From the NCBI RefSeq assembly GCF_000151315.2, contig NW_011887308.1, positions 63,649 through 127,648 of the forward strand: a stretch of DNA of 64,000 bases. The letters are read 5' to 3'. Under the pieces are notes generated by a model that worked only from the letters and a program-made list of their open reading frames with translations, was not told the DNA's origin and ran no database searches. Origin of the DNA: Capsaspora owczarzaki ATCC 30864. Taxonomy: Eukaryota > Opisthokonta > Filasterea. Within the stretch, counting starts at the first letter, position 1, and the number at the start of each line of letters is the position of its first letter. Position numbers and translations under genes: made by a program. Positions 1 through 64,000 of this stretch are shown in pieces.

Positions 1-3000
1 GCGGCAGTGGACGCAGCAGGCATTCGACTTGAGGACGCTTTTAAACGCATGCTCGAACAAATCGACGCGGCCACGCACGCGCATGCTGCCACCCTGGCAA
101 CCAGCGTTGAGGAATCGGCTCTCGAAGCCGACATACCTCCCGCCCCAGCGCCAGCACCAACTGCTTCGCCCCGCTCGCCAAATGTCCCAAAAGATACCTC
201 CGCCCCACCGCCCCCCGTGCCGCCACCACCTCCGCGCTCGAACTGGCAGCGATCCCCCACCCTCAATGCGACAACTGATAGCGCGTCCCTGACCTCACCC
301 ACCGTCCAAGGACTGCTGCGTCAGTCCGCGTCCTCGCTCATGGCATCGGCTTCTCTCCCGCTGCCCGAGCGAGTTGTTCTCCAAGAGCAACGTCAGTCTG
401 GAGCCAACTCGTTCTGGCGAATCGAGCTCTTGCGCACTCACTGGGCGGGTGCCTTTTTGGCTTGGGGCCAGCCCTTCCGGTTGCAGAACTTGTCCACTGG
501 CCACTACCTCGCGTGTGTGCCCGAGTCTCCCTTCTGTTTCCAGAATGTTCTGCACAACACTGGGTTTGAAACAGTGTTTGCGCTCTATCCGTCCTTGTCC
601 TCGTCCGAGGTCTTTGACGACAGCGTTGAGCCAAGCATGGGCGTTGCCACCATCAAGACGGGCGACTCGATGGTGTACCTGCGCCAAGTCGCTTCCGGGT
701 GCTGGGCGCATGGTGTTGACGCAACCTCGCGCGCCGTGGCCGCCCCTACTCTGTTGGAAGGCCACTTTGGCCAGTCTCCGTTCTCCAGCCCGCGCCATCC
801 AACGGCACAAGGTGGCTCGAGGCGCTCGCCTTCGCCGCCGCCCCCTCCGGCAGCTGTTTCGTCCTTGACAACCCCCGCCGTTTCAAACGTGGCTCTGCAG
901 CCAGTTCCAGAGCGCGAGCTGGACGTGCTGCTGGATGGCCATGTCGACGATTCGTTCATTGTTGTGCACGTTGTCGAAGACGACGCGTGGGATGCAGCGG
1001 TCGTCAAGGCCTGCGCCGCACAGTTTGACTTGCTGGTGCGCAAGTTTGATGATGCCATCATGCGGCAATACAGCCATCGCCCAGAAAGTGGGCTGTCGGT
1101 TGCTCGTGGGCGTTGGCAGCTCGGTGCAATCCTGGAGCCGCTTCGTCTGCTCCTTGTAGACGTGATTGCCCTCTTTGAGTCATCAACCACCGATCGAGCA
1201 CGCGTCTCGATTCGTCAAGCCTTCTTTCGCAATCATGGCCTCATTGCCAAAGTGCTCGATGTCCTTGACTTGCCGTTTCGCGATTTTCTCGGTCCTGCTG
1301 ACTTGACTACGTCCGAGTGCATCATGTGGAGTGAGATGATGACGCAATTCTACACGCTGCTCGCGTGCTTTATGCGAGAGTCTGCGGAAAATTGCGACTA
1401 CCTCGCGCATTCTGGGCGGCTGGACGCTCTCCTGAGCCGATTGGGACACAATAGTGACCTTCTCGAAGTTCTTCGCGTGATTGTGTGGCACCCGTCAGTG
1501 ATGCACCGAGTCTCAGAGGAGCACATCCGTCTGCTGCTGTCACTGATGCACAAGCATGGACGGGATTGGCGCATTGTCGAAGTGCTGTCTGCGCTCTGCG
1601 TGTCTGGTGGCAAAGCCGTCCGCAAAAACCAGAACGCCATTGTTCGCCTCATCGAGCAAAACTCTGACTTGTTTTTCGCAGGGTGTGTTGCTGAGCACAT
1701 GGAAACCATTCGCGCAACGATTGGCCTCTCGCACGCCAACCTGTGTCTGGAGGAAGATGGCGGAGTGCTTGACCGCTGGTACTTTGAGGTCACCATCATG
1801 CAAATGCAAGGCGCCGACTCGCAGTTGGGCGCCCAGGCATCGGGCAGCCAGGCGCCGGGCAAAGACGTGTCCTCCTTGTTTCGCGTGGGCTGGTCGTCGT
1901 ACAACTTTCGATCTGCTGCCAGGGAAGGACGAGGTGTTGGAGATGACGCCAACTCGTTTGGCTTTGATGGCGAGCGTGTCTGGACGTGTGGTCTCGGCCG
2001 GAAGGCTGACACGCTGAGCTCCTCCCCTTCCGCAGCCACCACGATCGCCCCAGACCCGCAGAATCTTTCATCGATCGGGTTTGATCCGCAAGAAAGCTTG
2101 CATTCCTTCACTGCTCGTCTCGACCGAGGCGATGCAACCGCTGTTGCGCCTCAACTCCCAAGCCTGCACGGGGCATCGGTTGGCGATTTGTCTGATCGCT
2201 CGACAGCTGCGAAATCGTCGTTGCGGACTCGACCGCAGACAGGCATCTCGCGCCAAGCCACCGTGGCGCAGGAGGAAACATCGCCCAAGCGTGCCGCTAC
2301 CCCGCCGAGCCTGGCACCTTCCGCCAGCAGCCGCGACTTGGTTGACGACGCGAAACCCGGCTTCTTGAAAGTGGGCGATACTTTGGGCTGCGCACTCGAT
2401 CTGGTCAAGCGCTCCATCTCCTTTGCGCTGAATGGCAAGCCGCTCGTGGTCGCTTTCAGCGAGCTGGATCAAGGCGTGCCTTACTTTCCAACCATCTCGT
2501 TTGCGGACGGCGTTCAGTTTGTGGTTAACTTTGGCGATGCCGAGCACCCCCTGCGACACTTGCCTGCCGACCACAACCCTGTCTGCAAGGCTCTGCTACC
2601 CGGCCATTCGCTGGAGCTGCACCACCACGTGTTTGCAGGTGGCCTGCTGTCCAAACAGAACAAGCGCCATGCGCTTGTTGGTGGAAGAAGCTGGAACCAG
2701 CAGCTCGCGACTTTCATCCCGCGACCCATCAACGCCAGCCAAGTGCGCTTGCCTGCCGAGATTGAAATCATGAAAGAACTGATTGCCGAGAACATTCACG
2801 AGGTGTGGAGTAAAGGAAAAGTCGAAGCAGGCTGGGTTTGGGGCCCACAACGAGTTGACGCTGAAAAAAAGCACAACTGCCTCGTCCCGTACAATCAACT
2901 GACCGACGTCGAGAAAGAGTATGATCGCAAGCTCGCCGTCGAGACCCTGCAGGTGCTCACTGCTCTCGGATATCGGCTCGCTTATCTTTCAGACAGCAGC

Positions 3001-6000
3001 GGCGGCGGCAGCAGCAACAAGTACGGCTATGACGCCCCTGCCTCGCTGACCCGGATTCTCGAGCAGGTTCGCGCCAATCAAATCCTTATGGAGCTGCCCG
3101 ATGTTCCGTTCCTCCTTTCCAACGGGTACAAGCCGACTCCGATCGATACGTCGCGCATCATTCTGCCAGCAGAGTTGTTGGTTTTGGCAGACATGTTGGC
3201 GGAGAACACCCACGATGTGTGGGCACAGCAGCGCATTCGCGAGGGCTGGACGTTTGGCATGTCCAAAAGCGCAAAGCATCTGCGCAATCCGTTGCTCGTC
3301 GCGTACAATTTGCTGGATGAGGTGGGCAAGAAGGCCAACCGGGACACAGCCCTGGAAACAGTCAAGACTATTTTGGGATTGGGTTTCACCATCACCGTCC
3401 CGCCCAAGGACAAATCCAAGACGAAGTCGGGTGGCCGGTTTAAATCCTTGCGCGACACGGCTTTCCTAACGGTCAACGACGAGCCTGTTCCACACACGCC
3501 AGGGGCCGAGATTGGCGAGCCCAAGCTCCATGCGAGCTCGTTTGCATCGTCGTTCACGGAGGGAGCGAGCCTGCATCGTCAATCGCGCGATCGTCCCAGC
3601 CACCTGCGTTCCTTCCGTCTCTCGCATGCCTTCCAGGTGACGATCGGCAAGTGGTACTACGAGGTCGAGCTCCTCACCGACGGATACATGCGTTTTGGGT
3701 GGGCTGAGGCTGCCTTCCATCCGCGTCCCGAAGCTGGGCTTGGTGTTGGCGATGACGACTTGTCATTCGCGTATGACGGCTATCTGGCTCGCAAGTGGAA
3801 CAACTCTTCGGCCTCCTTTGGCAAACAGTGGCACAAGCACGATGTGGTCGGGTGCCTGCTCGATCTCGAGGCCAGGCGCATGAGTTTTACTCTCAATGGT
3901 GTTCTTCTCCAAATGCCGCAAGGAGGCGACGCCGGTTCGCTCTCGGTTGCATTCGAAGGGTTTGAGGTGCGCCATGGCTTTGTGCCTGCATTGAGTCTGG
4001 CTGATGGCCAGCAAGTCTCGGTGAATTTGGGTGACTCGCCGCTGCAATTCTTCCAGCGCTACGGCATGCAGGAAGGCTTTGAGCCCGTCGTCAATCTTCA
4101 TCCCAACTCCGAGGCCCAATGGTCGTACACGAGTGAGTTTGGGCAGTACGTGGCCTGCGAGAGCGAAACGGAGGATTCTTTGTCGGAAGCGGGCATGGCG
4201 GCTGCCTCCTCGTCCATTGGCGCTGCGATGAGCTCTCGCGGCCACAACGCAGCACCTGCAATGTCCATTGCTCGAGTCGAGGCCATCACCTCCGTGACGT
4301 GGCGAACAAAGGTAAACGACCGTGCCCGGCTTTTGGCTGCTGGCATCATTTCGGCATCAGCCCCCGCTGCCAAGTCCGCTCTCGAGACCGACGGCCACCA
4401 CCTTGCTCAAAAGCCCGGGTCGGGCTGCACCGACATTAAGGAGCTCGCAGTCCCACGCGCGACGCATCAAATTACGCCGACCGAAGGACATGTGTTTGTC
4501 ATTTCCCAGGCTGTTGTCATCGAGAACGCCAAGGAAGCTGACTATGAAGTGTTACGGGCTAGTGTTGGCCTCAGGCCAAGGTCAACCACTCCCGGCCGCT
4601 ACTGCTTTGAGGTTCGTGTCATGCCTGGTCAGGACTGGCGCTTTCTTCACATTGGCTGGATGCAGTCGCCGGCGCAGCCCAACCCGCTCGGTTCTAGCGA
4701 GGCCAGGTTTTCGTACATGTTTGATAGCCGCGCTCTGGAACTCGTCAATGCACACCTTTCTGCACTTGAGACTGAAAAAGAAGCGGATGCGACTGACCTC
4801 GAGGACGGTCCACCGATGCACCGGGCGCCCCCGCTGATTCGCATTGGAGCAGACTCGTCAGCGTCAGCCTCCGAGCGTGTTGTTCTTTGTGTTGCGGATT
4901 TGATCGACAATGCCATTTACTTCACCGTGGATGGAGTTCCTGTGCCAGGAACCGCCTACCGCTTTGCCTTCAGCCGAGAATTCATCCTCACACCGGTTAT
5001 TTGCGTGGTGCCGACCATTCGCCAACCGCTCCGGGTGCGCTTTGACTTTGCGCCACCAGCATCCATGAGCTCGTACATGTCGGCCTTTTTCTCTCGCGAG
5101 GAAACAAGTTCGGGCATCTACCCGCAGCGGTTGGGTCTTGAGCGACTTGCCTCGCTTGTCTGGACGCGTGTCTGCTCTCCTGGCTCTGTTCTCTTGCAGC
5201 CAGGTGTCACAAGCCGGCTTATCTCTGCTGTTGCGCCCCTGGACTTTGAATCGCTGGCCGTTCAACGCGGCGTTCAGCCGCAACCACCCGCCTCCGACAG
5301 AGGTTCATCGGGACTGATCGACTTGTCTCGTCTCGGCACGCCCTCTACCGGTTCCGAGCCCACGTTTGTCTTCTTTGTTGCCGGTGCCTTTTCGGCGGAC
5401 AGCCAGTTGCACAATCGGGATTGGCCCGCCATGACCCGAAAGTCCCTGGTGCTCACGCTCCCTGAGAGTGACGAAGCGCAGGACGCGCTCGTTTATTACC
5501 ACAAGTACAACAATCTGCTCATGCGCCGGTTCTCGGCAGAGCTTTTCAAATTGATTGGCAGCGTGTGCTTTGGCGGAAACGAACGCGGACAGGCGCTCCG
5601 CCGCAAGATTGCGCCCGACGTGCGCTTGGTGTGCGGTGTCAAGGAAGAAAGCTTGCCAGTCCAAGTGCGCGAAGCGTACTTCCAGCTTGTCACGCTGTTG
5701 TACATGGAGAATGCAAGAACCGGCGAGACTGCTTCGAGCGTGGGTGTGAATACCAGCGACAGCACCACCACGATGCCCACCGGTCAGTCCGCTGTGCGCC
5801 GCGGCCACAATGGCTCCTCCAGTACACTCACTGCGTTCGGTCTGGGCACTACTCGCATGTCGGCCATGAACGGGTATGTCCCTTCTCTTGCCGAGCTGAC
5901 TGGCGGAGAGTCGGACGGTGCCACCTCTGGACCTCGCGACCCTCGGCTCAGCGTCACGAGCTTGAACTCCTTGAACTCTGAAGCGACTTCGACTCCGCGT

Positions 6001-9000
6001 CCTGGCTTTGCCAAGCTCCCGTCGGGCCGAACCAGGAGACTGATGGAGGGTCTCAAGCAATACGTGCTGGAAGCGCTCAAGCATTTGGTCGGCGCCACGG
6101 CGGCGGGATCACGCGTGCCGAACGAGGTGATTGTTGTGGCCATGCTCGCCCTTCTAGACCAAATGCTTGTTGCAAACGAGCTGTCCGAGTCGGAGCTCCA
6201 GCGCCTGTTGGTCCTGGTTGCCCCGGAAGCACTTGCTTCCAACAAGTCCGCGGTGGTTGTTGGTCGCTCCAGTCCTCCGCCGTTTGCGGCTCCTGGAAAC
6301 GCTCTGGTCCGGCTACGGTTGGGCGAGGCCACCAAGTTCCAGCTGTGCATGATTTTCAGCCATCTGTGCGACGCTCTTATTCGCGTGCGCATGTTCAAGG
6401 CATACGCGCATCTGCACCAGTTTATCATGCAGGCCAAGGACGACTATGCGGGCGGCACTCCCTTCGATCCGATTGCGTTCTCGAAAGGCCACTCGATCGG
6501 CGCGCAGCCCTTGCACGAATTTGTTGTGCGGCGGTTGGACAATCCCGAGCACCCTGCGACGTTGCGCTTGCAGCAACAGCTGGCGCTGCTCTGCGCCAAC
6601 GTGGATGACATTCCGCTCATCACTGGCGCCCTGAGCGCGGCCGGAGCAACTTCTGGCCTTGCCACTGTTGTCTCTGCTGCGGCAGCCGCCGAGAAGCAGC
6701 AGAAGGGCGCGGAGGCTTCCTCCAGCTCTGCAGACACGCGTTCGCACGGGTCTGCCTTCCATCGAATCTCACCCACCTCCGCCGGTGGAGCAGGGCTGGC
6801 AGCTACCCTGCAGAATCTAGTGCACTCGTCAGTCTCGGCAATTACCGCGGAACAACAACAGTCTCGCATGAACGATTATGTTGAAGCATTGGTTAAATCC
6901 TCGGGCGCGGCTCTGTTTGGCGAAGGCAGCATGTACTTTCACGGCTTTGTCACCAAGCAGATGATGGAGTGGACGGCTATCCCCATTGCCGATGTGCAGC
7001 TCGTGTACGCCACGTCGCGGTTGTTGAAGCGACAGTTCAACTTGTCCACCGAGGTTCTTGCTGGACTCCAGCGCACCTTTTTCGTGCGGTACAAGGACGA
7101 CGTTCGGCGCGTGTACACGCTACTCGCCACTGTTCGGCAAATGAACTTGGTGCTCATGGACGAAGCAGAAGCCGAGCTTGCTCAAGATCAATTGCAAAGC
7201 CTCATCTCGGAGTGCTACGGTGCCGATGAGCAAAAGCAAGCCGTTCTTCGCACGCTCAATGCCCAAGAAATGATCATTTCGGTGATGCGCAACATGCTGT
7301 CGTCTGGAGAGCAGTTTGTTGATATTAAGGATCGGATGAGAGAAATCGAGAGCCTCCTGTTCCAGCGCGTCCTGCAAAGGCATGCCCCATGCTCGTTGCT
7401 GCTCACTCAAGTGGACGACGCTGTGAGTGCCCGTCTTTCGGAAACGCCCGAGGCTTTCGCAGCAGATAGTATTCCCTCACCGCCACGCAAGCTGCTCTTC
7501 CTTTCCGCGTGGGTGGATGCCGTCTCTTGGTACTATGAGCAGTGGCACTCTGAGGCATTTGCGTCCCTTTTGCCAGGCGTGGGGCAGAGCGCAGCTGCCT
7601 TCTTGCACGCGCGCCAGACCCACCATACCGCCCACAGCGATTCTCTCCGCTCCTCTGCGTTCGTTGGGATTATTGACGATGCTCTTCGTCGGCTTGCGAT
7701 GCGACGCATGTACACCCAGGTTGCCATGACTTCGACAGACCAACGCTTGGAGTTCCTCAGCGTCTCGGCGCAGGAAATGCAAGACTTGAGTGAAGTCCCT
7801 CCCGCCGTTGCCCTTACGTTTGCGACAGAGTTTATTCTTGGCAATGCTCAAGCTCAAGGCGAACCCCGCAAGTGGGACAACGACGCGCCCGCGAGCCGCT
7901 TTGAGCGTCCAGCTCAACGTGGTGGATTGCACCAACATCTGCCTCCGAATGGACTCCAAGCCCGGATTGCCGAGCTGGTTCGTCAGCACGCGTCCCATGC
8001 CCGGAAAACACTGGTTCGGTGCTGTCACTTTCTTCAGATGTTTTGTCGCAAGAATCCCGAGAACCAACGCGCCCTGTTCCGCCATTTCGACTTTTTAGTC
8101 TGCCAAGCGAACACTGGCTTGCCAGTTTTTGACGTGGCCATTGAGATTATTCGTAACAACACCGAGCTCTGCTTGCTGCTAGGCGAAGCGCGAATCAATC
8201 TGTTGGTGGAAACCATGTGCCGCTATGTCAACGCGCGTCGATACCCAGACCAGTGCATCGATCTGCTGATGCACGCCGTGCGCGTCAACCAGAGCCCTGT
8301 CGTTATCAATGCCAATATTGTGCGACAGGCTCTCGTCAAGCGCCCAGAGTGCCTGGTGCTGTTCTCTGGCCAAGCTGCCATCCGCCAGCAGCTCATTCGC
8401 CTGCAATCGCTGGTGACATCGCCTTCCAACAAGCGCACTGAGCAACCTCTCTTTGGCGTATTGGCCTATCATGTCAACCTGGTGGCGCTGCTTGCTGCCT
8501 GTGCTGCGCTTCCTGCGAGCGCCAACCCGTCTGAAGCGATTGCGTCGTCCTCACAATTGCCTTCCAGCACGACAGTCCCCACGTCCCTCTACCTGGGAGA
8601 TTTGCGTGATTCGACTGCGCTTCAAGAGCAGGCTGCCTCTCGCATTATTCTCCGGAGCTTGGTCAACATGCAGGATTTGCAGTCTGTGATGGTTCATCCC
8701 GACACACCCGCGTTCATGAAGCCTCCATTCTTTGACTACCTGGTCTCGGTGTTTGGCGTCGACAATTCCGCGGTCTTTTTGATGCTGGTGGACAAGTCTT
8801 TCCTGCCAGACATGCGCCTTGTCGCTCACATGAACCAGGCTGACGTTTCTCGGCGCGTGTCCGTGTACATTTTCCAAGATATTGTGCCGTTCATTCAGCG
8901 CCATTCCGTCTATTTTGTTGGTGCCGAGCAACACGCCACGGTGATTGATGTTCTACTGCACCTGTGCTACCAGCTGGTCAAGGTCTGTCCGGGCACCCAG

Positions 9001-12000
9001 ACTTTGATAACGGTGACTCGGTGCCTTGTCGAGCTGACGCAGGTGCTGCGCCCGTCCTTGTTCTTGCGTCTTTTGCGCGTGTTTGCGCGAGACTTGTATC
9101 CGCTCGTGCCTTACACTTCTCTGATTCTGAAGACGGTCATTGCCCTTTTTGAGCGACACACGAGCTACTTTGGGTTTGCTGGCGACCGCGTCTTTGGCTC
9201 GGCCAATGTTGAGGAGCGCCATCTTGCCGTTCTGCTGTACAGCCGGACACTCAAGTTTATCAAGCGGCACAGCGAGCACGAAAAGTACCCCACCGTCGCA
9301 GCGGATGCTGTTCAATGCCTTGCCGCGTTGGCGTGCGCCCTTCCTCCGGACTACACTGACGTGCACGACGTTACGGATGACGATTGGGCGCTGCACGACG
9401 ACGAGTTGCAAAAGCGCGCCATCCGAACTCTTTCAAGCACTGGCAACGGCTTGCTCACTCGTGGAAGCGAGACTGGAGAAGACGATTTGAACTCGGACAG
9501 CAGCGGTGACGAGTGTGACGAGGGCGACGACAGCGAGCTGGAGCATCCCATGAACCGCTCTACAAGCAACATGTCTCCCAATCTCATGAATGCAGCGTCG
9601 ACTGTTCTCCGTCGTCGAGACAGCACCGCCTTGGCAACGCCGCGCCGCAGTAGCGCCGCATTGCTCCGTCAGCAGTTTAGCTTCTCGAACGCCCTCGCTG
9701 ATCAACATCAGCGATCCTCTTCAGCAACCTCGCCAAGTCCCGTCGATTTCCTGACCAGTTCTCCGCAACCATCGCAACCATCGGCTCCCACTGTTGCTAC
9801 GGCAGCAAGCTCCGTGCCTCCAAGCTACCGACCGCGTCCAGTTGACACGTCGCAAGTGCAAGTGGATGAAGGTGTCATGCGGATTGTCGAGCAGTTTGCA
9901 GAGCATCTTCATGACAAGTGGGCCTTCTCCCGCAAAGCCGAAGGGTGGATTTACGGGGAGCAGCTGAACGACTCGCTCAAAACCCACCCTTGCCTGTTGC
10001 CATTCGCCTTTTTGACTGAAGAGTTCCAGCAGTCCAACCGTCTTACCGCAGAGGAGTCAATCAAAGTTCTTGTCAAAATGGGTTACCAGCTCGAGCAAGC
10101 CCAAGGCTTTTCGCGTCGCGGGTCTGGAATGCGCCGTGGCTCGCGCGCTGACTCTGCCGCGGTACCTGCTTCTTCCGAGCCGGTGGTTGCTTTGGGCAGC
10201 CACGATGCAACGTTGGCAGAGCCTTCTCTTCTTCCGTCCGCTTCGTCTTCATCATCATCATCCCCTGGGTCCGAGGCAGCTTCGAGGCGTGGTTCTGGAA
10301 GGCCAACGGCGATTCGCAGTCCAGCCGAGCTGTTGCGCATTGCCGAACGCTATCGTCCAAGACCCGCGGATCTGAGCGCGGTCGTTCTCGCCAAGAATGT
10401 TCTTTCCATCGCCGAGCGGCTCGCTGAAAACGCGCATGAAGTTTGGGCTGCAGATCGCATGCGTGCAGGATGGCAGTTTGGACCTTCTCGCAACAACACA
10501 ACCCGCGAACATCCTTGCCTCATCCCGTATGACATGCTGACGGACGATGAGAAGGAGTACGATCGCAAACTCTCACAGGATACCATCAAGCTGTTGATTG
10601 CTTCCGGCTACCGCATTGTCCCGGCCCGGCCTCTGTCGTTCGACGGCAACGAGGCTCTGGCGCCCCGGCGATTTGCCGGCATCATGTTGAGCGCCGCAGT
10701 GGCGTTTGTGAGCCGAGCCTTTGAGATTCCGGAAAGCGTCTGGCTCGGCACTGCGGATGAAGTGACACAGAGGCTCCGTAGCATGTCCTTCCTCGCAGGC
10801 GCGCCTCCCCAGGCAGTATCGGCAGCTGCCTCCAGCACCACTGGAAAGAACAAGCTGCCCCGTTCATTGCGCCTTGTTGCGCGGCGCACTCAAGAGCGCG
10901 CCCGAGATCAGCGCATTGCGCTGGATGTCATTGTCCCGTTGCTCAACAAGTACTTTGCCATCCATGAGGCGTACTTTTCCGGAACGAGCCTGCACGGCTA
11001 CGCCAGTGCGTTCGAGAAGGAGCAACTCAGTCACATGTTTGATGTCTTGATTCTCGTGGCCAAGCGCGAGCTGCCCTTGGTTTCGCTTCGTGGAGTCACG
11101 CCGACTGCGCGTTCGTCGTTCTGGCAAAATCACCGAATGCTCAAAACGTACAAGGATTGCTTGTGCACCATGGTCAGATCGCTCGACGTCGGCATGTTTG
11201 CGAGAAGCCTCGATGTCCACTACTCGGACTTTGTCCGCGTGGCCACCTCGTCACACATGGAGAGTTTTATGAGCTGGATTGCGCTGCCCGTGTTTGTCAA
11301 GTTTAGTGGCGCCTTTGGCGAAGACTTTTCGGCACTGGTAACCGGTCGCCAATCATCCACTGGCACTAGCGGCGGTACATACTCTGCTCGTGGCCGCATT
11401 GTGGCCACTGCAATGTCGGCGGGTCCTTTGGACGAAGGCCAGTTCTCGCCTGGTGTTGTCACTGCGCGTAAAGTATTGATTGACATGGCCGAGCAGATCT
11501 TGCGGTTGTCGCAGAGCCCAGAAGCGCTTGAAGATGCTCGACTCCGCTCCCTGCTCGGACGCGCTGCAGCGTGGGTCGTCATCCTTTTGCCTGTGGCGAC
11601 ACTCAAGACACAGCCAACTTTGCTGCAGGAAATCAAAACCATTGTTCGATTGCTCCACACGCCTGGTGCGATCGACAATGCTCGCTTTGCCGCCGATGTT
11701 GCCTTCCCTCTCGTCTCGAGCTTTGTCACACATCAGTTTGACAATCTCGTAAGTGCACGTGCAGCCGCCGCCGAGCAAGCAGAGTCGCTGTTTGTGCCGG
11801 TTGGTCAAGCCAAGAGCGTGGAAAGCGCAAAGCTCGACGACACTGCCAACGAACTCCGCTTGCAGAACGATATTTCGCGCACTTTTTCGTGCGCTTTGGC
11901 CATGATGGACGTTCGCGGCCGCGGCTGCGAGTACAGCCCCAGCACTCTGTGCGCTGGGGGTCTGCGATTGATTCGCTGCATGCCTGCGGAGCAGTTTGTC

Positions 12001-15000
12001 TCTCACCTGCACATTATTCTGGACCAATTCTTGAACATTAGCAACGCCGTCAAGGCTGCGCTCGATGAAGCGCGCCTAAACGAGCAGGCTGCTGCTCTGG
12101 GCCAACTTCGAGAACCACTTTCCAGCCAGGATGCCACCGAGCCTCGTCGTCCAACTCGTGGTATGGAGCTTCAGAGCAACTCAACCCGAGAAAAGTACCT
12201 TCCCAAGACGCTGGACCAACATTACGGTGACCTCGATGTTCTGGCGCAATTCGTTGCGCGTCACCTTGACCTGAACGAAGCGTTTTGGACGGGTGCGACG
12301 TGGAGCTCGGCAGACCATCAGTCGTTGATGTTGCTCATCACGCAGCTCTTCCACGTTCTTGCGCGTATTTTCCACCACCGGTTCCTTCTTGGATCGGAAG
12401 ATGCAAAGCACTCGGACTTTTGGCTGCGCGAGCTCATCAAGCGGCTCTTTACCATTTACAATCGCGACTTGCAGCCCTATCTTGGAATTGTTCGGTCGGG
12501 CGTGCGTTTGTCCCCATCCGGCACACTCCAGGTGGCTGATGCGCGCAAGCATGTTCTCGATGAATTGTCCAAACGAGCGTTGGCTGACGCGGCCATTCAC
12601 GAGCCTTCTCTGGCATCCCCTGCAGCTGCAAACGCGACATCGCCCTTCTCGGCCGCTTCAGAGCTGGCCGAGCGTCAGCAAATCGTGCGCAGAGTGCTCA
12701 AGCGGGGCAGCGCCGACGGATTGCGCGGATCCAGGGCTGCCTTGTTCACTGCAGCTTCTTCCGCGCAAAGCTCTTCGTTTGCCGAAGCGGAAGGTGCGTC
12801 TGTGGGATTCTCGTTGGGAGACATTCTCAACAGCTTCCGAAACGAAGGGATTCCCAGTGCCCTGCAGTCGGTGCGCTCTTGTCTTCACGCCGTGGGTGCG
12901 GGGCTTCGTTCGGTCTCGTCGAACGGGTACATTCCCTTGAGTCAAAGCGATAGTGCTAGCGGTCGACGCAGCAATAGCAGCATGGGGGAGTTGGACGACC
13001 CTTGGATGGAAGGGACTTTGGCTGATGAGAGTGACATTGACGACGGCCGTCGATCTCCTCGTGGCCTTTCGCGCTCCTCATCCTTCTCCTCTTCCGCTCA
13101 CCTCCTCGATCAGCTTGGATTTTATCCGACGCCAATGTTGCGACGCTCCAACACGCTCTCGTCATCTTTGGAGGCTGTTGCAGCGGCCGTCAAGCCGTTG
13201 GAGGCAGATGAGCAAGCGGCTTCAAAAACCCGCGCGCATGCTGAAGCTCAGGAGCAAAGTACGGCAACGGCCGCCGACCCATCTCCAACAGTACGCCGAT
13301 CACACCAGCGTCTGATGAGTCCACCAGCACCGGCAGCAGCAGCACTCACCCTGTCGCAGCAAAAACAACGCGACGATGCGCTGCTCACGCGTCGACTCGT
13401 TTCCCTCATCATGCTCATGACCCGCATGCGTGCTACCTCTGGCGTTGATAATGGAAGTGCATGGACCAATTTCCCGAATCAGCAAGGATTGAAGGGTGGT
13501 TCAAACGGTCTTGCTCCATTGGAGGCAAACCGACAGGATCAGTCATCCGCCCAGCAGGGAGCGTCAGGGACTCTGGCAAGAAAGCTTCCCGTGCCACCTT
13601 CTCCAGTCCGCGTCGCTGGACCGCGTCGTTGGCATCATTTGCATCATTTCGCCGAGATCAGTCTCATCTTGCGACGGCGCCTGCGTGCCGACAAGGCTCT
13701 CAATGCGGAACGGAGCAAACCAAATCGCTTGATGAACTTGGTTACCCATCGGGTTGAGCGCACTCTACTCGGCAACATTGAAGACGGCCAGTGTGACTCC
13801 ATCATTGAAGCACTCAAGTCCGACCACGCCCTGTCCTTTGGCATTCTTGCTTCAGATTTCGATGTGCGAGGAGCGGGCAACAAGCGTGCTTCTCTGGCTC
13901 ACTCGGCTTCGATGCCCGGCTCATTGGCCCGCAACTCGTCCTTGGCAATCGAGACTCCCAGTAGTGCCGTGGAAATTGATTGGAACCACAGCAGGTCTGG
14001 CAGCCCTGCCTACAACGCGTCGACCAACCACGCTCCTTCTCCGGCGCTTCAGCCCTCGAGTGCGACCTCCGCCACTTCCACCGAAGCTTCCGGCTCCATC
14101 AACAACAGTGGTGCTGCCAAACGCGGCGGACGAGTTCGTGTCAAGCAGCTGCTGACTTCCTTCCGTGACGCCCTTTCCACGGACGCGCTTCCTTTGGACC
14201 GCGCACTGTTTGTCGATTTGGCGCACATCTTTAGCTTGAGCTGTGCGATAGACCTGGACACGACAGACCAGGACAGTGAAGCGCTCAGCGCAGAGCAACG
14301 CGACTCCAACAAGACCGAGCGACGTGAGCGACAAGAGTTTTTGCTGGAGGCAGGCGCAGCCGAGTGCATCGTGTCGCTCTTGTCCTCCTCTGGCGGTGAC
14401 ATTTCCGTCGAAGTGGAAGCCACGCTCGAGTTTGGCATCTCATTGCTGACTGGCGGCTACGAGGCTGGGCAGCAAGCCATGCTGGCCTTTTTGATGCGAA
14501 GGCGCGATGTCGACTTTTTCGCATCCATTGCGACCATGATTGCACGCTGCACTGTGCTTGATTTCGACATGTGGAATCGTGACATGCTGGCTGCGCATTT
14601 GGGCGTGCAGACGGACTCTTCCTTGCTCGAGCTGGCTCGGCAGCAGCTCCCTGCTGCCAATGGCTGGACCTCGTCAAGCGCCGCCGCCGCCGCCGCCGCC
14701 GTCTCACGAACAAGCGTCTCTGACAAGCTCAGCGCGCCTACGCCGGTGGGCGCTGCCAGTCCCACGCCAGTCGCCTCGACGGTATCGGCGTCTCCGCTGC
14801 ACACAGCAACGCCGTTTGCCTCCGCCACTGACACGGTTGTTGTTGGCGCGAGCACGGCGTCGCCCATCGATGTCGAAGCCTTCCTATTTGCAGCTCGCAG
14901 CTGCAGCCAGCAAAACGATGCCCGGTTTGTGTGCCACCTCTTCCGCTTCTTGCAGCTCTTGTGCGAAGGCCACAACCACGAGTTCCAAAGCTACTTGCGG

Positions 15001-18000
15001 ACTCAGCCTGGGCATGTCAAGTCCTACAACTTGATTGTGTGCACCGTCGACTACTTGCTCCGGTTGCAGGAAAAGTTTAGCGATTTGTACTGGTTTTACT
15101 TTGACAAGCCGACCATTGACGCGCAAGGTCGCAAGCTCATGTCGCAGTCGATTACGATTGCCAAGCAGGTGTTTGAGTCGCTGACCGAGTACATCCAAGG
15201 TCCATGCATTGAGAATCAGCTGTCCCTGGCCTCGTCCCGCCTCTGGGATGCTGTGAATGGTTTCTTTGCCATTTTCGCCGGCTTGCAGGATAAGCTGTCC
15301 TCAGACCCGACCCAAGTTGAGCTCCTGCGAGAGTTTTGCTCGCTCGAGCAGTCCATGATTACGACGCTTCTGGCCATGCTCGAGGGCACTGGCAATCGCG
15401 GGGTCGAGTCCATTCCCCGGCTCATGGTGGACGTTGTCTTGGAGTGCTTCTCATCCATCGAGAAAACCTTCCATTTCTGCGACACGTACATCAAGCTCAA
15501 GGATATGGCCACGTCGCTCGCCTTCCGAGATTACGACCTCAACCTTGACGGCTGGATTTCCATGGATGAATTCGAAACCATCATGCGGCGCCAGAACATG
15601 TACACTGAAAGCCAAATCCGTGACTTTATGCTGCGGGCTGATGTGAACGGCGATGGCCGCTTGGATTACACTGAGTTTACAGAGCGCTTCCATCAAGAGG
15701 CGCTTGAAATTGGATTTTGGCTTGTCGTGCTGATCAAGCAGCTCATGGACTCTTTCAACGTCGAGGTTAGCTCTGAGCAACACGACTGGGAAGACGTCGA
15801 AGACCCTGCAGAAGGAATTGAGCCGACCGACGATGCCTCCGCTTCCTCTTCCGGGTTTGAGGTGTTCAACGCCGACCCTGCCGCCTCCCGCTCTTCCAGC
15901 CTTGAGCAACGGTTGCGCCGGTTCTGCAAGTCGGCGAGCTTCCGTCACCTATTGCAGTACTTTTCAAAGAATCTCGGACGCATCGAAGTCATCGGTCGGA
16001 ACGGCTCGCCCGAGCGTGTCTACTTCCAGATCAAGACCTCCTGGCGATCTCAGTGGGAGCAGCCGCAGGTCCAGGACTCGAAGCGCGAGTTTTTGAGTGA
16101 AATGCTGGACGAAGACTCGCGCGCCAAGTTTGCCATGTTTGTTTCGTTCGCCGAGGACACCATCTATGAGATGAGTCACTCTGCCGCACTTTCCCAAACT
16201 GACAGCTCAGAGTTACTCGAGCGTGCGTTTGCGCATCGCAACATGTACTTTGACCCCGCTGTCTCTCGCATGCAGGGATTGCTGGTTGTCGTTTTGCGAG
16301 GCTGCAAGCTGATTCTCAGGCCCAGGATTGCGCTGCAAGCTCTGGCGGAACGGGTTCGCAGCGGTTGGTCTGATCTGCTACAGTCCCGCGCTGGTCCCGA
16401 GAACGATGCTTCCGTTCCGCCCGTCCTCGGCGCGGTCACCGCGGCTGGCGCAGCGACGTCCGCAGCAGCAGCAGCAGCGACTTCTGCCTCGCAACCGGCC
16501 CCCGCCTTCTCCAAATCGGCGTTGCGACGAGGCCTTAGCCGATCTCACCCTGCAGCGGCAGGAGTCGCTGAGAGCGAGGATGCCACTGCGTTCATCTCAC
16601 GAAGCGATGGATCTTCCTTGTTCGAATGGATCTCGACGCGCGTTTTTGGACCCGTCAGTCCTCACCAGGCGACCATCCTGGACGATAGCGACGACACGAC
16701 CGCGTCGCCTCTGATCTCTCTCGCTGGGTACATTCCACAAATTGACGCGTCCAGCCTCGGCGTGGCCAGCTTCTTTGCCAGCTTGCACCATCGCGCACAT
16801 TTCCTGGTCGCCTGGCTGAGCATTCTGATCAACATTTTTCTCATGGCCTACAGGATGCAACACCACGAGGACGGTGGCGACGAGCTGCATGAACTCGATC
16901 CGTGGGTTAGCTTCTCTCTGTGGATTCTGCGGGTTGCCCATTTGTTCTGCTCGCTTGCGATGCTCGCGGGACATTGCGCCCTCAAGCTGCCAGTCGTCGT
17001 GTTCCGGGAAGAGAAGGAAATTGTCCAGTCCCTCCTTGCCGATGGCGTCTGGGTCGTCGAGCGTGAGCCAGAATCGTGGTATGGCTGGCCCCGTTTTGCG
17101 TGGCGACGCTTTGCCTTGGGCACGCGGTCCTTCCCGGGTCACTACTGGGACAAGGGGGTCAAGGATCAAGTCATGGAGCGCTACAATCGCAACGGCACCG
17201 ATTCTTACATTACAAACCTGCTTGGCCTGCAACCAGAGGCTGTTCCGGCGGCGAGCGCCGCGCCGCGGACCGCGCACAACGCAGACCAAGCGGAGCCCAG
17301 CCCAGTCGACGATGCCCTCGATCCCAACACTGTCAGCGCGTTTGCTCTGTTTTCGCGCGTGTGGCTGAATCACGTTGACATGCCCTATCTTCTCTGGAGG
17401 ATGGGAACGCTGTGCACAAACTGGGATTTTCTGTACAACCTCATGTACTTGGTCTTTTCGATGCTGTCGCTGTTTGTGTCGCCGTTCTTTGCATGCGTCC
17501 ACCTGTTGGATGTGGCAAGGCGCAACAAGACGCTGCAACACATTCTGAGCTCGTTCACTCGCTCTGGCCAGCAGCTTGTGCTCACTGTCGGCATGATGGC
17601 GATTGTCATTTTCATGTACACGGTTCTCGCCTTCTCGTACTTCCGTTCCGACTATGAGCGCGTTTGCACGGATTCCGAGTCTTCCGGCTGTCATCCTGAC
17701 GACACTCGGTGCGACAGTATTTTCGAGTGCTTTGTGTTCAATTTTGCCACGGGTCTCAGACAGGGCGGCGGCATTGGCGACGTTCTCGACGACCCCAACA
17801 ATGACCCGTACCGCATCATGTTTGACATGACCTTCTTCCTTGTTGTGATTGTGGTGTTGCTAAACACGGTTCAAGGTCTGATTGTGGACTCGTTCAGCTC
17901 GTTGCGCGAGCGCGAGGCCAACAACAGCGCAAACAAGGCCAACAAGTGCATGGTCTGCGGTGTGAGCCGCGCAACACTCGAGCATGTTCCGCACGGCTTC

Positions 18001-18624
18001 GAGGAGCACACCATGCACGAGCACAATCTGTGGGACTACCTCTTTTTCATGATGTACTTGCGGAAGAAGCCCGAGACGCAGTACACTGGGCAAGAGTCGT
18101 ACATTTCGACCATGCTTGCCGGACGCAACTATGATTTCTTCCCCGTCGGCATCCGACAGAGCGCCATGGCCGCTACCAGCAATCCGGCAGCGAGTCGCCT
18201 TGTTGCCTCACGCCCAGGCGTGAGCTCAGGCGGAAGCGCTGGACCGAGTGCCGCCTTTGGCGCTGGTGCCGATGCCGCAGAAGCAGCGCCACTCACCGCC
18301 GCTGATGTGAACACTATCGTGGTTGGCGCCTTGGAGCGCATGCTCACTTCACTGAATGATTCTGGCTACCACAGTGCTGGACAGCACACTGCGGCCAGTT
18401 CCACGGGCACCAGCACGCCGTTCGTCCTTCCCGCAGCTCGAGCCCGGTTTGGCACCTCGGGTAGCATGCGCTTGAACTCAATCATTCGCGACGCGTCCAT
18501 TGTGTCACCGATTCCAACAAACAGCAGCGATCGCAAGCGCGCGCTCCCCGCGACCCCCGCCGCCGGTTCGCTGGCCGAGGCCAACGACCTTGTTGAAGAA
18601 GAGGATGCCCAAACGGCCGTGTAA
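1..18624 (+). CDS. RYR: Ryanodine receptor-type calcium release channel, 5' end outside window
   Basis: Homotetrameric Ca2+ release channel of the endoplasmic reticulum. The frame is open from base 1, and the first in-frame start-like codon (GTG at 7) is internal, so the N-terminus lies upstream. At least 6205 residues are visible without an intron; animal RyRs have about 5000. Numbering from base 7: MIR/inositol-receptor-like region about 136-260; three SPRY domains about 557-850, 1199-1342 and 1489-1682; RyR repeats in two pairs at about 912-988 and 1050-1132, then 3279-3359 and 3449-3538; RIH-associated segment near 5000-5100 (TEYIQGPCIENQ); two canonical EF-hands about 5172-5235; membrane helices from about 5597; selectivity filter GGGIGD at 5920-5925; pore-lining helix about 5938-5963; C-terminal zinc motif with CMVC at 5981-5984 and the downstream HTMHEH. 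The filter and the paired RyR repeats separate it from IP3 receptors. Long Ser/Ala/Gln-rich linkers explain the extra length. Confidence 0.95.
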   Translation, partial: AAVDAAGIRLEDAFKRMLEQIDAATHAHAATLATSVEESALEADIPPAPAPAPTASPRSPNVPKDTSAPPPPVPPPPPRSNWQRSPTLNATTDSASLTSPTVQGLLRQSASSLMASASLPLPERVVLQEQRQSGANSFWRIELLRTHWAGAFLAWGQPFRLQNLSTGHYLACVPESPFCFQNVLHNTGFETVFALYPSLSSSEVFDDSVEPSMGVATIKTGDSMVYLRQVASGCWAHGVDATSRAVAAPTLLEGHFGQSPFSSPRHPTAQGGSRRSPSPPPPPAAVSSLTTPAVSNVALQPVPERELDVLLDGHVDDSFIVVHVVEDDAWDAAVVKACAAQFDLLVRKFDDAIMRQYSHRPESGLSVARGRWQLGAILEPLRLLLVDVIALFESSTTDRARVSIRQAFFRNHGLIAKVLDVLDLPFRDFLGPADLTTSECIMWSEMMTQFYTLLACFMRESAENCDYLAHSGRLDALLSRLGHNSDLLEVLRVIVWHPSVMHRVSEEHIRLLLSLMHKHGRDWRIVEVLSALCVSGGKAVRKNQNAIVRLIEQNSDLFFAGCVAEHMETIRATIGLSHANLCLEEDGGVLDRWYFEVTIMQMQGADSQLGAQASGSQAPGKDVSSLFRVGWSSYNFRSAAREGRGVGDDANSFGFDGERVWTCGLGRKADTLSSSPSAATTIAPDPQNLSSIGFDPQESLHSFTARLDRGDATAVAPQLPSLHGASVGDLSDRSTAAKSSLRTRPQTGISRQATVAQEETSPKRAATPPSLAPSASSRDLVDDAKPGFLKVGDTLGCALDLVKRSISFALNGKPLVVAFSELDQGVPYFPTISFADGVQFVVNFGDAEHPLRHLPADHNPVCKALLPGHSLELHHHVFAGGLLSKQNKRHALVGGRSWNQQLATFIPRPINASQVRLPAEIEIMKELIAENIHEVWSKGKVEAGWVWGPQRVDAEKKHNCLVPYNQLTDVEKEYDRKLAVETLQVLTALGYRLAYLSDSSGGGSSNKYGYDAPASLTRILEQVRANQILMELPDVPFLLSNGYKPTPIDTSRIILPAELLVLADMLAENTHDVWAQQRIREGWTFGMSKSAKHLRNPLLVAYNLLDEVGKKANRDTALETVKTILGLGFTITVPPKDKSKTKSGGRFKSLRDTAFLTVNDEPVPHTPGAEIGEPKLHASSFASSFTEGASLHRQSRDRPSHLRSFRLSHAFQVTIGKWYYEVELLTDGYMRFGWAEAAFHPRPEAGLGVGDDDLSFAYDGYLARKWNNSSASFGKQWHKHDVVGCLLDLEARRMSFTLNGVLLQMPQGGDAGSLSVAFEGFEVRHGFVPALSLADGQQVSVNLGDSPLQFFQRYGMQEGFEPVVNLHPNSEAQWSYTSEFGQYVACESETEDSLSEAGMAAASSSIGAAMSSRGHNAAPAMSIARVEAITSVTWRTKVNDRARLLAAGIISASAPAAKSALETDGHHLAQKPGSGCTDIKELAVPRATHQITPTEGHVFVISQAVVIENAKEADYEVLRASVGLRPRSTTPGRYCFEVRVMPGQDWRFLHIGWMQSPAQPNPLGSSEARFSYMFDSRALELVNAHLSALETEKEADATDLEDGPPMHRAPPLIRIGADSSASASERVVLCVADLIDNAIYFTVDGVPVPGTAYRFAFSREFILTPVICVVPTIRQPLRVRFDFAPPASMSSYMSAFFSREETSSGIYPQRLGLERLASLVWTRVCSPGSVLLQPGVTSRLISAVAPLDFESLAVQRGVQPQPPASDRGSSGLIDLSRLGTPSTGSEPTFVFFVAGAFSADSQLHNRDWPAMTRKSLVLTLPESDEAQDALVYYHKYNNLLMRRFSAELFKLIGSVCFGGNERGQALRRKIAPDVRLVCGVKEESLPVQVREAYFQLVTLLYMENARTGETASSVGVNTSDSTTTMPTGQSAVRRGHNGSSSTLTAFGLGTTRMSAMNGYVPSLAELTGGESDGATSGPRDPRLSVTSLNSLNSEATSTPRPGFAKLPSGRTRRLMEGLKQYVLEALKHLVGATAAGSRVPNEVIVVAMLALLDQMLVANELSESELQRLLVLVAPEALASNKSAVVVGRSSPPPFAAPGNALVRLRLGEATKFQLCMIFSHLCDALIRVRMFKAYAHLHQFIMQAKDDYAGGTPFDPIAFSKGHSIGAQPLHEFVVRRLDNPEHPATLRLQQQLALLCANVDDIPLITGALSAAGATSGLATVVSAAAAAEKQQKGAEASSSSADTRSHGSAFHRISPTSAGGAGLAATLQNLVHSSVSAITAEQQQSRMNDYVEALVKSSGAALFGEGSMYFHGFVTKQMMEWTAIPIADVQLVYATSRLLKRQFNLSTEVLAGLQRTFFVRYKDDVRRVYTLLATVRQMNLVLMDEAEAELAQDQLQSLISECYGADEQKQAVLRTLNAQEMIISVMRNMLSSGEQFVDIKDRMREIESLLFQRVLQRHAPCSLLLTQVDDAVSARLSETPEAFAADSIPSPPRKLLFLSAWVDAVSWYYEQWHSEAFASLLPGVGQSAAAFLHARQTHHTAHSDSLRSSAFVGIIDDALRRLAMRRMYTQVAMTSTDQRLEFLSVSAQEMQDLSEVPPAVALTFATEFILGNAQAQGEPRKWDNDAPASRFERPAQRGGLHQHLPPNGLQARIAELVRQHASHARKTLVRCCHFLQMFCRKNPENQRALFRHFDFLVCQANTGLPVFDVAIEIIRNNTELCLLLGEARINLLVETMCRYVNARRYPDQCIDLLMHAVRVNQSPVVINANIVRQALVKRPECLVLFSGQAAIRQQLIRLQSLVTSPSNKRTEQPLFGVLAYHVNLVALLAACAALPASANPSEAIASSSQLPSSTTVPTSLYLGDLRDSTALQEQAASRIILRSLVNMQDLQSVMVHPDTPAFMKPPFFDYLVSVFGVDNSAVFLMLVDKSFLPDMRLVAHMNQADVSRRVSVYIFQDIVPFIQRHSVYFVGAEQHATVIDVLLHLCYQLVKVCPGTQTLITVTRCLVELTQVLRPSLFLRLLRVFARDLYPLVPYTSLILKTVIALFERHTSYFGFAGDRVFGSANVEERHLAVLLYSRTLKFIKRHSEHEKYPTVAADAVQCLAALACALPPDYTDVHDVTDDDWALHDDELQKRAIRTLSSTGNGLLTRGSETGEDDLNSDSSGDECDEGDDSELEHPMNRSTSNMSPNLMNAASTVLRRRDSTALATPRRSSAALLRQQFSFSNALADQHQRSSSATSPSPVDFLTSSPQPSQPSAPTVATAASSVPPSYRPRPVDTSQVQVDEGVMRIVEQFAEHLHDKWAFSRKAEGWIYGEQLNDSLKTHPCLLPFAFLTEEFQQSNRLTAEESIKVLVKMGYQLEQAQGFSRRGSGMRRGSRADSAAVPASSEPVVALGSHDATLAEPSLLPSASSSSSSSPGSEAASRRGSGRPTAIRSPAELLRIAERYRPRPADLSAVVLAKNVLSIAERLAENAHEVWAADRMRAGWQFGPSRNNTTREHPCLIPYDMLTDDEKEYDRKLSQDTIKLLIASGYRIVPARPLSFDGNEALAPRRFAGIMLSAAVAFVSRAFEIPESVWLGTADEVTQRLRSMSFLAGAPPQAVSAAASSTTGKNKLPRSLRLVARRTQERARDQRIALDVIVPLLNKYFAIHEAYFSGTSLHGYASAFEKEQLSHMFDVLILVAKRELPLVSLRGVTPTARSSFWQNHRMLKTYKDCLCTMVRSLDVGMFARSLDVHYSDFVRVATSSHMESFMSWIALPVFVKFSGAFGEDFSALVTGRQSSTGTSGGTYSARGRIVATAMSAGPLDEGQFSPGVVTARKVLIDMAEQILRLSQSPEALEDARLRSLLGRAAAWVVILLPVATLKTQPTLLQEIKTIVRLLHTPGAIDNARFAADVAFPLVSSFVTHQFDNLVSARAAAAEQAESLFVPVGQAKSVESAKLDDTANELRLQNDISRTFSCALAMMDVRGRGCEYSPSTLCAGGLRLIRCMPAEQFVSHLHIILDQFLNISNAVKAALDEARLNEQAAALGQLREPLSSQDATEPRRPTRGMELQSNSTREKYLPKTLDQHYGDLDVLAQFVARHLDLNEAFWTGATWSSADHQSLMLLITQLFHVLARIFHHRFLLGSEDAKHSDFWLRELIKRLFTIYNRDLQPYLGIVRSGVRLSPSGTLQVADARKHVLDELSKRALADAAIHEPSLASPAAANATSPFSAASELAERQQIVRRVLKRGSADGLRGSRAALFTAASSAQSSSFAEAEGASVGFSLGDILNSFRNEGIPSALQSVRSCLHAVGAGLRSVSSNGYIPLSQSDSASGRRSNSSMGELDDPWMEGTLADESDIDDGRRSPRGLSRSSSFSSSAHLLDQLGFYPTPMLRRSNTLSSSLEAVAAAVKPLEADEQAASKTRAHAEAQEQSTATAADPSPTVRRSHQRLMSPPAPAAAALTLSQQKQRDDALLTRRLVSLIMLMTRMRATSGVDNGSAWTNFPNQQGLKGGSNGLAPLEANRQDQSSAQQGASGTLARKLPVPPSPVRVAGPRRWHHLHHFAEISLILRRRLRADKALNAERSKPNRLMNLVTHRVERTLLGNIEDGQCDSIIEALKSDHALSFGILASDFDVRGAGNKRASLAHSASMPGSLARNSSLAIETPSSAVEIDWNHSRSGSPAYNASTNHAPSPALQPSSATSATSTEASGSINNSGAAKRGGRVRVKQLLTSFRDALSTDALPLDRALFVDLAHIFSLSCAIDLDTTDQDSEALSAEQRDSNKTERRERQEFLLEAGAAECIVSLLSSSGGDISVEVEATLEFGISLLTGGYEAGQQAMLAFLMRRRDVDFFASIATMIARCTVLDFDMWNRDMLAAHLGVQTDSSLLELARQQLPAANGWTSSSAAAAAAAVSRTSVSDKLSAPTPVGAASPTPVASTVSASPLHTATPFASATDTVVVGASTASPIDVEAFLFAARSCSQQNDARFVCHLFRFLQLLCEGHNHEFQSYLRTQPGHVKSYNLIVCTVDYLLRLQEKFSDLYWFYFDKPTIDAQGRKLMSQSITIAKQVFESLTEYIQGPCIENQLSLASSRLWDAVNGFFAIFAGLQDKLSSDPTQVELLREFCSLEQSMITTLLAMLEGTGNRGVESIPRLMVDVVLECFSSIEKTFHFCDTYIKLKDMATSLAFRDYDLNLDGWISMDEFETIMRRQNMYTESQIRDFMLRADVNGDGRLDYTEFTERFHQEALEIGFWLVVLIKQLMDSFNVEVSSEQHDWEDVEDPAEGIEPTDDASASSSGFEVFNADPAASRSSSLEQRLRRFCKSASFRHLLQYFSKNLGRIEVIGRNGSPERVYFQIKTSWRSQWEQPQVQDSKREFLSEMLDEDSRAKFAMFVSFAEDTIYEMSHSAALSQTDSSELLERAFAHRNMYFDPAVSRMQGLLVVVLRGCKLILRPRIALQALAERVRSGWSDLLQSRAGPENDASVPPVLGAVTAAGAATSAAAAAATSASQPAPAFSKSALRRGLSRSHPAAAGVAESEDATAFISRSDGSSLFEWISTRVFGPVSPHQATILDDSDDTTASPLISLAGYIPQIDASSLGVASFFASLHHRAHFLVAWLSILINIFLMAYRMQHHEDGGDELHELDPWVSFSLWILRVAHLFCSLAMLAGHCALKLPVVVFREEKEIVQSLLADGVWVVEREPESWYGWPRFAWRRFALGTRSFPGHYWDKGVKDQVMERYNRNGTDSYITNLLGLQPEAVPAASAAPRTAHNADQAEPSPVDDALDPNTVSAFALFSRVWLNHVDMPYLLWRMGTLCTNWDFLYNLMYLVFSMLSLFVSPFFACVHLLDVARRNKTLQHILSSFTRSGQQLVLTVGMMAIVIFMYTVLAFSYFRSDYERVCTDSESSGCHPDDTRCDSIFECFVFNFATGLRQGGGIGDVLDDPNNDPYRIMFDMTFFLVVIVVLLNTVQGLIVDSFSSLREREANNSANKANKCMVCGVSRATLEHVPHGFEEHTMHEHNLWDYLFFMMYLRKKPETQYTGQESYISTMLAGRNYDFFPVGIRQSAMAATSNPAASRLVASRPGVSSGGSAGPSAAFGAGADAAEAAPLTAADVNTIVVGALERMLTSLNDSGYHSAGQHTAASSTGTSTPFVLPAARARFGTSGSMRLNSIIRDASIVSPIPTNSSDRKRALPATPAAGSLAEANDLVEEEDAQTAV

Positions 18625-18880
18625 AAGGAATTGCATTCTTCCACTTTGTGTTCCTTTTTGATTTGGAATTCTTCCCCACCCCTTCTCCTCTTTTTGATTG
18701 TTTTTGTTGTTAGTTTTGATTGTGTTGAATGCTTGTTTGTTTTCTGTGCTGTTATTTCGCTGTGCTTTTGTTTGATTTCGTTGGTGTTGTCTCATGATTG
18801 TCTAAAATTTGTCATTCGAATGGATCTCACTCTTGTTGAACTTGGAACAGTGCAAATAATCGTGTTTTTAAACCACCATG

Positions 18881-20140
18881 TCACACCGCATACCACTTTG
18901 AAAGCAAAACAAGAACGACAACAAGCGCCACAAAGCCAAAGTAGTTGACAATCTGGTGAAGAACCGAGGGAGGGGATTGGGCAGCATGAACGCGCTGCTG
19001 TGCCAGAGGCGCAGCTGGCGACGTGGCAGTAGTGGTGGTGGTTCGAGCACGAAGGTGTGCAGCTGCATGAGATGCCGTCGCGCTGGGCGCAGCCATCTGC
19101 TGTTGGTGTTGGTGTTGGTGTTGGTGCTGCTGTTGCAAATGATACTGTTGCAGCAACCATTGGCGATGTTGGTGTTGCGCGAGCATCTGGTGATGGAGCA
19201 TCTGCTGTTGAAGATACTGCTGTTGCTGATACAGATGCTGATGGTAGAGTTGCGCCGGGGAGAGATGAGCGACATACGGAGAGTGACCGAACAGTTGTTG
19301 ATGCTGTGGAGTGAGAGTGGTTGGAGGCGTTGGTGGCACACCCCAAGTTGGTTGGAATGCTGGTCCAGCGACGGCAGGTGACTCCACTGCGGGGAAAACT
19401 CCTTGCACAGTCTCAGAGGGCGTCTGTGGGCCGGTGGTCGGCTCGGGTGCAGGTGCTGACGACTCTGACACGGGTGCTGCTGTGGACTGGGCGAGGCTTT
19501 GAGCATCTGCTTGCTCCGCTTCCGTCACAGCCGACGAGGTACGCGAACGTGCATTGGGGTCCTCACCCTTGAATGCAATTTCGCGAATGGCACTCAAGTC
19601 AGCTGCGGAGGGTGCACTGGCCAGGTCTGGGGTTTCTGCTTCGGGCAGGAGGAGGTCGCGGTTGCACTTTTGGCAGACGGGGCACTTGAAGTGCACCGAT
19701 TGTTTGGCGAGCTCTTGGCGAACGGTGGCGGCCACATCAAGCGCCCCGATCGCACCCTTGCCTTCGGTCGGCATGAAGCTGATGATGGCGAGGAGCACCG
19801 TGCGAATGGACCAGGACGGCTGCCAGAATTCCGGGTGATAGGCCGAAATGGAGAGGCAGATTTTCTTGTCCACCTCGAAGCGGCCGTTCGGGGTTGTGAG
19901 AATGATGCTTGGTGGCTTGAACGGATACTCTGCGGGCAGCAAAATGCGACCGTGATAGACGCCGTGGGCAAACGGTGTGTCTGGCGCACCGCGCACCGTA
20001 AAGTGCCATTCAAACAGGTTGTCCTCCAGCGGCTGTGCATAGTAGCTCTCTGTTGGGTTTTGCATCTCTCGCATTTCTTGCATGATGCGCTTGACTGCTG
20101 GCGACTTTGTATTGAATCGCGTTGGTGATGCAGCGGCCAT
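18881..20140 (-). CDS. UBE2J1: Ubiquitin-conjugating enzyme E2 J1-like (Ubc6 family), ER tail-anchored
   Basis: E2 enzyme of ER-associated degradation, transferring ubiquitin to proteins extracted from the ER. It is a single exon of 419 residues. The N-terminal 180 residues match human UBE2J1 almost block for block (KSPAVKRIMQEM, QPLEDNLFEWHFTVRG, WQPSWSIRT). The catalytic cysteine is C95 in KKICLSIS. A long linker rich in Ser, Ala, Gln and His (about residues 230-385, coded by repeated CAG/CAA/CAC) leads to a C-terminal hydrophobic helix (YFGFVALVVVLVLLSKW) that would anchor the protein in the ER membrane. The gene converges on the ryanodine receptor with 256 bp between stops. The ATG is the first in the frame and directly precedes the conserved segment. 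Confidence 0.95.
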   Translation of the reverse strand: MAAASPTRFNTKSPAVKRIMQEMREMQNPTESYYAQPLEDNLFEWHFTVRGAPDTPFAHGVYHGRILLPAEYPFKPPSIILTTPNGRFEVDKKICLSISAYHPEFWQPSWSIRTVLLAIISFMPTEGKGAIGALDVAATVRQELAKQSVHFKCPVCQKCNRDLLLPEAETPDLASAPSAADLSAIREIAFKGEDPNARSRTSSAVTEAEQADAQSLAQSTAAPVSESSAPAPEPTTGPQTPSETVQGVFPAVESPAVAGPAFQPTWGVPPTPPTTLTPQHQQLFGHSPYVAHLSPAQLYHQHLYQQQQYLQQQMLHHQMLAQHQHRQWLLQQYHLQQQHQHQHQHQQQMAAPSATASHAAAHLRARTTTTTATSPAAPLAQQRVHAAQSPPSVLHQIVNYFGFVALVVVLVLLSKWYAV

Positions 20141-21474
20141 TTTGTGTTTCCCCGCACAGTGTTTGAGCGCCCTTGTGTGTTACGTGATCCGCTTTTCTAT
20201 TTGTTTGTGTTGGCTTGTGATCTCTGAGCACTTGAGAGAAGTAATGATGCACTGGCGTGTGGTTAAATAAAACGCTCTGTCAAGGCAGGCAACAAGCAGT
20301 GTGAGTGCAAACGCAGCAAGCAAAGAAATTCGTCCAGATCGAGTAAAAGTGAAATTCAAACACACTCATATGCTCTCTGACTCTCAGACGCAAACCCCCT
20401 TTCCCCCCAATGTTAGCCCAATGCGACTTTTAGCCAAACGTTGCCAAATCCGTTTCCAAACGCCTTTTTCCTCCCCCCCCCTCCAAATCAACCTTTGACT
20501 ATTGAGTTGACGTTGCCAGTAATGTGCTGATGGTCCAGACGAGCGACTGAGTGACCGAGACAAGAGTTGCTCAAATGGAAACGCTCAACCTTCCTTTCGA
20601 CTCCACTCTACAAATGCAGCCTTGCCCCCCTCCCCTGCCCCCTCCCATTGCACTCCAGGCTGAGCGTGCTTGTTCCAGCAGCACCAGTCTCTCTCTCTCT
20701 CTCCTCCCCTCCGCTCATCATCCCTGCCTCTTTGAGCCAGTTCGCCGTTTTCCACGTCATATTTGTTCCGTTCTTCTGTCCCGCCTCACTCACTTCCCCG
20801 CCTCACTCACTTCACTCACTTTACTCACTCACTTCACTCACTTTACTCACTTCACTCTCGTTCTCAGAATGGCTCGCGTTTCTGCAGCAAAAAAGTGCTT
20901 CCTTACATTGACAGAGAGTTAGAATAAAACGAAAAAAAAGAAAAAAAAAAAAAAAAGAACTGCATTGAGTTTTTCCATACAAATTTCAATGGGTTTTTCA
21001 ATGGATCGAGCTTTTTCGGGAATTGGATGCAAGGGTTGCAGCTGATGCAACGCTTTTGGGGGAACACGTCGTGATACATATAATTAAATAGCCACCTACT
21101 TTTGTCACGATGAGACTGGCCAGCAGAGAACAACAATCACCAGAAATTGACACGATTCCAAATTGAACGGAGCTGCTTGTTTTCAGCTGTCCGAGGCCTG
21201 TATCGCACGTTGTAATAATTGTCTATGTATGCTTTTCTCTAGAAGTGCTCAATTTCGATGGATAGATCTACAGCTCGCTCTATCCGAAGTGCAGCGCTGT
21301 CCGACGTGTCCGACTTTCGTTCTCATTGTTCCATCTAGATCTACGCAATGCATCTCCACTCTGTGTGTCATCTCATCATCATCATGTTCTGTATGTCAAT
21401 TTTTCAGTCCACACATATCAGTCGTTATTTCCTCATCTCTCAGATCATACTGGACAACAGCCGCCTTTGGACCA
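20141..21474. other. Intergenic region between UBE2J1 and UBE2S
   Basis: This holds the divergent upstream regions of UBE2J1 (-) and UBE2S (+). It is pyrimidine-rich on the plus strand and carries an A-rich run near 20930-20957 and the CACTCACTT repeat listed separately. Open frames are short and low-complexity. I see no conserved gene or RNA. Confidence 0.6.
20783..20857. repeat. Degenerate CACTCACTT-type tandem repeat
   Basis: About 75 bp made of repeated CTCACTT/CTCACTTTA units. A simple repeat in the UBE2J1/UBE2S upstream region. Confidence 0.8.
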
Positions 21475-23065
21475 ATGTCTGCTGTAAGGGACTGATGACG
21501 GATGTGCTTTTGTGCTCTCCCACTTTCGCCTCCCCCCTTCCCGCCACCCGCTCCACTTTACGCTGATCATGATGCGGCGAGTACCAAAAACACTGTGCTT
21601 CAGCGAGCGCGGGCCGGGATGCGACAAGAAAACAAGCCACAAAAGCAAGCTTTTCGAACAACTTCTATCCCCCCTCACCCCCCCCATCGCCAACCCGACC
21701 TCCCCTCGACGACCTGCGTGTCGGTTCTTGCTCATCATGGAAACGTTATTCACATTTCATCTCACCGAAGCCGACGAAAGACAATCAACCAAAAAAGCTC
21801 AAAACAACGAAAAAAAGCCGTTTATTCTGTTGCTCATACAAAAAGCTTACGTTTCTGTCTCTCAAACTCGGCTTCCGTTTCGTTTTGCAAGCAAGAAATC
21901 CGATTCCGGATGTTGATGTTGGGTCGCGCTTCGTATGGATTTAAACAGATCCGACTTGGGGTTGCTTATCACAATACTCGCGTTTTGTTATTTGAGAAAC
22001 GATTTTTCGAAACGAGTTTTGAATTTTGAAACGGTTTCAGATTTCCATTTCCCCCCAAACAAAAATCGCAGCCCTCACTCACTCACGATAAGCTTGGAGA
22101 CCAATCTCACTGTTTGATCTACTACGCTGTATCGACAGATCTCGAACGAAAACTTGTCACCGGCGGTCGTGATGCGCGCTGCACGCGAAATCCAAAAAAT
22201 CCACGCAGAGCCGCTGGAGGGCATCCGCATTGTCCAAAACGAGGAGGACTTGACCGACATTCGCGCTGTCATTGATGGACCAGGTATGTTGGTAGTGCTT
22301 GTGGAATCGTTGAATTGCCAGTCACAGGCATGCTCAATGTTCGATTTCCGTCTCGTTTTGCGCTTGTTTCCATTGTTGTGCAGCTGGCACTCCCTACGCT
22401 GGTGGAAGCTTTTTGATGAAGCTGACCTTGAGCAACGACTTTCCCTCCGTTCCCCCCAAGGGTATGAGCTTGACTGCCCATTCTCGTGGACAAAATACAA
22501 GAGTCGGTTGTTTTGGCACTAAGCCTCCTTTTCTCTTGTTCACAGGCTATTTCCTCACCAAGATCTTCCATCCGAACGTGTCCAAGCTTGGCGAGATCTG
22601 CGTCAACACTCTTAAGAAGGACTGGAAGCCCGAGCTTGGCATCCGTCACGTCCTGCTGGTGAGAAGAGCGCGTTGTTTTTTGCCCAACATTGGCACTTTT
22701 TGGACGTCACCCACCTCATCTGGTTGCATGCTCCACACCCTTCTTTTTTGGTTTTCGTACAGACTGTCAAGTGCTTGTTGATTGTGCCAAACCCCGAATC
22801 CGCCCTGAACGAGGAGGCAGGCAAGCTTCTGCTTGAGGCCTACGACGAGTACGCCAAGATGGCCAAGATGATGACTGAAATTCACGCACTCAGCAGCAAG
22901 GCCGGCGAGGCATCATCAACCGCTGCGTCGTCGACGTGCGCATCATCTTGCGCTGCGGAAACCTCGGCAGCCGCAGGGAAGGTAGCAGCGAGCGCAGCCT
23001 CGAAGCCTGCCGTCAAGACCGAAAAGGCCAAAGTTGATGCAAAGCGAAGCCTCAAGCGTTTGTAA
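21475..23065 (+). CDS. UBE2S: Ubiquitin-conjugating enzyme E2 S, five exons
   Basis: E2 that elongates Lys11-linked ubiquitin chains with the anaphase-promoting complex. Exons: 21475-21483 (inferred), 22139-22283, 22384-22461, 22546-22658, 22763-23065, giving 215 residues (human 222). The core is very close to human UBE2[16 protein letters not shown], catalytic cysteine C96 in [28 protein letters not shown]. After an Ala/Ser-rich linker the protein ends SLKRL, matching the human RALRRL tail that docks on the APC/C. The last four exons are secure. The first exon, ATGTCTGCT followed by GTAAGG, is my inference: it is in phase and yields [11 protein letters not shown], resembling the human start, but needs a 655-bp intron. 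Without it the gene would begin at the ATG at 22169 and lose conserved residues. Confidence 0.92.
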
Positions 23066-23404
23066 CGCCGATGTTGAGGAGGTTGTTGTTGTGGTAGAAG
23101 GAACATTTTGTTGACATAATATTTTCATTTCTCTTGTGTAACTCATGGGTCCAGTGATGAACACGCATGGCCGTTTCTCTGGTGTAGAGTATTTTTGTAT
23201 GATGCCCGCCGTGTCAACCTACTGGTCAGTTAGATGAGCTGATAGCCTGCGGCAAAGCGTTGAGAAAGACTTTCGAATCGACCCAAAAGATAGAGCGCAA
23301 TTTTCGCCAACGACGAATAATTATGAATCGAAAATAGTTTATCATGGAATATCAAGAATTAGCAATCATTTAACAGAATGTTTTAACGAGAATTGAGAGG
23401 GCAG

Positions 23405-24677
23405 TTACGCGGCGGTTGGTGCTTTGGGCAAAAGCTGGAGGAGCGCGAGTGTGGTGGCTTCTCCCCACCCGTCATTCAGCCGTGCCAGCTCGTCAGAGCG
23501 AAACTTCTTCAACACAAAGTCACCCACATCGCCTCCGCTGGGACGACCAATCCCGATGCGAAGTCGTGGAATCTGAGCAGCAAAAGCAAAAGCAAAAGCA
23601 AAAGCAAAAAGTCCAATCAAACAAAAGACGAGTAAGCCACAGTAGCGCCGATTTCGAAATTCCCGGCAGTGAAGGGATTGCTCAATGCAAGGGCTACGCC
23701 ACTGGAAATAAAAGGAAGGGGGGGGGGCTTACCTCGAGCGAAACACGCTGCCCGATCGACCGCACGCCGTTGTGCCCCTTTGCGCTGCCACCAGCCTTGA
23801 GTTTGAATTCGGCAAGATTCAGCTCTAGACAATCGTGCGCAAGCAGCATTTGATGTGGCTTGATGGCAAAGTGCTTGGCTTTAATTTTTGGTTGGGGCGC
23901 GGTTTTTCGAGTCAGTTTGAGCGTTTGCTGACAAAGACATTTTGGCACAAAAGAACGAGTTCGAAAACCTACCTGCAGATGCGACATTGCCTCCGCATTC
24001 GTTCATAAATGAAGATGGCTTGAACAAGACAACCGCAACATCCGCGAGTGCTGGCGGAGAGACCGGTGGGGTGACTGGTGGTGAAGCAAGGGGGGAAGTC
24101 GGTTGCAAACCTAACCCATACGCACACCAACCAGACATCACACAGGTGAGCGCTACACGACAATAGCATCAAACATCAACATATCAAACAAGCAGCATCC
24201 ATGCATAGCCAAAGCAAAAAGAAAAGTGCTTTGCATTATTACCAGCGGGGCTGTGGACTGCATCGCCTGCAGCAGCAGCGGTCTTGACGAGCAGCGGTGC
24301 AAGACGAGGCTGCTTGTTGACCCGAGGCGGCGCGGGGATCCTGACGCCAGCAATCTGGATGAGCTCGAGGAGCGACGGAATGGTGGCTGCCTCGCCCGCC
24401 TGCCCAATCTTGGCAAAGCGGACGCCGGCCAGCATTGCCAGGTGGTTGACAAACAGCTCGCCTGCATTGTGCCGCGTCCCTGCGTACTGCGCGCCCGGAT
24501 TGCCAAGCCCGACGATCTGAGCAAAAGGCAAAATAATTCCGAAAGTAACAATAACGTAGTTCAAAAAGCGAATCAGTCCAAAAAGCTCAGAAATTGAGAC
24601 AATCGCGTCACTTTGCTTGATTAGGAAGGCAGCATGACGTCAATGACTTCTTTTACCATGTGCTTTGCAGTCTGCAT
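23405..24677 (-). CDS. PTRH1: Peptidyl-tRNA hydrolase (Pth1 family), five exons
   Basis: Cleaves peptidyl-tRNAs released from stalled ribosomes. Exons in transcript order: 24657-24677 (inferred), 24243-24516, 23973-24110, 23733-23878, 23405-23572; they sum to 248 residues in an unbroken frame. Family motifs appear in order: IVGLGNPGAQYAGTRHNAG with the catalytic Asn and His, FKPSSFMNECGGNV, LLAHDCLEL with the active-site Asp, KAGGSAKGHNGVRSI and PRLRIGIGRP. The third exon opens with a Pro/Ser/Thr-rich insertion of about 20 residues that bacterial enzymes lack. The intron-3 acceptor (AAAG) is weak and chosen by homology. The tiny first exon (MQTAKHM joined to IVGLG) is my inference from phase and a GTAAAA donor. 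No clear targeting peptide is visible with this start. Confidence 0.9.
23579..23612. repeat. CAAAAG hexamer microsatellite in last PTRH1 intron
   Basis: About five CAAAAG units. On the coding (minus) strand it reads CTTTTG and forms most of the pyrimidine tract just before the acceptor at 23573. Confidence 0.85.
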
Positions 24678-25106
24678 CGATGAGTTGTGACGATGGATGG
24701 CGAGATCAGATTGATTGGTGAAGCGGATGAGAAAAAAAAATGGAGGTGGTTGAGCGACGAGCAGGAGCACCGAGCAGAAGGAGAGAGAGACACGGAAACG
24801 AAAGAAAAGTGACTGAGCCTGAAGCCAAGTTTGGAAGTGGCCGGTATTAGAATGCATTGAAGGCAGCACAATGAAGCACAACTACACACAGTGGCAGAAA
24901 CGTAAAAAAAAAAAAAAAAAAAAAAAAACAAAAACAAAAAGATGGCGCAGGTCGGAAACCAACAGCAGCAGCAAACGCAGCTCATTTTGCGATTTTCACC
25001 TCCGCCCTCAAAGCGTCGCTTCCAACCTGTCGTTCAAGATTGACGTTCTCTATTTCATTAGTATGACAAATTTGTTGAATCGATCGCAAAAACACGAAAA
25101 GCCCCT
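24678..25106. other. Intergenic region with a 25-base A run
   Basis: Lies between the 3' end of the first exonuclease gene (-) and the 5' end of PTRH1 (-). It has an A run at 24904-24928 and A/G-rich flanks. No gene-like frame is seen. Confidence 0.6.
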
Positions 25107-27899
25107 TTAGTTGCGCGCCGGAGCAGTAGCAGGGGCAGCAACAGCAGCAGCAACAGGAGCAACAGCAGCAGCAGCAGCAGCAGCAGCAACAGGAGCAACA
25201 TCAGCAGCAACAGGAGCAGCAACAGCAGCACCAGCAGCAGGAGCAGCAGCAGGGGCAGCAACACCAGCAGCAACAGAGGAGCCTAAACTAGGCGACACAT
25301 CGAGCGTTCGCACACATTCAGGGTCGGACAACTTGAGGTCTTGCTTGCGCAAATGCCCGATGAGAATGAGCATGAGATCGAACAACCACGCGCGAGAGAA
25401 CGCAGCGGCATCCTTTCGCATGGGTGCGACAACAGAGCCGGGAATGATCACACGGAACGGTCCAGATGGAACCTGGCTGGGTGACGACATGATTGCATTG
25501 TTGTTGACATCCTCAAAGCGCACTTTGAGGGGCTTGTCAAATCCATAAATCTCGAAACAAGTGGCCCCGAGACCAAGAATTTTCGAATACGCCACAATTG
25601 TCGCCCGCAGCATCTCGGTGGTGTAGTGATGCGGATGATTGAGGTCTACAAACGCCTCAACGTTGTGCGCTGATGAAGACAGCAACATGGTCGAGCCAAC
25701 CAGCACGGCAGGCGGAGGAGCGATGGATTCGCCCAAAGTTGTGAGATCGAGTTTGATGGAAACCAACGCGCGCTGCATGACACCTTCAATGGCGTCTTTG
25801 AGGGTCGGCGCAACGTGCTCAAAGATGCGGTACCCGCCAATGTTTAGCCGCGCCTGCACAGTGCGATGCAAGCGTTGCCATTGCACGACATCCGAGGCGC
25901 GCAGCAGGGTAAACCAGCCCTCCGCCTCAACATACTCGGGCGACTGCTCGCTCGGCTTGACCGGGAGCGGAAGCGTATTGGAGACGGCACGAGGGGCACT
26001 TGGGGGAGCCGGAGCCGGAGCGGGCGCGGGCGCAGGCGCGGGCGCGGGCTGGAGCGCGGACGACTTGCTGTTGTCTGTGACTTGAAGGGCGGTGGGTTTG
26101 GCCGCGACCGCCTCCAGCGCCTCGGACGGCGGTGCCACCTCGGATACTGCGACGTCGGAAGGGGAAGAAGGGGAGTTGAGCGTGGGCTCGGGATCTTCCG
26201 CCTCGCTCTCAGCGGTGCCAACAGGCAACAGTGTGGCGAGTGCTTGCTCGTCGCGCAATCGAATCTGGGAGCCAGCGTCGGGCTGTTGCACGACAAACGA
26301 GTAGCACAAACCACGGGGCAAAGGCGAGCGGAACTGCGAAAAGGCCCGCGCGTTCTTGAAAAGGTTGCTGTCAAGATCAAATCCCATCAGTCGTCCATTG
26401 TACATGGTGCGCTTGAGCTCCGTGACAGCCTTGTTGTTTCGAGAGAGAACGAACAGGCGCTGATGAAAGGGGGGCCGGGTACGACGTGGCACAAACCGAA
26501 CAAAAAAAAAAAAAAAGCCGGTCAGCAACAAATGGCTTCAACGCCGCTGTCCATTTTCCAACCAACCCGAATGCACGCAATCCAACCTACCGCAAAGATG
26601 AAAAAACTAATCCAGGCATCCTGGACGGCATAAATGAGCTGGTTGGTACTCAGGGGAATACGATTCCACGCCGACATGGTGATGCGCTTGCTTTTATTTA
26701 GGGCGACGCCACAGTAAGCAGCGAGAGACTTGAGGCCAGGCTGGGTCGGGAGATCCTTGCTGTGAATCATAAGCAAATCAAAGAAAAAAAACCGAACACC
26801 AAAAAGGACAGATTGAGTCAAACCGTGCCTTCAAGCAAAATGTTATCTTCCACCTCCCCGTCGTATCAAACTGTTGCACGTTCGTTGTCACGCACAATAC
26901 AAGACGACTCCAAGTTCCAAGTTCAACGGCAGGTTCGAATTGGGTTTGCTTGGGAAGGCCAAACGCGCGCTGAACTCGCTTCAGATCGTCGGCCACACCG
27001 ACACCAACTTTCAGTACGCTCGTATCCGTTAGGAGCTGGAGAGTAAGTGAGGCAAGCGATAAATGAAAGAACAAGAGCAAATGCAAGTAAGTTTCGCTCG
27101 AGCACCTCGACTCTTCCGTCAACAACCCCGAAATCACACTTTTTGTGTGCCAAGCCTACCCGAAGTAATTGCGATGGCAACGCGCCAGGTCCGTTGCGTT
27201 GGTACAGCAGACATGCCTCTTCTGTGGAAATTTGCATCACGGCAACTCCGTTGAACTCGTTCTTTTGCTCCGGGCGCCACTGAAATGTTCAACAAGCAGG
27301 AGAAGAAGAAGAAGAAGAAGACGAAAAAAAGGACAAACGAGCGTCAGTACTGAGACAACGCAAAACAACCTGGCAAGCACTCATCGTCGTCCATCCCCTA
27401 CCTCTGCATCAAAGCCAATCACATTGGTCTTTGAGAAATGGGTCTGCAAAAACTCGTCGGCTGCTTTGGGCGAGCTCGTGTACATGACGGTCAGCGGCAC
27501 AATGACTGCGCTGTCCGTCAAGCGCATGCCGGGAATCTGATCTTGAGGGGTCGTGAACGTGTACGTCACTTCCACTTGGGTCTTTGGCAGTGCCGGGCTT
27601 GCTGCTGTTGCGGCGACGGCGGTGGGAGCGGATGATCCCAACACTGCAGTCTTCACGACGCTCGCGGTGTCCAGCCCCTTTTGCGGGGTAGGTTCGAGCT
27701 TTGTCTGGCCCGATGCTGCAGTGGTCTGTGCACCTGCATCTGCAGCGTTCGTGGTGCTCACTGCGGCGGCGGCGGCGGAGGACCTGCTCGGCCCAGTCGA
27801 CGATGCAGTGGTCAGTGTCTTGGCAGCAGCCGTCCTGGATCCAGCAGAAGACGCTGGTTTGCGCTGCGACGTCCCCGAGCTCGCCGCGCGCCCGCTCAT
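25107..27899 (-). CDS. DEDDy 3'-5' exonuclease with unknown C-terminal domain (paralogue A)
   Basis: Predicted WRN/EXD2-type exonuclease trimming nucleic acid 3' ends with two metal ions. Exons in transcript order: 27402-27899, 27160-27279, 26896-27035, 26591-26759, 25107-26459; 759 residues. Exonuclease motifs are complete: motif I GFDAEW across the first splice junction, motif II Asp in GVGVADDLKRV, and motif III YAVQDAW with the DEDDy Tyr and Asp. The N-terminus (MSGRAASSGTSQRK) is rich in Ala, Ser, Arg and Thr and poor in acid, compatible with a mitochondrial presequence, but the start is uncertain because the frame stays open upstream. The C-terminal half is a Pro/Ala/Glu linker, a domain of about 250 residues I do not recognise (WFTLLRASDVVQWQRLHR onward), and an Ala/Pro tail coded by CAGCAA-type repeats. 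Paralogue B lies just upstream on the same strand. Confidence 0.85.
25128..25280. repeat. GCA/ACA triplet repeat coding an Ala/Pro-rich tail
   Basis: Imperfect GCAGCA/ACAGCA triplets at the 3' end of exonuclease A. On the minus strand they code runs of Ala with Val, Pro and Thr. Triplet phase is kept throughout. Confidence 0.85.
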
Positions 27900-28199
27900 C
27901 CACGCAGCAGCAGTGACAGTAGTAGTGGCAGTAGCAGCAGCGGCGGCGGTGGCAGGGGAGGTCGTGAGTGAGGCCGCTGCATGCACTGCGCCACGCGATC
28001 GTCCTGCGCTTGCGGCACGCGTCCAGCCTCCTGCAGCAAGCACCGAGTCCCCAACACACACACACAGAGTATCAACACCAAGACGATCAGCCTCATTCAC
28101 GAGTCAGCAGCAGCCGAGCGGAGACAGAGTCAGATGAGAGAGAGAGAGAGAGAGAGAGAAGAAGGAAGGAAGGAAGGACAAGAGCATTGTCGCCGCATG

Positions 28200-28239
<40 letters not shown>

Positions 28240-28640
28240 CGGCTTTCATTCATTCATTCATCAATGTCAGAACGTCATGGCGTTGACAAAATCGTCAAAC
28301 TTGCGTGACGTTGCAGCATTCGATTGTGAAGTTGCAATGAGAAACAGGGGGAAAAAACTTGCCTGGATTGCTTAGAATGCGATACATGGAAAAAAAAGAA
28401 AAAAAGAAAAAAAAGGGACTGAAAAGGAAAATCTCAGCAGCGGGGGAAAATACAAAAACAAAGTGGCTCAGCAAAGACACAATGGAATAATCATGAATTG
28501 AAATGGAACGGATCTGCAGGACAGCGAACGAAAACAGCGACAAAAACAATAAAACGACACCTCCACGCTCTTCGTTGAAGAAATGACAGTGTTGAGACAT
28601 GCGAGAAGGCACAAAAAGTGAACAGGCGACGCGAAGGGCA
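27900..28640. other. Spacer between tandem exonuclease genes, microsatellite-rich
   Basis: Contains a GA repeat (about 28135-28159), a 37-base A run (28202-28238) and a second A-rich stretch near 28388-28412. It should hold the promoter of paralogue A and the 3' end of paralogue B. The frame upstream of paralogue A's proposed ATG stays open to about 28100 but is low-complexity alanine and lacks an in-frame ATG. Confidence 0.6.
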
Positions 28641-31066
28641 TCAGCGAGGAGGGGGACCAGAGCTGCTGCTCCGGAATAAACTCACACCCTCTGCTGAGCC
28701 GTCTGCCGTGGCGACAACAGAATGCTTGGCAAATAAAGACACGTCCAAAACCTTCTCGAACGACTTTACGGAAATCTGCGCATCAGGCAGCTGGACAGTG
28801 AAGGAAAATCCGAGGGCCTGGAGCGATTGATGCCGAAGCCGAATAATCGCACGCGCATTGGCGAAAATGGTAGAATTGGGATCCAAGCCGGCAAGGACGG
28901 CGCCCTTTGGCGTTGTTTCAAAGACTCGCGTCGCAGGAATGTCACGAGACAACGCATACAGACACTGTTCCGAGCCATCAAGCAGCACAAAAGAATCAGC
29001 ACAAGAGAAAAACAAAAAAAATCAATGAAAACCAATTGCTCATGGAAACAGCCTTCTTCAAAAAACAAAACGTACCGCAAAAAGGAAAAAGCTGGCCCAC
29101 GCGTCTTGAACGGCATAAACAAGTTGAGTGTGATTCAAAGGAATGCGGTCCCAGGCAGACATGGACACTTGCTTGGCCTTGTTGATTGCCAGTCCACACC
29201 GTGTTGCCAGCGATCGCAATCCAGGAGCACCCCTCAAATCCGAACTGTCAAACAGAGCAAAAATGAGCAAAACCTCTCCAAAGACGACGCGAGAAGGGGG
29301 GGGGGCAAGCTCAAAAGAGTCAGAGCAGCGGAATCAACTTGATCATTCAGCCCATCCTTACAAAACCAGCAGGCTCAGCGCCCCAAGGTCAAAGATGGAC
29401 TCCAGGTGCACATGCCCAGAATTAATACAGGCCCGTCGAAGTCGAGCCAGGTCGTTTGAAATCCCAATACCAACTTTGAGCACAGCCCGATTTGCCAGCA
29501 GCTGAAACAAGAAAGGGCAGAATTCCACAATGTTAGCGCATTCAAACAAGAAGTTCATCATGCGGGCCGAGCTCCTGCAACACGCAACACACACCTTGGC
29601 CAATTCCGACGGCAGGCTTTCAACGCGAGGCTGATGATACAGCAGGCATTTGGTTTCGGTTGCCAACTGAATGAGAGAGACGCCATTAAATTGCTTGGCC
29701 TGGAACTCGGGATGCCACTGACAATGGTACACAAAACCAGGCGCCGGGGGGGGGGAGGGCGGGCGAGAAGGGTTAGAATCATTTTCAAATTCGTACTCAA
29801 TCAACATGTGAGTGACCAACCTCGAGATCCAAGCCAATTAAACTTGTCGTGGCAAAGTGCTCTTGAATGTACTCATTGGCAGCCTGCTCGGAAGTAGTGT
29901 ACAATACATCCACCGGGAAGACGGCTTTCGATTGCTGGAACAGCAGGGCTGGAAGCTGCGTCTCTCGAGTTGCAAAGGAATATGAAAACGTTAGCTGTTG
30001 GGTCTGTCCGCCGATCGACGACTCGCGGCAGAACCAGAGAGGAAGGCAGAGCCCCCGGTCGCCGCACTGTACCAGATAAGGGTGCTGTGGTGGGTGCATG
30101 AAGCGGGGCGGTGCTGCGCTGCAGCGGGAAAAAGGTGGTGATTGTGGAGGTGCGTGTTGCTGAAAGAGTATCCGGCATAAGACTTGCTTGAAAATAGATT
30201 AGCTTGAGACGTGCCGTGTTCCACAGCAGCAGCAGCAGCAGCAGCTAGAAGTCGGAATCCGACGATTCCTTCTGATGAGTCGTGGGGAGCCAGCTGCATC
30301 TTGGAAAAGTCGTTGATTTCCCATCGGATGCGACATGGCTCGAGAGTTTTGCTCCGCTTTGCAAACCTGCGCTCAGCGCATCCGAGACGTTGGCGCCAGT
30401 GGGCGTGGTCGGATTGGCCACAAACGAAGTTGTCTGAGAACTCGAGCTGCTCTCGAGAGGATGATGGAAGCTGGCGTGCTGGTGCGGTGGAGGTGCGTGC
30501 CTCCTGTGCCGTTGAGAATGTTCCGGCAGTGTCGTTGCAGCTATTCCCGACGACGGTTGTTCCACCACGGTCTGCGGTGGCGCGCGGTGCCGGGTTCTCC
30601 GACGGCGCGTTGGATTGGGAGCAGGATGACTTGGCTCGTCACCGACCGACTGCACCGCGGCAGCAGAGCCTGCAACTGTATGACCTGCAGCGAAATGTCG
30701 CGTTTGTCGAGCTTGGGGAGGATGGGCGGGAGCCCTGTTCTGCTGGGGGTGCGTCGGTGGCCTTGTTCGGCCTGGAGCGGCCGGCGACGAGGACGACGAC
30801 AAAGCAGCAGCCGCAGTACCAGCAGTACCAGCAGCAGCAGCAGCAGCAGCAGCAGTAACAGCAGAAGCAGCAATGTGGTCTGAATGATGGTTGACAGTCG
30901 CCCGATGAGCTGGACGGCGACCTTGCGCTTGAGAGTGATCGTCGTTGGGATTTGGAGTACTTTCAGCAGCTCGCGTCGACGGCGGACGAGCGCGACGACC
31001 AGTGCGTCGAGAAGACCCTTCAGAATGAGCACTCAGTGGTGGTGGTGGTGCATTGGGGTCTGACAT
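28641..31066 (-). CDS. DEDDy 3'-5' exonuclease (paralogue B)
   Basis: Tandem paralogue of the preceding exonuclease. Secure exons in transcript order: one ending at 29821, then 29595-29717, 29362-29501, 29076-29244, 28641-28964. The internal introns fall at the same sites and phases (0, 0, 2, 0) as in paralogue A. Motif I is GLDLEW across the junction, motif II is the Asp in GIGISNDLARL, motif III is YAVQDAW. Conserved stretches include FNGVSLIQLATETKCLLYH and MSAWDRIPL. The C-terminal part after the exonuclease domain is only about 108 residues, lacking paralogue A's long unknown domain. The N-terminal exon runs from ATG 31066 to at least about 30250 and codes a Ser/Pro/His/Arg/Gln-rich region. 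I could not place the intron joining it to the exon upstream of 29821, so that junction is unresolved. Confidence 0.8.
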
Positions 31067-31321
31067 GGCAGTTTGAGCCGAACCAAACAAAAAGAGTGAA
31101 AGGGGGAGTGGACATGCTCAGACTTGCTCAGAAATGCTCAGCAATGCTCAAATGGAAAATCGAGTCCTCAAGGGAATGATTCGCAACCACAAACATTGAT
31201 CCCCATCCGCCTCAAAGCGAACAACTCCGTCAAACTTAGAAATGCGCCGCCAGGTGACGAATCGAAACTTCGACAACAAGCTAATAGTAGAACTGATAGA
31301 ATAAGAAAACATCACCCACAC

Positions 31322-31362
<41 letters not shown>

Positions 31363-31443
31363 CACACACCCCCACACACCCACAAAAGAGCAAACACTCA
31401 AACAAACAACACATTCATGAAACAAGAAAAAGAAACAAACAAC
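31067..31443. other. Intergenic region with CA microsatellite
   Basis: Separates exonuclease B (-) from the 3' end of the giant surface protein gene (-). A CA repeat of about 18 units lies at 31324-31359. No coding frame is seen. Confidence 0.65.
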
Positions 31444-34400
31444 TCAAACCCAGTGGGCTTGAGCCGACTCGTCCTGCTTGGCAATCGTCTCATAGTCGCT
31501 GGACGGCAGTGCATCGGAGGGACTGTGGTAGATGGGATCGGCTTGAGCGCTGACTCCAGCGGCAACTGGCGTGCTCTCGTACACACTCTCAATGTGGACT
31601 GCCTGCGCCTCACTGGCTTTGCTGACTTGGCTGAGCGGATTGACCAAATCGTTCTGCTGCATTTCCACCACAGCCACGTCTCCTCTTTCGGCCATCGCTC
31701 GTCGATGGCGTCGGTTGGCAATCTTCGTCCGGATTACAGTCATGGTGCTCCAAAGCACCGACGAGCCTTGCACAGCAATAGCCACGTAGGAAATAATCAA
31801 GGCAGCCTCCGCTGCGGTGGGCGCCCCAGATGGCTGGTTGGGATCGTACGCGAGCAGCAACAGGAAGGAAATGCAGTCCAAAATGCAGCCGACAGATTCG
31901 CTCCAGAACTCAAACTTGCTCTTGAACGGCCGGCGTCCAATCCAGAGAAGCAGCAAGAGCAGATTCAGGCCCACAACCAGACCCACTTGCACACGAAGGG
32001 TGATGGCTGCGGTCGAGATCAGAATGGCAAAAACGAGCTTGCGAACCATAAAGGCCAAGCCGAACGGTCGGTTGAGCGCATTGTAGGTTCCATACACGAC
32101 ACCAAACCGCTTGTCGAAATGAGCAACTTGCTTGGGCGTCTCGTCCTTCTCGGTTGGTTTGCCCGCGTCGGAATCCGTCTTTGACTTTTTCTTTGGCTTC
32201 TTTTCGCTCTTGCCGAATCGAGGACCGAGCTGGTGCTTGACGTCGAGCTTGTTGCGATACACAATAATGTACCACCACAACAGAGGCAAGCCGGCCACCA
32301 ACGCGACCAAGGAAATGACCGACGCAACGAACGCGTTGGTCTGGTACGACGTTGCGCCGCTGATGGTCAGCTGGGCAAACACAGCCAAGCACAGGCCATA
32401 GTAGGCCAGGGCCAGCACGCGCAACATGGTGGCTGGCGTGTAGTGGCGAGCGAGCGCACGCAGCTTGGCCGCACGCGAAAGCTTGCGATCCAGCCGCGGT
32501 GCACAGCACAGACGCAAGCTCGTTCCAATCACCAGGATGATGGCCACGACCAGAACAAGAGCCAGGAGCACGCCGATAATCAGCAACGTGTTGAAAATCA
32601 ACTGACGCTCGTCCATGCCAAGGAAGGACACGACCTGGTCAATGTCGAGCAACCGACGCTCGCCAGTGACAGGATCGTACTCTTGGAAGCTGGTCCCGAG
32701 AATGTCAATGTGGCAATTAATCCACGCCATCATGCCGGTGTACACGACAAACGATTCCGGCAGCTTGGCGCGCAAAAAGCCCATGCTGGCCACGCGTTGC
32801 ACGCGATCGATAAAGTTCCAGACATCGGACTGCAGCTCTGGGTGCTCGGGAGAGTCTTGGATGGACGCGATCGAAACCAGGACAATCACAAACACAATGA
32901 AAAAGTTCAGCGCTCCAGTCGAGTACTCGATCGCTTGGCGTTGGTCAGCAGACATCGGGATGGGGAACAGAACGACCTCCTCCACAACAGCATCGAAAAA
33001 GCAACTCGAAATGTTTGACGCAAGAACATCCGAGCAACTGCCGCTGGCACCACAGTAGTAGCACTGCGGATCGACGCTGCTGCACTCGGCTTGACTATCT
33101 GCAGGAATGTAGTCACAAGCGGTCGTGGAGGCCAGCGCGCTCGGCGCCACCCAGATGTACTGCAGTAAGCTCTCACCGCCATAGTCCGTGCTGTCGTCGC
33201 CGATGCAGAACGAACCACGCGGGTAGCGCGGCGAGGGGTTGGTCAGGAAGGTCAGCGTCAGCGGCAACTGCAGCAGCGGAACACCATCGTAGTCCAGCGT
33301 CACCAGTCCGTTGCCGGTCTGGTTGAGCGAGATGCGATACGTGTGGCGCAGCGATGTGTTGTTGTACGCAGCGACAGTGTGTGTGCCATTCGACAACACA
33401 ATCACATTCCACCCAAGGGACAGGTACACCACCGTGTCCGAGTCTGAATCCGCAATCACGGCAGAGAACGAGCCAACGCACGTGTTGTTCGCAGGGCAGT
33501 TGTAAAAGTTGGACGCCGAAATCCGCACCGACAGCTCAGCCACAGTGCCGTTCGAAAACGCAACGGGCGCCGCATTGGTGGCGCAAGCGTAGTCGACCAC
33601 GCTCGGTGACGTTGTGCCTTGAATGAGGTAGCCGCCAGACCCGCCGCCGTGCACAAGATAGCCAGAGCCAGAGCCAAAGGTGCCAAAGTTGGTTGGGAAA
33701 GATAACGCAGAGCCGGTAAAGACAAAGAAGGGTGCCGATGGTGTCGTCGGGCAAGAGTTGGCCGGATTGCACCAGTCGCAAGGCGCGCCGGGAGGCAAAG
33801 CGCAGTGAATCGAGCAATCAGCGCCCCAGTAGCCGGGATCACATACGCACTGTCCGTCGTGCATGCACGTGCCATGGTTGTTGCACGTGTTGCCAAGGTG
33901 GGCTGGGCACTCGCAAGCTGGGCCGCCCCAGGACAGGCTCGAGCACTGGCAAACACTTGGGTTGGCCGTGCATGCGCCCCTGTTGGAGCAGACCTGACCA
34001 GCTCGAGCAGGGCAGCTGCACGCCACTCCACCAAAGTCTGGATCCGTGCAAGTGCACACGCCAGTCACATAGTCGCAATCACCGTGATTCGTGCACGGAG
34101 TCGTTGCACCGCCGGGGCAGATCGACGCACACCCAGACACTGGGCCATAGTAGCCGTACGGACAGAAGGTCGGGATGGGCGTGTTTGACGACACTGGGGT
34201 TGCAGAAGAAGGCGTGGATGACGGGACGGTTGAGGAGAAGGGCGTGCTGGAAAAGGGTGTTTGCGATGTCGCCGACGATGCGGGAGTGCTACTGGCGCCG
34301 ACCGTGCTTGATGCCGAGGACTGCTCAGAGTTCACAGGCGTCGCAGACGATGTCGTCGACACGACCGGCGTCGACGAGAATGGCGTGGTCGAAACAGGCG

Positions 34401-37400
34401 GAATTTCACAAGCAGAGCCGGAATACCCGCTGCTTGAGCAGTCGCATGCGCCGGTGAGGCTGTTGCACACACCATGATTGTTGCACGGCGTACTGAACCC
34501 GCCGGGACAAACACCACTGCAATCCAAACCAAAGTATCCAAACGCGCATGTGCACACGCCAGCGGCGCACGTGCCATGTCCCGAGCAGATCTGTGCCGAC
34601 GAACTGCTGGGGCACTGGCAGTCCGTGCCACCATACCCTGTAGTGCAGGTGCACAGTCCGTTGGCTTGCGAGCAGGTGCCGTGTCCAGAGCAAGTGCTGG
34701 GTCCAACACCGCCTGGGCACGAATTGGCGCAGCTCACGCCCCAGTAGCCGGTGTCGCACGCGCAAGCCGTGACAAAGGGACTGCATGCACCATGGCCATT
34801 GCACGCGTGGGTTGCGTTGCCGGGACATTCACAGGAGCTGCCGTGGTAGTTGGCGACGCAGGCACACTGCGAGTTGATCACGTCACACACACCAGTGATG
34901 GCACTGCAGTTCGTGCACGAGCCAGTTGCGTTCAGAGTCACATTCACAGTGTTGATCAGCGTGACAACTGTCAGCAAGCTCGACGACGACAGCCAGCTGC
35001 CGGACACAGAGTTGGCAGTCAGCACGCGATTGTTCACATATTGGCCAGGAGCCACGGTAAATCCGTCACGGAACTCGAACGACGCATTTCCGTTCAGCGC
35101 CACGTTGCCAGACACAACCAGCGAGCTCATCACTGGTCCAGGGTAGACCTGAATGCTGGTGACGGTGGTGGCAGCCATGGACATGGCGCCCGTCCAAGTC
35201 AGAATCGACGCGGCAGCAGAGCAGCCGGGAACGATGTTGCCTCGCAGCGCAACGGATGAAGCTGCTGTGACCGTGCCGCATCCACGAAGGGTGGAGCCAG
35301 CTACCCACGCCGTTGCAGTCGACACGGCTAGAGTTCCGGCAGCGGCCACATCCATCGTGGCGTTCGCGAGCACCGACGTGAACGAGGCAGTCTGTGTCCC
35401 GGAAACAACCTGCATGGTGCCACCTTGCACAAAGATGCTGGGGCTGATGGTGGCAGACTGGAGAGTGGTGATGTTGTGGTAGTTGTAAAAGCCACCGGTT
35501 CCGGTGAACGCCGCCGAGGTGCGGTTCATGGTTAACGGCGCGAAATTCAACCACCTGCCAGGCGACGTCAGGGTGAAGCTCGTGCCACCATCTGCAGTAA
35601 TCCAGGTCGCAGGGCCATACGAGTAGATTGGCAAGTTGCTGGTGAAGGCACTGGCAATGGAGATGGTGGTGCGGCTGCTCGACGTCAAGTACAGGCGACC
35701 AGGAGAGACGGAATACGTGATTTGCCCGCCTTGGATGGTGCAAAGATCCGTCACCACCACATCATAGTTGGTCTGAAGCACGCCGCTGTCAATCCACAGT
35801 TGCTGCACAGTGATGGCGCTTCGTGGCACCACGGTCGTGGTTCCACTGACTTGGAAACGCGATGGAGCAACGATGACATCAAACACTCCAGCGGTAAACC
35901 AAAGCATCGAAGTAGCATCGTAGAACGAGACGGTGCCGTTCATCCGGCCACCCGCGCTGAAAATCACCCGCCCAGCAAGGGTGCTGACGCCATGATGAGA
36001 GACAGGCGCTCCAAAATAGATTGGCGCGGGAGAAGACACATTCAACGTGCCGTAATTGAGCAAGCCCGAGTCTGCCCCTACGCCCGACCAGCCGAGCACG
36101 GTTGTAGTAAATGATGATGTAACGTTCATCCATCCATTGTTGACCAAGCGACCGTCGTAGCCCGTGTAGACCGAGTATGTGCTGCCGATAAACGTGGTGG
36201 TGCCACGGAGAATCAGCGGAATATAGTACAAATAGACGTAACTCAGGACGGGCTGAATCAGTACTTGCGCGGTCGCTGCGGCAGTGACACTGCCTGCCGC
36301 GGTGTCATAAGAGAAGGTGCCACCTCGCAGCGTCATGGATGACAGTACGGTCAGCTGCTTGTTCACCATCATGGAGCCAGCGTTGAAAATGAAGCTGCCA
36401 ACTGTCTGATCTTGCACAAGGGAAACCGTGCCGCCGTCAATGAAAATGGGATCGACACCACGCCACAAGAAATGAGTGCCTCCAGTAAACACAACCAAAG
36501 CCTGAGTGTTGTTCAAAATGACCGTGCCGTTCTGCAAACCACCGGCTGCAAGATTCAGATTGCCATTTGCAACGTAGACCAGGCCAAAATTCTTGAATGC
36601 CGCCCCAAAAAGGATTGGCCCAGATGCAGACACGGACACGTTGAGCGTGCCGTAATTATGCAAGCCCGAGTCCGCAGTGACGCCCGCCCAGCCCAGCATG
36701 GTGGTGGGCGCAGTCGCGACGACATTCATCCATCTGGTATTGATCAAGCGACCATCGTAGCCCGTGTATACCGCGTACGAGCTGCTGACGAACGTGGTGG
36801 TGCCATTGAGAATCAGTGGAATGTAGTACACATAGATGTAGCCAATGGAGGGCTGAATCAGCACTTGAGAGCTGGCTGCAGCAATGATGCCGCCTGCTGC
36901 GCTGTCATACGAGAAGGTGCCACCTCGCAACGTCATGGATGACAGTACGGTCAGCTGTTTGTTCACCATCATGGAGCCAGAGTTGAAAATCAGGCCGCCA
37001 ATGGTTTGATCTTGCACAAGGGAAACCGTACCGCCGTCAATGAAAACGGGATCGACACCGCGCCACAAGAAATGAGTGCCTCCAGTAAACACAACTGACG
37101 CTTGAGTATTGTTCAGAGTGACCGTGCCGTTCTGCACACCACCAGCCGCGAGATTCAGATTGCCATTTGCGACGTAGACCGGGCCAAAATTCTTGAAAGC
37201 TGCTGCAAAAACGAGGGGCCCAGAAGCGGAGACTGAAACATTGAGCGTGCCGTAATTATGCAAGCCCGAGTCCGCAGTGACGCCCGACCAGCCTAGCATG
37301 GTGGCGGGCGCAGTCGAGACGACATTCATCCATCCATTGTTGATCAAGCGACCATCGTAGCCCGTGTATACCGCGTACGAGCTGCTGATGAACGTGGTGA

Positions 37401-40104
37401 TGCCATTGAGAATCAGCGGAATGTAATAAAAGTAAATGTAGCCAATGGAGGGCTGAATCAGAACTTGAGAGCTGGATGCAGCAATAATGCTGCCTGCTGC
37501 GCTGTCATACGAGAAGGTGCCACCTCGCAGTGTCATCGACGTCTGTACGGTCAGCTGCTTGTTCACGTACAAGCTGCCAGAGTTGAAGATCAAGCTGCCG
37601 ATCGTCTGATCTTGCGCGACAGAGACCGTGCCGCCATCGATGAAAACGGGATCGACACCACGCCACAAGACGTGAATGCCTCCCGTAAACACAAGCGACG
37701 CTTGAGTGTTGTTCAGAGTGACTGTGCCGTTCTGCAAACCACCATTTGCCAGATTCACCGTGCCGCTGGCAACATAGATTTGACCGCGATTGAAAAACGC
37801 CGCTCCAAGAGTGACCGGTGTCGGGGCGGACACATTCATGACTCCGTCATTGTAAAATCCAGTCAAGGAGCCCGACGGATACCAGCTCAGCATGCTGGGA
37901 AGGCCCGGGGCGGCGACGACATTCATCCAACCGTTGTTGATCAAGCGACCATCGTAGCTCAAGTAGAGCGAGTATGTGCTGCAGATAAACGTGGTCGTGC
38001 CATTGAGAATCAGCGGAATGTAGTACAAATAAATGTAGCCAATGGAGGGCTGAATCAGCACTTGAGCGCTTGCCGCGGCAATTACACTGCCTGGGGAGCT
38101 GTCGTAATTGAACGATCCACCTCGCAGCGTCATCGACGACAGAATGGTCAGCTGCTTGTTCACGTACAAACTGCCAGAGTTCATAATCAAGCCGCCAGTC
38201 GTCTGATCTTGCGCGACAGAGACCGTGCCGCCGTCGAGGAAAATTGGATCGACACCGCGCCACACGGCGTGAGCGCCTCCCGTAAACACAAACGAGGCTT
38301 GAGTGTTGTTCAACGTGACTGTGCCGTTCTGCAAACCACCATTTGCCAGATTGACAATGCCGTTCGCAACGTAGATCTGACCGAGGTTGAAAAAGGGCGC
38401 TCCAAGCGTGACTGGTGTCGGGGCGGAAATGTTCATGACTCCATAATTGTAAAATCCAGTCACCGTGCCTGCAGGATACCAGCTCAGCATGCTGGGAAAG
38501 CCCGGAGAGGCGACAACATTCAGCCAGCCGTAGTTTTTCACGCGACCATCGTTGTACAGGTACAGCGAAGCGGAGCCGCAAACAAACGTGGTCGTGCCGT
38601 TCAGGATGAGCGGGAGGTAGCTCAAACCGAGTACCGACGTAGGTTGGATTAACACCTGGGAGGTCGCTGCTGCGGTAATGCTGCCGGGTGTGGAGGAGTA
38701 GTAAAAGTTACCCGTTCGCAGTGTCATCGAGGTGGTGACGACGATCGCCTTCTCCACATACACCGTTCCAGAGTTGAGCGTAAACGAAGCCAAAGTCGCA
38801 TCTTGCCAAAAACCGACGGTTGCGCCGTCAATCAGCAGGTTGTTGGGAACGGTCCAGAGCGTCCAGGAGCCGCCCGTGAACGCCATCGATGCAAGCGTGC
38901 TGTTCAGCGTCACAGACCCATTGTACACACCACTGCCGCCGAGTTTGAGTTGGCTGTCTGCCACGAAAAGCTGGCCCTGATGGGTAAAGAAGCCGTTGAG
39001 TCTGACACCCATGCCAGCGACGCTCAGGGTGCCATAGTTGAAAAAGCCCGACCCAGCGACGGCGTTGCCAGTCACGAAAATCTGATCCGCAACTGTTGAT
39101 CGCATCTCCATCCAGCCGTAGTTGATGAGCCGTGCCGTATTGTCGGTCGTCATGTAGTACGGCGAGGTGGGCGACGAGTAGTTGGTGGTTCCACGCAGCT
39201 CTACGGTCACTGAGCCAGAAACATACATGTAGTTTGTTGGCTGGATGAAAACAGAGGAGGACTCTGTCGCGCGCAGGACGCTCGCGCCGTTAATGCTTCC
39301 GCCCCTGAGCAGCAGTTGCTCGGTCACGTTGACTGCCTGAGCGAAGGTTGCCGTGCCTCCAGCCACTTCCAGCGATTGTACTTGCATGGAAGCCGCTCCG
39401 CTGAATGTGGCGGAAGACGCAACGCGAATTCGGCTCACAGACGTCGCCACGGTGGCGGACGACTGGAGCACGAGCACGGCGAGGCTGTCTCCGCTCGTCA
39501 CGCTGCCACCGAGAATGCTGGCGGTGCTCGTCAGCGTGAGCGGCGCGCCGGCGCTCATGGCGAGGGTGCTGGTTCCTTGGAGGTAGAATGGCAGAGACAT
39601 GGTGGTGGAGGAAGTGATGGACACCTGGCCGCCAGCGTCGTTGTACACGCTGCCGCTGCCAGTGAAGGAGCCGCCGTTCGACACCAGCAAACCAGTGGCC
39701 TGGATGTTCAGCCGACCCGTGCCGGAGCTCAGGGCAAGCTTGGCAGGGGACGACACGGTCAGCGTGCCAGCGATATTGGACGGGGTGGTGGAGGTGCCCG
39801 ACACTGTCAGTTGGCAGGAAGTCGAGGCACCGTTGATGGTGAGAGATCCACCCGAGGCAATGGTGATGGATTTCACAAAATTGGTGGCTGCCGTCGTGTA
39901 GGTGACAGCAAAGCCGTTGGGAATGGTCACGTCGTCGTTCGTGGTCGGCAGCTGCGCAGGGTTCCAGTTGGCGGCAGTCAGCCAATCACTGTTGGTAGTG
40001 CTGGCGAATGTCAGGGACGCGGCGGTGGCGCCTGATGTGAACAGCCCTGCCACCAGCAGCAGCAGCAACACGGCCAGCGTGGTCGCCACAGGTATCGAGC
40101 GCAT
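31444..40104 (-). CDS. Giant surface protein: beta-repeat/EGF ectodomain with multi-pass membrane block
   Basis: Single exon of 2886 residues starting at MRSIPVATTLAVLLLLLVAG, a good signal peptide. The frame runs about 50 codons further upstream through a poly-Phe stretch, probably untranslated leader. Order: a Trp-Trp beta-rich module (NSDWLTAANWNP); Gly/Ser/Thr/Val-rich repeats, including a tandem array of about 200-residue units (about residues 400-1400); EGF-like modules with CNNHG- and CSGHG-type cores; a Ser/Thr/Pro stalk; further EGF modules; a lectin-like segment; then several hydrophobic helices (FFIVFVIVLVSIASI onward). The membrane block faintly resembles fungal TRP/Flc-like proteins. 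A basic loop and a tail with YESTP, IYHSPSD and DYETIAK close the protein. Many NxT/NxS sites suggest heavy glycosylation. Likely a surface or adhesion receptor; the ligand is unknown. Confidence 0.85.
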   Translation of the reverse strand: MRSIPVATTLAVLLLLLVAGLFTSGATAASLTFASTTNSDWLTAANWNPAQLPTTNDDVTIPNGFAVTYTTAATNFVKSITIASGGSLTINGASTSCQLTVSGTSTTPSNIAGTLTVSSPAKLALSSGTGRLNIQATGLLVSNGGSFTGSGSVYNDAGGQVSITSSTTMSLPFYLQGTSTLAMSAGAPLTLTSTASILGGSVTSGDSLAVLVLQSSATVATSVSRIRVASSATFSGAASMQVQSLEVAGGTATFAQAVNVTEQLLLRGGSINGASVLRATESSSVFIQPTNYMYVSGSVTVELRGTTNYSSPTSPYYMTTDNTARLINYGWMEMRSTVADQIFVTGNAVAGSGFFNYGTLSVAGMGVRLNGFFTHQGQLFVADSQLKLGGSGVYNGSVTLNSTLASMAFTGGSWTLWTVPNNLLIDGATVGFWQDATLASFTLNSGTVYVEKAIVVTTSMTLRTGNFYYSSTPGSITAAATSQVLIQPTSVLGLSYLPLILNGTTTFVCGSASLYLYNDGRVKNYGWLNVVASPGFPSMLSWYPAGTVTGFYNYGVMNISAPTPVTLGAPFFNLGQIYVANGIVNLANGGLQNGTVTLNNTQASFVFTGGAHAVWRGVDPIFLDGGTVSVAQDQTTGGLIMNSGSLYVNKQLTILSSMTLRGGSFNYDSSPGSVIAAASAQVLIQPSIGYIYLYYIPLILNGTTTFICSTYSLYLSYDGRLINNGWMNVVAAPGLPSMLSWYPSGSLTGFYNDGVMNVSAPTPVTLGAAFFNRGQIYVASGTVNLANGGLQNGTVTLNNTQASLVFTGGIHVLWRGVDPVFIDGGTVSVAQDQTIGSLIFNSGSLYVNKQLTVQTSMTLRGGTFSYDSAAGSIIAASSSQVLIQPSIGYIYFYYIPLILNGITTFISSSYAVYTGYDGRLINNGWMNVVSTAPATMLGWSGVTADSGLHNYGTLNVSVSASGPLVFAAAFKNFGPVYVANGNLNLAAGGVQNGTVTLNNTQASVVFTGGTHFLWRGVDPVFIDGGTVSLVQDQTIGGLIFNSGSMMVNKQLTVLSSMTLRGGTFSYDSAAGGIIAAASSQVLIQPSIGYIYVYYIPLILNGTTTFVSSSYAVYTGYDGRLINTRWMNVVATAPTTMLGWAGVTADSGLHNYGTLNVSVSASGPILFGAAFKNFGLVYVANGNLNLAAGGLQNGTVILNNTQALVVFTGGTHFLWRGVDPIFIDGGTVSLVQDQTVGSFIFNAGSMMVNKQLTVLSSMTLRGGTFSYDTAAGSVTAAATAQVLIQPVLSYVYLYYIPLILRGTTTFIGSTYSVYTGYDGRLVNNGWMNVTSSFTTTVLGWSGVGADSGLLNYGTLNVSSPAPIYFGAPVSHHGVSTLAGRVIFSAGGRMNGTVSFYDATSMLWFTAGVFDVIVAPSRFQVSGTTTVVPRSAITVQQLWIDSGVLQTNYDVVVTDLCTIQGGQITYSVSPGRLYLTSSSRTTISIASAFTSNLPIYSYGPATWITADGGTSFTLTSPGRWLNFAPLTMNRTSAAFTGTGGFYNYHNITTLQSATISPSIFVQGGTMQVVSGTQTASFTSVLANATMDVAAAGTLAVSTATAWVAGSTLRGCGTVTAASSVALRGNIVPGCSAAASILTWTGAMSMAATTVTSIQVYPGPVMSSLVVSGNVALNGNASFEFRDGFTVAPGQYVNNRVLTANSVSGSWLSSSSLLTVVTLINTVNVTLNATGSCTNCSAITGVCDVINSQCACVANYHGSSCECPGNATHACNGHGACSPFVTACACDTGYWGVSCANSCPGGVGPSTCSGHGTCSQANGLCTCTTGYGGTDCQCPSSSSAQICSGHGTCAAGVCTCAFGYFGLDCSGVCPGGFSTPCNNHGVCNSLTGACDCSSSGYSGSACEIPPVSTTPFSSTPVVSTTSSATPVNSEQSSASSTVGASSTPASSATSQTPFSSTPFSSTVPSSTPSSATPVSSNTPIPTFCPYGYYGPVSGCASICPGGATTPCTNHGDCDYVTGVCTCTDPDFGGVACSCPARAGQVCSNRGACTANPSVCQCSSLSWGGPACECPAHLGNTCNNHGTCMHDGQCVCDPGYWGADCSIHCALPPGAPCDWCNPANSCPTTPSAPFFVFTGSALSFPTNFGTFGSGSGYLVHGGGSGGYLIQGTTSPSVVDYACATNAAPVAFSNGTVAELSVRISASNFYNCPANNTCVGSFSAVIADSDSDTVVYLSLGWNVIVLSNGTHTVAAYNNTSLRHTYRISLNQTGNGLVTLDYDGVPLLQLPLTLTFLTNPSPRYPRGSFCIGDDSTDYGGESLLQYIWVAPSALASTTACDYIPADSQAECSSVDPQCYYCGASGSCSDVLASNISSCFFDAVVEEVVLFPIPMSADQRQAIEYSTGALNFFIVFVIVLVSIASIQDSPEHPELQSDVWNFIDRVQRVASMGFLRAKLPESFVVYTGMMAWINCHIDILGTSFQEYDPVTGERRLLDIDQVVSFLGMDERQLIFNTLLIIGVLLALVLVVAIILVIGTSLRLCCAPRLDRKLSRAAKLRALARHYTPATMLRVLALAYYGLCLAVFAQLTISGATSYQTNAFVASVISLVALVAGLPLLWWYIIVYRNKLDVKHQLGPRFGKSEKKPKKKSKTDSDAGKPTEKDETPKQVAHFDKRFGVVYGTYNALNRPFGLAFMVRKLVFAILISTAAITLRVQVGLVVGLNLLLLLLWIGRRPFKSKFEFWSESVGCILDCISFLLLLAYDPNQPSGAPTAAEAALIISYVAIAVQGSSVLWSTMTVIRTKIANRRHRRAMAERGDVAVVEMQQNDLVNPLSQVSKASEAQAVHIESVYESTPVAAGVSAQADPIYHSPSDALPSSDYETIAKQDESAQAHWV
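35900..38900 (-). repeat. Tandem 600-bp coding repeats inside the giant surface protein gene
   Basis: A landmark coding WRGVDP recurs near 36450, 37050, 37650 and 38250, a period of about 600 bp. Four core copies are very similar at DNA level, with long identical stretches such as the segment around 36470-36500 and 37070-37100. More diverged copies flank each side. Period and reading phase are both kept (200 codons). Confidence 0.9.
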
Positions 40105-42910
40105 ATGTTGTCTCGTGGGAGCTGCCAAGAAAAAAAAAAAAAAAAAAAGGGAGCGGGGTTTCTGGACACACAGCAAAGCACAACACAAGGAGATTAGTAA
40201 AATAATTTTTGTTGCAAAATCTTGATCAGAAAGTGCCACCAGGACACCCATCATTGAGGGAGTGGGGTGCGAAGGGCAGAATGTTGTTTTGCTGGTTTTT
40301 GGTTTTTGTTTTTGGTTTTTTAAGTTCCTCTCCCCCGCATTGCACGACTCCCAGCCACCTCAGCCACCTGTGCAGCATCAAGAGCGACACACAAACACAC
40401 TCATCAACCCACTTTTGCGGGGGGCTGTCGTTGTTTTTGTCTACTTTTGCTTCAATGGCTTTGTTTTGTTCGATAACATTCTTTTTCGTATGCCTTGTAT
40501 AGCTTTAAACTAGGGCTTTGATATGCTTTCTCATCATCGATTCCTTGTCATTTGCATTATTTTCAACACGGTAAAGCCGAATCTCTCGCTCGCACTAGCT
40601 CTCACGCTTCCATATCCTGTTCCAACGTCCCGGCCTTTTCGTTGCCCCCCCCCCTTTCCCCTTTCCTCTTCCCCTTTTCCCCCCTTTCCTCCTCCACGCT
40701 GTTGCTCCCAGCATGGTGTCCCCCTTTATTCTTTATTTGTTTGTTATTCTTTCGTATTCTTTTACTATTTGATTCTATTGTTCAAATATTCCCCTTTTTT
40801 TTGCATTCTCCGTTTTCTCACTCAGCCAAACGCTACTGTCGATGTGCCCCGAAATGAATCGCTTTTCCCCCCCCCCTCTCATTTCGTCATGCATTTTTAT
40901 CATCACTTGTGTCATTGCATTTCCTCCACTCCCTCCTCCCGCCTCCTTCTCTCTCGCTCTCTTGGTGACGATGCGGGTTGTTGCGAATAATGCGGTGGTG
41001 GGTTTGCTCAAAGCTCCCTCTCCCAGCAGTTGCTCTTCCTCCCTGGTCCCCCGTTTCCGCGCAGTCCAGTGTGCAGCAGGACGACGGCAGTCTTGCCCTC
41101 TCTCTCGTCCCAACCAGCCCGGGGCTACGGGGTGGTGGTGGTGGTGGTGGTGGAAGAGACTCAAAGCGCGCGGCAACAAACAAACAGTGTTCGCTTTGAT
41201 GCTATGGAACCATTCGCGTTAACACCACTCCCTTTCACTCCCTCTCACTCCCTCACTCCCGTCCGTCCCTTCGCTCCCTTCCGTCCCTCACTCAACCATC
41301 ACATTTGCTCGCAATGCCTTCAGCGTCAACAGTGCTCTTCGATCTTTACCTTTGAAAAATCAAACACCAAAAAATACACTCAAAATAAAAAAACAATGTT
41401 ACAAATAGACTGAACGGTTTTGATGCTCAAGATCCACAAAACCATCGCAGGATACGGTGCATCAACCCCCTCCCCCTCCCCCGACCCGCAATGCAAGGGA
41501 GCGAGTATATGGTCATGCGAAGGGGGGGGGTGGTTGTTATGGGGGGTTTGAAAGAGGGGAACTGTATTTAGAAGCACAAAGCAGTGGTGGGAAAAACAAC
41601 AACATAAGCACCGATGCCCATTTTAAGGTGGTTGGATCTAGTGACGCAAAAACCAAGCGAAAGAGCTGAATCATTCATCATCGCGATGAGCATCACTCAG
41701 CATGACAGCAGCATCATCATCAATACAAGCAAAAACAAACACAGCAGCAGCGAGCGTTAAACCGCCCCCCCCAAAAATGCAAAAAGGGGAGCAAACGTCT
41801 TCCTCCATGTGGGTGGAAAAACAACAAAAGAGCGAGTTCACAAACGCTCCGCACAAAAAAAGCAACAACATGAGCCAAGCCGCAGAAGCATAAGAGACGC
41901 ATTCCAGAACTCGAAACTCAGCAGTCTGTCGGGGGGGGGGGGCCGGGGCGGGCGCAGCGTCCGAACTCGAGTCCAGCCGAGAGTAGAAGCCGGCGGAGTT
42001 GTGGAATCGCGCTCCAGTGTGGGATTCAAAGTCTTACCGCTAACAACGCCGTCAGCTCAGCCAGCTTAATACGAACAAGCAATCACGGTGAAGCGGTGAC
42101 ATGTACTTGGTCTTTTTTGAAATGAACAATGGAAAGCGAGCAGGCGAGAAGGACGCGCTCGGCGCAGCGTTCCGATTGCTCAACGCGCTCGGAGCTTCAG
42201 CGAGGGCGATCGTGTGTGTGCTCGGGCAGCCGCGTACGTTGATCGATGCTGCGTACCGTGTGTCTTGGATAACATTGCATGGCATCCTCCTGTGGCGTAC
42301 TCACTTTGGCATCCGGCTCGGACGTGCTTCAGTTGCGCGGTTGCTGGTGAACTGCTTGACGCACTCCAACGCAACGAGACAGGTACCACCACCGCGTGCG
42401 AGTCTAATCGCCTACTCACAGTCGCTCCGACGATTCGGGAAACGGACAATCCTCCCCCGCGACCAAAATGCGCGAAACGTGGAAAGTGGCCAAAATGGTC
42501 GTTTCCCGCCTCGCCAAGCTCGCTCGGCGTTGTACGATTCGAATCGCGTTTACATGGGATGTACTTCAACATACGAGCATCTCCATATGTGATAGAATCC
42601 GACCGTGAGACTGTTTCCTCGTTTTCACAAACGCAGAATGACAAAGAAGCTTGATTTGCTTGTCTGCTTCGTTCACCTCATGCATTCGAGGTAAATGCTG
42701 TACTGTATGCAATGAAATCCACTGCTGTAACAACACGAGTGATGTACGGCTATGTTTCCCCCCCCCCTTGAATAGTCCTTTTCTCAGAATCCAGCAAACT
42801 CTCAATCTTTGGCTTCTTTTTTTTTTTTTTTTTTTTTTTTCCCTTTTGCCCTCTTTTTTTTGTCGTTCTTGTCATTTTATTTTTGTTCTCGTCATTCATT
42901 GTCTTAGAAG
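40105..42910. other. Gene-free region of 2.8 kb
   Basis: Divergent upstream space of the giant surface protein gene (-) and NF-YA (+). It contains A/T runs at 40131-40148 and 42819-42840, C/T-rich stretches (40620-40700), a GGT repeat near 41131-41152 and G runs near 41522 and 41933. Short overlapping open frames around 42.1-42.6 kb exist on both strands but show no family signature. I find no supported gene. Confidence 0.55.
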
Positions 42911-42988
42911 ATGAGCGTGTTCAATCCGTTCGACTCGCTGTCTGCCGCAGCGCAGCTCGAGCAGCAGAACCAGCAGAATCAGCTTCAC

Positions 42989-43020
<32 letters not shown>

Positions 43021-44169
43021 CCAGGCGCACTTTCTGCCACCCCACCAACCCCAACCCCAACCCCAGCAACAACAACAACCACATCCACATCCACAGCAGC
43101 AGCAGCAGCAGCAGCAGCAGTACTTTGCGCCCTTCTACTTGCCAGGTCAGCAGGCGGCGGCCTCGTCGTCGTCGTCGTCCCCGTTCGTCCTCCCGCCACA
43201 GCAACCACAGCAACAACCATCACATCAGCAGCAACAGCAGCAACAACAGCAGCAGCACGCGGCACTCCAGCAGCAGCAGCAGCAGCAGCCTCAACTGACC
43301 CCATCCCAACCACAGCAATCCCAATCCCTCCAGCACCAGCACCAGCACCAGCAGCAGCAGCACCAGGCAGTCGCTGCAGCACTATTGGGTGGACAGGCGG
43401 ACATGGCCACTGCCGCCGCCGTCGCTGCCGCCGCTGCCGCCGCCATGTCCAGTGCAGCGGTCAGTTCTGAGATTGGCAATGCATTGCCCATACAAATGCC
43501 CAGACAAATGCCCATGTACTGACCTCGCACACTTTTGTTGCATGGATATGTTTCGCTTGGTGTTGCATGGATATATTTCGTCTTTGTTGCATGGTGTTGT
43601 TGGAAAAAAAAAAAAAAAAAAAACACAGGTCCCGCAGCCGTTTGCTGCCGAGGCCGTCGAGGAAGAGCCACTATACGTCAATGCAAAGCAGTACCATCGC
43701 ATCCTCAAGCGGAGGCAAGCGAGAGCAAAACTCGAGGCAGAGAACAAAATCTCAAAAGAGCGACAGGTGAGTGGTGCTCGTCGATGCGAAATAGTTAACA
43801 ACCAAAGCCTCAGAAGGTGCTCTGGCGGCGGTGATTGCCTCAACACCCGCTTCTGCATCATCCGGCACCTCTGAGGGTGCTTTGGAGTGGAAGCCCCAGT
43901 GTAGATTGATTGGCCGATTCGTTGGTTTGCAATCGTCAAATGTACTGACACGTTGATTTCTGTGTTTTGGTCTCGATCTTTCAATCACTCAGCCTTATCT
44001 GCACGAGTCAAGGCACAAGCATGCACTCAAGCGAGTACGAGGCGAAGGTGGGCGATTCCAAACGAAGAAAGGTGGCGACGCCTCCTCAAGTAATACACCT
44101 TCGCTGCCAGATTCCCTTTCGGCTAGCCCGACACCCGAGAATGGTCAATTCCTGTTTGGACAGCAATGA
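42911..44169 (+). CDS. NFYA: NF-YA (HAP2/CBF-B) CCAAT-binding transcription factor subunit, three exons
   Basis: Sequence-specific subunit of the CCAAT-binding trimer. Exons 42911-43459, 43629-43766 and 43993-44169 give 287 residues. The conserved core is complete: subunit-interaction helix EEEPLYVNAKQYHRILKRR ending KERQ, then, after an intron falling exactly between the two functional parts, the DNA-binding segment PYLHESRHKHALKRVRGEGG. This second part reads closer to the fungal HAP2 form (PYLHESRH) than to the animal form (KYLHESRH). The N-terminal 180 residues are dominated by polyglutamine, with Pro, His and Ala runs. The first donor (GTCAGT at 43460) is not ideal; it was chosen because it keeps phase 0. 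The exon-1 frame would otherwise stop after PRQMPMY. Confidence 0.93.
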
Positions 44170-44542
44170 GCAAGTCATTGTCGCCATTCCAATCGATTTG
44201 TTGCGTGCATTCATTTTTTCTTTCCTTGTTTCGTTTGTCCTTTCATCGTATTCATCGCTGTTTTTTTGGTTTGCTTTCGGACTTTCTTTTCGTGCCTTGG
44301 CTTGACGCCGTTTTTGCTGATCAGCTCTTTGTCGCAACGATACTCAAAAGCTTTGTACAATGTTGCCGGCTCGGGCTGATTGATTAAAAAACCATCACAA
44401 AAAAAGAAAAAGAAAAAAAAAAGCGCTTTCAAAGTTCTGACAGGGTTGTTGACGAGGATCCAAACGATAGAAGTATAGCTACAATTGAACATGCCATCCA
44501 CACCAGCAGAAAACATAAAGTTCATCCCCCCACCTCTTGGCC
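44170..44542. other. Convergent intergenic region NFYA/CCME
   Basis: Between the NF-YA stop and the CcmE stop. T-rich in its first half, with an A-rich stretch near 44399-44422. It probably holds both 3' untranslated regions. No gene seen. Confidence 0.6.
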
Positions 44543-45649
44543 TTAACGCCGGGTCGAGTGGTAATGCTCCTTCTCTTGCTGCCGTTGATCTGCAAGAAGC
44601 TCCTCGCGCTCAACCAATTCGCGGGCCTCATCGAGCAAGGCCTTGTTTTCTCGGTTTTTGGCCAATGCCTCGGCGACCTCCTTGGGCATGTAGTTTTCGT
44701 CGTGCTTTGCTAATACGTTGCTGGCAACGAACGTGGCGGCATTCTTGTCAAACTTGCCCTCGACGACCACCGCCTTGCCTTCGCGGAAGAGATCAGGAAG
44801 CAGCCCGTTGAACTTGACGAAAATGTCGGCATTCAAATCCGTCACGATAAACTCGACGGTCGGCGCTGCAGGCGGCAATTTCACCGAGCCTTCGAGCACC
44901 AATCCACCCAGACGGATGCTTGACTTGTCATTCAGCGTTCCCATTCGTTCCAACAGCTCGGACGGTGTCAGGTAGAACATGAGCACGTCTTGGAAGGCAT
45001 ACATGCCCAAAAACACACACGCACCGAGCGCAAGTCCGCCGAGCGCAAACAGGACAAACCGGCGATTGCGCTTCTGCGTGGCGAGCAATGCTCTCCGCTC
45101 CTTGACCAAGTGCGAAATTCCTGGCGCTTGAGCGGTCTGCTGGCTGCCATGATTGCTATTGTCACTACTGGAGTTTGGTGCAGGGTTGCTGGCGCCTGAA
45201 GCAGATTGAGCAGATGGAGCGCGACCAGTCAGGGTGGTCAGACCGCGCCGATGCCATGCCAGCGCCGGCGGCACAATCATTGACACTGGATGAGCCCGAG
45301 CACTGAGCTGGGCGAGCTGGCACAGGCCTCGCGCTGGGACGCCCAGGTGGCGCACGTGTAGCAGCGAACATCGTGTCTTGGCGACGAGATTCGACGACGA
45401 CGACGACGGCGACGACAGCGCGATCGCCATCCGACCAGTCGCAGCACCAGCATTACTGGACGAAAGGCGCTCGTGCAGACGCCACGAATCGGCGTGTGGT
45501 GGCGACGCCGCGGAGGCGTGGGCGGCGCGGAATGGGATGGCAGAACCGGCAGCACTCAGATTCAGCGACCAGCCTGATCGAGACAGCGAGCAGCAGCTAG
45601 GCAAACTGCAGGCTATGCTTTGTACTTGTTGGAGAGTCCGCATCGACAT
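44543..45649 (-). CDS. CCME: Cytochrome c maturation haem chaperone CcmE, mitochondrial
   Basis: System I haem chaperone that binds haem covalently and hands it to apocytochrome c on the outer face of the inner membrane. One exon of 368 residues from ATG 45649. The C-terminal half is a clear CcmE: membrane helix RRFVLFALGGLALGACVFLG, the FYLTPSEL motif, RLGGLVLEGSV, GLLPDLFREGKAVVVEG and the haem-attachment motif LAKHDENYMP, with the histidine at residue 316. The N-terminal 190 residues are rich in Ser, Arg and Ala, beginning MSMRTLQQVQSIACS, consistent with a mitochondrial presequence plus a long spacer. Bacterial CcmE is about 160 residues. The first ATG in frame was taken; upstream codons are open but lack ATG. 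See findings: System I is not expected in an opisthokont. Confidence 0.92.
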   Translation of the reverse strand: MSMRTLQQVQSIACSLPSCCSLSRSGWSLNLSAAGSAIPFRAAHASAASPPHADSWRLHERLSSSNAGAATGRMAIALSSPSSSSSNLVAKTRCSLLHVRHLGVPARGLCQLAQLSARAHPVSMIVPPALAWHRRGLTTLTGRAPSAQSASGASNPAPNSSSDNSNHGSQQTAQAPGISHLVKERRALLATQKRNRRFVLFALGGLALGACVFLGMYAFQDVLMFYLTPSELLERMGTLNDKSSIRLGGLVLEGSVKLPPAAPTVEFIVTDLNADIFVKFNGLLPDLFREGKAVVVEGKFDKNAATFVASNVLAKHDENYMPKEVAEALAKNRENKALLDEARELVEREELLADQRQQEKEHYHSTRR

Positions 45650-45821
45650 TTTCGGGAGGAGGGAAAGGGAAAGAGAAAGGGACAGGTGTTTGCTCAGACA
45701 ACGACTGAAACCATTGACCAAAACTAAAGAAAACTAAAGGAAGGAAAACTGAAAACGATCGCATTCGACCACATAGTCATCACTGCACCACCCAACGGGG
45801 AGGCCAATCAAAACATGCAAA

Positions 45822-48800
45822 TCATTCATCGTCCGACTCGACTGCGCGCCGTGCCTTGGTCGTGAAGGTCGCGGTCGAAGCAGGCGCCGCAGCCGTGTTG
45901 GCATCATCGTCTTGATCGTCGTCCTCGTCGCGGCGGAAGACGGAGGAAGAAGGTTGGTCATCATCCGAGTCGGAGATGAGCTCTTTCGACTTGAAGACGC
46001 GCTTGGGCACACGCGACGACGACGACGACGACTTTCCTTTGTCTTCGTCCGACGAATCGGCTTCGCGCGCAGCCTTCCGAGGTTCAGCTTCCAATCTAGA
46101 GGGGAGGGCAGGGCAGGGGGGGGGGGGGAACGAAAACAAAAGAAAAGTGCTGGTAAGCATCAACCCCAAGATGATTGATAAAGTTTCCTTGTTGGAAAAA
46201 CTTACGATCCGTCATCGCGTCGCCGTTTCTGCCGGCTCTTTTTGTCGGCCTTGTCGCGGCTCTGAGCCAAATGACATTCAGGGTGAGCGATACAAACAAA
46301 ACAAACCACCGTCCGTCCGTTCGCCTTCTCAAAGGCGAGCAGACTCCTTACTCGCTTCTCCTTCTTGCGCGCTTCGCGACGCCGTTTTCGCTCCTCCTTG
46401 CTGGCTTTGGGAGCAGTCTCGCCATCGCCACCGTCCTCTCCCTGGCTACTGCTGGGAGTCGATGCAGCGTCCTCCTCAGACTCGTCAGAGGAGCCAGAGT
46501 CCTTGCTGCGACGACCCTTCTTGGGGCGCGAGTCCTCCTCATCGTCCACAAAATCGTCCATCGCTGTGTCGGCCTTGCGACCTCTGCTCGACTTTTTGGA
46601 CGCAGCGGCAGCGGCGGCGGCGGAAGCGTTCGCTTGAAACTCGGCAAAGGCCTCGTCTGCACGCTTGCGGTGTGTCTCGGCAATCAAGGCCAAGCGAGCG
46701 TGCTCCTCTGCAATCTTGGACTGCCGGACGGCCTCGTCCGCAGCCTTGCGCTCCATCAAGTTCTTGCGCAAAACCTCGTGCTCCTGTGCCTTTCGCTGGC
46801 GCTCTGCCTCCTGCGCTTCGGCACGTCGCATGACCTGCGCAGACTGTGCGAGCATGTCGGCAACGCGGCTCGCAGACTGTGCAGCCCGCGCGGGTGTAAA
46901 TCCGAGCCGACTAGATTTGGGATATTTGGAAAGGTTATCATAGATCCTGTGGGTGGAGAGAGTTGGGACAAGAGGGGGGGGGTCGGGGAAAATGAAAGAT
47001 CAAACAAGGTGAGCATTTTATCGCTTGCCGAAGCGAAACCAAGAAAGCTCAAGGTTGGAACAAGCCATGCCGACATACTTGTGAGCGACTTGCAACGAAG
47101 CGATGGCGTGCGTGACATCGCGAGGGTGGAGCGTTTCTTGAGCAAAGGTGTGCTCGGCGAACGCCTCCTCGCACAACGCAAGATGGTATCGGATGACCGT
47201 TTCGTGCGGATGAAGATGGAATGCCTGCCATGGTTGAAACGCAAACGATGAATGCGGGATCAAATTACAAGCCCACCCCCTTTCTACCCTTCGAGCTGAA
47301 GCTGAAGCACATACCTGCTGCAGCACCGACTTGCAGGCGTCAAACTTTTTGAATTGGTAATGGACGCGCGCCAAATGCATGAGCACATCAAGATCTTTGT
47401 CGTTATGGAACTTGCGGAGGCAGTTGGTGTACTGCAGGCGAGGGACGCGAAAAAAAAAAACCAAAACAAATCAGCAAAAAACAAAAACAAAAAAATCTCA
47501 TCTTCCAACAACGCCGATGCAAAGGTACGTACCATCTTGACAGAGCGAGTGTAGTCATATGAAGAGTACAGATGGCCGAGATTCGTCCAGACGTCCGCAG
47601 ACTCGCTGGTAGTCTCGCGCACCTTCAAAAAGACATCCTCGGCCTCCTTGACGAAGCCGTTTTCCGCCATGACACAAGCGAGGCCATTTGCTGCGTAAAT
47701 GTTGCGGGAATCCTCCTGCAGAGCCTTGGTGAAGAACTCTGCAGCACGAACGTAGCTCTTGTCCATCTGCCAGAACAAACACACAAACAAACAAACAAAC
47801 AAACAAACAAACAAACAAACAAACAAACAAAAAAAAAAAACAAACAAAAAAAAAAAAATGAATGAATATGACCAACCCGCGTCGTCACCAGAAACTTTTT
47901 CAGAAAAAAAAGAAATCAAACCTGGGCTTTCGGAACGCTAACAGGCTGAGCCGACTGCTGGAAAATGTTGCCGAGTGCAATTAGAGGATAGGGATCGACC
48001 TTGTTTGTCTTGCCATTGTTTTTCAAAAGCATCTCAAACTTGTTCTGGGCCAGATTCCACTCGTAGCGCGAGAGATGCATGTTGCCGACAAAGCACCAAG
48101 CATCGGGGTTGTGGGGCTGAATGGCAAAGACTTCGCGAACCCATTCGGCCGCCGCCGCGATGCGGCCTTGATTTTTGGCGATGGCGGCGAGTCGAAGGTA
48201 ACCTGGTGATGAAGAAAGCAGGCAAACAATACTCGAAACATGAGAATTGTGATTCAAAAACCAGCAGAAAAAAAAAGAAGAAAGAATAAAGGCGCAAGCC
48301 TTACAATCAATCAACGTCGGATGCTCTTGAATCAATTCACGGTAGATAACTTCCGCGTCTGCGGGATTATTCATGTCCTCCAACAGACGGGCACGGTTAT
48401 AGCGAATGGTGACCTTGAGCCCGTTCAGGGAGCGCAAGTTCTGTGCATCAACCATCTCGTTCTGCTCCTCGTCGCGGATCTGTTGGTCCACATCCGCAGC
48501 CGCAGCCGCATTCATGTCTTGCGCCTTGTCCAATTGGCCGAGCTTGTGACGCAGCGTGGCGATATTGTTGAGAATCTCCGGTGCAATCTTAATATCAGCT
48601 TCCAACAGCAGTCGCGCGGCAGTCTGCGAAAAATGGCAACAACAAAGAGTGAGACCGACATGAACACTCCAACAAGAAGCCGACGCAAATCAATCAAACA
48701 CGTCGGAGCGTCACGGACCTCGTATGCTTCCAAAGCAGCAGCAAAGTCCGTTTGCTCTTGAAGTTGAGCCAGCTCAATCCAGGCTTCAACGTCCTTGGGT

Positions 48801-50938
48801 TGGGCAACGGTAATCTTGTGCAACAGCTGCTGAGCACGCTGGCGCTTGTTCGAGTACTGACTGGTCACGTACAGCGAGCCCAAAATCTGCAAAATGCAAC
48901 GACGAATGGCGAATGGTTGGAACGGTACGACACGACAAAATGACGCAAAAACAAACCACGAAACGTCCCATTCCAATCGCCGCCCGCCCAAACTCAACCC
49001 TTCCAAACTCATGCAACCCTTCCATGGTGGCAAACGCTCCAGCTTTCGTCTCACCTTGCTGGCTTCGTAGTTGTCGGGGAATTTGACCAAGACTTTTTCG
49101 AGATATTCGGCGGCTTTGGCAATATCGCCCTTCTTGATATACAGTTGCCCAAGTCCGAACTGGGGCAGCGCGAACGAGTCCCACAAACGATTCGCTTGGT
49201 AGTAGAATTGGAAGGCCTGGTCGTAGTCTTCAGCGGCGTGGTGCTTGCGGCCAATCAAGTAGCAGCTGATTGCCTTGATTTCGTCTACATCTGAGCGATG
49301 CAGGGCAGAGAGCGCGAGGTTGGCAGACTTGTCGAGCTCGCGGTACGAGAAAAAGTAGTTGGAGAGGTGATTCAGCAGCATGGCGTTGTCGCGATTTTCT
49401 TCCGAGCTGATCTTGTACGCTTGCTGGAGCAGTTGCATGCCAGAGGTGACGGACGCCACCGCGGCTTGCTGCAAAATCGAGGCTTGCTCTGAGATTTGGG
49501 CAGGCGCGAGGTTGGCAACAGTGGCGGCAGAGCGGCCCGTCAGCATCTCGGTGGCGCTGGCCTCCTTGTCGACGCCAGTGTTGAACTCGATGGTCGCAAG
49601 AGCAACGCAAGCTTCGAGATGGTCTGGGACGAGCTCGAGCACGCGCTTGAAGGCGAGCTGCGCGCGTTCCAAGTCTTTCAGCTTGAAGAGACACACGCCA
49701 ATACCGTAGCGGACAATGGCCGCCGAGCCCGTGGGGTTGATGCGCAGTACCCGGCGGTACAGTCCGAGTGCTTCCTTGAACTGCTTGAGGTTGTACGCAG
49801 CGCACGCTTGGCCCATGAGCGCGGGAATGTGTGCGGGGTTTTGGGCTGTAACGTAGCGGAACTGGGTGGCGGCACGCTCATAGTTGTTGCGCAACAGGAA
49901 GAGCATGCCCTTGCCCACCATATTCAAAGTGCCGTGCACATCCAGCGTGTCGGCGCGGTTGAACTGCGAGGTGGCCTTCTGGAGGAGTGCTTCGCGTGTC
50001 TCCCGGTCGCGTTCTTCCACGGCCTGCTGCAAGTAAAACGCGCCGAGCGCATTGAGAATGGACAGGCGGTCTTGAATTGCATCTGCGTACTCTGGTTCCG
50101 TGGAGGCTGGAAGCAGAGTCAGGGGATTGAGTTGGAATGGTTTGAGAATTGACGACAATCGTTCACTCAACGTAGTCGTGATCAGAAACTGTACCTGCAT
50201 CGGATGCCGCTGTCAAGAGCTGGCTGCACGCCTCGGGCATCTTTTGGTTGTAATATTGAATCTGGTCCAAGTCACACAAAGAGCAATCAGCGGGGATGAG
50301 TGAAACGACAAGTTTAGTTGCAAATCGCAGAGCAAGTTGCTAACTGACGCATCAAGGATATGGTATCATCAATGTTGATTTTTTGTTAGTACTCTTTTTT
50401 TTTTTTTTTTTTTTTTTTTTTGTTGCAGAGATCTCATTCGCGCGCGCGCTGGTTTACTCTGTGACTGCCCCAGCCCCACCGCCTCCCGCCTGCTTCTTCC
50501 AGGCAAACTGTCCAGCGATCTCTACCACTTGAGCCAAGGCATGTGTGTCTCCCTCTCCGATGCACACAGGACGGCCGAAATCCAACTCACAGCGAGTACG
50601 AGCCAGATGCGGAGTCGCGCCTTCTCCTGCTTGAGGATGCCGAGCAGATCGCCGAGGTCGGGCAGCTCTGCAAACTCAATTTCGAGGACTTCGTTCGAGC
50701 CACGCAGCGGGATTTCGATCGACGTCGGCGCAGGTGCCTGCATTGTGTTGCTGGCTGCGAGCGCGGCGGCTGTTGCTGCGGCAGACTGCGACCTCGGTGC
50801 GTTCGAGTACCGCGATCCTGATACTGATCCTGGTCCTGATGATGATGATGATGTTGTTGTTGTCGTTGTTGCTGCTGCTGGAGCGGGCGCCATGGGGTTG
50901 AAGGGGTAGGCGCCCCCAGAGCGAGACCTTTGCATCAT
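45822..50938 (-). CDS. CTR9: CTR9, Paf1 transcription elongation complex scaffold, twelve exons
   Basis: TPR scaffold of the Paf1 complex acting with RNA polymerase II. Exons in transcript order: 50591-50938, 50195-50261, 49055-50106, 48719-48886, 48305-48623, 47922-48202, 47533-47766, 47315-47431, 47079-47224, 46352-46946, 46206-46261, 45822-46095. All phases close, giving 1218 residues (human 1173). The start region has SIEIPLR and ILKQEKARLRIWLVLA as in human. TPR repeats fill exons 3-9 (EDYDQAFQFYYQA, VEAWIELAQLQEQTD, APEILNNIATLRHKLG, YAANGLACV). A charged coiled coil and an acidic, serine-rich, basic-patched tail follow, ending VESDDE. The first 60 residues are a Ser/Thr/Ala extension absent in human. 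Only 172 bp separate its stop from the CCME start on the same strand. Confidence 0.96.
47784..47831. repeat. CAAA tetranucleotide repeat in a CTR9 intron
   Basis: About eleven CAAA units followed by A runs. On the coding strand (TTTG) it lies just upstream of the acceptor at 47767. Confidence 0.9.
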
Positions 50939-51343
50939 GAAACAATAAGAAAAGAGAAAAAAAGAAAAAAAAAAAAAAAAGAGACTGAGCGAACGTTGAG
51001 AGTTTCTGAGATTGGGTTGTTGGTCTCGCTGCTTCTCATCTACGAATAGAATTCAGACGCAAGCAAGAATCGAAATCGCAAGAAAAAGACTTCCTCCTCG
51101 AATTCATTCACAATGTTTTTTTTTTCGGAAAGTCTCAAACTCTCGCAGATCCAACCGTCGCGATGAATCAAAATGCAAGGAGTAACAAGTAGTGAACAAG
51201 GCTGGAACGCTAAAAAGCATCGAGTGGCTCTCGCAAGGACGATTGTTAAAACGAAGCAGAAAATGACAAGCAAACAAAGGTCAATGCACGGAACAGACCA
51301 ACGATACAAACATGACACAGCGTCTTTTGCTGCTTCTTTTTGT
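50939..51343. other. Intergenic region CTR9/MOB4
   Basis: Upstream of CTR9 (-) and downstream of MOB4 (-). A-rich near 50941-50981; no gene-like frame seen. Confidence 0.6.
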
Positions 51344-52872
51344 TTAGGACGACGAGCCGTCGCTAGGGTGCGAAATAACCATCGATGATTCGGGAACAAG
51401 GTCGTACTGCTTGGCAAACTTGACGAATCGGCTGGTGAGCTGCGTTTGTTCCTCAAACTTGTCGTAGACTTGCCGGTGGTGGAAATAGGTGTGCGCAAAG
51501 ATTCGGTAGAGGCGACGAGCGATTGCCTGGAAGTGCTTAACAGATGTCTTTTGAATCGTTACTCTGTCCAGGCGGGGAAGAGGGAGGGTGGGGATTTTTT
51601 TTTCGGAATTGAGTCAACGGCGCTTTTCACGCCACCGAGAAAACCCTCGCCAAATAAATGGAAAACAAAAAAGCCAAGCGACATACCGACTTGGGAAAAA
51701 CTTGTTGCTATTCAGCTGGGCTGCAATGCTGTCCAGCGTGTGCACAATGTAGTCAATGGCGCTGCACTCCAGAGGTTGCTTGTGTGCGGCGCACAGATAC
51801 AGCAAGTCGTCTGTGGCTTTCATTTGCGGGCACGATCCAGGCGTGCAAGTGTCCTGAATCAGAAGCACGAGCGCGTTAAGCTCGAGGCAGAATTGTCTAC
51901 CGGCAACAGAGTCGAGGAGGCGGAGGAGATGAAACACACACAAAAAAAAGTGAGTTTCACCAACACAGGCATCAACGAATAATTCTACGCGTCAGTAGCG
52001 TCCCTTCGCATGCTTGGTGACTGTGACTGCCATCAATGTCATGCCCACAAAGCTTAAACAACCTCGAGCTGAGAGACACAACTGAATCTGGTTCGAAAGC
52101 CAACTCCAAATCACCCCACCTTCCACGATCCACCCTCGCTTTGATCAACCTGAAAGCTCTCCGGCTTCGGATGTCCTGGTTTTGTTGGGCTTACCGCAAG
52201 TGCTCGTACTGCCACACGTCTGCGTCCTGCAGCTCGGGGAGGGCAAGCAGCAGCTCAATCTCGCGGTCGACCGCCTCGTCGTAGGCCTCGGTGCTGGCAA
52301 ACGAAGCCTTCTTTGCAAGCAGCTCGGCGAGCTTGGCGTAGTGCGCACGGACGCCCTGCTGGATGAACTGCTGCACAGCCAGCGTCGTGTCCATGTCAGC
52401 GAGCGGCTGGTCGGGCCAGTTGTTGAACGCCTGTCGTCCAAACACAAACGGACGCAGCAAGTCATCCAACACGTCAGCAACAGCCAGTCAGCAACGACAA
52501 CAGGTGCGCAACGGCCGTCCCAGAGCAGAGCGCTTCTGCCAATGCTCAGGCAGTCAAAATTCAAAAAAAAAGAAAAAAAAAAGAAAAAGAAAACGTTGTT
52601 TATTTTATTTATTGTTGATTTTTTTTTGTATGGAGTTTGCATTACGCTTCTTTTTTTTTTTTTTTTCTTTTTTTGAATTTTTGGTGTATTGAGTTTGCAT
52701 TACGTCCCTTTCCGTTGGGTCGACAGCAACCCCCTGTTTCCCTCCATCATTGAGGTCGAGCAATGATCAGAATTCCTCGGTTAATACGAGTATGAAAGTG
52801 GGGGGGGGGGAATTGAAGTACCTCGCGCGTAGTGCCTGGGCGATTTCGTCGAACTACAGCTGCAGCAGCCAT
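51344..52872 (-). CDS. MOB4: MOB4/phocein, STRIPAK complex subunit, four exons
   Basis: MOB-fold adaptor of the STRIPAK phosphatase-kinase complex. Exons in transcript order: 52822-52872, 52195-52430, 51687-51896, 51344-51563; 238 residues, near the human 225. It reads through the family closely: [75 protein letters not shown] and [13 protein letters not shown]. Zinc ligands are visible as the cysteines of CTPGSC and the histidines of AHTYFHHR. It is closer to MOB4 than to MOB1 because of the CAAH-P-EC-AIDY block. Intron 1 holds A/T runs and a small duplication (see repeat). Confidence 0.95.
52629..52706. repeat. Short direct duplication in MOB4 intron 1
   Basis: The motif TGAGTTTGCATTACG-like (GGAGTTTGCATTACG in the first copy) occurs at about 52633-52647 and 52689-52703, each after a T-rich stretch; period about 56 bp. 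Confidence 0.75.
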
Positions 52873-53042
52873 TGCTATAAAATAAGAAAAGACTAAACCC
52901 ATCGCATCAGGAAAGGATCAATTGAATATTCAGGAACAAAAGGTTCGACGAGGAACACTGCGTGCAAGATGCATGCTCATAACAAGGTGTAGATCGAGAT
53001 CTAGTGATTACATTTCGCGTCCATCAGGCGCTTGCGACAAAA

Positions 53043-54368
53043 TCACTCCCACCAGGCCTCCAGACCGAGACCACTGTCTGACGCAGATCCAATCACCATG
53101 TATGGTCGTTTGTACGGGTCCTCTGCGCTGGCCTGTAGGGGGGGGGGAAAAAGAAGAGAAGTGCAAATGTAAAATGTGCGATGAGCTGTTGTTTGGTTTA
53201 ATCGACCGCAGCAAAAAAGGTTGCCCCCCCCCGTCCTTACCACAGTACGAGTGACGGCAATATCATTGTCTACAAAGCGAGGAGCTTCGGTATGTACTGG
53301 TGTCAGGTCTGAAAAGCGGTCTGCAACAACACGAAACCGAATTCGCGAGTCCGCCTCCATCCGCAACTCTTGCTCGGCAAACGTCCAAACGAATTCTTGC
53401 AGATCTGGGTTGCTGCATGGTGCAAAATTGCCACAACGCGAGAAGTTAGAGACGAGCACATTTCAAGCGCTGCGCTGCGAGACGATAAAACCCCCCCGCG
53501 CCTTCTTACAAGATTGTTCCCGGCTGAAGATTCTCTGCGGGGATGAAAACATCATCAAAAAACGTGCCGATATTCACTACCGACCGCGCAAAAAAAAAAG
53601 GCACGTTAGTTCACAGCAGCCAAAGCGACACGAGCAAACAAACAAGCGCTTGCTCACCAATGATGCCGCTAGGAATGCTCCGTCGGATGGTGCCGGAGAC
53701 GACCTCGCCTTCGAACGGACGGAATACAATTAATCGAAAGACCACTAACCAATGCCATAGATTTGTCATCGATTTTGTCGAGTGAGTGAGTGAGTGAGTG
53801 GTCAATGTCAATGGTCAGTGAGGCAATCCAATGGTACGGATTTGCTCATCGCCCCCATTCTTCTTGGATTCCCTTTTTTGCCCGTTGCGCCACCTGGCCG
53901 GGTCATCCCAATGGATGCATGAGCCAACCCCCCACCACACTGTGTGCTCTCATGTACGAACGCAGCAGGGCAGGTGGAAAAACGTTCGCTGCTCTGCGCG
54001 CTTTGGCTCGGCTGGTTTGCTCTGCAGCCCCTTCTCGCCCTCTTCTTACCCTCTGTTCGTGTGGATCCGTCCGATGAGACAATGTACGCGTCGCCAACCT
54101 CGGTCAGATCGTACAAGCAGATGCACAGCCCAATGTTGAGCACGACCTGCGCCACACAGAGTACGACTGTGAGCCAAACACACATGTCGAACGATGCATC
54201 TACACTCACCCACTCATTCACTCACTCACTCATTCACTCACTCATGCACACACTTACCTTGTTGGCGTAGAGTCGGTTGATTTCGTCTGCGATCGCCGTT
54301 TGAGGATCCTTTGCAAAGTCAGCGGGATGAATCCGAATCGTGTTTCGGAAGGTCGACACGACAAACAT
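53043..54368 (-). CDS. POLR3H: RNA polymerase III subunit RPC8 (RPB7 family), six exons
   Basis: Stalk subunit of RNA polymerase III, equivalent to yeast Rpc25. Exons in transcript order: 54258-54368, 54050-54146, 53658-53744, 53510-53576, 53241-53412, 53043-53132; 207 residues in frame (human 204). It starts MFVVSTFRNTIRIHP and continues VVLNIGLCICLYDLTEVGDA (SHS2 part), VFRLIVFRPFEGEVVSG and FFDDVFIPAENLQPG (S1/OB part), RIRFRVVADRF, and ends SDSGLGLEAWW, matching the human GLGLLSWW end. The gene is transcribed away from KXD1, and the transposon now lies between their starts. Confidence 0.96.
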
Positions 54369-54651
54369 GCTTTGGAGGTGAGCGAACAAAGTGGGACTGA
54401 GCACAGACAGATCAAGATATAAGAGACTGTGCAACGTACTGTATGCAATTGTGGAAGTCTGTAGAACGGGGGAAATTCAACATTGGAAGCGGCTCGATTT
54501 ACTATGAACGAATGCACAGTCATTCATGATCGTACCATGCTAGTGAACCACCAGACCTCATCTCGTTCCGTTGTGTAGAGTGGCAGCTAGCTTTGAGCCA
54601 TTGCCAGACGAAATCGAAATCCCCCCACAGTTTTAGTCTACAGTCTACATT
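54369..54651. promoter_or_regulatory. POLR3H side of the original divergent promoter region
   Basis: The 283 bp between the POLR3H ATG and the transposon. With the 46 bp on the other side of the element, about 330 bp would originally have separated the POLR3H and KXD1 start codons, implying a compact divergent promoter. No specific motif identified. Confidence 0.5.
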
Positions 54652-54653
54652 TA

Positions 54654-54689
54654 CAGTGTTCGGCAATGGTGATGGAACACTCGTGCGGA
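54654..54689 (+). repeat. Left terminal inverted repeat of the Tc1-type element
   Basis: 36 bp starting CAGTGTTCGGCAATGGTGAT; matches the reverse complement of 57388-57423 with one mismatch. Confidence 0.97.
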
Positions 54690-54994
54690 AAGATTGAACG
54701 AGTGGACTTTGGTATTGAACACACATGTTTTGAACATTTCTTAATCGACATTGCTGCAATCGGTTTTGAACAATGTGAGCATTGGACAAAGTTGATCCGG
54801 ACAAAAATGCAAATAACTTTGAACAGCACCCGTTGAACAGCCGCTTTTGAACAACAAGGTCCGAACGACACTGCGACATTGAAAAAACCGTGACTCGCGA
54901 TTGGACAAAGAGTTTTTCACATTGAACACTGCACTCTAAATAATGAACGCTGCCTACTTTGGCACCTGAACAGTCCTGCATTCGCCAACGAGTG

Positions 54995-56944
54995 ATGCCC
55001 GTACACGCCAACGACGACCAGGAGATTGCCCAAGCTACCCCTCGCAAGCGCCAGCGCATGTCCCTGGACTTGCGCAGGCAGATTGTTGCATTGCGCGACG
55101 AGGACTTGTGCACCTTTCGCGAGATTACAGACTATCTTGATGTCCCGGTCGCAACCGCGCACAATGTGTGCACCAAGTTTCGCGAGACTGGTATCATAGA
55201 GCCTCGTGCCTCCAAGCCGCCCAATCGGACAGTCGTGACGAGGGAAATGGAGGAATTCCTGGCGGAAGAAATCGACAAGGACTGCGCCGTGACCAACGGC
55301 ATGCTGGCCGACAAGTTGCACGAGAAGTTTGATGTGAAAGTCAACGCGACGACAATCGGTCGGCATGTCAAGCGCATGGGCATTGATTTCAAGATGATCT
55401 ATGAGCAGGTCACTCGCAAAAACTCGATGGTGGTCAAAATGAAGCGCCAAGAGTGGTTTCAGGACTTGGCCAATGCGAACATTCCCCAATCGCGCATCTT
55501 CTACGTCGATGAGTGTGGCTTCAACATTAACATGCATCGCAGCCGTGGGCGTGCTCCGAAGGGCAAGCGCGCGATCAAGAACGTCGATTCCATTCGTGCT
55601 CCGAACTGGACACTAATTTGTGTGATTGGCGATACGGGTGTCGTGCACTACGACATCCACCACGGCCCTGTCAACCAGCATGTATTCCAACGGACGATGG
55701 TCAAGTTTATTCACGTGCTGGAACTTGAGCCACACACTGCCGGCGACTCCTTCCGCGACGACGAAGACCACGGCGCGAGCGACGATGAGCACGATAGCGA
55801 CCAGGCTCCAGAGCAAGAGCTCGAGGATGAAGGGTCTGCCAAGTATGTCGAGTTTCACGGGAAGGTTCTGAGCGCAGTGGAGCCATCACAGAGCGAGCAC
55901 AACAACAGCAATCACACCCACCACCACCACAACCACAACAACAACAGCAGCTCGAGTGCTCCAGCGCCCTCCTCTTCTTCTGCCCCTGCACCTCCCAGTA
56001 CCGGCGCTGGGACATCGATGCAGCATGCTGGACCATCAGCGCAGCATGCCGGCACGTTGACGCAGCATGCCGCAGCCTCATCCACTTCGGATCGTGCTGC
56101 AGACGGTGTGTCGCTCCATGCACAGCAACGTACGCAGCCGCGAGATACTCATGCGGCGTCGGAACTACTACGACGCCGGCGTGGTCGGCTACCGCGAGGG
56201 CACCATCGCTCAACAGCTTTTACAGACGACATCCAGGATGAGGACAACTCTGCCGACGACGTTGGGCAGTGGTCTTCCGCAGCAGCAGCAGCAGCAGCAA
56301 GTCACCCAGCATCCTCCACAGGCACCTCTTCCCTGCGACATCCAATGCGGACGCGTCGTCTCCAACAACTTGTGCAGCCGTCATCCCAAACTTCAGCCCG
56401 CGCTGCAGCACCCAGACGCACATCCACCTACACCTACCCTCCCGCTGTTGAAGCCCTATGGACGAACGATGCCGACGACGACGACGATGATGATGATGAC
56501 GACGATGAGGAAGCTTATCACCCTTCCCAGGCCGAATGCTTTCAAGACGAGGCGGAGGAAGGCAACGACAACGCAGATTTGCTGATCGCATCGGAAGAGA
56601 AGTACGGCCGCTCTTTCCCGCGAGATGGCAGAACGTACAAGGCGTGGATTGTGATGGACAATGCGAGCTTCCACAAAACAGCCAGCCTGCGCAACTACTT
56701 TTGGCGTAGGAACTACCGTCTGCTGTATCTTCCGCCGTACTCGTCATTCCTCAACCCGATTGAATATGTTTTTGGCAAGATTAAATCTTGCTTCAAGCGC
56801 ACTCCTCTGAAAAAAGGCGAGAAAGTCCATCGCCGCATTGAAGATGCTGTTCGCCAAGTGTCGGCGCAAAATTGCAGCCGCTCCATTGTCCATGTCAGCA
56901 AGTATGCCTTCCCTTGTGCGCAGCTCGAAGATATCAAGGATTAA
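54995..56944 (+). CDS. Tc1/mariner superfamily transposase with a large insertion in the catalytic domain
   Basis: 649 residues from the ATG at 54995; the frame is open a little further upstream without an ATG. The N-terminal about 120 residues form paired helix-turn-helix DNA-binding regions (MSLDLRRQIVALRDEDLCTF onward). The DDE residues are D172 (FYVDECGF), D555 (WIVMDNASFHK) and E590 (LNPIEYVFGK), a DD34E spacing for the last pair. D172 and D555 are 383 residues apart, where Tc1 relatives have roughly 90. The extra 290 or so residues are low complexity: acidic, His/Asn/Ser-rich and Arg-rich stretches, including a run of eleven Asp near 515. Otherwise the catalytic signature is complete and the frame unbroken. 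Confidence 0.93.
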   Translation: MPVHANDDQEIAQATPRKRQRMSLDLRRQIVALRDEDLCTFREITDYLDVPVATAHNVCTKFRETGIIEPRASKPPNRTVVTREMEEFLAEEIDKDCAVTNGMLADKLHEKFDVKVNATTIGRHVKRMGIDFKMIYEQVTRKNSMVVKMKRQEWFQDLANANIPQSRIFYVDECGFNINMHRSRGRAPKGKRAIKNVDSIRAPNWTLICVIGDTGVVHYDIHHGPVNQHVFQRTMVKFIHVLELEPHTAGDSFRDDEDHGASDDEHDSDQAPEQELEDEGSAKYVEFHGKVLSAVEPSQSEHNNSNHTHHHHNHNNNSSSSAPAPSSSSAPAPPSTGAGTSMQHAGPSAQHAGTLTQHAAASSTSDRAADGVSLHAQQRTQPRDTHAASELLRRRRGRLPRGHHRSTAFTDDIQDEDNSADDVGQWSSAAAAAAASHPASSTGTSSLRHPMRTRRLQQLVQPSSQTSARAAAPRRTSTYTYPPAVEALWTNDADDDDDDDDDDDEEAYHPSQAECFQDEAEEGNDNADLLIASEEKYGRSFPRDGRTYKAWIVMDNASFHKTASLRNYFWRRNYRLLYLPPYSSFLNPIEYVFGKIKSCFKRTPLKKGEKVHRRIEDAVRQVSAQNCSRSIVHVSKYAFPCAQLEDIKD

Positions 56945-57387
56945 ATACACTAGCTTGATGCTCTTCCAACCGAGCTTTCCAGCGAGGTGATGATGACTAC
57001 AGTAAAAAAAAAAAACCAAAAAAAAAAACCAAAACCCAAGCGAGAATAAAAAAATTCTGTGTTTTGCTTTTGCGTGCTTTTGTAAATATGATCTTTTTGA
57101 CATGTCCACCATGCTTGGAGATGCCGGGAAGCTGCGATAAACCACTCCTTTGAGATTGCATGACTGTTCAATCTGGCATGTTCGGTGCCGTGGAGAAGCT
57201 TGTCCAGTCATTGCAGAACATTGTTCAATTCACTTGGTTCGATTGCCATGGGCAGGTCGTTCACTTCGAATTGCAGCAACGTTCAGTACGACTATGTTCA
57301 CTCCCACGTTTGTTCGGTCAGAATTGTTCATTTTACGTTTGTTCAAATCAATTCTGTTCAATCGCCAAACGCACAAAGTTCGATTGG

Positions 57388-57423
57388 TCCGCACAAGTGT
57401 TCCATCACCATTGCCGAACACTG
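57388..57423 (-). repeat. Right terminal inverted repeat of the Tc1-type element
   Basis: Reverse complement of the left end with one mismatch; followed by the TA target duplication at 57424-57425. Confidence 0.97.
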
Positions 57424-57471
57424 TATCATACTTCCCTATCTATTCAGTCCAACAGAAACACACACAACAAA

Positions 57472-58312
57472 ATGACAGACGAGCTGTCTGGACAAGCACC
57501 TCCACCACCGCCATTGGACGCGAGCACCGTGTTTGCCAACAAGATTACTTCGGGCATCGATCACGGCGCCGTCAAGGACATGCTACGGCAGCAGCGGCTA
57601 ATGTGAGCACACCCCCCCCAACTCTTGTTGATCTTGCGATGGGTGCACCCGTCGGACGCAAAGCGGGGGCCGCAAGCAACAGCGGGAGGGACTGCACTGA
57701 ACTTGGGGCTTGCTTTGGGCTGGAGCAGACTCGGTCGCTTTGAGCGGACGAACGCGCGGCTGTCCCGCTTCAACGAGCATCTGGACAGCGTGCTTGGAGC
57801 TCACACTGCTCGGTTCAAGTCATACACACACCAGCTGGTGGACGCCAAGAAAGACCTCGAGTCCATCTTTCGTCGCATTCGGTGAGGCGCTTTTTGTGTT
57901 TTGTTGTTGGATCGCGTTGATGCTGAGCATTTGTTCAGTGAGGAATTCAACAAGAAGGATGTTCATGATTTCAACAAAATCGAGGCGACTCTGTTTGTTG
58001 ATACTTGGACGGCGCCGAGCGTCGGTGGATGTTGAACATCTCTCATCACTCACCGCGAGTTCGTTCTCTGCTGTCAGTGCATTGCGGGCCAAGCTCACTC
58101 AGCAGTATCCCGAGGCCTTCTTTGGGCTGGAGATGCCCGGCAACATTTCAGATGACGACGATGATGATTATGGCGACGAGGACGAAGAGCACGACCCAAG
58201 GTCGAAGACAGCTGCACGACCACAACACCCAGTCGAGCAGGAATCAGCCGCGACCGAGTCAAGCGAGGTGGCCGCTCCAGCCGATGATGGTGCTGCGCCT
58301 GATTCGGCGTGA
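57472..58312 (+). CDS. KXD1: KxDL motif protein 1, BORC subunit, three exons
   Basis: Small coiled-coil subunit of BORC, the complex that couples lysosomes to ARL8 and kinesin. Exons 57472-57602, 57729-57881 and 58078-58312 give 172 residues (human 176). The conserved centre matches human KXD1: ILGRFERTNARLSRFNEHL, KDLESIFRRIR, then KLTQQYPEAF, with both introns placed where homology requires. The N-terminus is Pro-rich, and the C-terminus is acidic with an Asp run. The Tc1-type transposon ends 48 bp before the ATG, so the proximal promoter has been displaced or replaced by transposon sequence. Confidence 0.95.
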
Positions 58313-58404
58313 GAACTGCTGAGGGCCACTTTGGCGCACCCGACACCAGACCAAATGCGGTTCATTCGAGTTGAACTTCATGCTAACACTTTCAACACAC
58401 TTCT

Positions 58405-59028
58405 TCAGCCTTCCAATCCCGCCGAAAGCCTTCTGAATCGCGCCATCAACCTTACATAACGAGTGACCTTCGATCTGGAACTTTGACACGCCGACAGATT
58501 CATTCCTTGTTCAGTTTTCAGGTTGTTCGAGTTCTGACATCTCAATGAATTGCACGGCGCTCTGGCATCTTCCAGCCGCTCTTCTTGCTGAACGTTATCT
58601 GCACGAGTTTCATACTGCAGAGCCAGTTGTTCACTTTCTGCTGCGCGGGCGGCTGCAGCAAGCTCGTTGAGGCGCTGGCGTTCCTTTCGGTCGGCTGCAA
58701 TAGCTTTCGTCATTTCAGCGATCTCTGCTCGGAGTCCTGCTCGCTCGTCGGTCACCTCGTTGGGCGGCTGATTGGCTTGCTGGTCACCTTGCCTGGCTGG
58801 CTCGTTGACTGGCGCGTTGGCTCGCTCGTTGGCTGGCTGCTCCGCTGGCTGCTCGTCTGGCTGCAACTGGTCTGCGGCTCGAACTGCTTCGCGTGTTGCT
58901 GACTCCTCCAAGCGAGGGCGCACAATCTCATGTGGTGGGCGGTCTTGAGTGGGCGAGGCAAGTCGGCGAAGTTGCTGCTGTGGGGCGCTGCTTTGGCTGC
59001 CTTGGCTGTATTGGCTGGAATCAGACAT
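58405..59028 (-). CDS. Stand-alone N-terminal module of the Crinkler/RHS-like family, partial copy
   Basis: 207-residue frame beginning MSDSSQYSQGSQSSAPQQQL. The first 125 or so residues are nearly identical to the first exon of the gene at 61692-63891: the SPTQDRPPHEIVRPRLEES block, NEPARQGDQQANQPPNEV and a coiled coil (RAGLRAEIAEMTKAIAADRK). After about residue 150 it diverges, and no NTPase exon follows: KXD1 ends 92 bp beyond. It is a partial copy of the array unit. It could still make a short coiled-coil protein, or be a relic. Its ATG overlaps the stop of the neighbouring gene by 8 bp. Confidence 0.6.
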   Translation of the reverse strand: MSDSSQYSQGSQSSAPQQQLRRLASPTQDRPPHEIVRPRLEESATREAVRAADQLQPDEQPAEQPANERANAPVNEPARQGDQQANQPPNEVTDERAGLRAEIAEMTKAIAADRKERQRLNELAAAARAAESEQLALQYETRADNVQQEERLEDARAPCNSLRCQNSNNLKTEQGMNLSACQSSRSKVTRYVRLMARFRRLSAGLEG

Positions 59029-61406
59029 TTGGGGGGGGGGGCGGGGAATGACTGACCACCCAATGCAAGTTCAGTGAGAGTCCAATGGATTCCCCTGTTT
59101 GGTGAGCAGCCGCTTGGATTTGGGGTCGATGTGTTGACCAGCATTTGAAGGGAGCGGTACCGTTGAACAACCGCTCCGTCTCCGCCCTCCTCCAACAAGG
59201 TCTCTTTGAATGCACTTTACTTAATACGACAGAAAACAATGCCAAAGGTGGGATCAGCGGGTTGTAGGGGTTGGGGGGGATCCTGCGCGTGAAGGAAATA
59301 CACAAAGCAAATTGCTGAACGCGCTGGACATTTGCAGGTATTGCCTGTCTATCCTGAAACACGTGAGCATCGATAGTGTGGTATGGCTGCTCCGGAAAAG
59401 TCTCGAAAATATCCACGGGCACCACGAAGTACAGTTGGGGAACGCGATCAGCTGGCATTCGTTGAATGGCCTCGCTCAATCGTTGCGCTTTGACAGGATG
59501 GTCTTGACTGACGGTCATCTGCAGGAACGTGTGAGGCGAAATGATGGCGTCGATGGCCGGATGGTTGCCGGAGGATGGACGAAAGTAACGGTTCTGGAGA
59601 TGGAGATCAACGTCGTCAAGTTTGTGAAAGCGGACATATGTGAGCTGCGGAATGGTCAGAGAGGACTCAGGCGCTTGGGCGTTGGACAAGTTACGAATTC
59701 GGAAAGTGCCACCCTGACAGATGAGACGATGGGCGAACCTCTCAAGCAGATGTCCGCGAAGCGCCGCAGTCTCTCCAAACGCGGCAGACGCACTTAAAAA
59801 GGTGATGAGATGATCGTATTCGGCTTCATACACACGATCCAGAAATCGGTCGGCCACCCAGTCAGACGCAAACACGAGGCGGGGGCGCTGGAACGGTTCG
59901 GACTCGGATTGGAGATCGATGTGAAGGATTCGGTGGGATATATCCTGCTCTCCAGCGATCTGACCCACGGCGTCACGAATAGCCGCGACCGTGCAACGGT
60001 GAAGCGCCTCCTGTAAAAGCCATTCGGCCATCTCCAGAGTCATATAAAGATTGAGCACATGTCGTGCGATGCCGCCCCAACGATGAAACCGCTCCTCGGC
60101 AGCTTGCACTTGCTCTAGATCCAGGTTTAGCTGGCGCATACATGCAAGAAGCTCGTCCCACGACCACACTGGCATGGACATCATGGGATAGGAGGTGTAC
60201 TCGAGCTCCTTGTAAATTTTGCGGCATAGTGGTGTGACGAGCAGGGTGTAGGCATTGTAGAAACCAGGTGCGTGGCCATCGACAAGGTACCAGACGTTGG
60301 GGCGACGGTTCTGAAGGATGTCTCGGAAGCTGTCGAAAGTGCCCAGCAACACATTCCCATCCGTTTGAAGAAGGTATCTGTCCGTGGTTGGCTTCACTGC
60401 AGGCTCGTACACCACAGTCAGCGGACGGTGTTGCTGAAACAAGCGATAGACAAAGTATGCCGAAAAGAAGGTCTTGCCAATGCCTGGATTGCCGGTGACA
60501 ATACGCCCGTTTTTTTGCGCAGGATTCGCAGATGGGTTGATGATTGCGTCGAAAAGTCCATAGTAGCAGCTGCGGACCATGAGGACTGACCCCAGCAAGT
60601 AGTTCCCCAGCCAGAACACGCCGTCAGGAAGAGTCAAGAATCTCGTTTCATTGGGTTGAAGCGGCTGGTCTGGGTCACCATTCACCTCGACCATCTGGTT
60701 GGTGACAGGATCCAATCGAAAGACCCGCTCGGTCACTTGGCCGGCGTGAAGGGCTTGCCAAAATCTGACAAGCGGGTCAGTGTCTGGCACTACCCAAAAT
60801 CGCGAGAGCAAAAGTGAGCACTTTTCAACGTCGCGCCTTTCAGCACAAGCATCTCGATAGAATGGACGGCATACATTGATTCGAGGGTTGGAAGGCTGGG
60901 GCTGGGGTCAGGGCGAACAGGCGTATGCGAGTTGCTGCAAGTGCCGCGCTTGTGCTGCCGATGACTGCCATGACATCGTCTGCGCGAGTTTCATACTGCA
61001 GAGCCAGTTGTTCATTTTCTGCTGCGCGGGCGGCTGCAGCGCGCTGTCGGAGCGTCTGCCTTTCAGCTTCGTCGGCTGCCAGAGTTTGGGTCATTTCAGC
61101 GATCTCTGCTCGGAGTCCGGCTCGCTCGTCGGTCACCTCGTTGGCCGGCTGATTGGCTTGCTGGTCACCTTGCCTGGCTTGCGCGTTGGCTTGCGCGTTG
61201 GCTTGCGCGTTGGCAGGCAACTCGTTTGTGGCTCGAACTCGGCCAGCTTGCATGTCTGTTCCGCGGCTTGCGTGCTCCTCCAAGCGAGGGCGCAAAATCT
61301 CATGTAGTGGGCGGTCTTGAGTGGGCGAGGCAGGTCGGACGGCGCCACGAAGTTGCTGCTGCTGGTCGCTTGAAGCTGTGTGGCGGGACAGGTTGAGATC
61401 TGCCAT
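59021..61406 (-). CDS. Crinkler/RHS-like NTPase with nuclease-like domain, copy 2
   Basis: Two exons, 60875-61406 and 59021-60789, joined in phase 1 across an 85-bp intron (GTATGC donor); 766 residues. Exon 1 codes MADLNLSRHTASS, a Gln/Asn/Ala-rich stretch with a short ANAQ repeat, and a coiled coil. Exon 2 starts LPDTDPLVRFWQAL and holds a P-loop NTPase (Walker A GNPGIGKT at about 277-284, Walker B-like WYLVDG, MPVWSWDELLACMRQ, RWGGIARHVL), all typical of the Crinkler/RHS family. A C-terminal region follows with LLERFAHRLI, AIDAIISPHTFLQMTVSQDH and LYFVVPVDIF, resembling the restriction-enzyme-like fold reported for such proteins. The last 60 or so residues extend beyond the end of copy 1 and are unrelated to it. 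No signal peptide or LxLFLAK-type header is seen. Confidence 0.8.
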
Positions 61407-61654
61407 TTTTGGAAGACAAAATGAACAAAAACAATGAGCTATTGATACCTCAACATCGACCACAGCCCCTCTTCTCTCGATCCCAATACAAGTTCAGTAA
61501 GAGTCCAATAGATTCCCCTGCTTGGTGAACATTCGCTTGGATGCGGGGTTGATGTTGATGGACATTGGAAGGACTGTATCACTGAATTCGAAAAAGAGCA
61601 GAGGAACGCACCACCTTTTCAGCATGAACCCCGTTCGAATTCTGTGAAAAGGCT

Positions 61655-61660
61655 TTTATT
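61655..61660 (-). terminator. AATAAA polyadenylation signal of the copy-1 gene
   Basis: AATAAA on the minus strand 31 bp after the stop at 61692. The corresponding stretch after copy 2 (near 59220) is similar but lacks the exact hexamer. Confidence 0.55.
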
Positions 61661-61691
61661 CGACATAACAGGAAATGCAAAATTGGTGGGA

Positions 61692-63891
61692 TCAGACGAT
61701 AGCAGCAGGGTTTTGATTCGGGACGATTGTGAACTCGATGCACAATGCAAACTGCCGGGCGTTCTGGACATTCGCAGGAACAAGACGAGGATCTTGATAC
61801 GCGCGACCTTCGGTAGTGTGGTATGGCTGCTCCGGAAAAGTCTCGAAAATATCCGCGGGCACCACGAAGTACAGTTGGGGAACGCGATCAGCTGGCATTC
61901 GTTGAATGGCCTCGCTCAATCGTTGCGCTTTGACAGGATGGTCTTGACTGACGGTCATCTGCAAAAACTTGTTGGGCGAGATGATGGCGTCGATGGCCGG
62001 ATGATTGCTGGCGAGCGGCTGAAAGTAGCGGCTCTGGTCACCGAGATCAACGGCGCCAAGGTGGTTGAAGGAGACGTGGGTGAGCGGCGGAATGGTCAGA
62101 ATGGACACAGGCGCTTGGGCGTTGGACAAGTCACGTACTCGGAATCTGCCGCCCTGAATGATCGTTTGATGAACATAATTCTCAAAGATAAGTCCGCGGT
62201 TCGCGGCATGCTCTGGATGCCAGGCAGACCTACGCAGAAAGGCGAGGAGCTTCTGGCGTTCCTCTCTTAGCGCACGAGTCACAAATTTGTCGACCACCCA
62301 GTTAGACGCGAAAATTAGGCCGCTGGCTTCGAAACTGTCCGGTAATACCTTGATGTGAAGGACTCGGTGTGAAATATCTTGCTCACCAGCAATCTGACCC
62401 ACGGAATTGCGAACAGTCTTGACATTGCATGCATTAAGCGCCAGGTTCAAAAGTATTTCGGACTGAGGCAGAGTCAAACCACCATCGAGCACGTGACGCG
62501 CGATGCCACCCCAACGATAAAACCGCTCCTCGGCAGCTTGCAGTCGCGCTTGAGTTGCATTCCTCTGGCGGATACATGCAAGAAGCTCGTCCCACGACCA
62601 CACTGGCATGAACATCTTGGGGTTGGAGTCTTTTTGAAGTTCCTTCAAAATGTCCTTGCGTGGTGATGTAACGAGCAGGGTGTAAGCATTGTAGATGCCA
62701 GCGGGATGGCCATCGACAAGGTACCAGGTCCTGGGATCCAGATTCGAAAGCTGGTCGGAAAAGGACTGCAGCGGAATGCTGCCTGTGTGGACGGTTAGGT
62801 TCGGCTGCAGCCGGTATCGAATATCCGATCCGGGCTGAGCAGGCTCGTAAACCACAGTCAGCTGAGGGTGTTGCTGGAACAAGCGATACACAAAGTATGC
62901 CGAAAAGAAGGTCTTGCCGATGCCTGGATTGCCGGTAACGATCCAGCTGTTTTTATGCTCAGCATTCGCAAGTGAGTTGATGATTGCGTCGAAAAGTCCA
63001 TAATAGCAGCTGCGGACCATAAGGACTGATCCCAGCTTGTAGTTCCCAAGCCAGAACACCCCGTCAGGCAGCGTCAAGAACCTCGTTTCATTGGGTTGAA
63101 GCGGCTGGTCTGGGTCACGATTCACCTCGACCATCTGGTTGGTGACAGGATCCAATCGAAAGACCCGCTCGGTCACTTGGTCGTCTTGAAGGGCTCGCCA
63201 AAATTTGACAAGCGAGTTGTCATCAGGCACTACAAAAAAAAAAAAAAAAAAATCGAGAGAGCAAAGTGAGCATTCTTCATCATCGCTCCTTTTCCTAATA
63301 CACGCATCTCAATAGAATGCAAGACATACAGAGCACCGGGCCTTGTGCTGCGGCTGGGGCTGGGGCTGAGTCGAGACGAGCTTCCAGACGGTTGAGACGC
63401 TCGTTGGCCATGTTGAGTCCTATTTGGATCTGTCGCGCGTCTGCCTCATACTGCAGAGCCAGTTGTTCTTGTTCTGCATTACGGGCGGCTGCATTACGGG
63501 CGGCTGCAGCAAGCTCGTTGAGGCGCTGGCGTTCCTTTCGGTCGGCTGCAATAGCTTTCGTCATTTCAGCGATCTCTGCTCGGAGTCCTGCTCGCTCGTC
63601 GGTCACCTCGTTGGGCGGCTGATTGGCTTGCTGGTCACCTTGCCTGGCTGGCTCGTTGACTGGCGCGTTGGCTCGCTCGTTGGCTGGCTGCTCGGCTGGC
63701 TGCTCGTCTGGCTGCAACTGGTCTGCGGCTCGAACTGCTTCGCGTGTTGCTGACTCCTCCAAGCGAGGGCGCACAATCTCATGTGGTGGGCGGTCTTGAG
63801 TGGGCGAGGCAGGTCGGCGAAGTTGCTGCTGTGGGGCGCTGCTTTGGCTGCCTTGGCTGTATTGGCTGGAATCAGACATTGAACCAGACAT
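61692..63891 (-). CDS. Crinkler/RHS-like NTPase with nuclease-like domain, copy 1
   Basis: Two exons, 63330-63891 and 61692-63229, joined in phase 1 across a 100-bp intron with donor GTATGT and a T20-type tract before the acceptor; 699 residues. Exon 1 codes the Ser/Gln-rich start MSGSMSDSSQYSQ, a Gln/Asn/Pro-rich region and a coiled coil. Exon 2 holds LPDDNSLVKFWRALQ, Walker A GNPGIGKT (about 287-294), Walker B-like WYLVDG, MPVWSWDELLACIRQ, RWGGIARHVL, then AIDAIISPNKFLQMTVS and LYFVVPADIF, ending NPAAIV. The family occurs as secreted effectors in oomycetes and chytrids, as RHS proteins in trypanosomes, and in some free-living eukaryotes. Here a host-encoded intracellular role is more likely, since no export signal is visible. 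An upstream ATG (MSG) was preferred over the internal MSDSS. Confidence 0.83.
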
Positions 63892-64000
63892 GGAAAAAGA
63901 GAAAACAAAAATGACCGACCTCCACGCTCGCTGGTGATGTTTTATGAAAGTCAAAATTCATTTATGCTGACTGGAGCAAGGGGAGGGTGCTGGGGTGGTG
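63892..64000. other. Upstream region of copy 1 at the window edge
   Basis: Putative promoter side of the copy-1 gene; only 109 bp are visible. The array may continue beyond the window. Confidence 0.4.

What the first reader, a model, noticed from the sequence alone, without database searches (positions are those of the whole stretch)
58405..63891. Tandem Crinkler/RHS-like NTPase-nuclease genes in what looks like a free-living unicellular holozoan
Seen: two full genes and one leading module with GNPGIGKT, MPVWSWDEL, RWGGIARHVL and an IDAI...LQMTVS...LYFVVP region. Known: this architecture defines Crinkler effectors of oomycetes and fungi and RHS proteins of trypanosomes. Inferred: without a secretion signal, and arranged as a locally amplifying family, these may act inside the cell, perhaps against mobile DNA or in conflict with microbes. 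A transposon sits 1.3 kb away, which fits the habit of RHS loci to attract insertions.
Basis: partly seen in the sequence, partly recalled or inferred. Interest (0 to 1): 0.85.

Follow-up and report, generated by a model that had tools for sequence, protein, structure and literature searches.

The report
Crinkler-type NTPase-nuclease gene family in Capsaspora
A single-celled relative of animals carries a small, actively shuffling family of proteins that pair an ATP-driven switch with what looks like a DNA-cutting domain, the same body plan as the Crinkler proteins of moulds and chytrids; it is a real new branch of a known kind rather than a new kind.

Summary
In detail: two complete two-exon genes and a header-only relic on the minus strand. 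The organism is Capsaspora owczarzaki, isolated from a snail and a predator of schistosome larvae, so "free-living" is doubtful.

The genome has at least 15 body loci, ten open, five with stops. Open copies group together (98/92) and are mosaics. A phase-1 intron separates header from body in 12 of 15 loci. One header exon heads an unrelated gene.

The transposon argument fails: the element lies in a duplicated KxDL-gene segment, and 1 of 12 clusters is within 10 kb of a transposon protein (P 0.67). Crinklers in free-living eukaryotes were already published. Function untested; an NTP-switched nuclease used in conflict is likeliest.

The parts
63330..63891 (-). Copy 1 header exon: Ser/Gln/Pro/Ala-rich N-terminus with RRPxSP...RPRLE motif, then a stretch that looks coiled-coil-like by eye (no predictor run)
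   Evidence: NCBI model CAOG_009152 (P0002)
63230..63329 (-). Copy 1 phase-1 intron (100 nt) between header and body
   Evidence: splice agrees with P0002
61692..63229 (-). Copy 1 body exon: STAND-like NTPase (Walker A 100-107, Walker B D173, GGIAR 241-245) plus REase-like C-terminus (E350, D414, Q424xT426)
60875..61406 (-). Copy 2 header exon (different N-terminus, MADLNLS type)
60790..60874 (-). Copy 2 phase-1 intron (85 nt)
59021..60789 (-). Copy 2 body exon; likeness to the other bodies ends near 59260, the frame stays open about 77 codons further
58598..59028 (-). Header-only relic (third copy); identical to the copy 1 header over one 300-nt stretch, 95% over the longer match; no body follows
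57424..58590 (+). Segment with a KxDL-motif gene, 97% identical to contig C1 near 3.56 Mb; its edge lies 8-20 nt from the relic's break. Context, not part of the family
54652..57425 (+). DNA transposon with a DDE_3 transposase and 48-nt inverted ends, at a TA in the duplicated segment. Context, not part of the family

Best explanation
These are Crinkler/RHS-type (CR) proteins: a header of low-complexity plus coiled-coil-like sequence, a STAND-like NTPase with a helical region, and a C-terminal domain that most resembles a restriction-endonuclease fold. Most likely mechanism: the header places or docks the protein; NTP binding and hydrolysis by the STAND module act as a switch, perhaps with oligomerisation; the switched-on C-terminal domain then binds and cuts nucleic acid. 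The family serves a biological conflict, inside Capsaspora cells against invading nucleic acid or, about as plausibly, in cells that Capsaspora attacks. Shown here: homology, NTPase fold, conserved motif residues, lineage-specific grouping, mosaic copies, header/body split at an intron. Favoured but weakly shown: the nuclease fold. Inferred: NTP switching, nuclease activity, site of action, role in conflict.
Confidence: 0.65

Rival explanations
1. Delivered effectors: Capsaspora introduces these proteins into snail cells or trematode prey, as oomycetes do with Crinklers in plants.
For: Homologues include proteins named as effectors. Capsaspora adheres to and kills snail cells and devours schistosome sporocysts (PMC12422584, passages). 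Lack of a classic signal peptide does not exclude it, since signal peptides were disputed for Crinklers too (PMC5289972 section 11).
Against: No hydrophobic N-terminal stretch in 8 of 8 headers examined; the window headers do not match the Crinkler header profile PF20147; no evidence of export.
Confidence: 0.3
2. Domesticated regulators: a nuclear, non-cutting NTPase scaffold acting on Capsaspora's own chromatin or RNA.
For: RHS proteins of T. cruzi are mainly nuclear (PMC7563717, passages). QxT and the variable Lys434 could mean binding without cutting.
Against: E350, D414 and Q424 are kept in all ten open bodies; turnover with five stop-bearing copies is unlike a housekeeping regulator.
Confidence: 0.2
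3. Transposon-borne genes: the family spreads as cargo of mobile elements.
For: Dispersed copies on nine contigs; a DNA transposon 1.2 kb from the relic.
Against: The transposon sits in a duplicated KxDL segment. CR clusters are no nearer to RVT_1, DDE_3 or DDE_1 matches than random places. In 54500-64000 the only inverted repeat of 25 nt or more is the transposon's own.
Confidence: 0.05

Closest known systems
Batrachochytrium dendrobatidis Crinkler-like proteins (P0015-P0018)
   Same: Same body, 34% identity over 89-90% of the query
   Different: N-terminus differs; the Capsaspora header is low-complexity plus coiled-coil-like
Oomycete Crinklers of the NTPase-HTH-REase type (Peronospora, Phytophthora, Hyaloperonospora)
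   Same: Same body at 24-33% identity, header-plus-body plan (architecture described in PMC5289972, passages)
   Different: Several carry the PF20147 header; the window headers do not match it
Puccinia CR proteins, some with a PB1 header (P0026, P0044; P0048 by name)
   Same: Same body; P0026 and P0036 branch next to the Capsaspora group, with only 82/86 support and a long branch
   Different: PB1 header
Trypanosome RHS proteins (PF07999)
   Same: Multigene, mosaic by gene conversion (PMC7563717, passages); linked through P0051, which matches RHSP at E 2.9e-5, 24.1 bits against a cut-off of 25
   Different: No direct RHSP match in the window bodies; no transposon association

Membership tests
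Crinkler/RHS-type (CR) NTPase-REase proteins | P-loop NTPase with Walker A and B | tested here: met
Crinkler/RHS-type (CR) NTPase-REase proteins | C-terminal REase-superfamily domain | tested here: inconclusive
Crinkler/RHS-type (CR) NTPase-REase proteins | Homology to named Crinklers along the body | tested here: met
   E 1.2e-64 to 5.9e-45 over 88-96% of the body to six proteins named Crinkler effector
Crinkler/RHS-type (CR) NTPase-REase proteins | Modular N-terminal header distinct from the body | tested here: met
   Separate exon before a phase-1 intron in 12 of 15 loci; header types vary
Oomycete-type Crinkler (PF20147, LxLFLAK) | PF20147 header | tested here: not met
   No PF20147 match in the two window headers or the relic at E up to 1
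Trypanosome RHS (PF07999) | Match to the RHSP profile | tested here: inconclusive
   None in the two window bodies or the genome (whose control genomes did not ring either); one of 34 family members, P0051, just under the cut-off
Trypanosome RHS (PF07999) | Target of retroposon insertion | tested here: not met
   1 of 12 clusters within 10 kb of a RVT_1, DDE_3 or DDE_1 match, P 0.67; the near element is a DNA transposon outside the CR genes. Other element types were not searched
Secreted effector | Delivery into another cell | not testable with these tools
   Only the absence of a hydrophobic N-terminus in 8 headers was seen

The most novel reading that the evidence does not exclude
Capsaspora keeps a modular, recombining set of nuclease switches. 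A header exon ending at a phase-1 intron acts as a portable module that can be put on other genes (one case seen: CAOG_03545). The P-loop region and the catalytic strands of the nuclease stay nearly fixed, while two segments (about residues 130-170 and 250-405 of the body) are exchanged between divergent types and act as the recognition surface. A close unicellular relative of animals would then have a self-diversifying, NLR-like nuclease system for defence or predation.
Probability: 0.2. Interest if true: 0.65.

Novelty: new member of a known kind. Interest (0 to 1): 0.36.

Why it matters
Crinkler-type proteins are best known as weapons of plant and amphibian pathogens. A compact, largely intact family in a culturable close relative of animals with a predatory life style would let the question of what these proteins do outside plant disease be tested by ordinary knockouts and tagging. 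The header/body intron also gives a concrete route for the module shuffling that has been inferred for this class.

Tried and rejected
Chance similarity or contamination: rejected. NCBI gene models of the same genome (CAOG numbers) match, and copies lie on nine contigs.

Transposon-attracting locus: rejected for the element types searched. Of the window transposon, three near-complete copies and fragments on C7 and C8 were found; of the near-complete ones (C17, C6:1.06 Mb, C1:3.23 Mb) only the C17 one is near a CR gene.

Positive selection: not shown. Pairwise dN/dS by my own Nei-Gojobori script is 0.57, 0.61 and 0.80 in three close pairs and 0.99, 1.16 and 1.28 among C10/C15a/C1. The bootstrap interval of dN-dS spans zero for the last three and for C4a/C3, and lies below zero for c1/C6 and c2/C17_133k. 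Ten of 15 body loci entered; the five with stops were dropped.

Position near contig ends: 8 of 12 clusters within 250 kb, P 0.029 in 5000 random placements; the threshold was chosen after looking, so I give it no weight.

PADLOC: best match E 0.0048, P-loop region only. PDB by sequence: best E 0.68 for the protein and 0.02 for the profile, P-loop region. nSTAND3 in the genome gave only generic P-loop matches, two of them CR bodies. Foldseek on viral models: AAA+ proteins. A profile search of the protein database brought one further protein, P0054, also Capsaspora's.

Papers: Zhang et al. 2016 (NAR 44:3513) is not held, so whether it lists Capsaspora is unknown; I know it only through passages of PMC5289972 and PMC6131194. 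Searches joining Capsaspora with Crinkler/RHS (7 papers, all listed), with 'transposons to toxins' (1 paper), and wider ones of which only part was listed (10 of 17, 10 of 10,465) showed no paper on these genes. PMC6299283 and PMC3482391 mention Capsaspora in other connections.

Full report
What is there. On the minus strand between 63891 and 58598 lie, in order, a complete two-exon gene, a second complete two-exon gene and a header-only relic. The window is part of a 27.5 Mb genome, and copy 1 corresponds to CAOG_009152 of Capsaspora owczarzaki ATCC 30864, whose database gene model ends early, at 492 residues (P0002).

Gene structure. A short intron (75-108 nt) stands directly before the body in 12 of 15 body loci, and in all 12 the body exon begins at the second codon position (phase 1); in C10 and C17:134.8k no such boundary was found and in C7:1231k it is unclear. 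For four loci (C15a, C1, C15b, C4b) I place the donor 2 nt from the one my script printed, following the P0006 model. Of eight NCBI models with a header, P0001, P0002, P0003 and P0006 splice at this place; P0004, P0008, P0009 and P0012 are modelled otherwise. So header and body are separate exons that can be recombined in frame. The headers are Ser/Gln/Pro-rich and then coiled-coil-like by eye. Variants of a RRPxSP...RPRLE motif occur in 7 of 8 headers examined, and none of the 8 has a strongly hydrophobic stretch in its first 70 residues (copy 2 not included). The window headers do not match the PF20147 header of oomycete Crinklers.

The family. The copy-1 body matches 18 stretches in 15 loci on nine contigs (lower bounds). 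Ten have an open body frame and five contain stops; the open C10 body has its header in another frame. In an unrooted tree with 27 outside sequences, the ten open Capsaspora bodies are one side of a branch (98/92), as expected if one ancestor expanded in this lineage. Exchange is recent. Copy 1 (contig C17) and the C6 gene differ by two synonymous changes over 448 compared codons, then diverge sharply over the last 60 or so. The copy 1 header is identical to the relic header over one 300-nt stretch, while header and body of copy 1 match different partners along their length. Between the two body types, 120-nt blocks fall to 45% identity next to blocks of 88%. dN/dS is 0.57-0.80 in three close pairs and 0.99-1.28 in three others; none is significantly above 1. 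I claim mosaic exchange and not positive selection.

A header on another gene. A header-like exon on contig C5 (50% identity over 117 residues to the copy 1 header, E 1.3e-13; without the RRPxSP motif) is joined in the NCBI model CAOG_03545 (P0055) to about 228 residues unrelated to CR bodies. The only other hit to that part, P0056 from an unnamed source, lacks the header. This is one case and rests on the NCBI splice.

The transposon. The element at 54652-57425 has 48-nt inverted ends and a DDE_3 transposase. The bases on both sides of it, 54500-54642 and 57424-58590, match one stretch of contig C1 (94% and 97%) that lacks the element, with a TA at the junction. That stretch carries a KxDL gene (E 1.3e-11), and its right edge lies 8-20 nt from the break of the CR header relic (58590 against 58598-58610). 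The simplest reading is that a KxDL segment replaced or interrupted the third CR copy and the transposon landed in that segment; which KxDL copy is the original was not tested. Genome-wide, one of 12 CR clusters lies within 10 kb of a RVT_1, DDE_3 or DDE_1 match; random placements reach this in 67% of trials (positions, which are lower bounds). The habit of RHS loci to attract insertions is therefore not seen here for these element types.

Life style. Capsaspora was first isolated from a Biomphalaria snail, attacks schistosome sporocysts and kills snail cells (PMC12422584, passages; called a symbiont in the abstract of PMC4007536). The choice between intracellular defence and delivery to prey cannot be made from sequence.

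What is known. A review of Crinklers reports that the class occurs in free-living eukaryotes and plants, that NTPase plus REase makes up slightly more than a quarter of the C-termini, that headers are diverse and that signal peptides were disputed (PMC5289972, passages and section 11). RHS genes of T. cruzi are mosaics made by recombination and their proteins mainly nuclear (PMC7563717, passages). The Capsaspora genes thus extend a known class. I found no paper describing them in the searches, of which the last two were listed only in part, and the key 2016 survey could not be read.

Verdict. Identity as Crinkler/RHS-type: near certain by homology. Mechanism as NTP-switched nuclease in conflict: likely, untested. 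Free-living surprise and transposon argument: not supported.

Noticed in passing
G000:C5:323057-323383 (L026, L044): A CR-type header exon heads CAOG_03545, whose remaining 228 or so residues are unrelated to CR bodies and have one other hit, without the header; a possible case of header capture.
   Followed up: partly
window 54500-58590 and G000:C1:3561767-3563078: A KxDL-motif gene segment is present twice (97% identical); the C17 copy carries a DNA transposon at a TA, the C1 copy is empty.
   Followed up: partly
window 61692-63891: The database model CAOG_009152 of copy 1 stops at 492 residues although the body exon alone is open for 512 codons; the model looks truncated.
   Followed up: yes
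G000:C17:132516-136371: Two further family members, in opposite orientation, about 5 kb beyond the window; one carries stops.
   Followed up: partly
G000:C10, C15a, C1 bodies: Nonsynonymous differences pile up between the P-loop region and the catalytic strands of the nuclease-like domain while both of these stay nearly fixed; dN/dS 0.99-1.28, not significant.
   Followed up: partly
window 1-18624: One open frame of over 6200 codons runs off the left end of the window.
   Followed up: no
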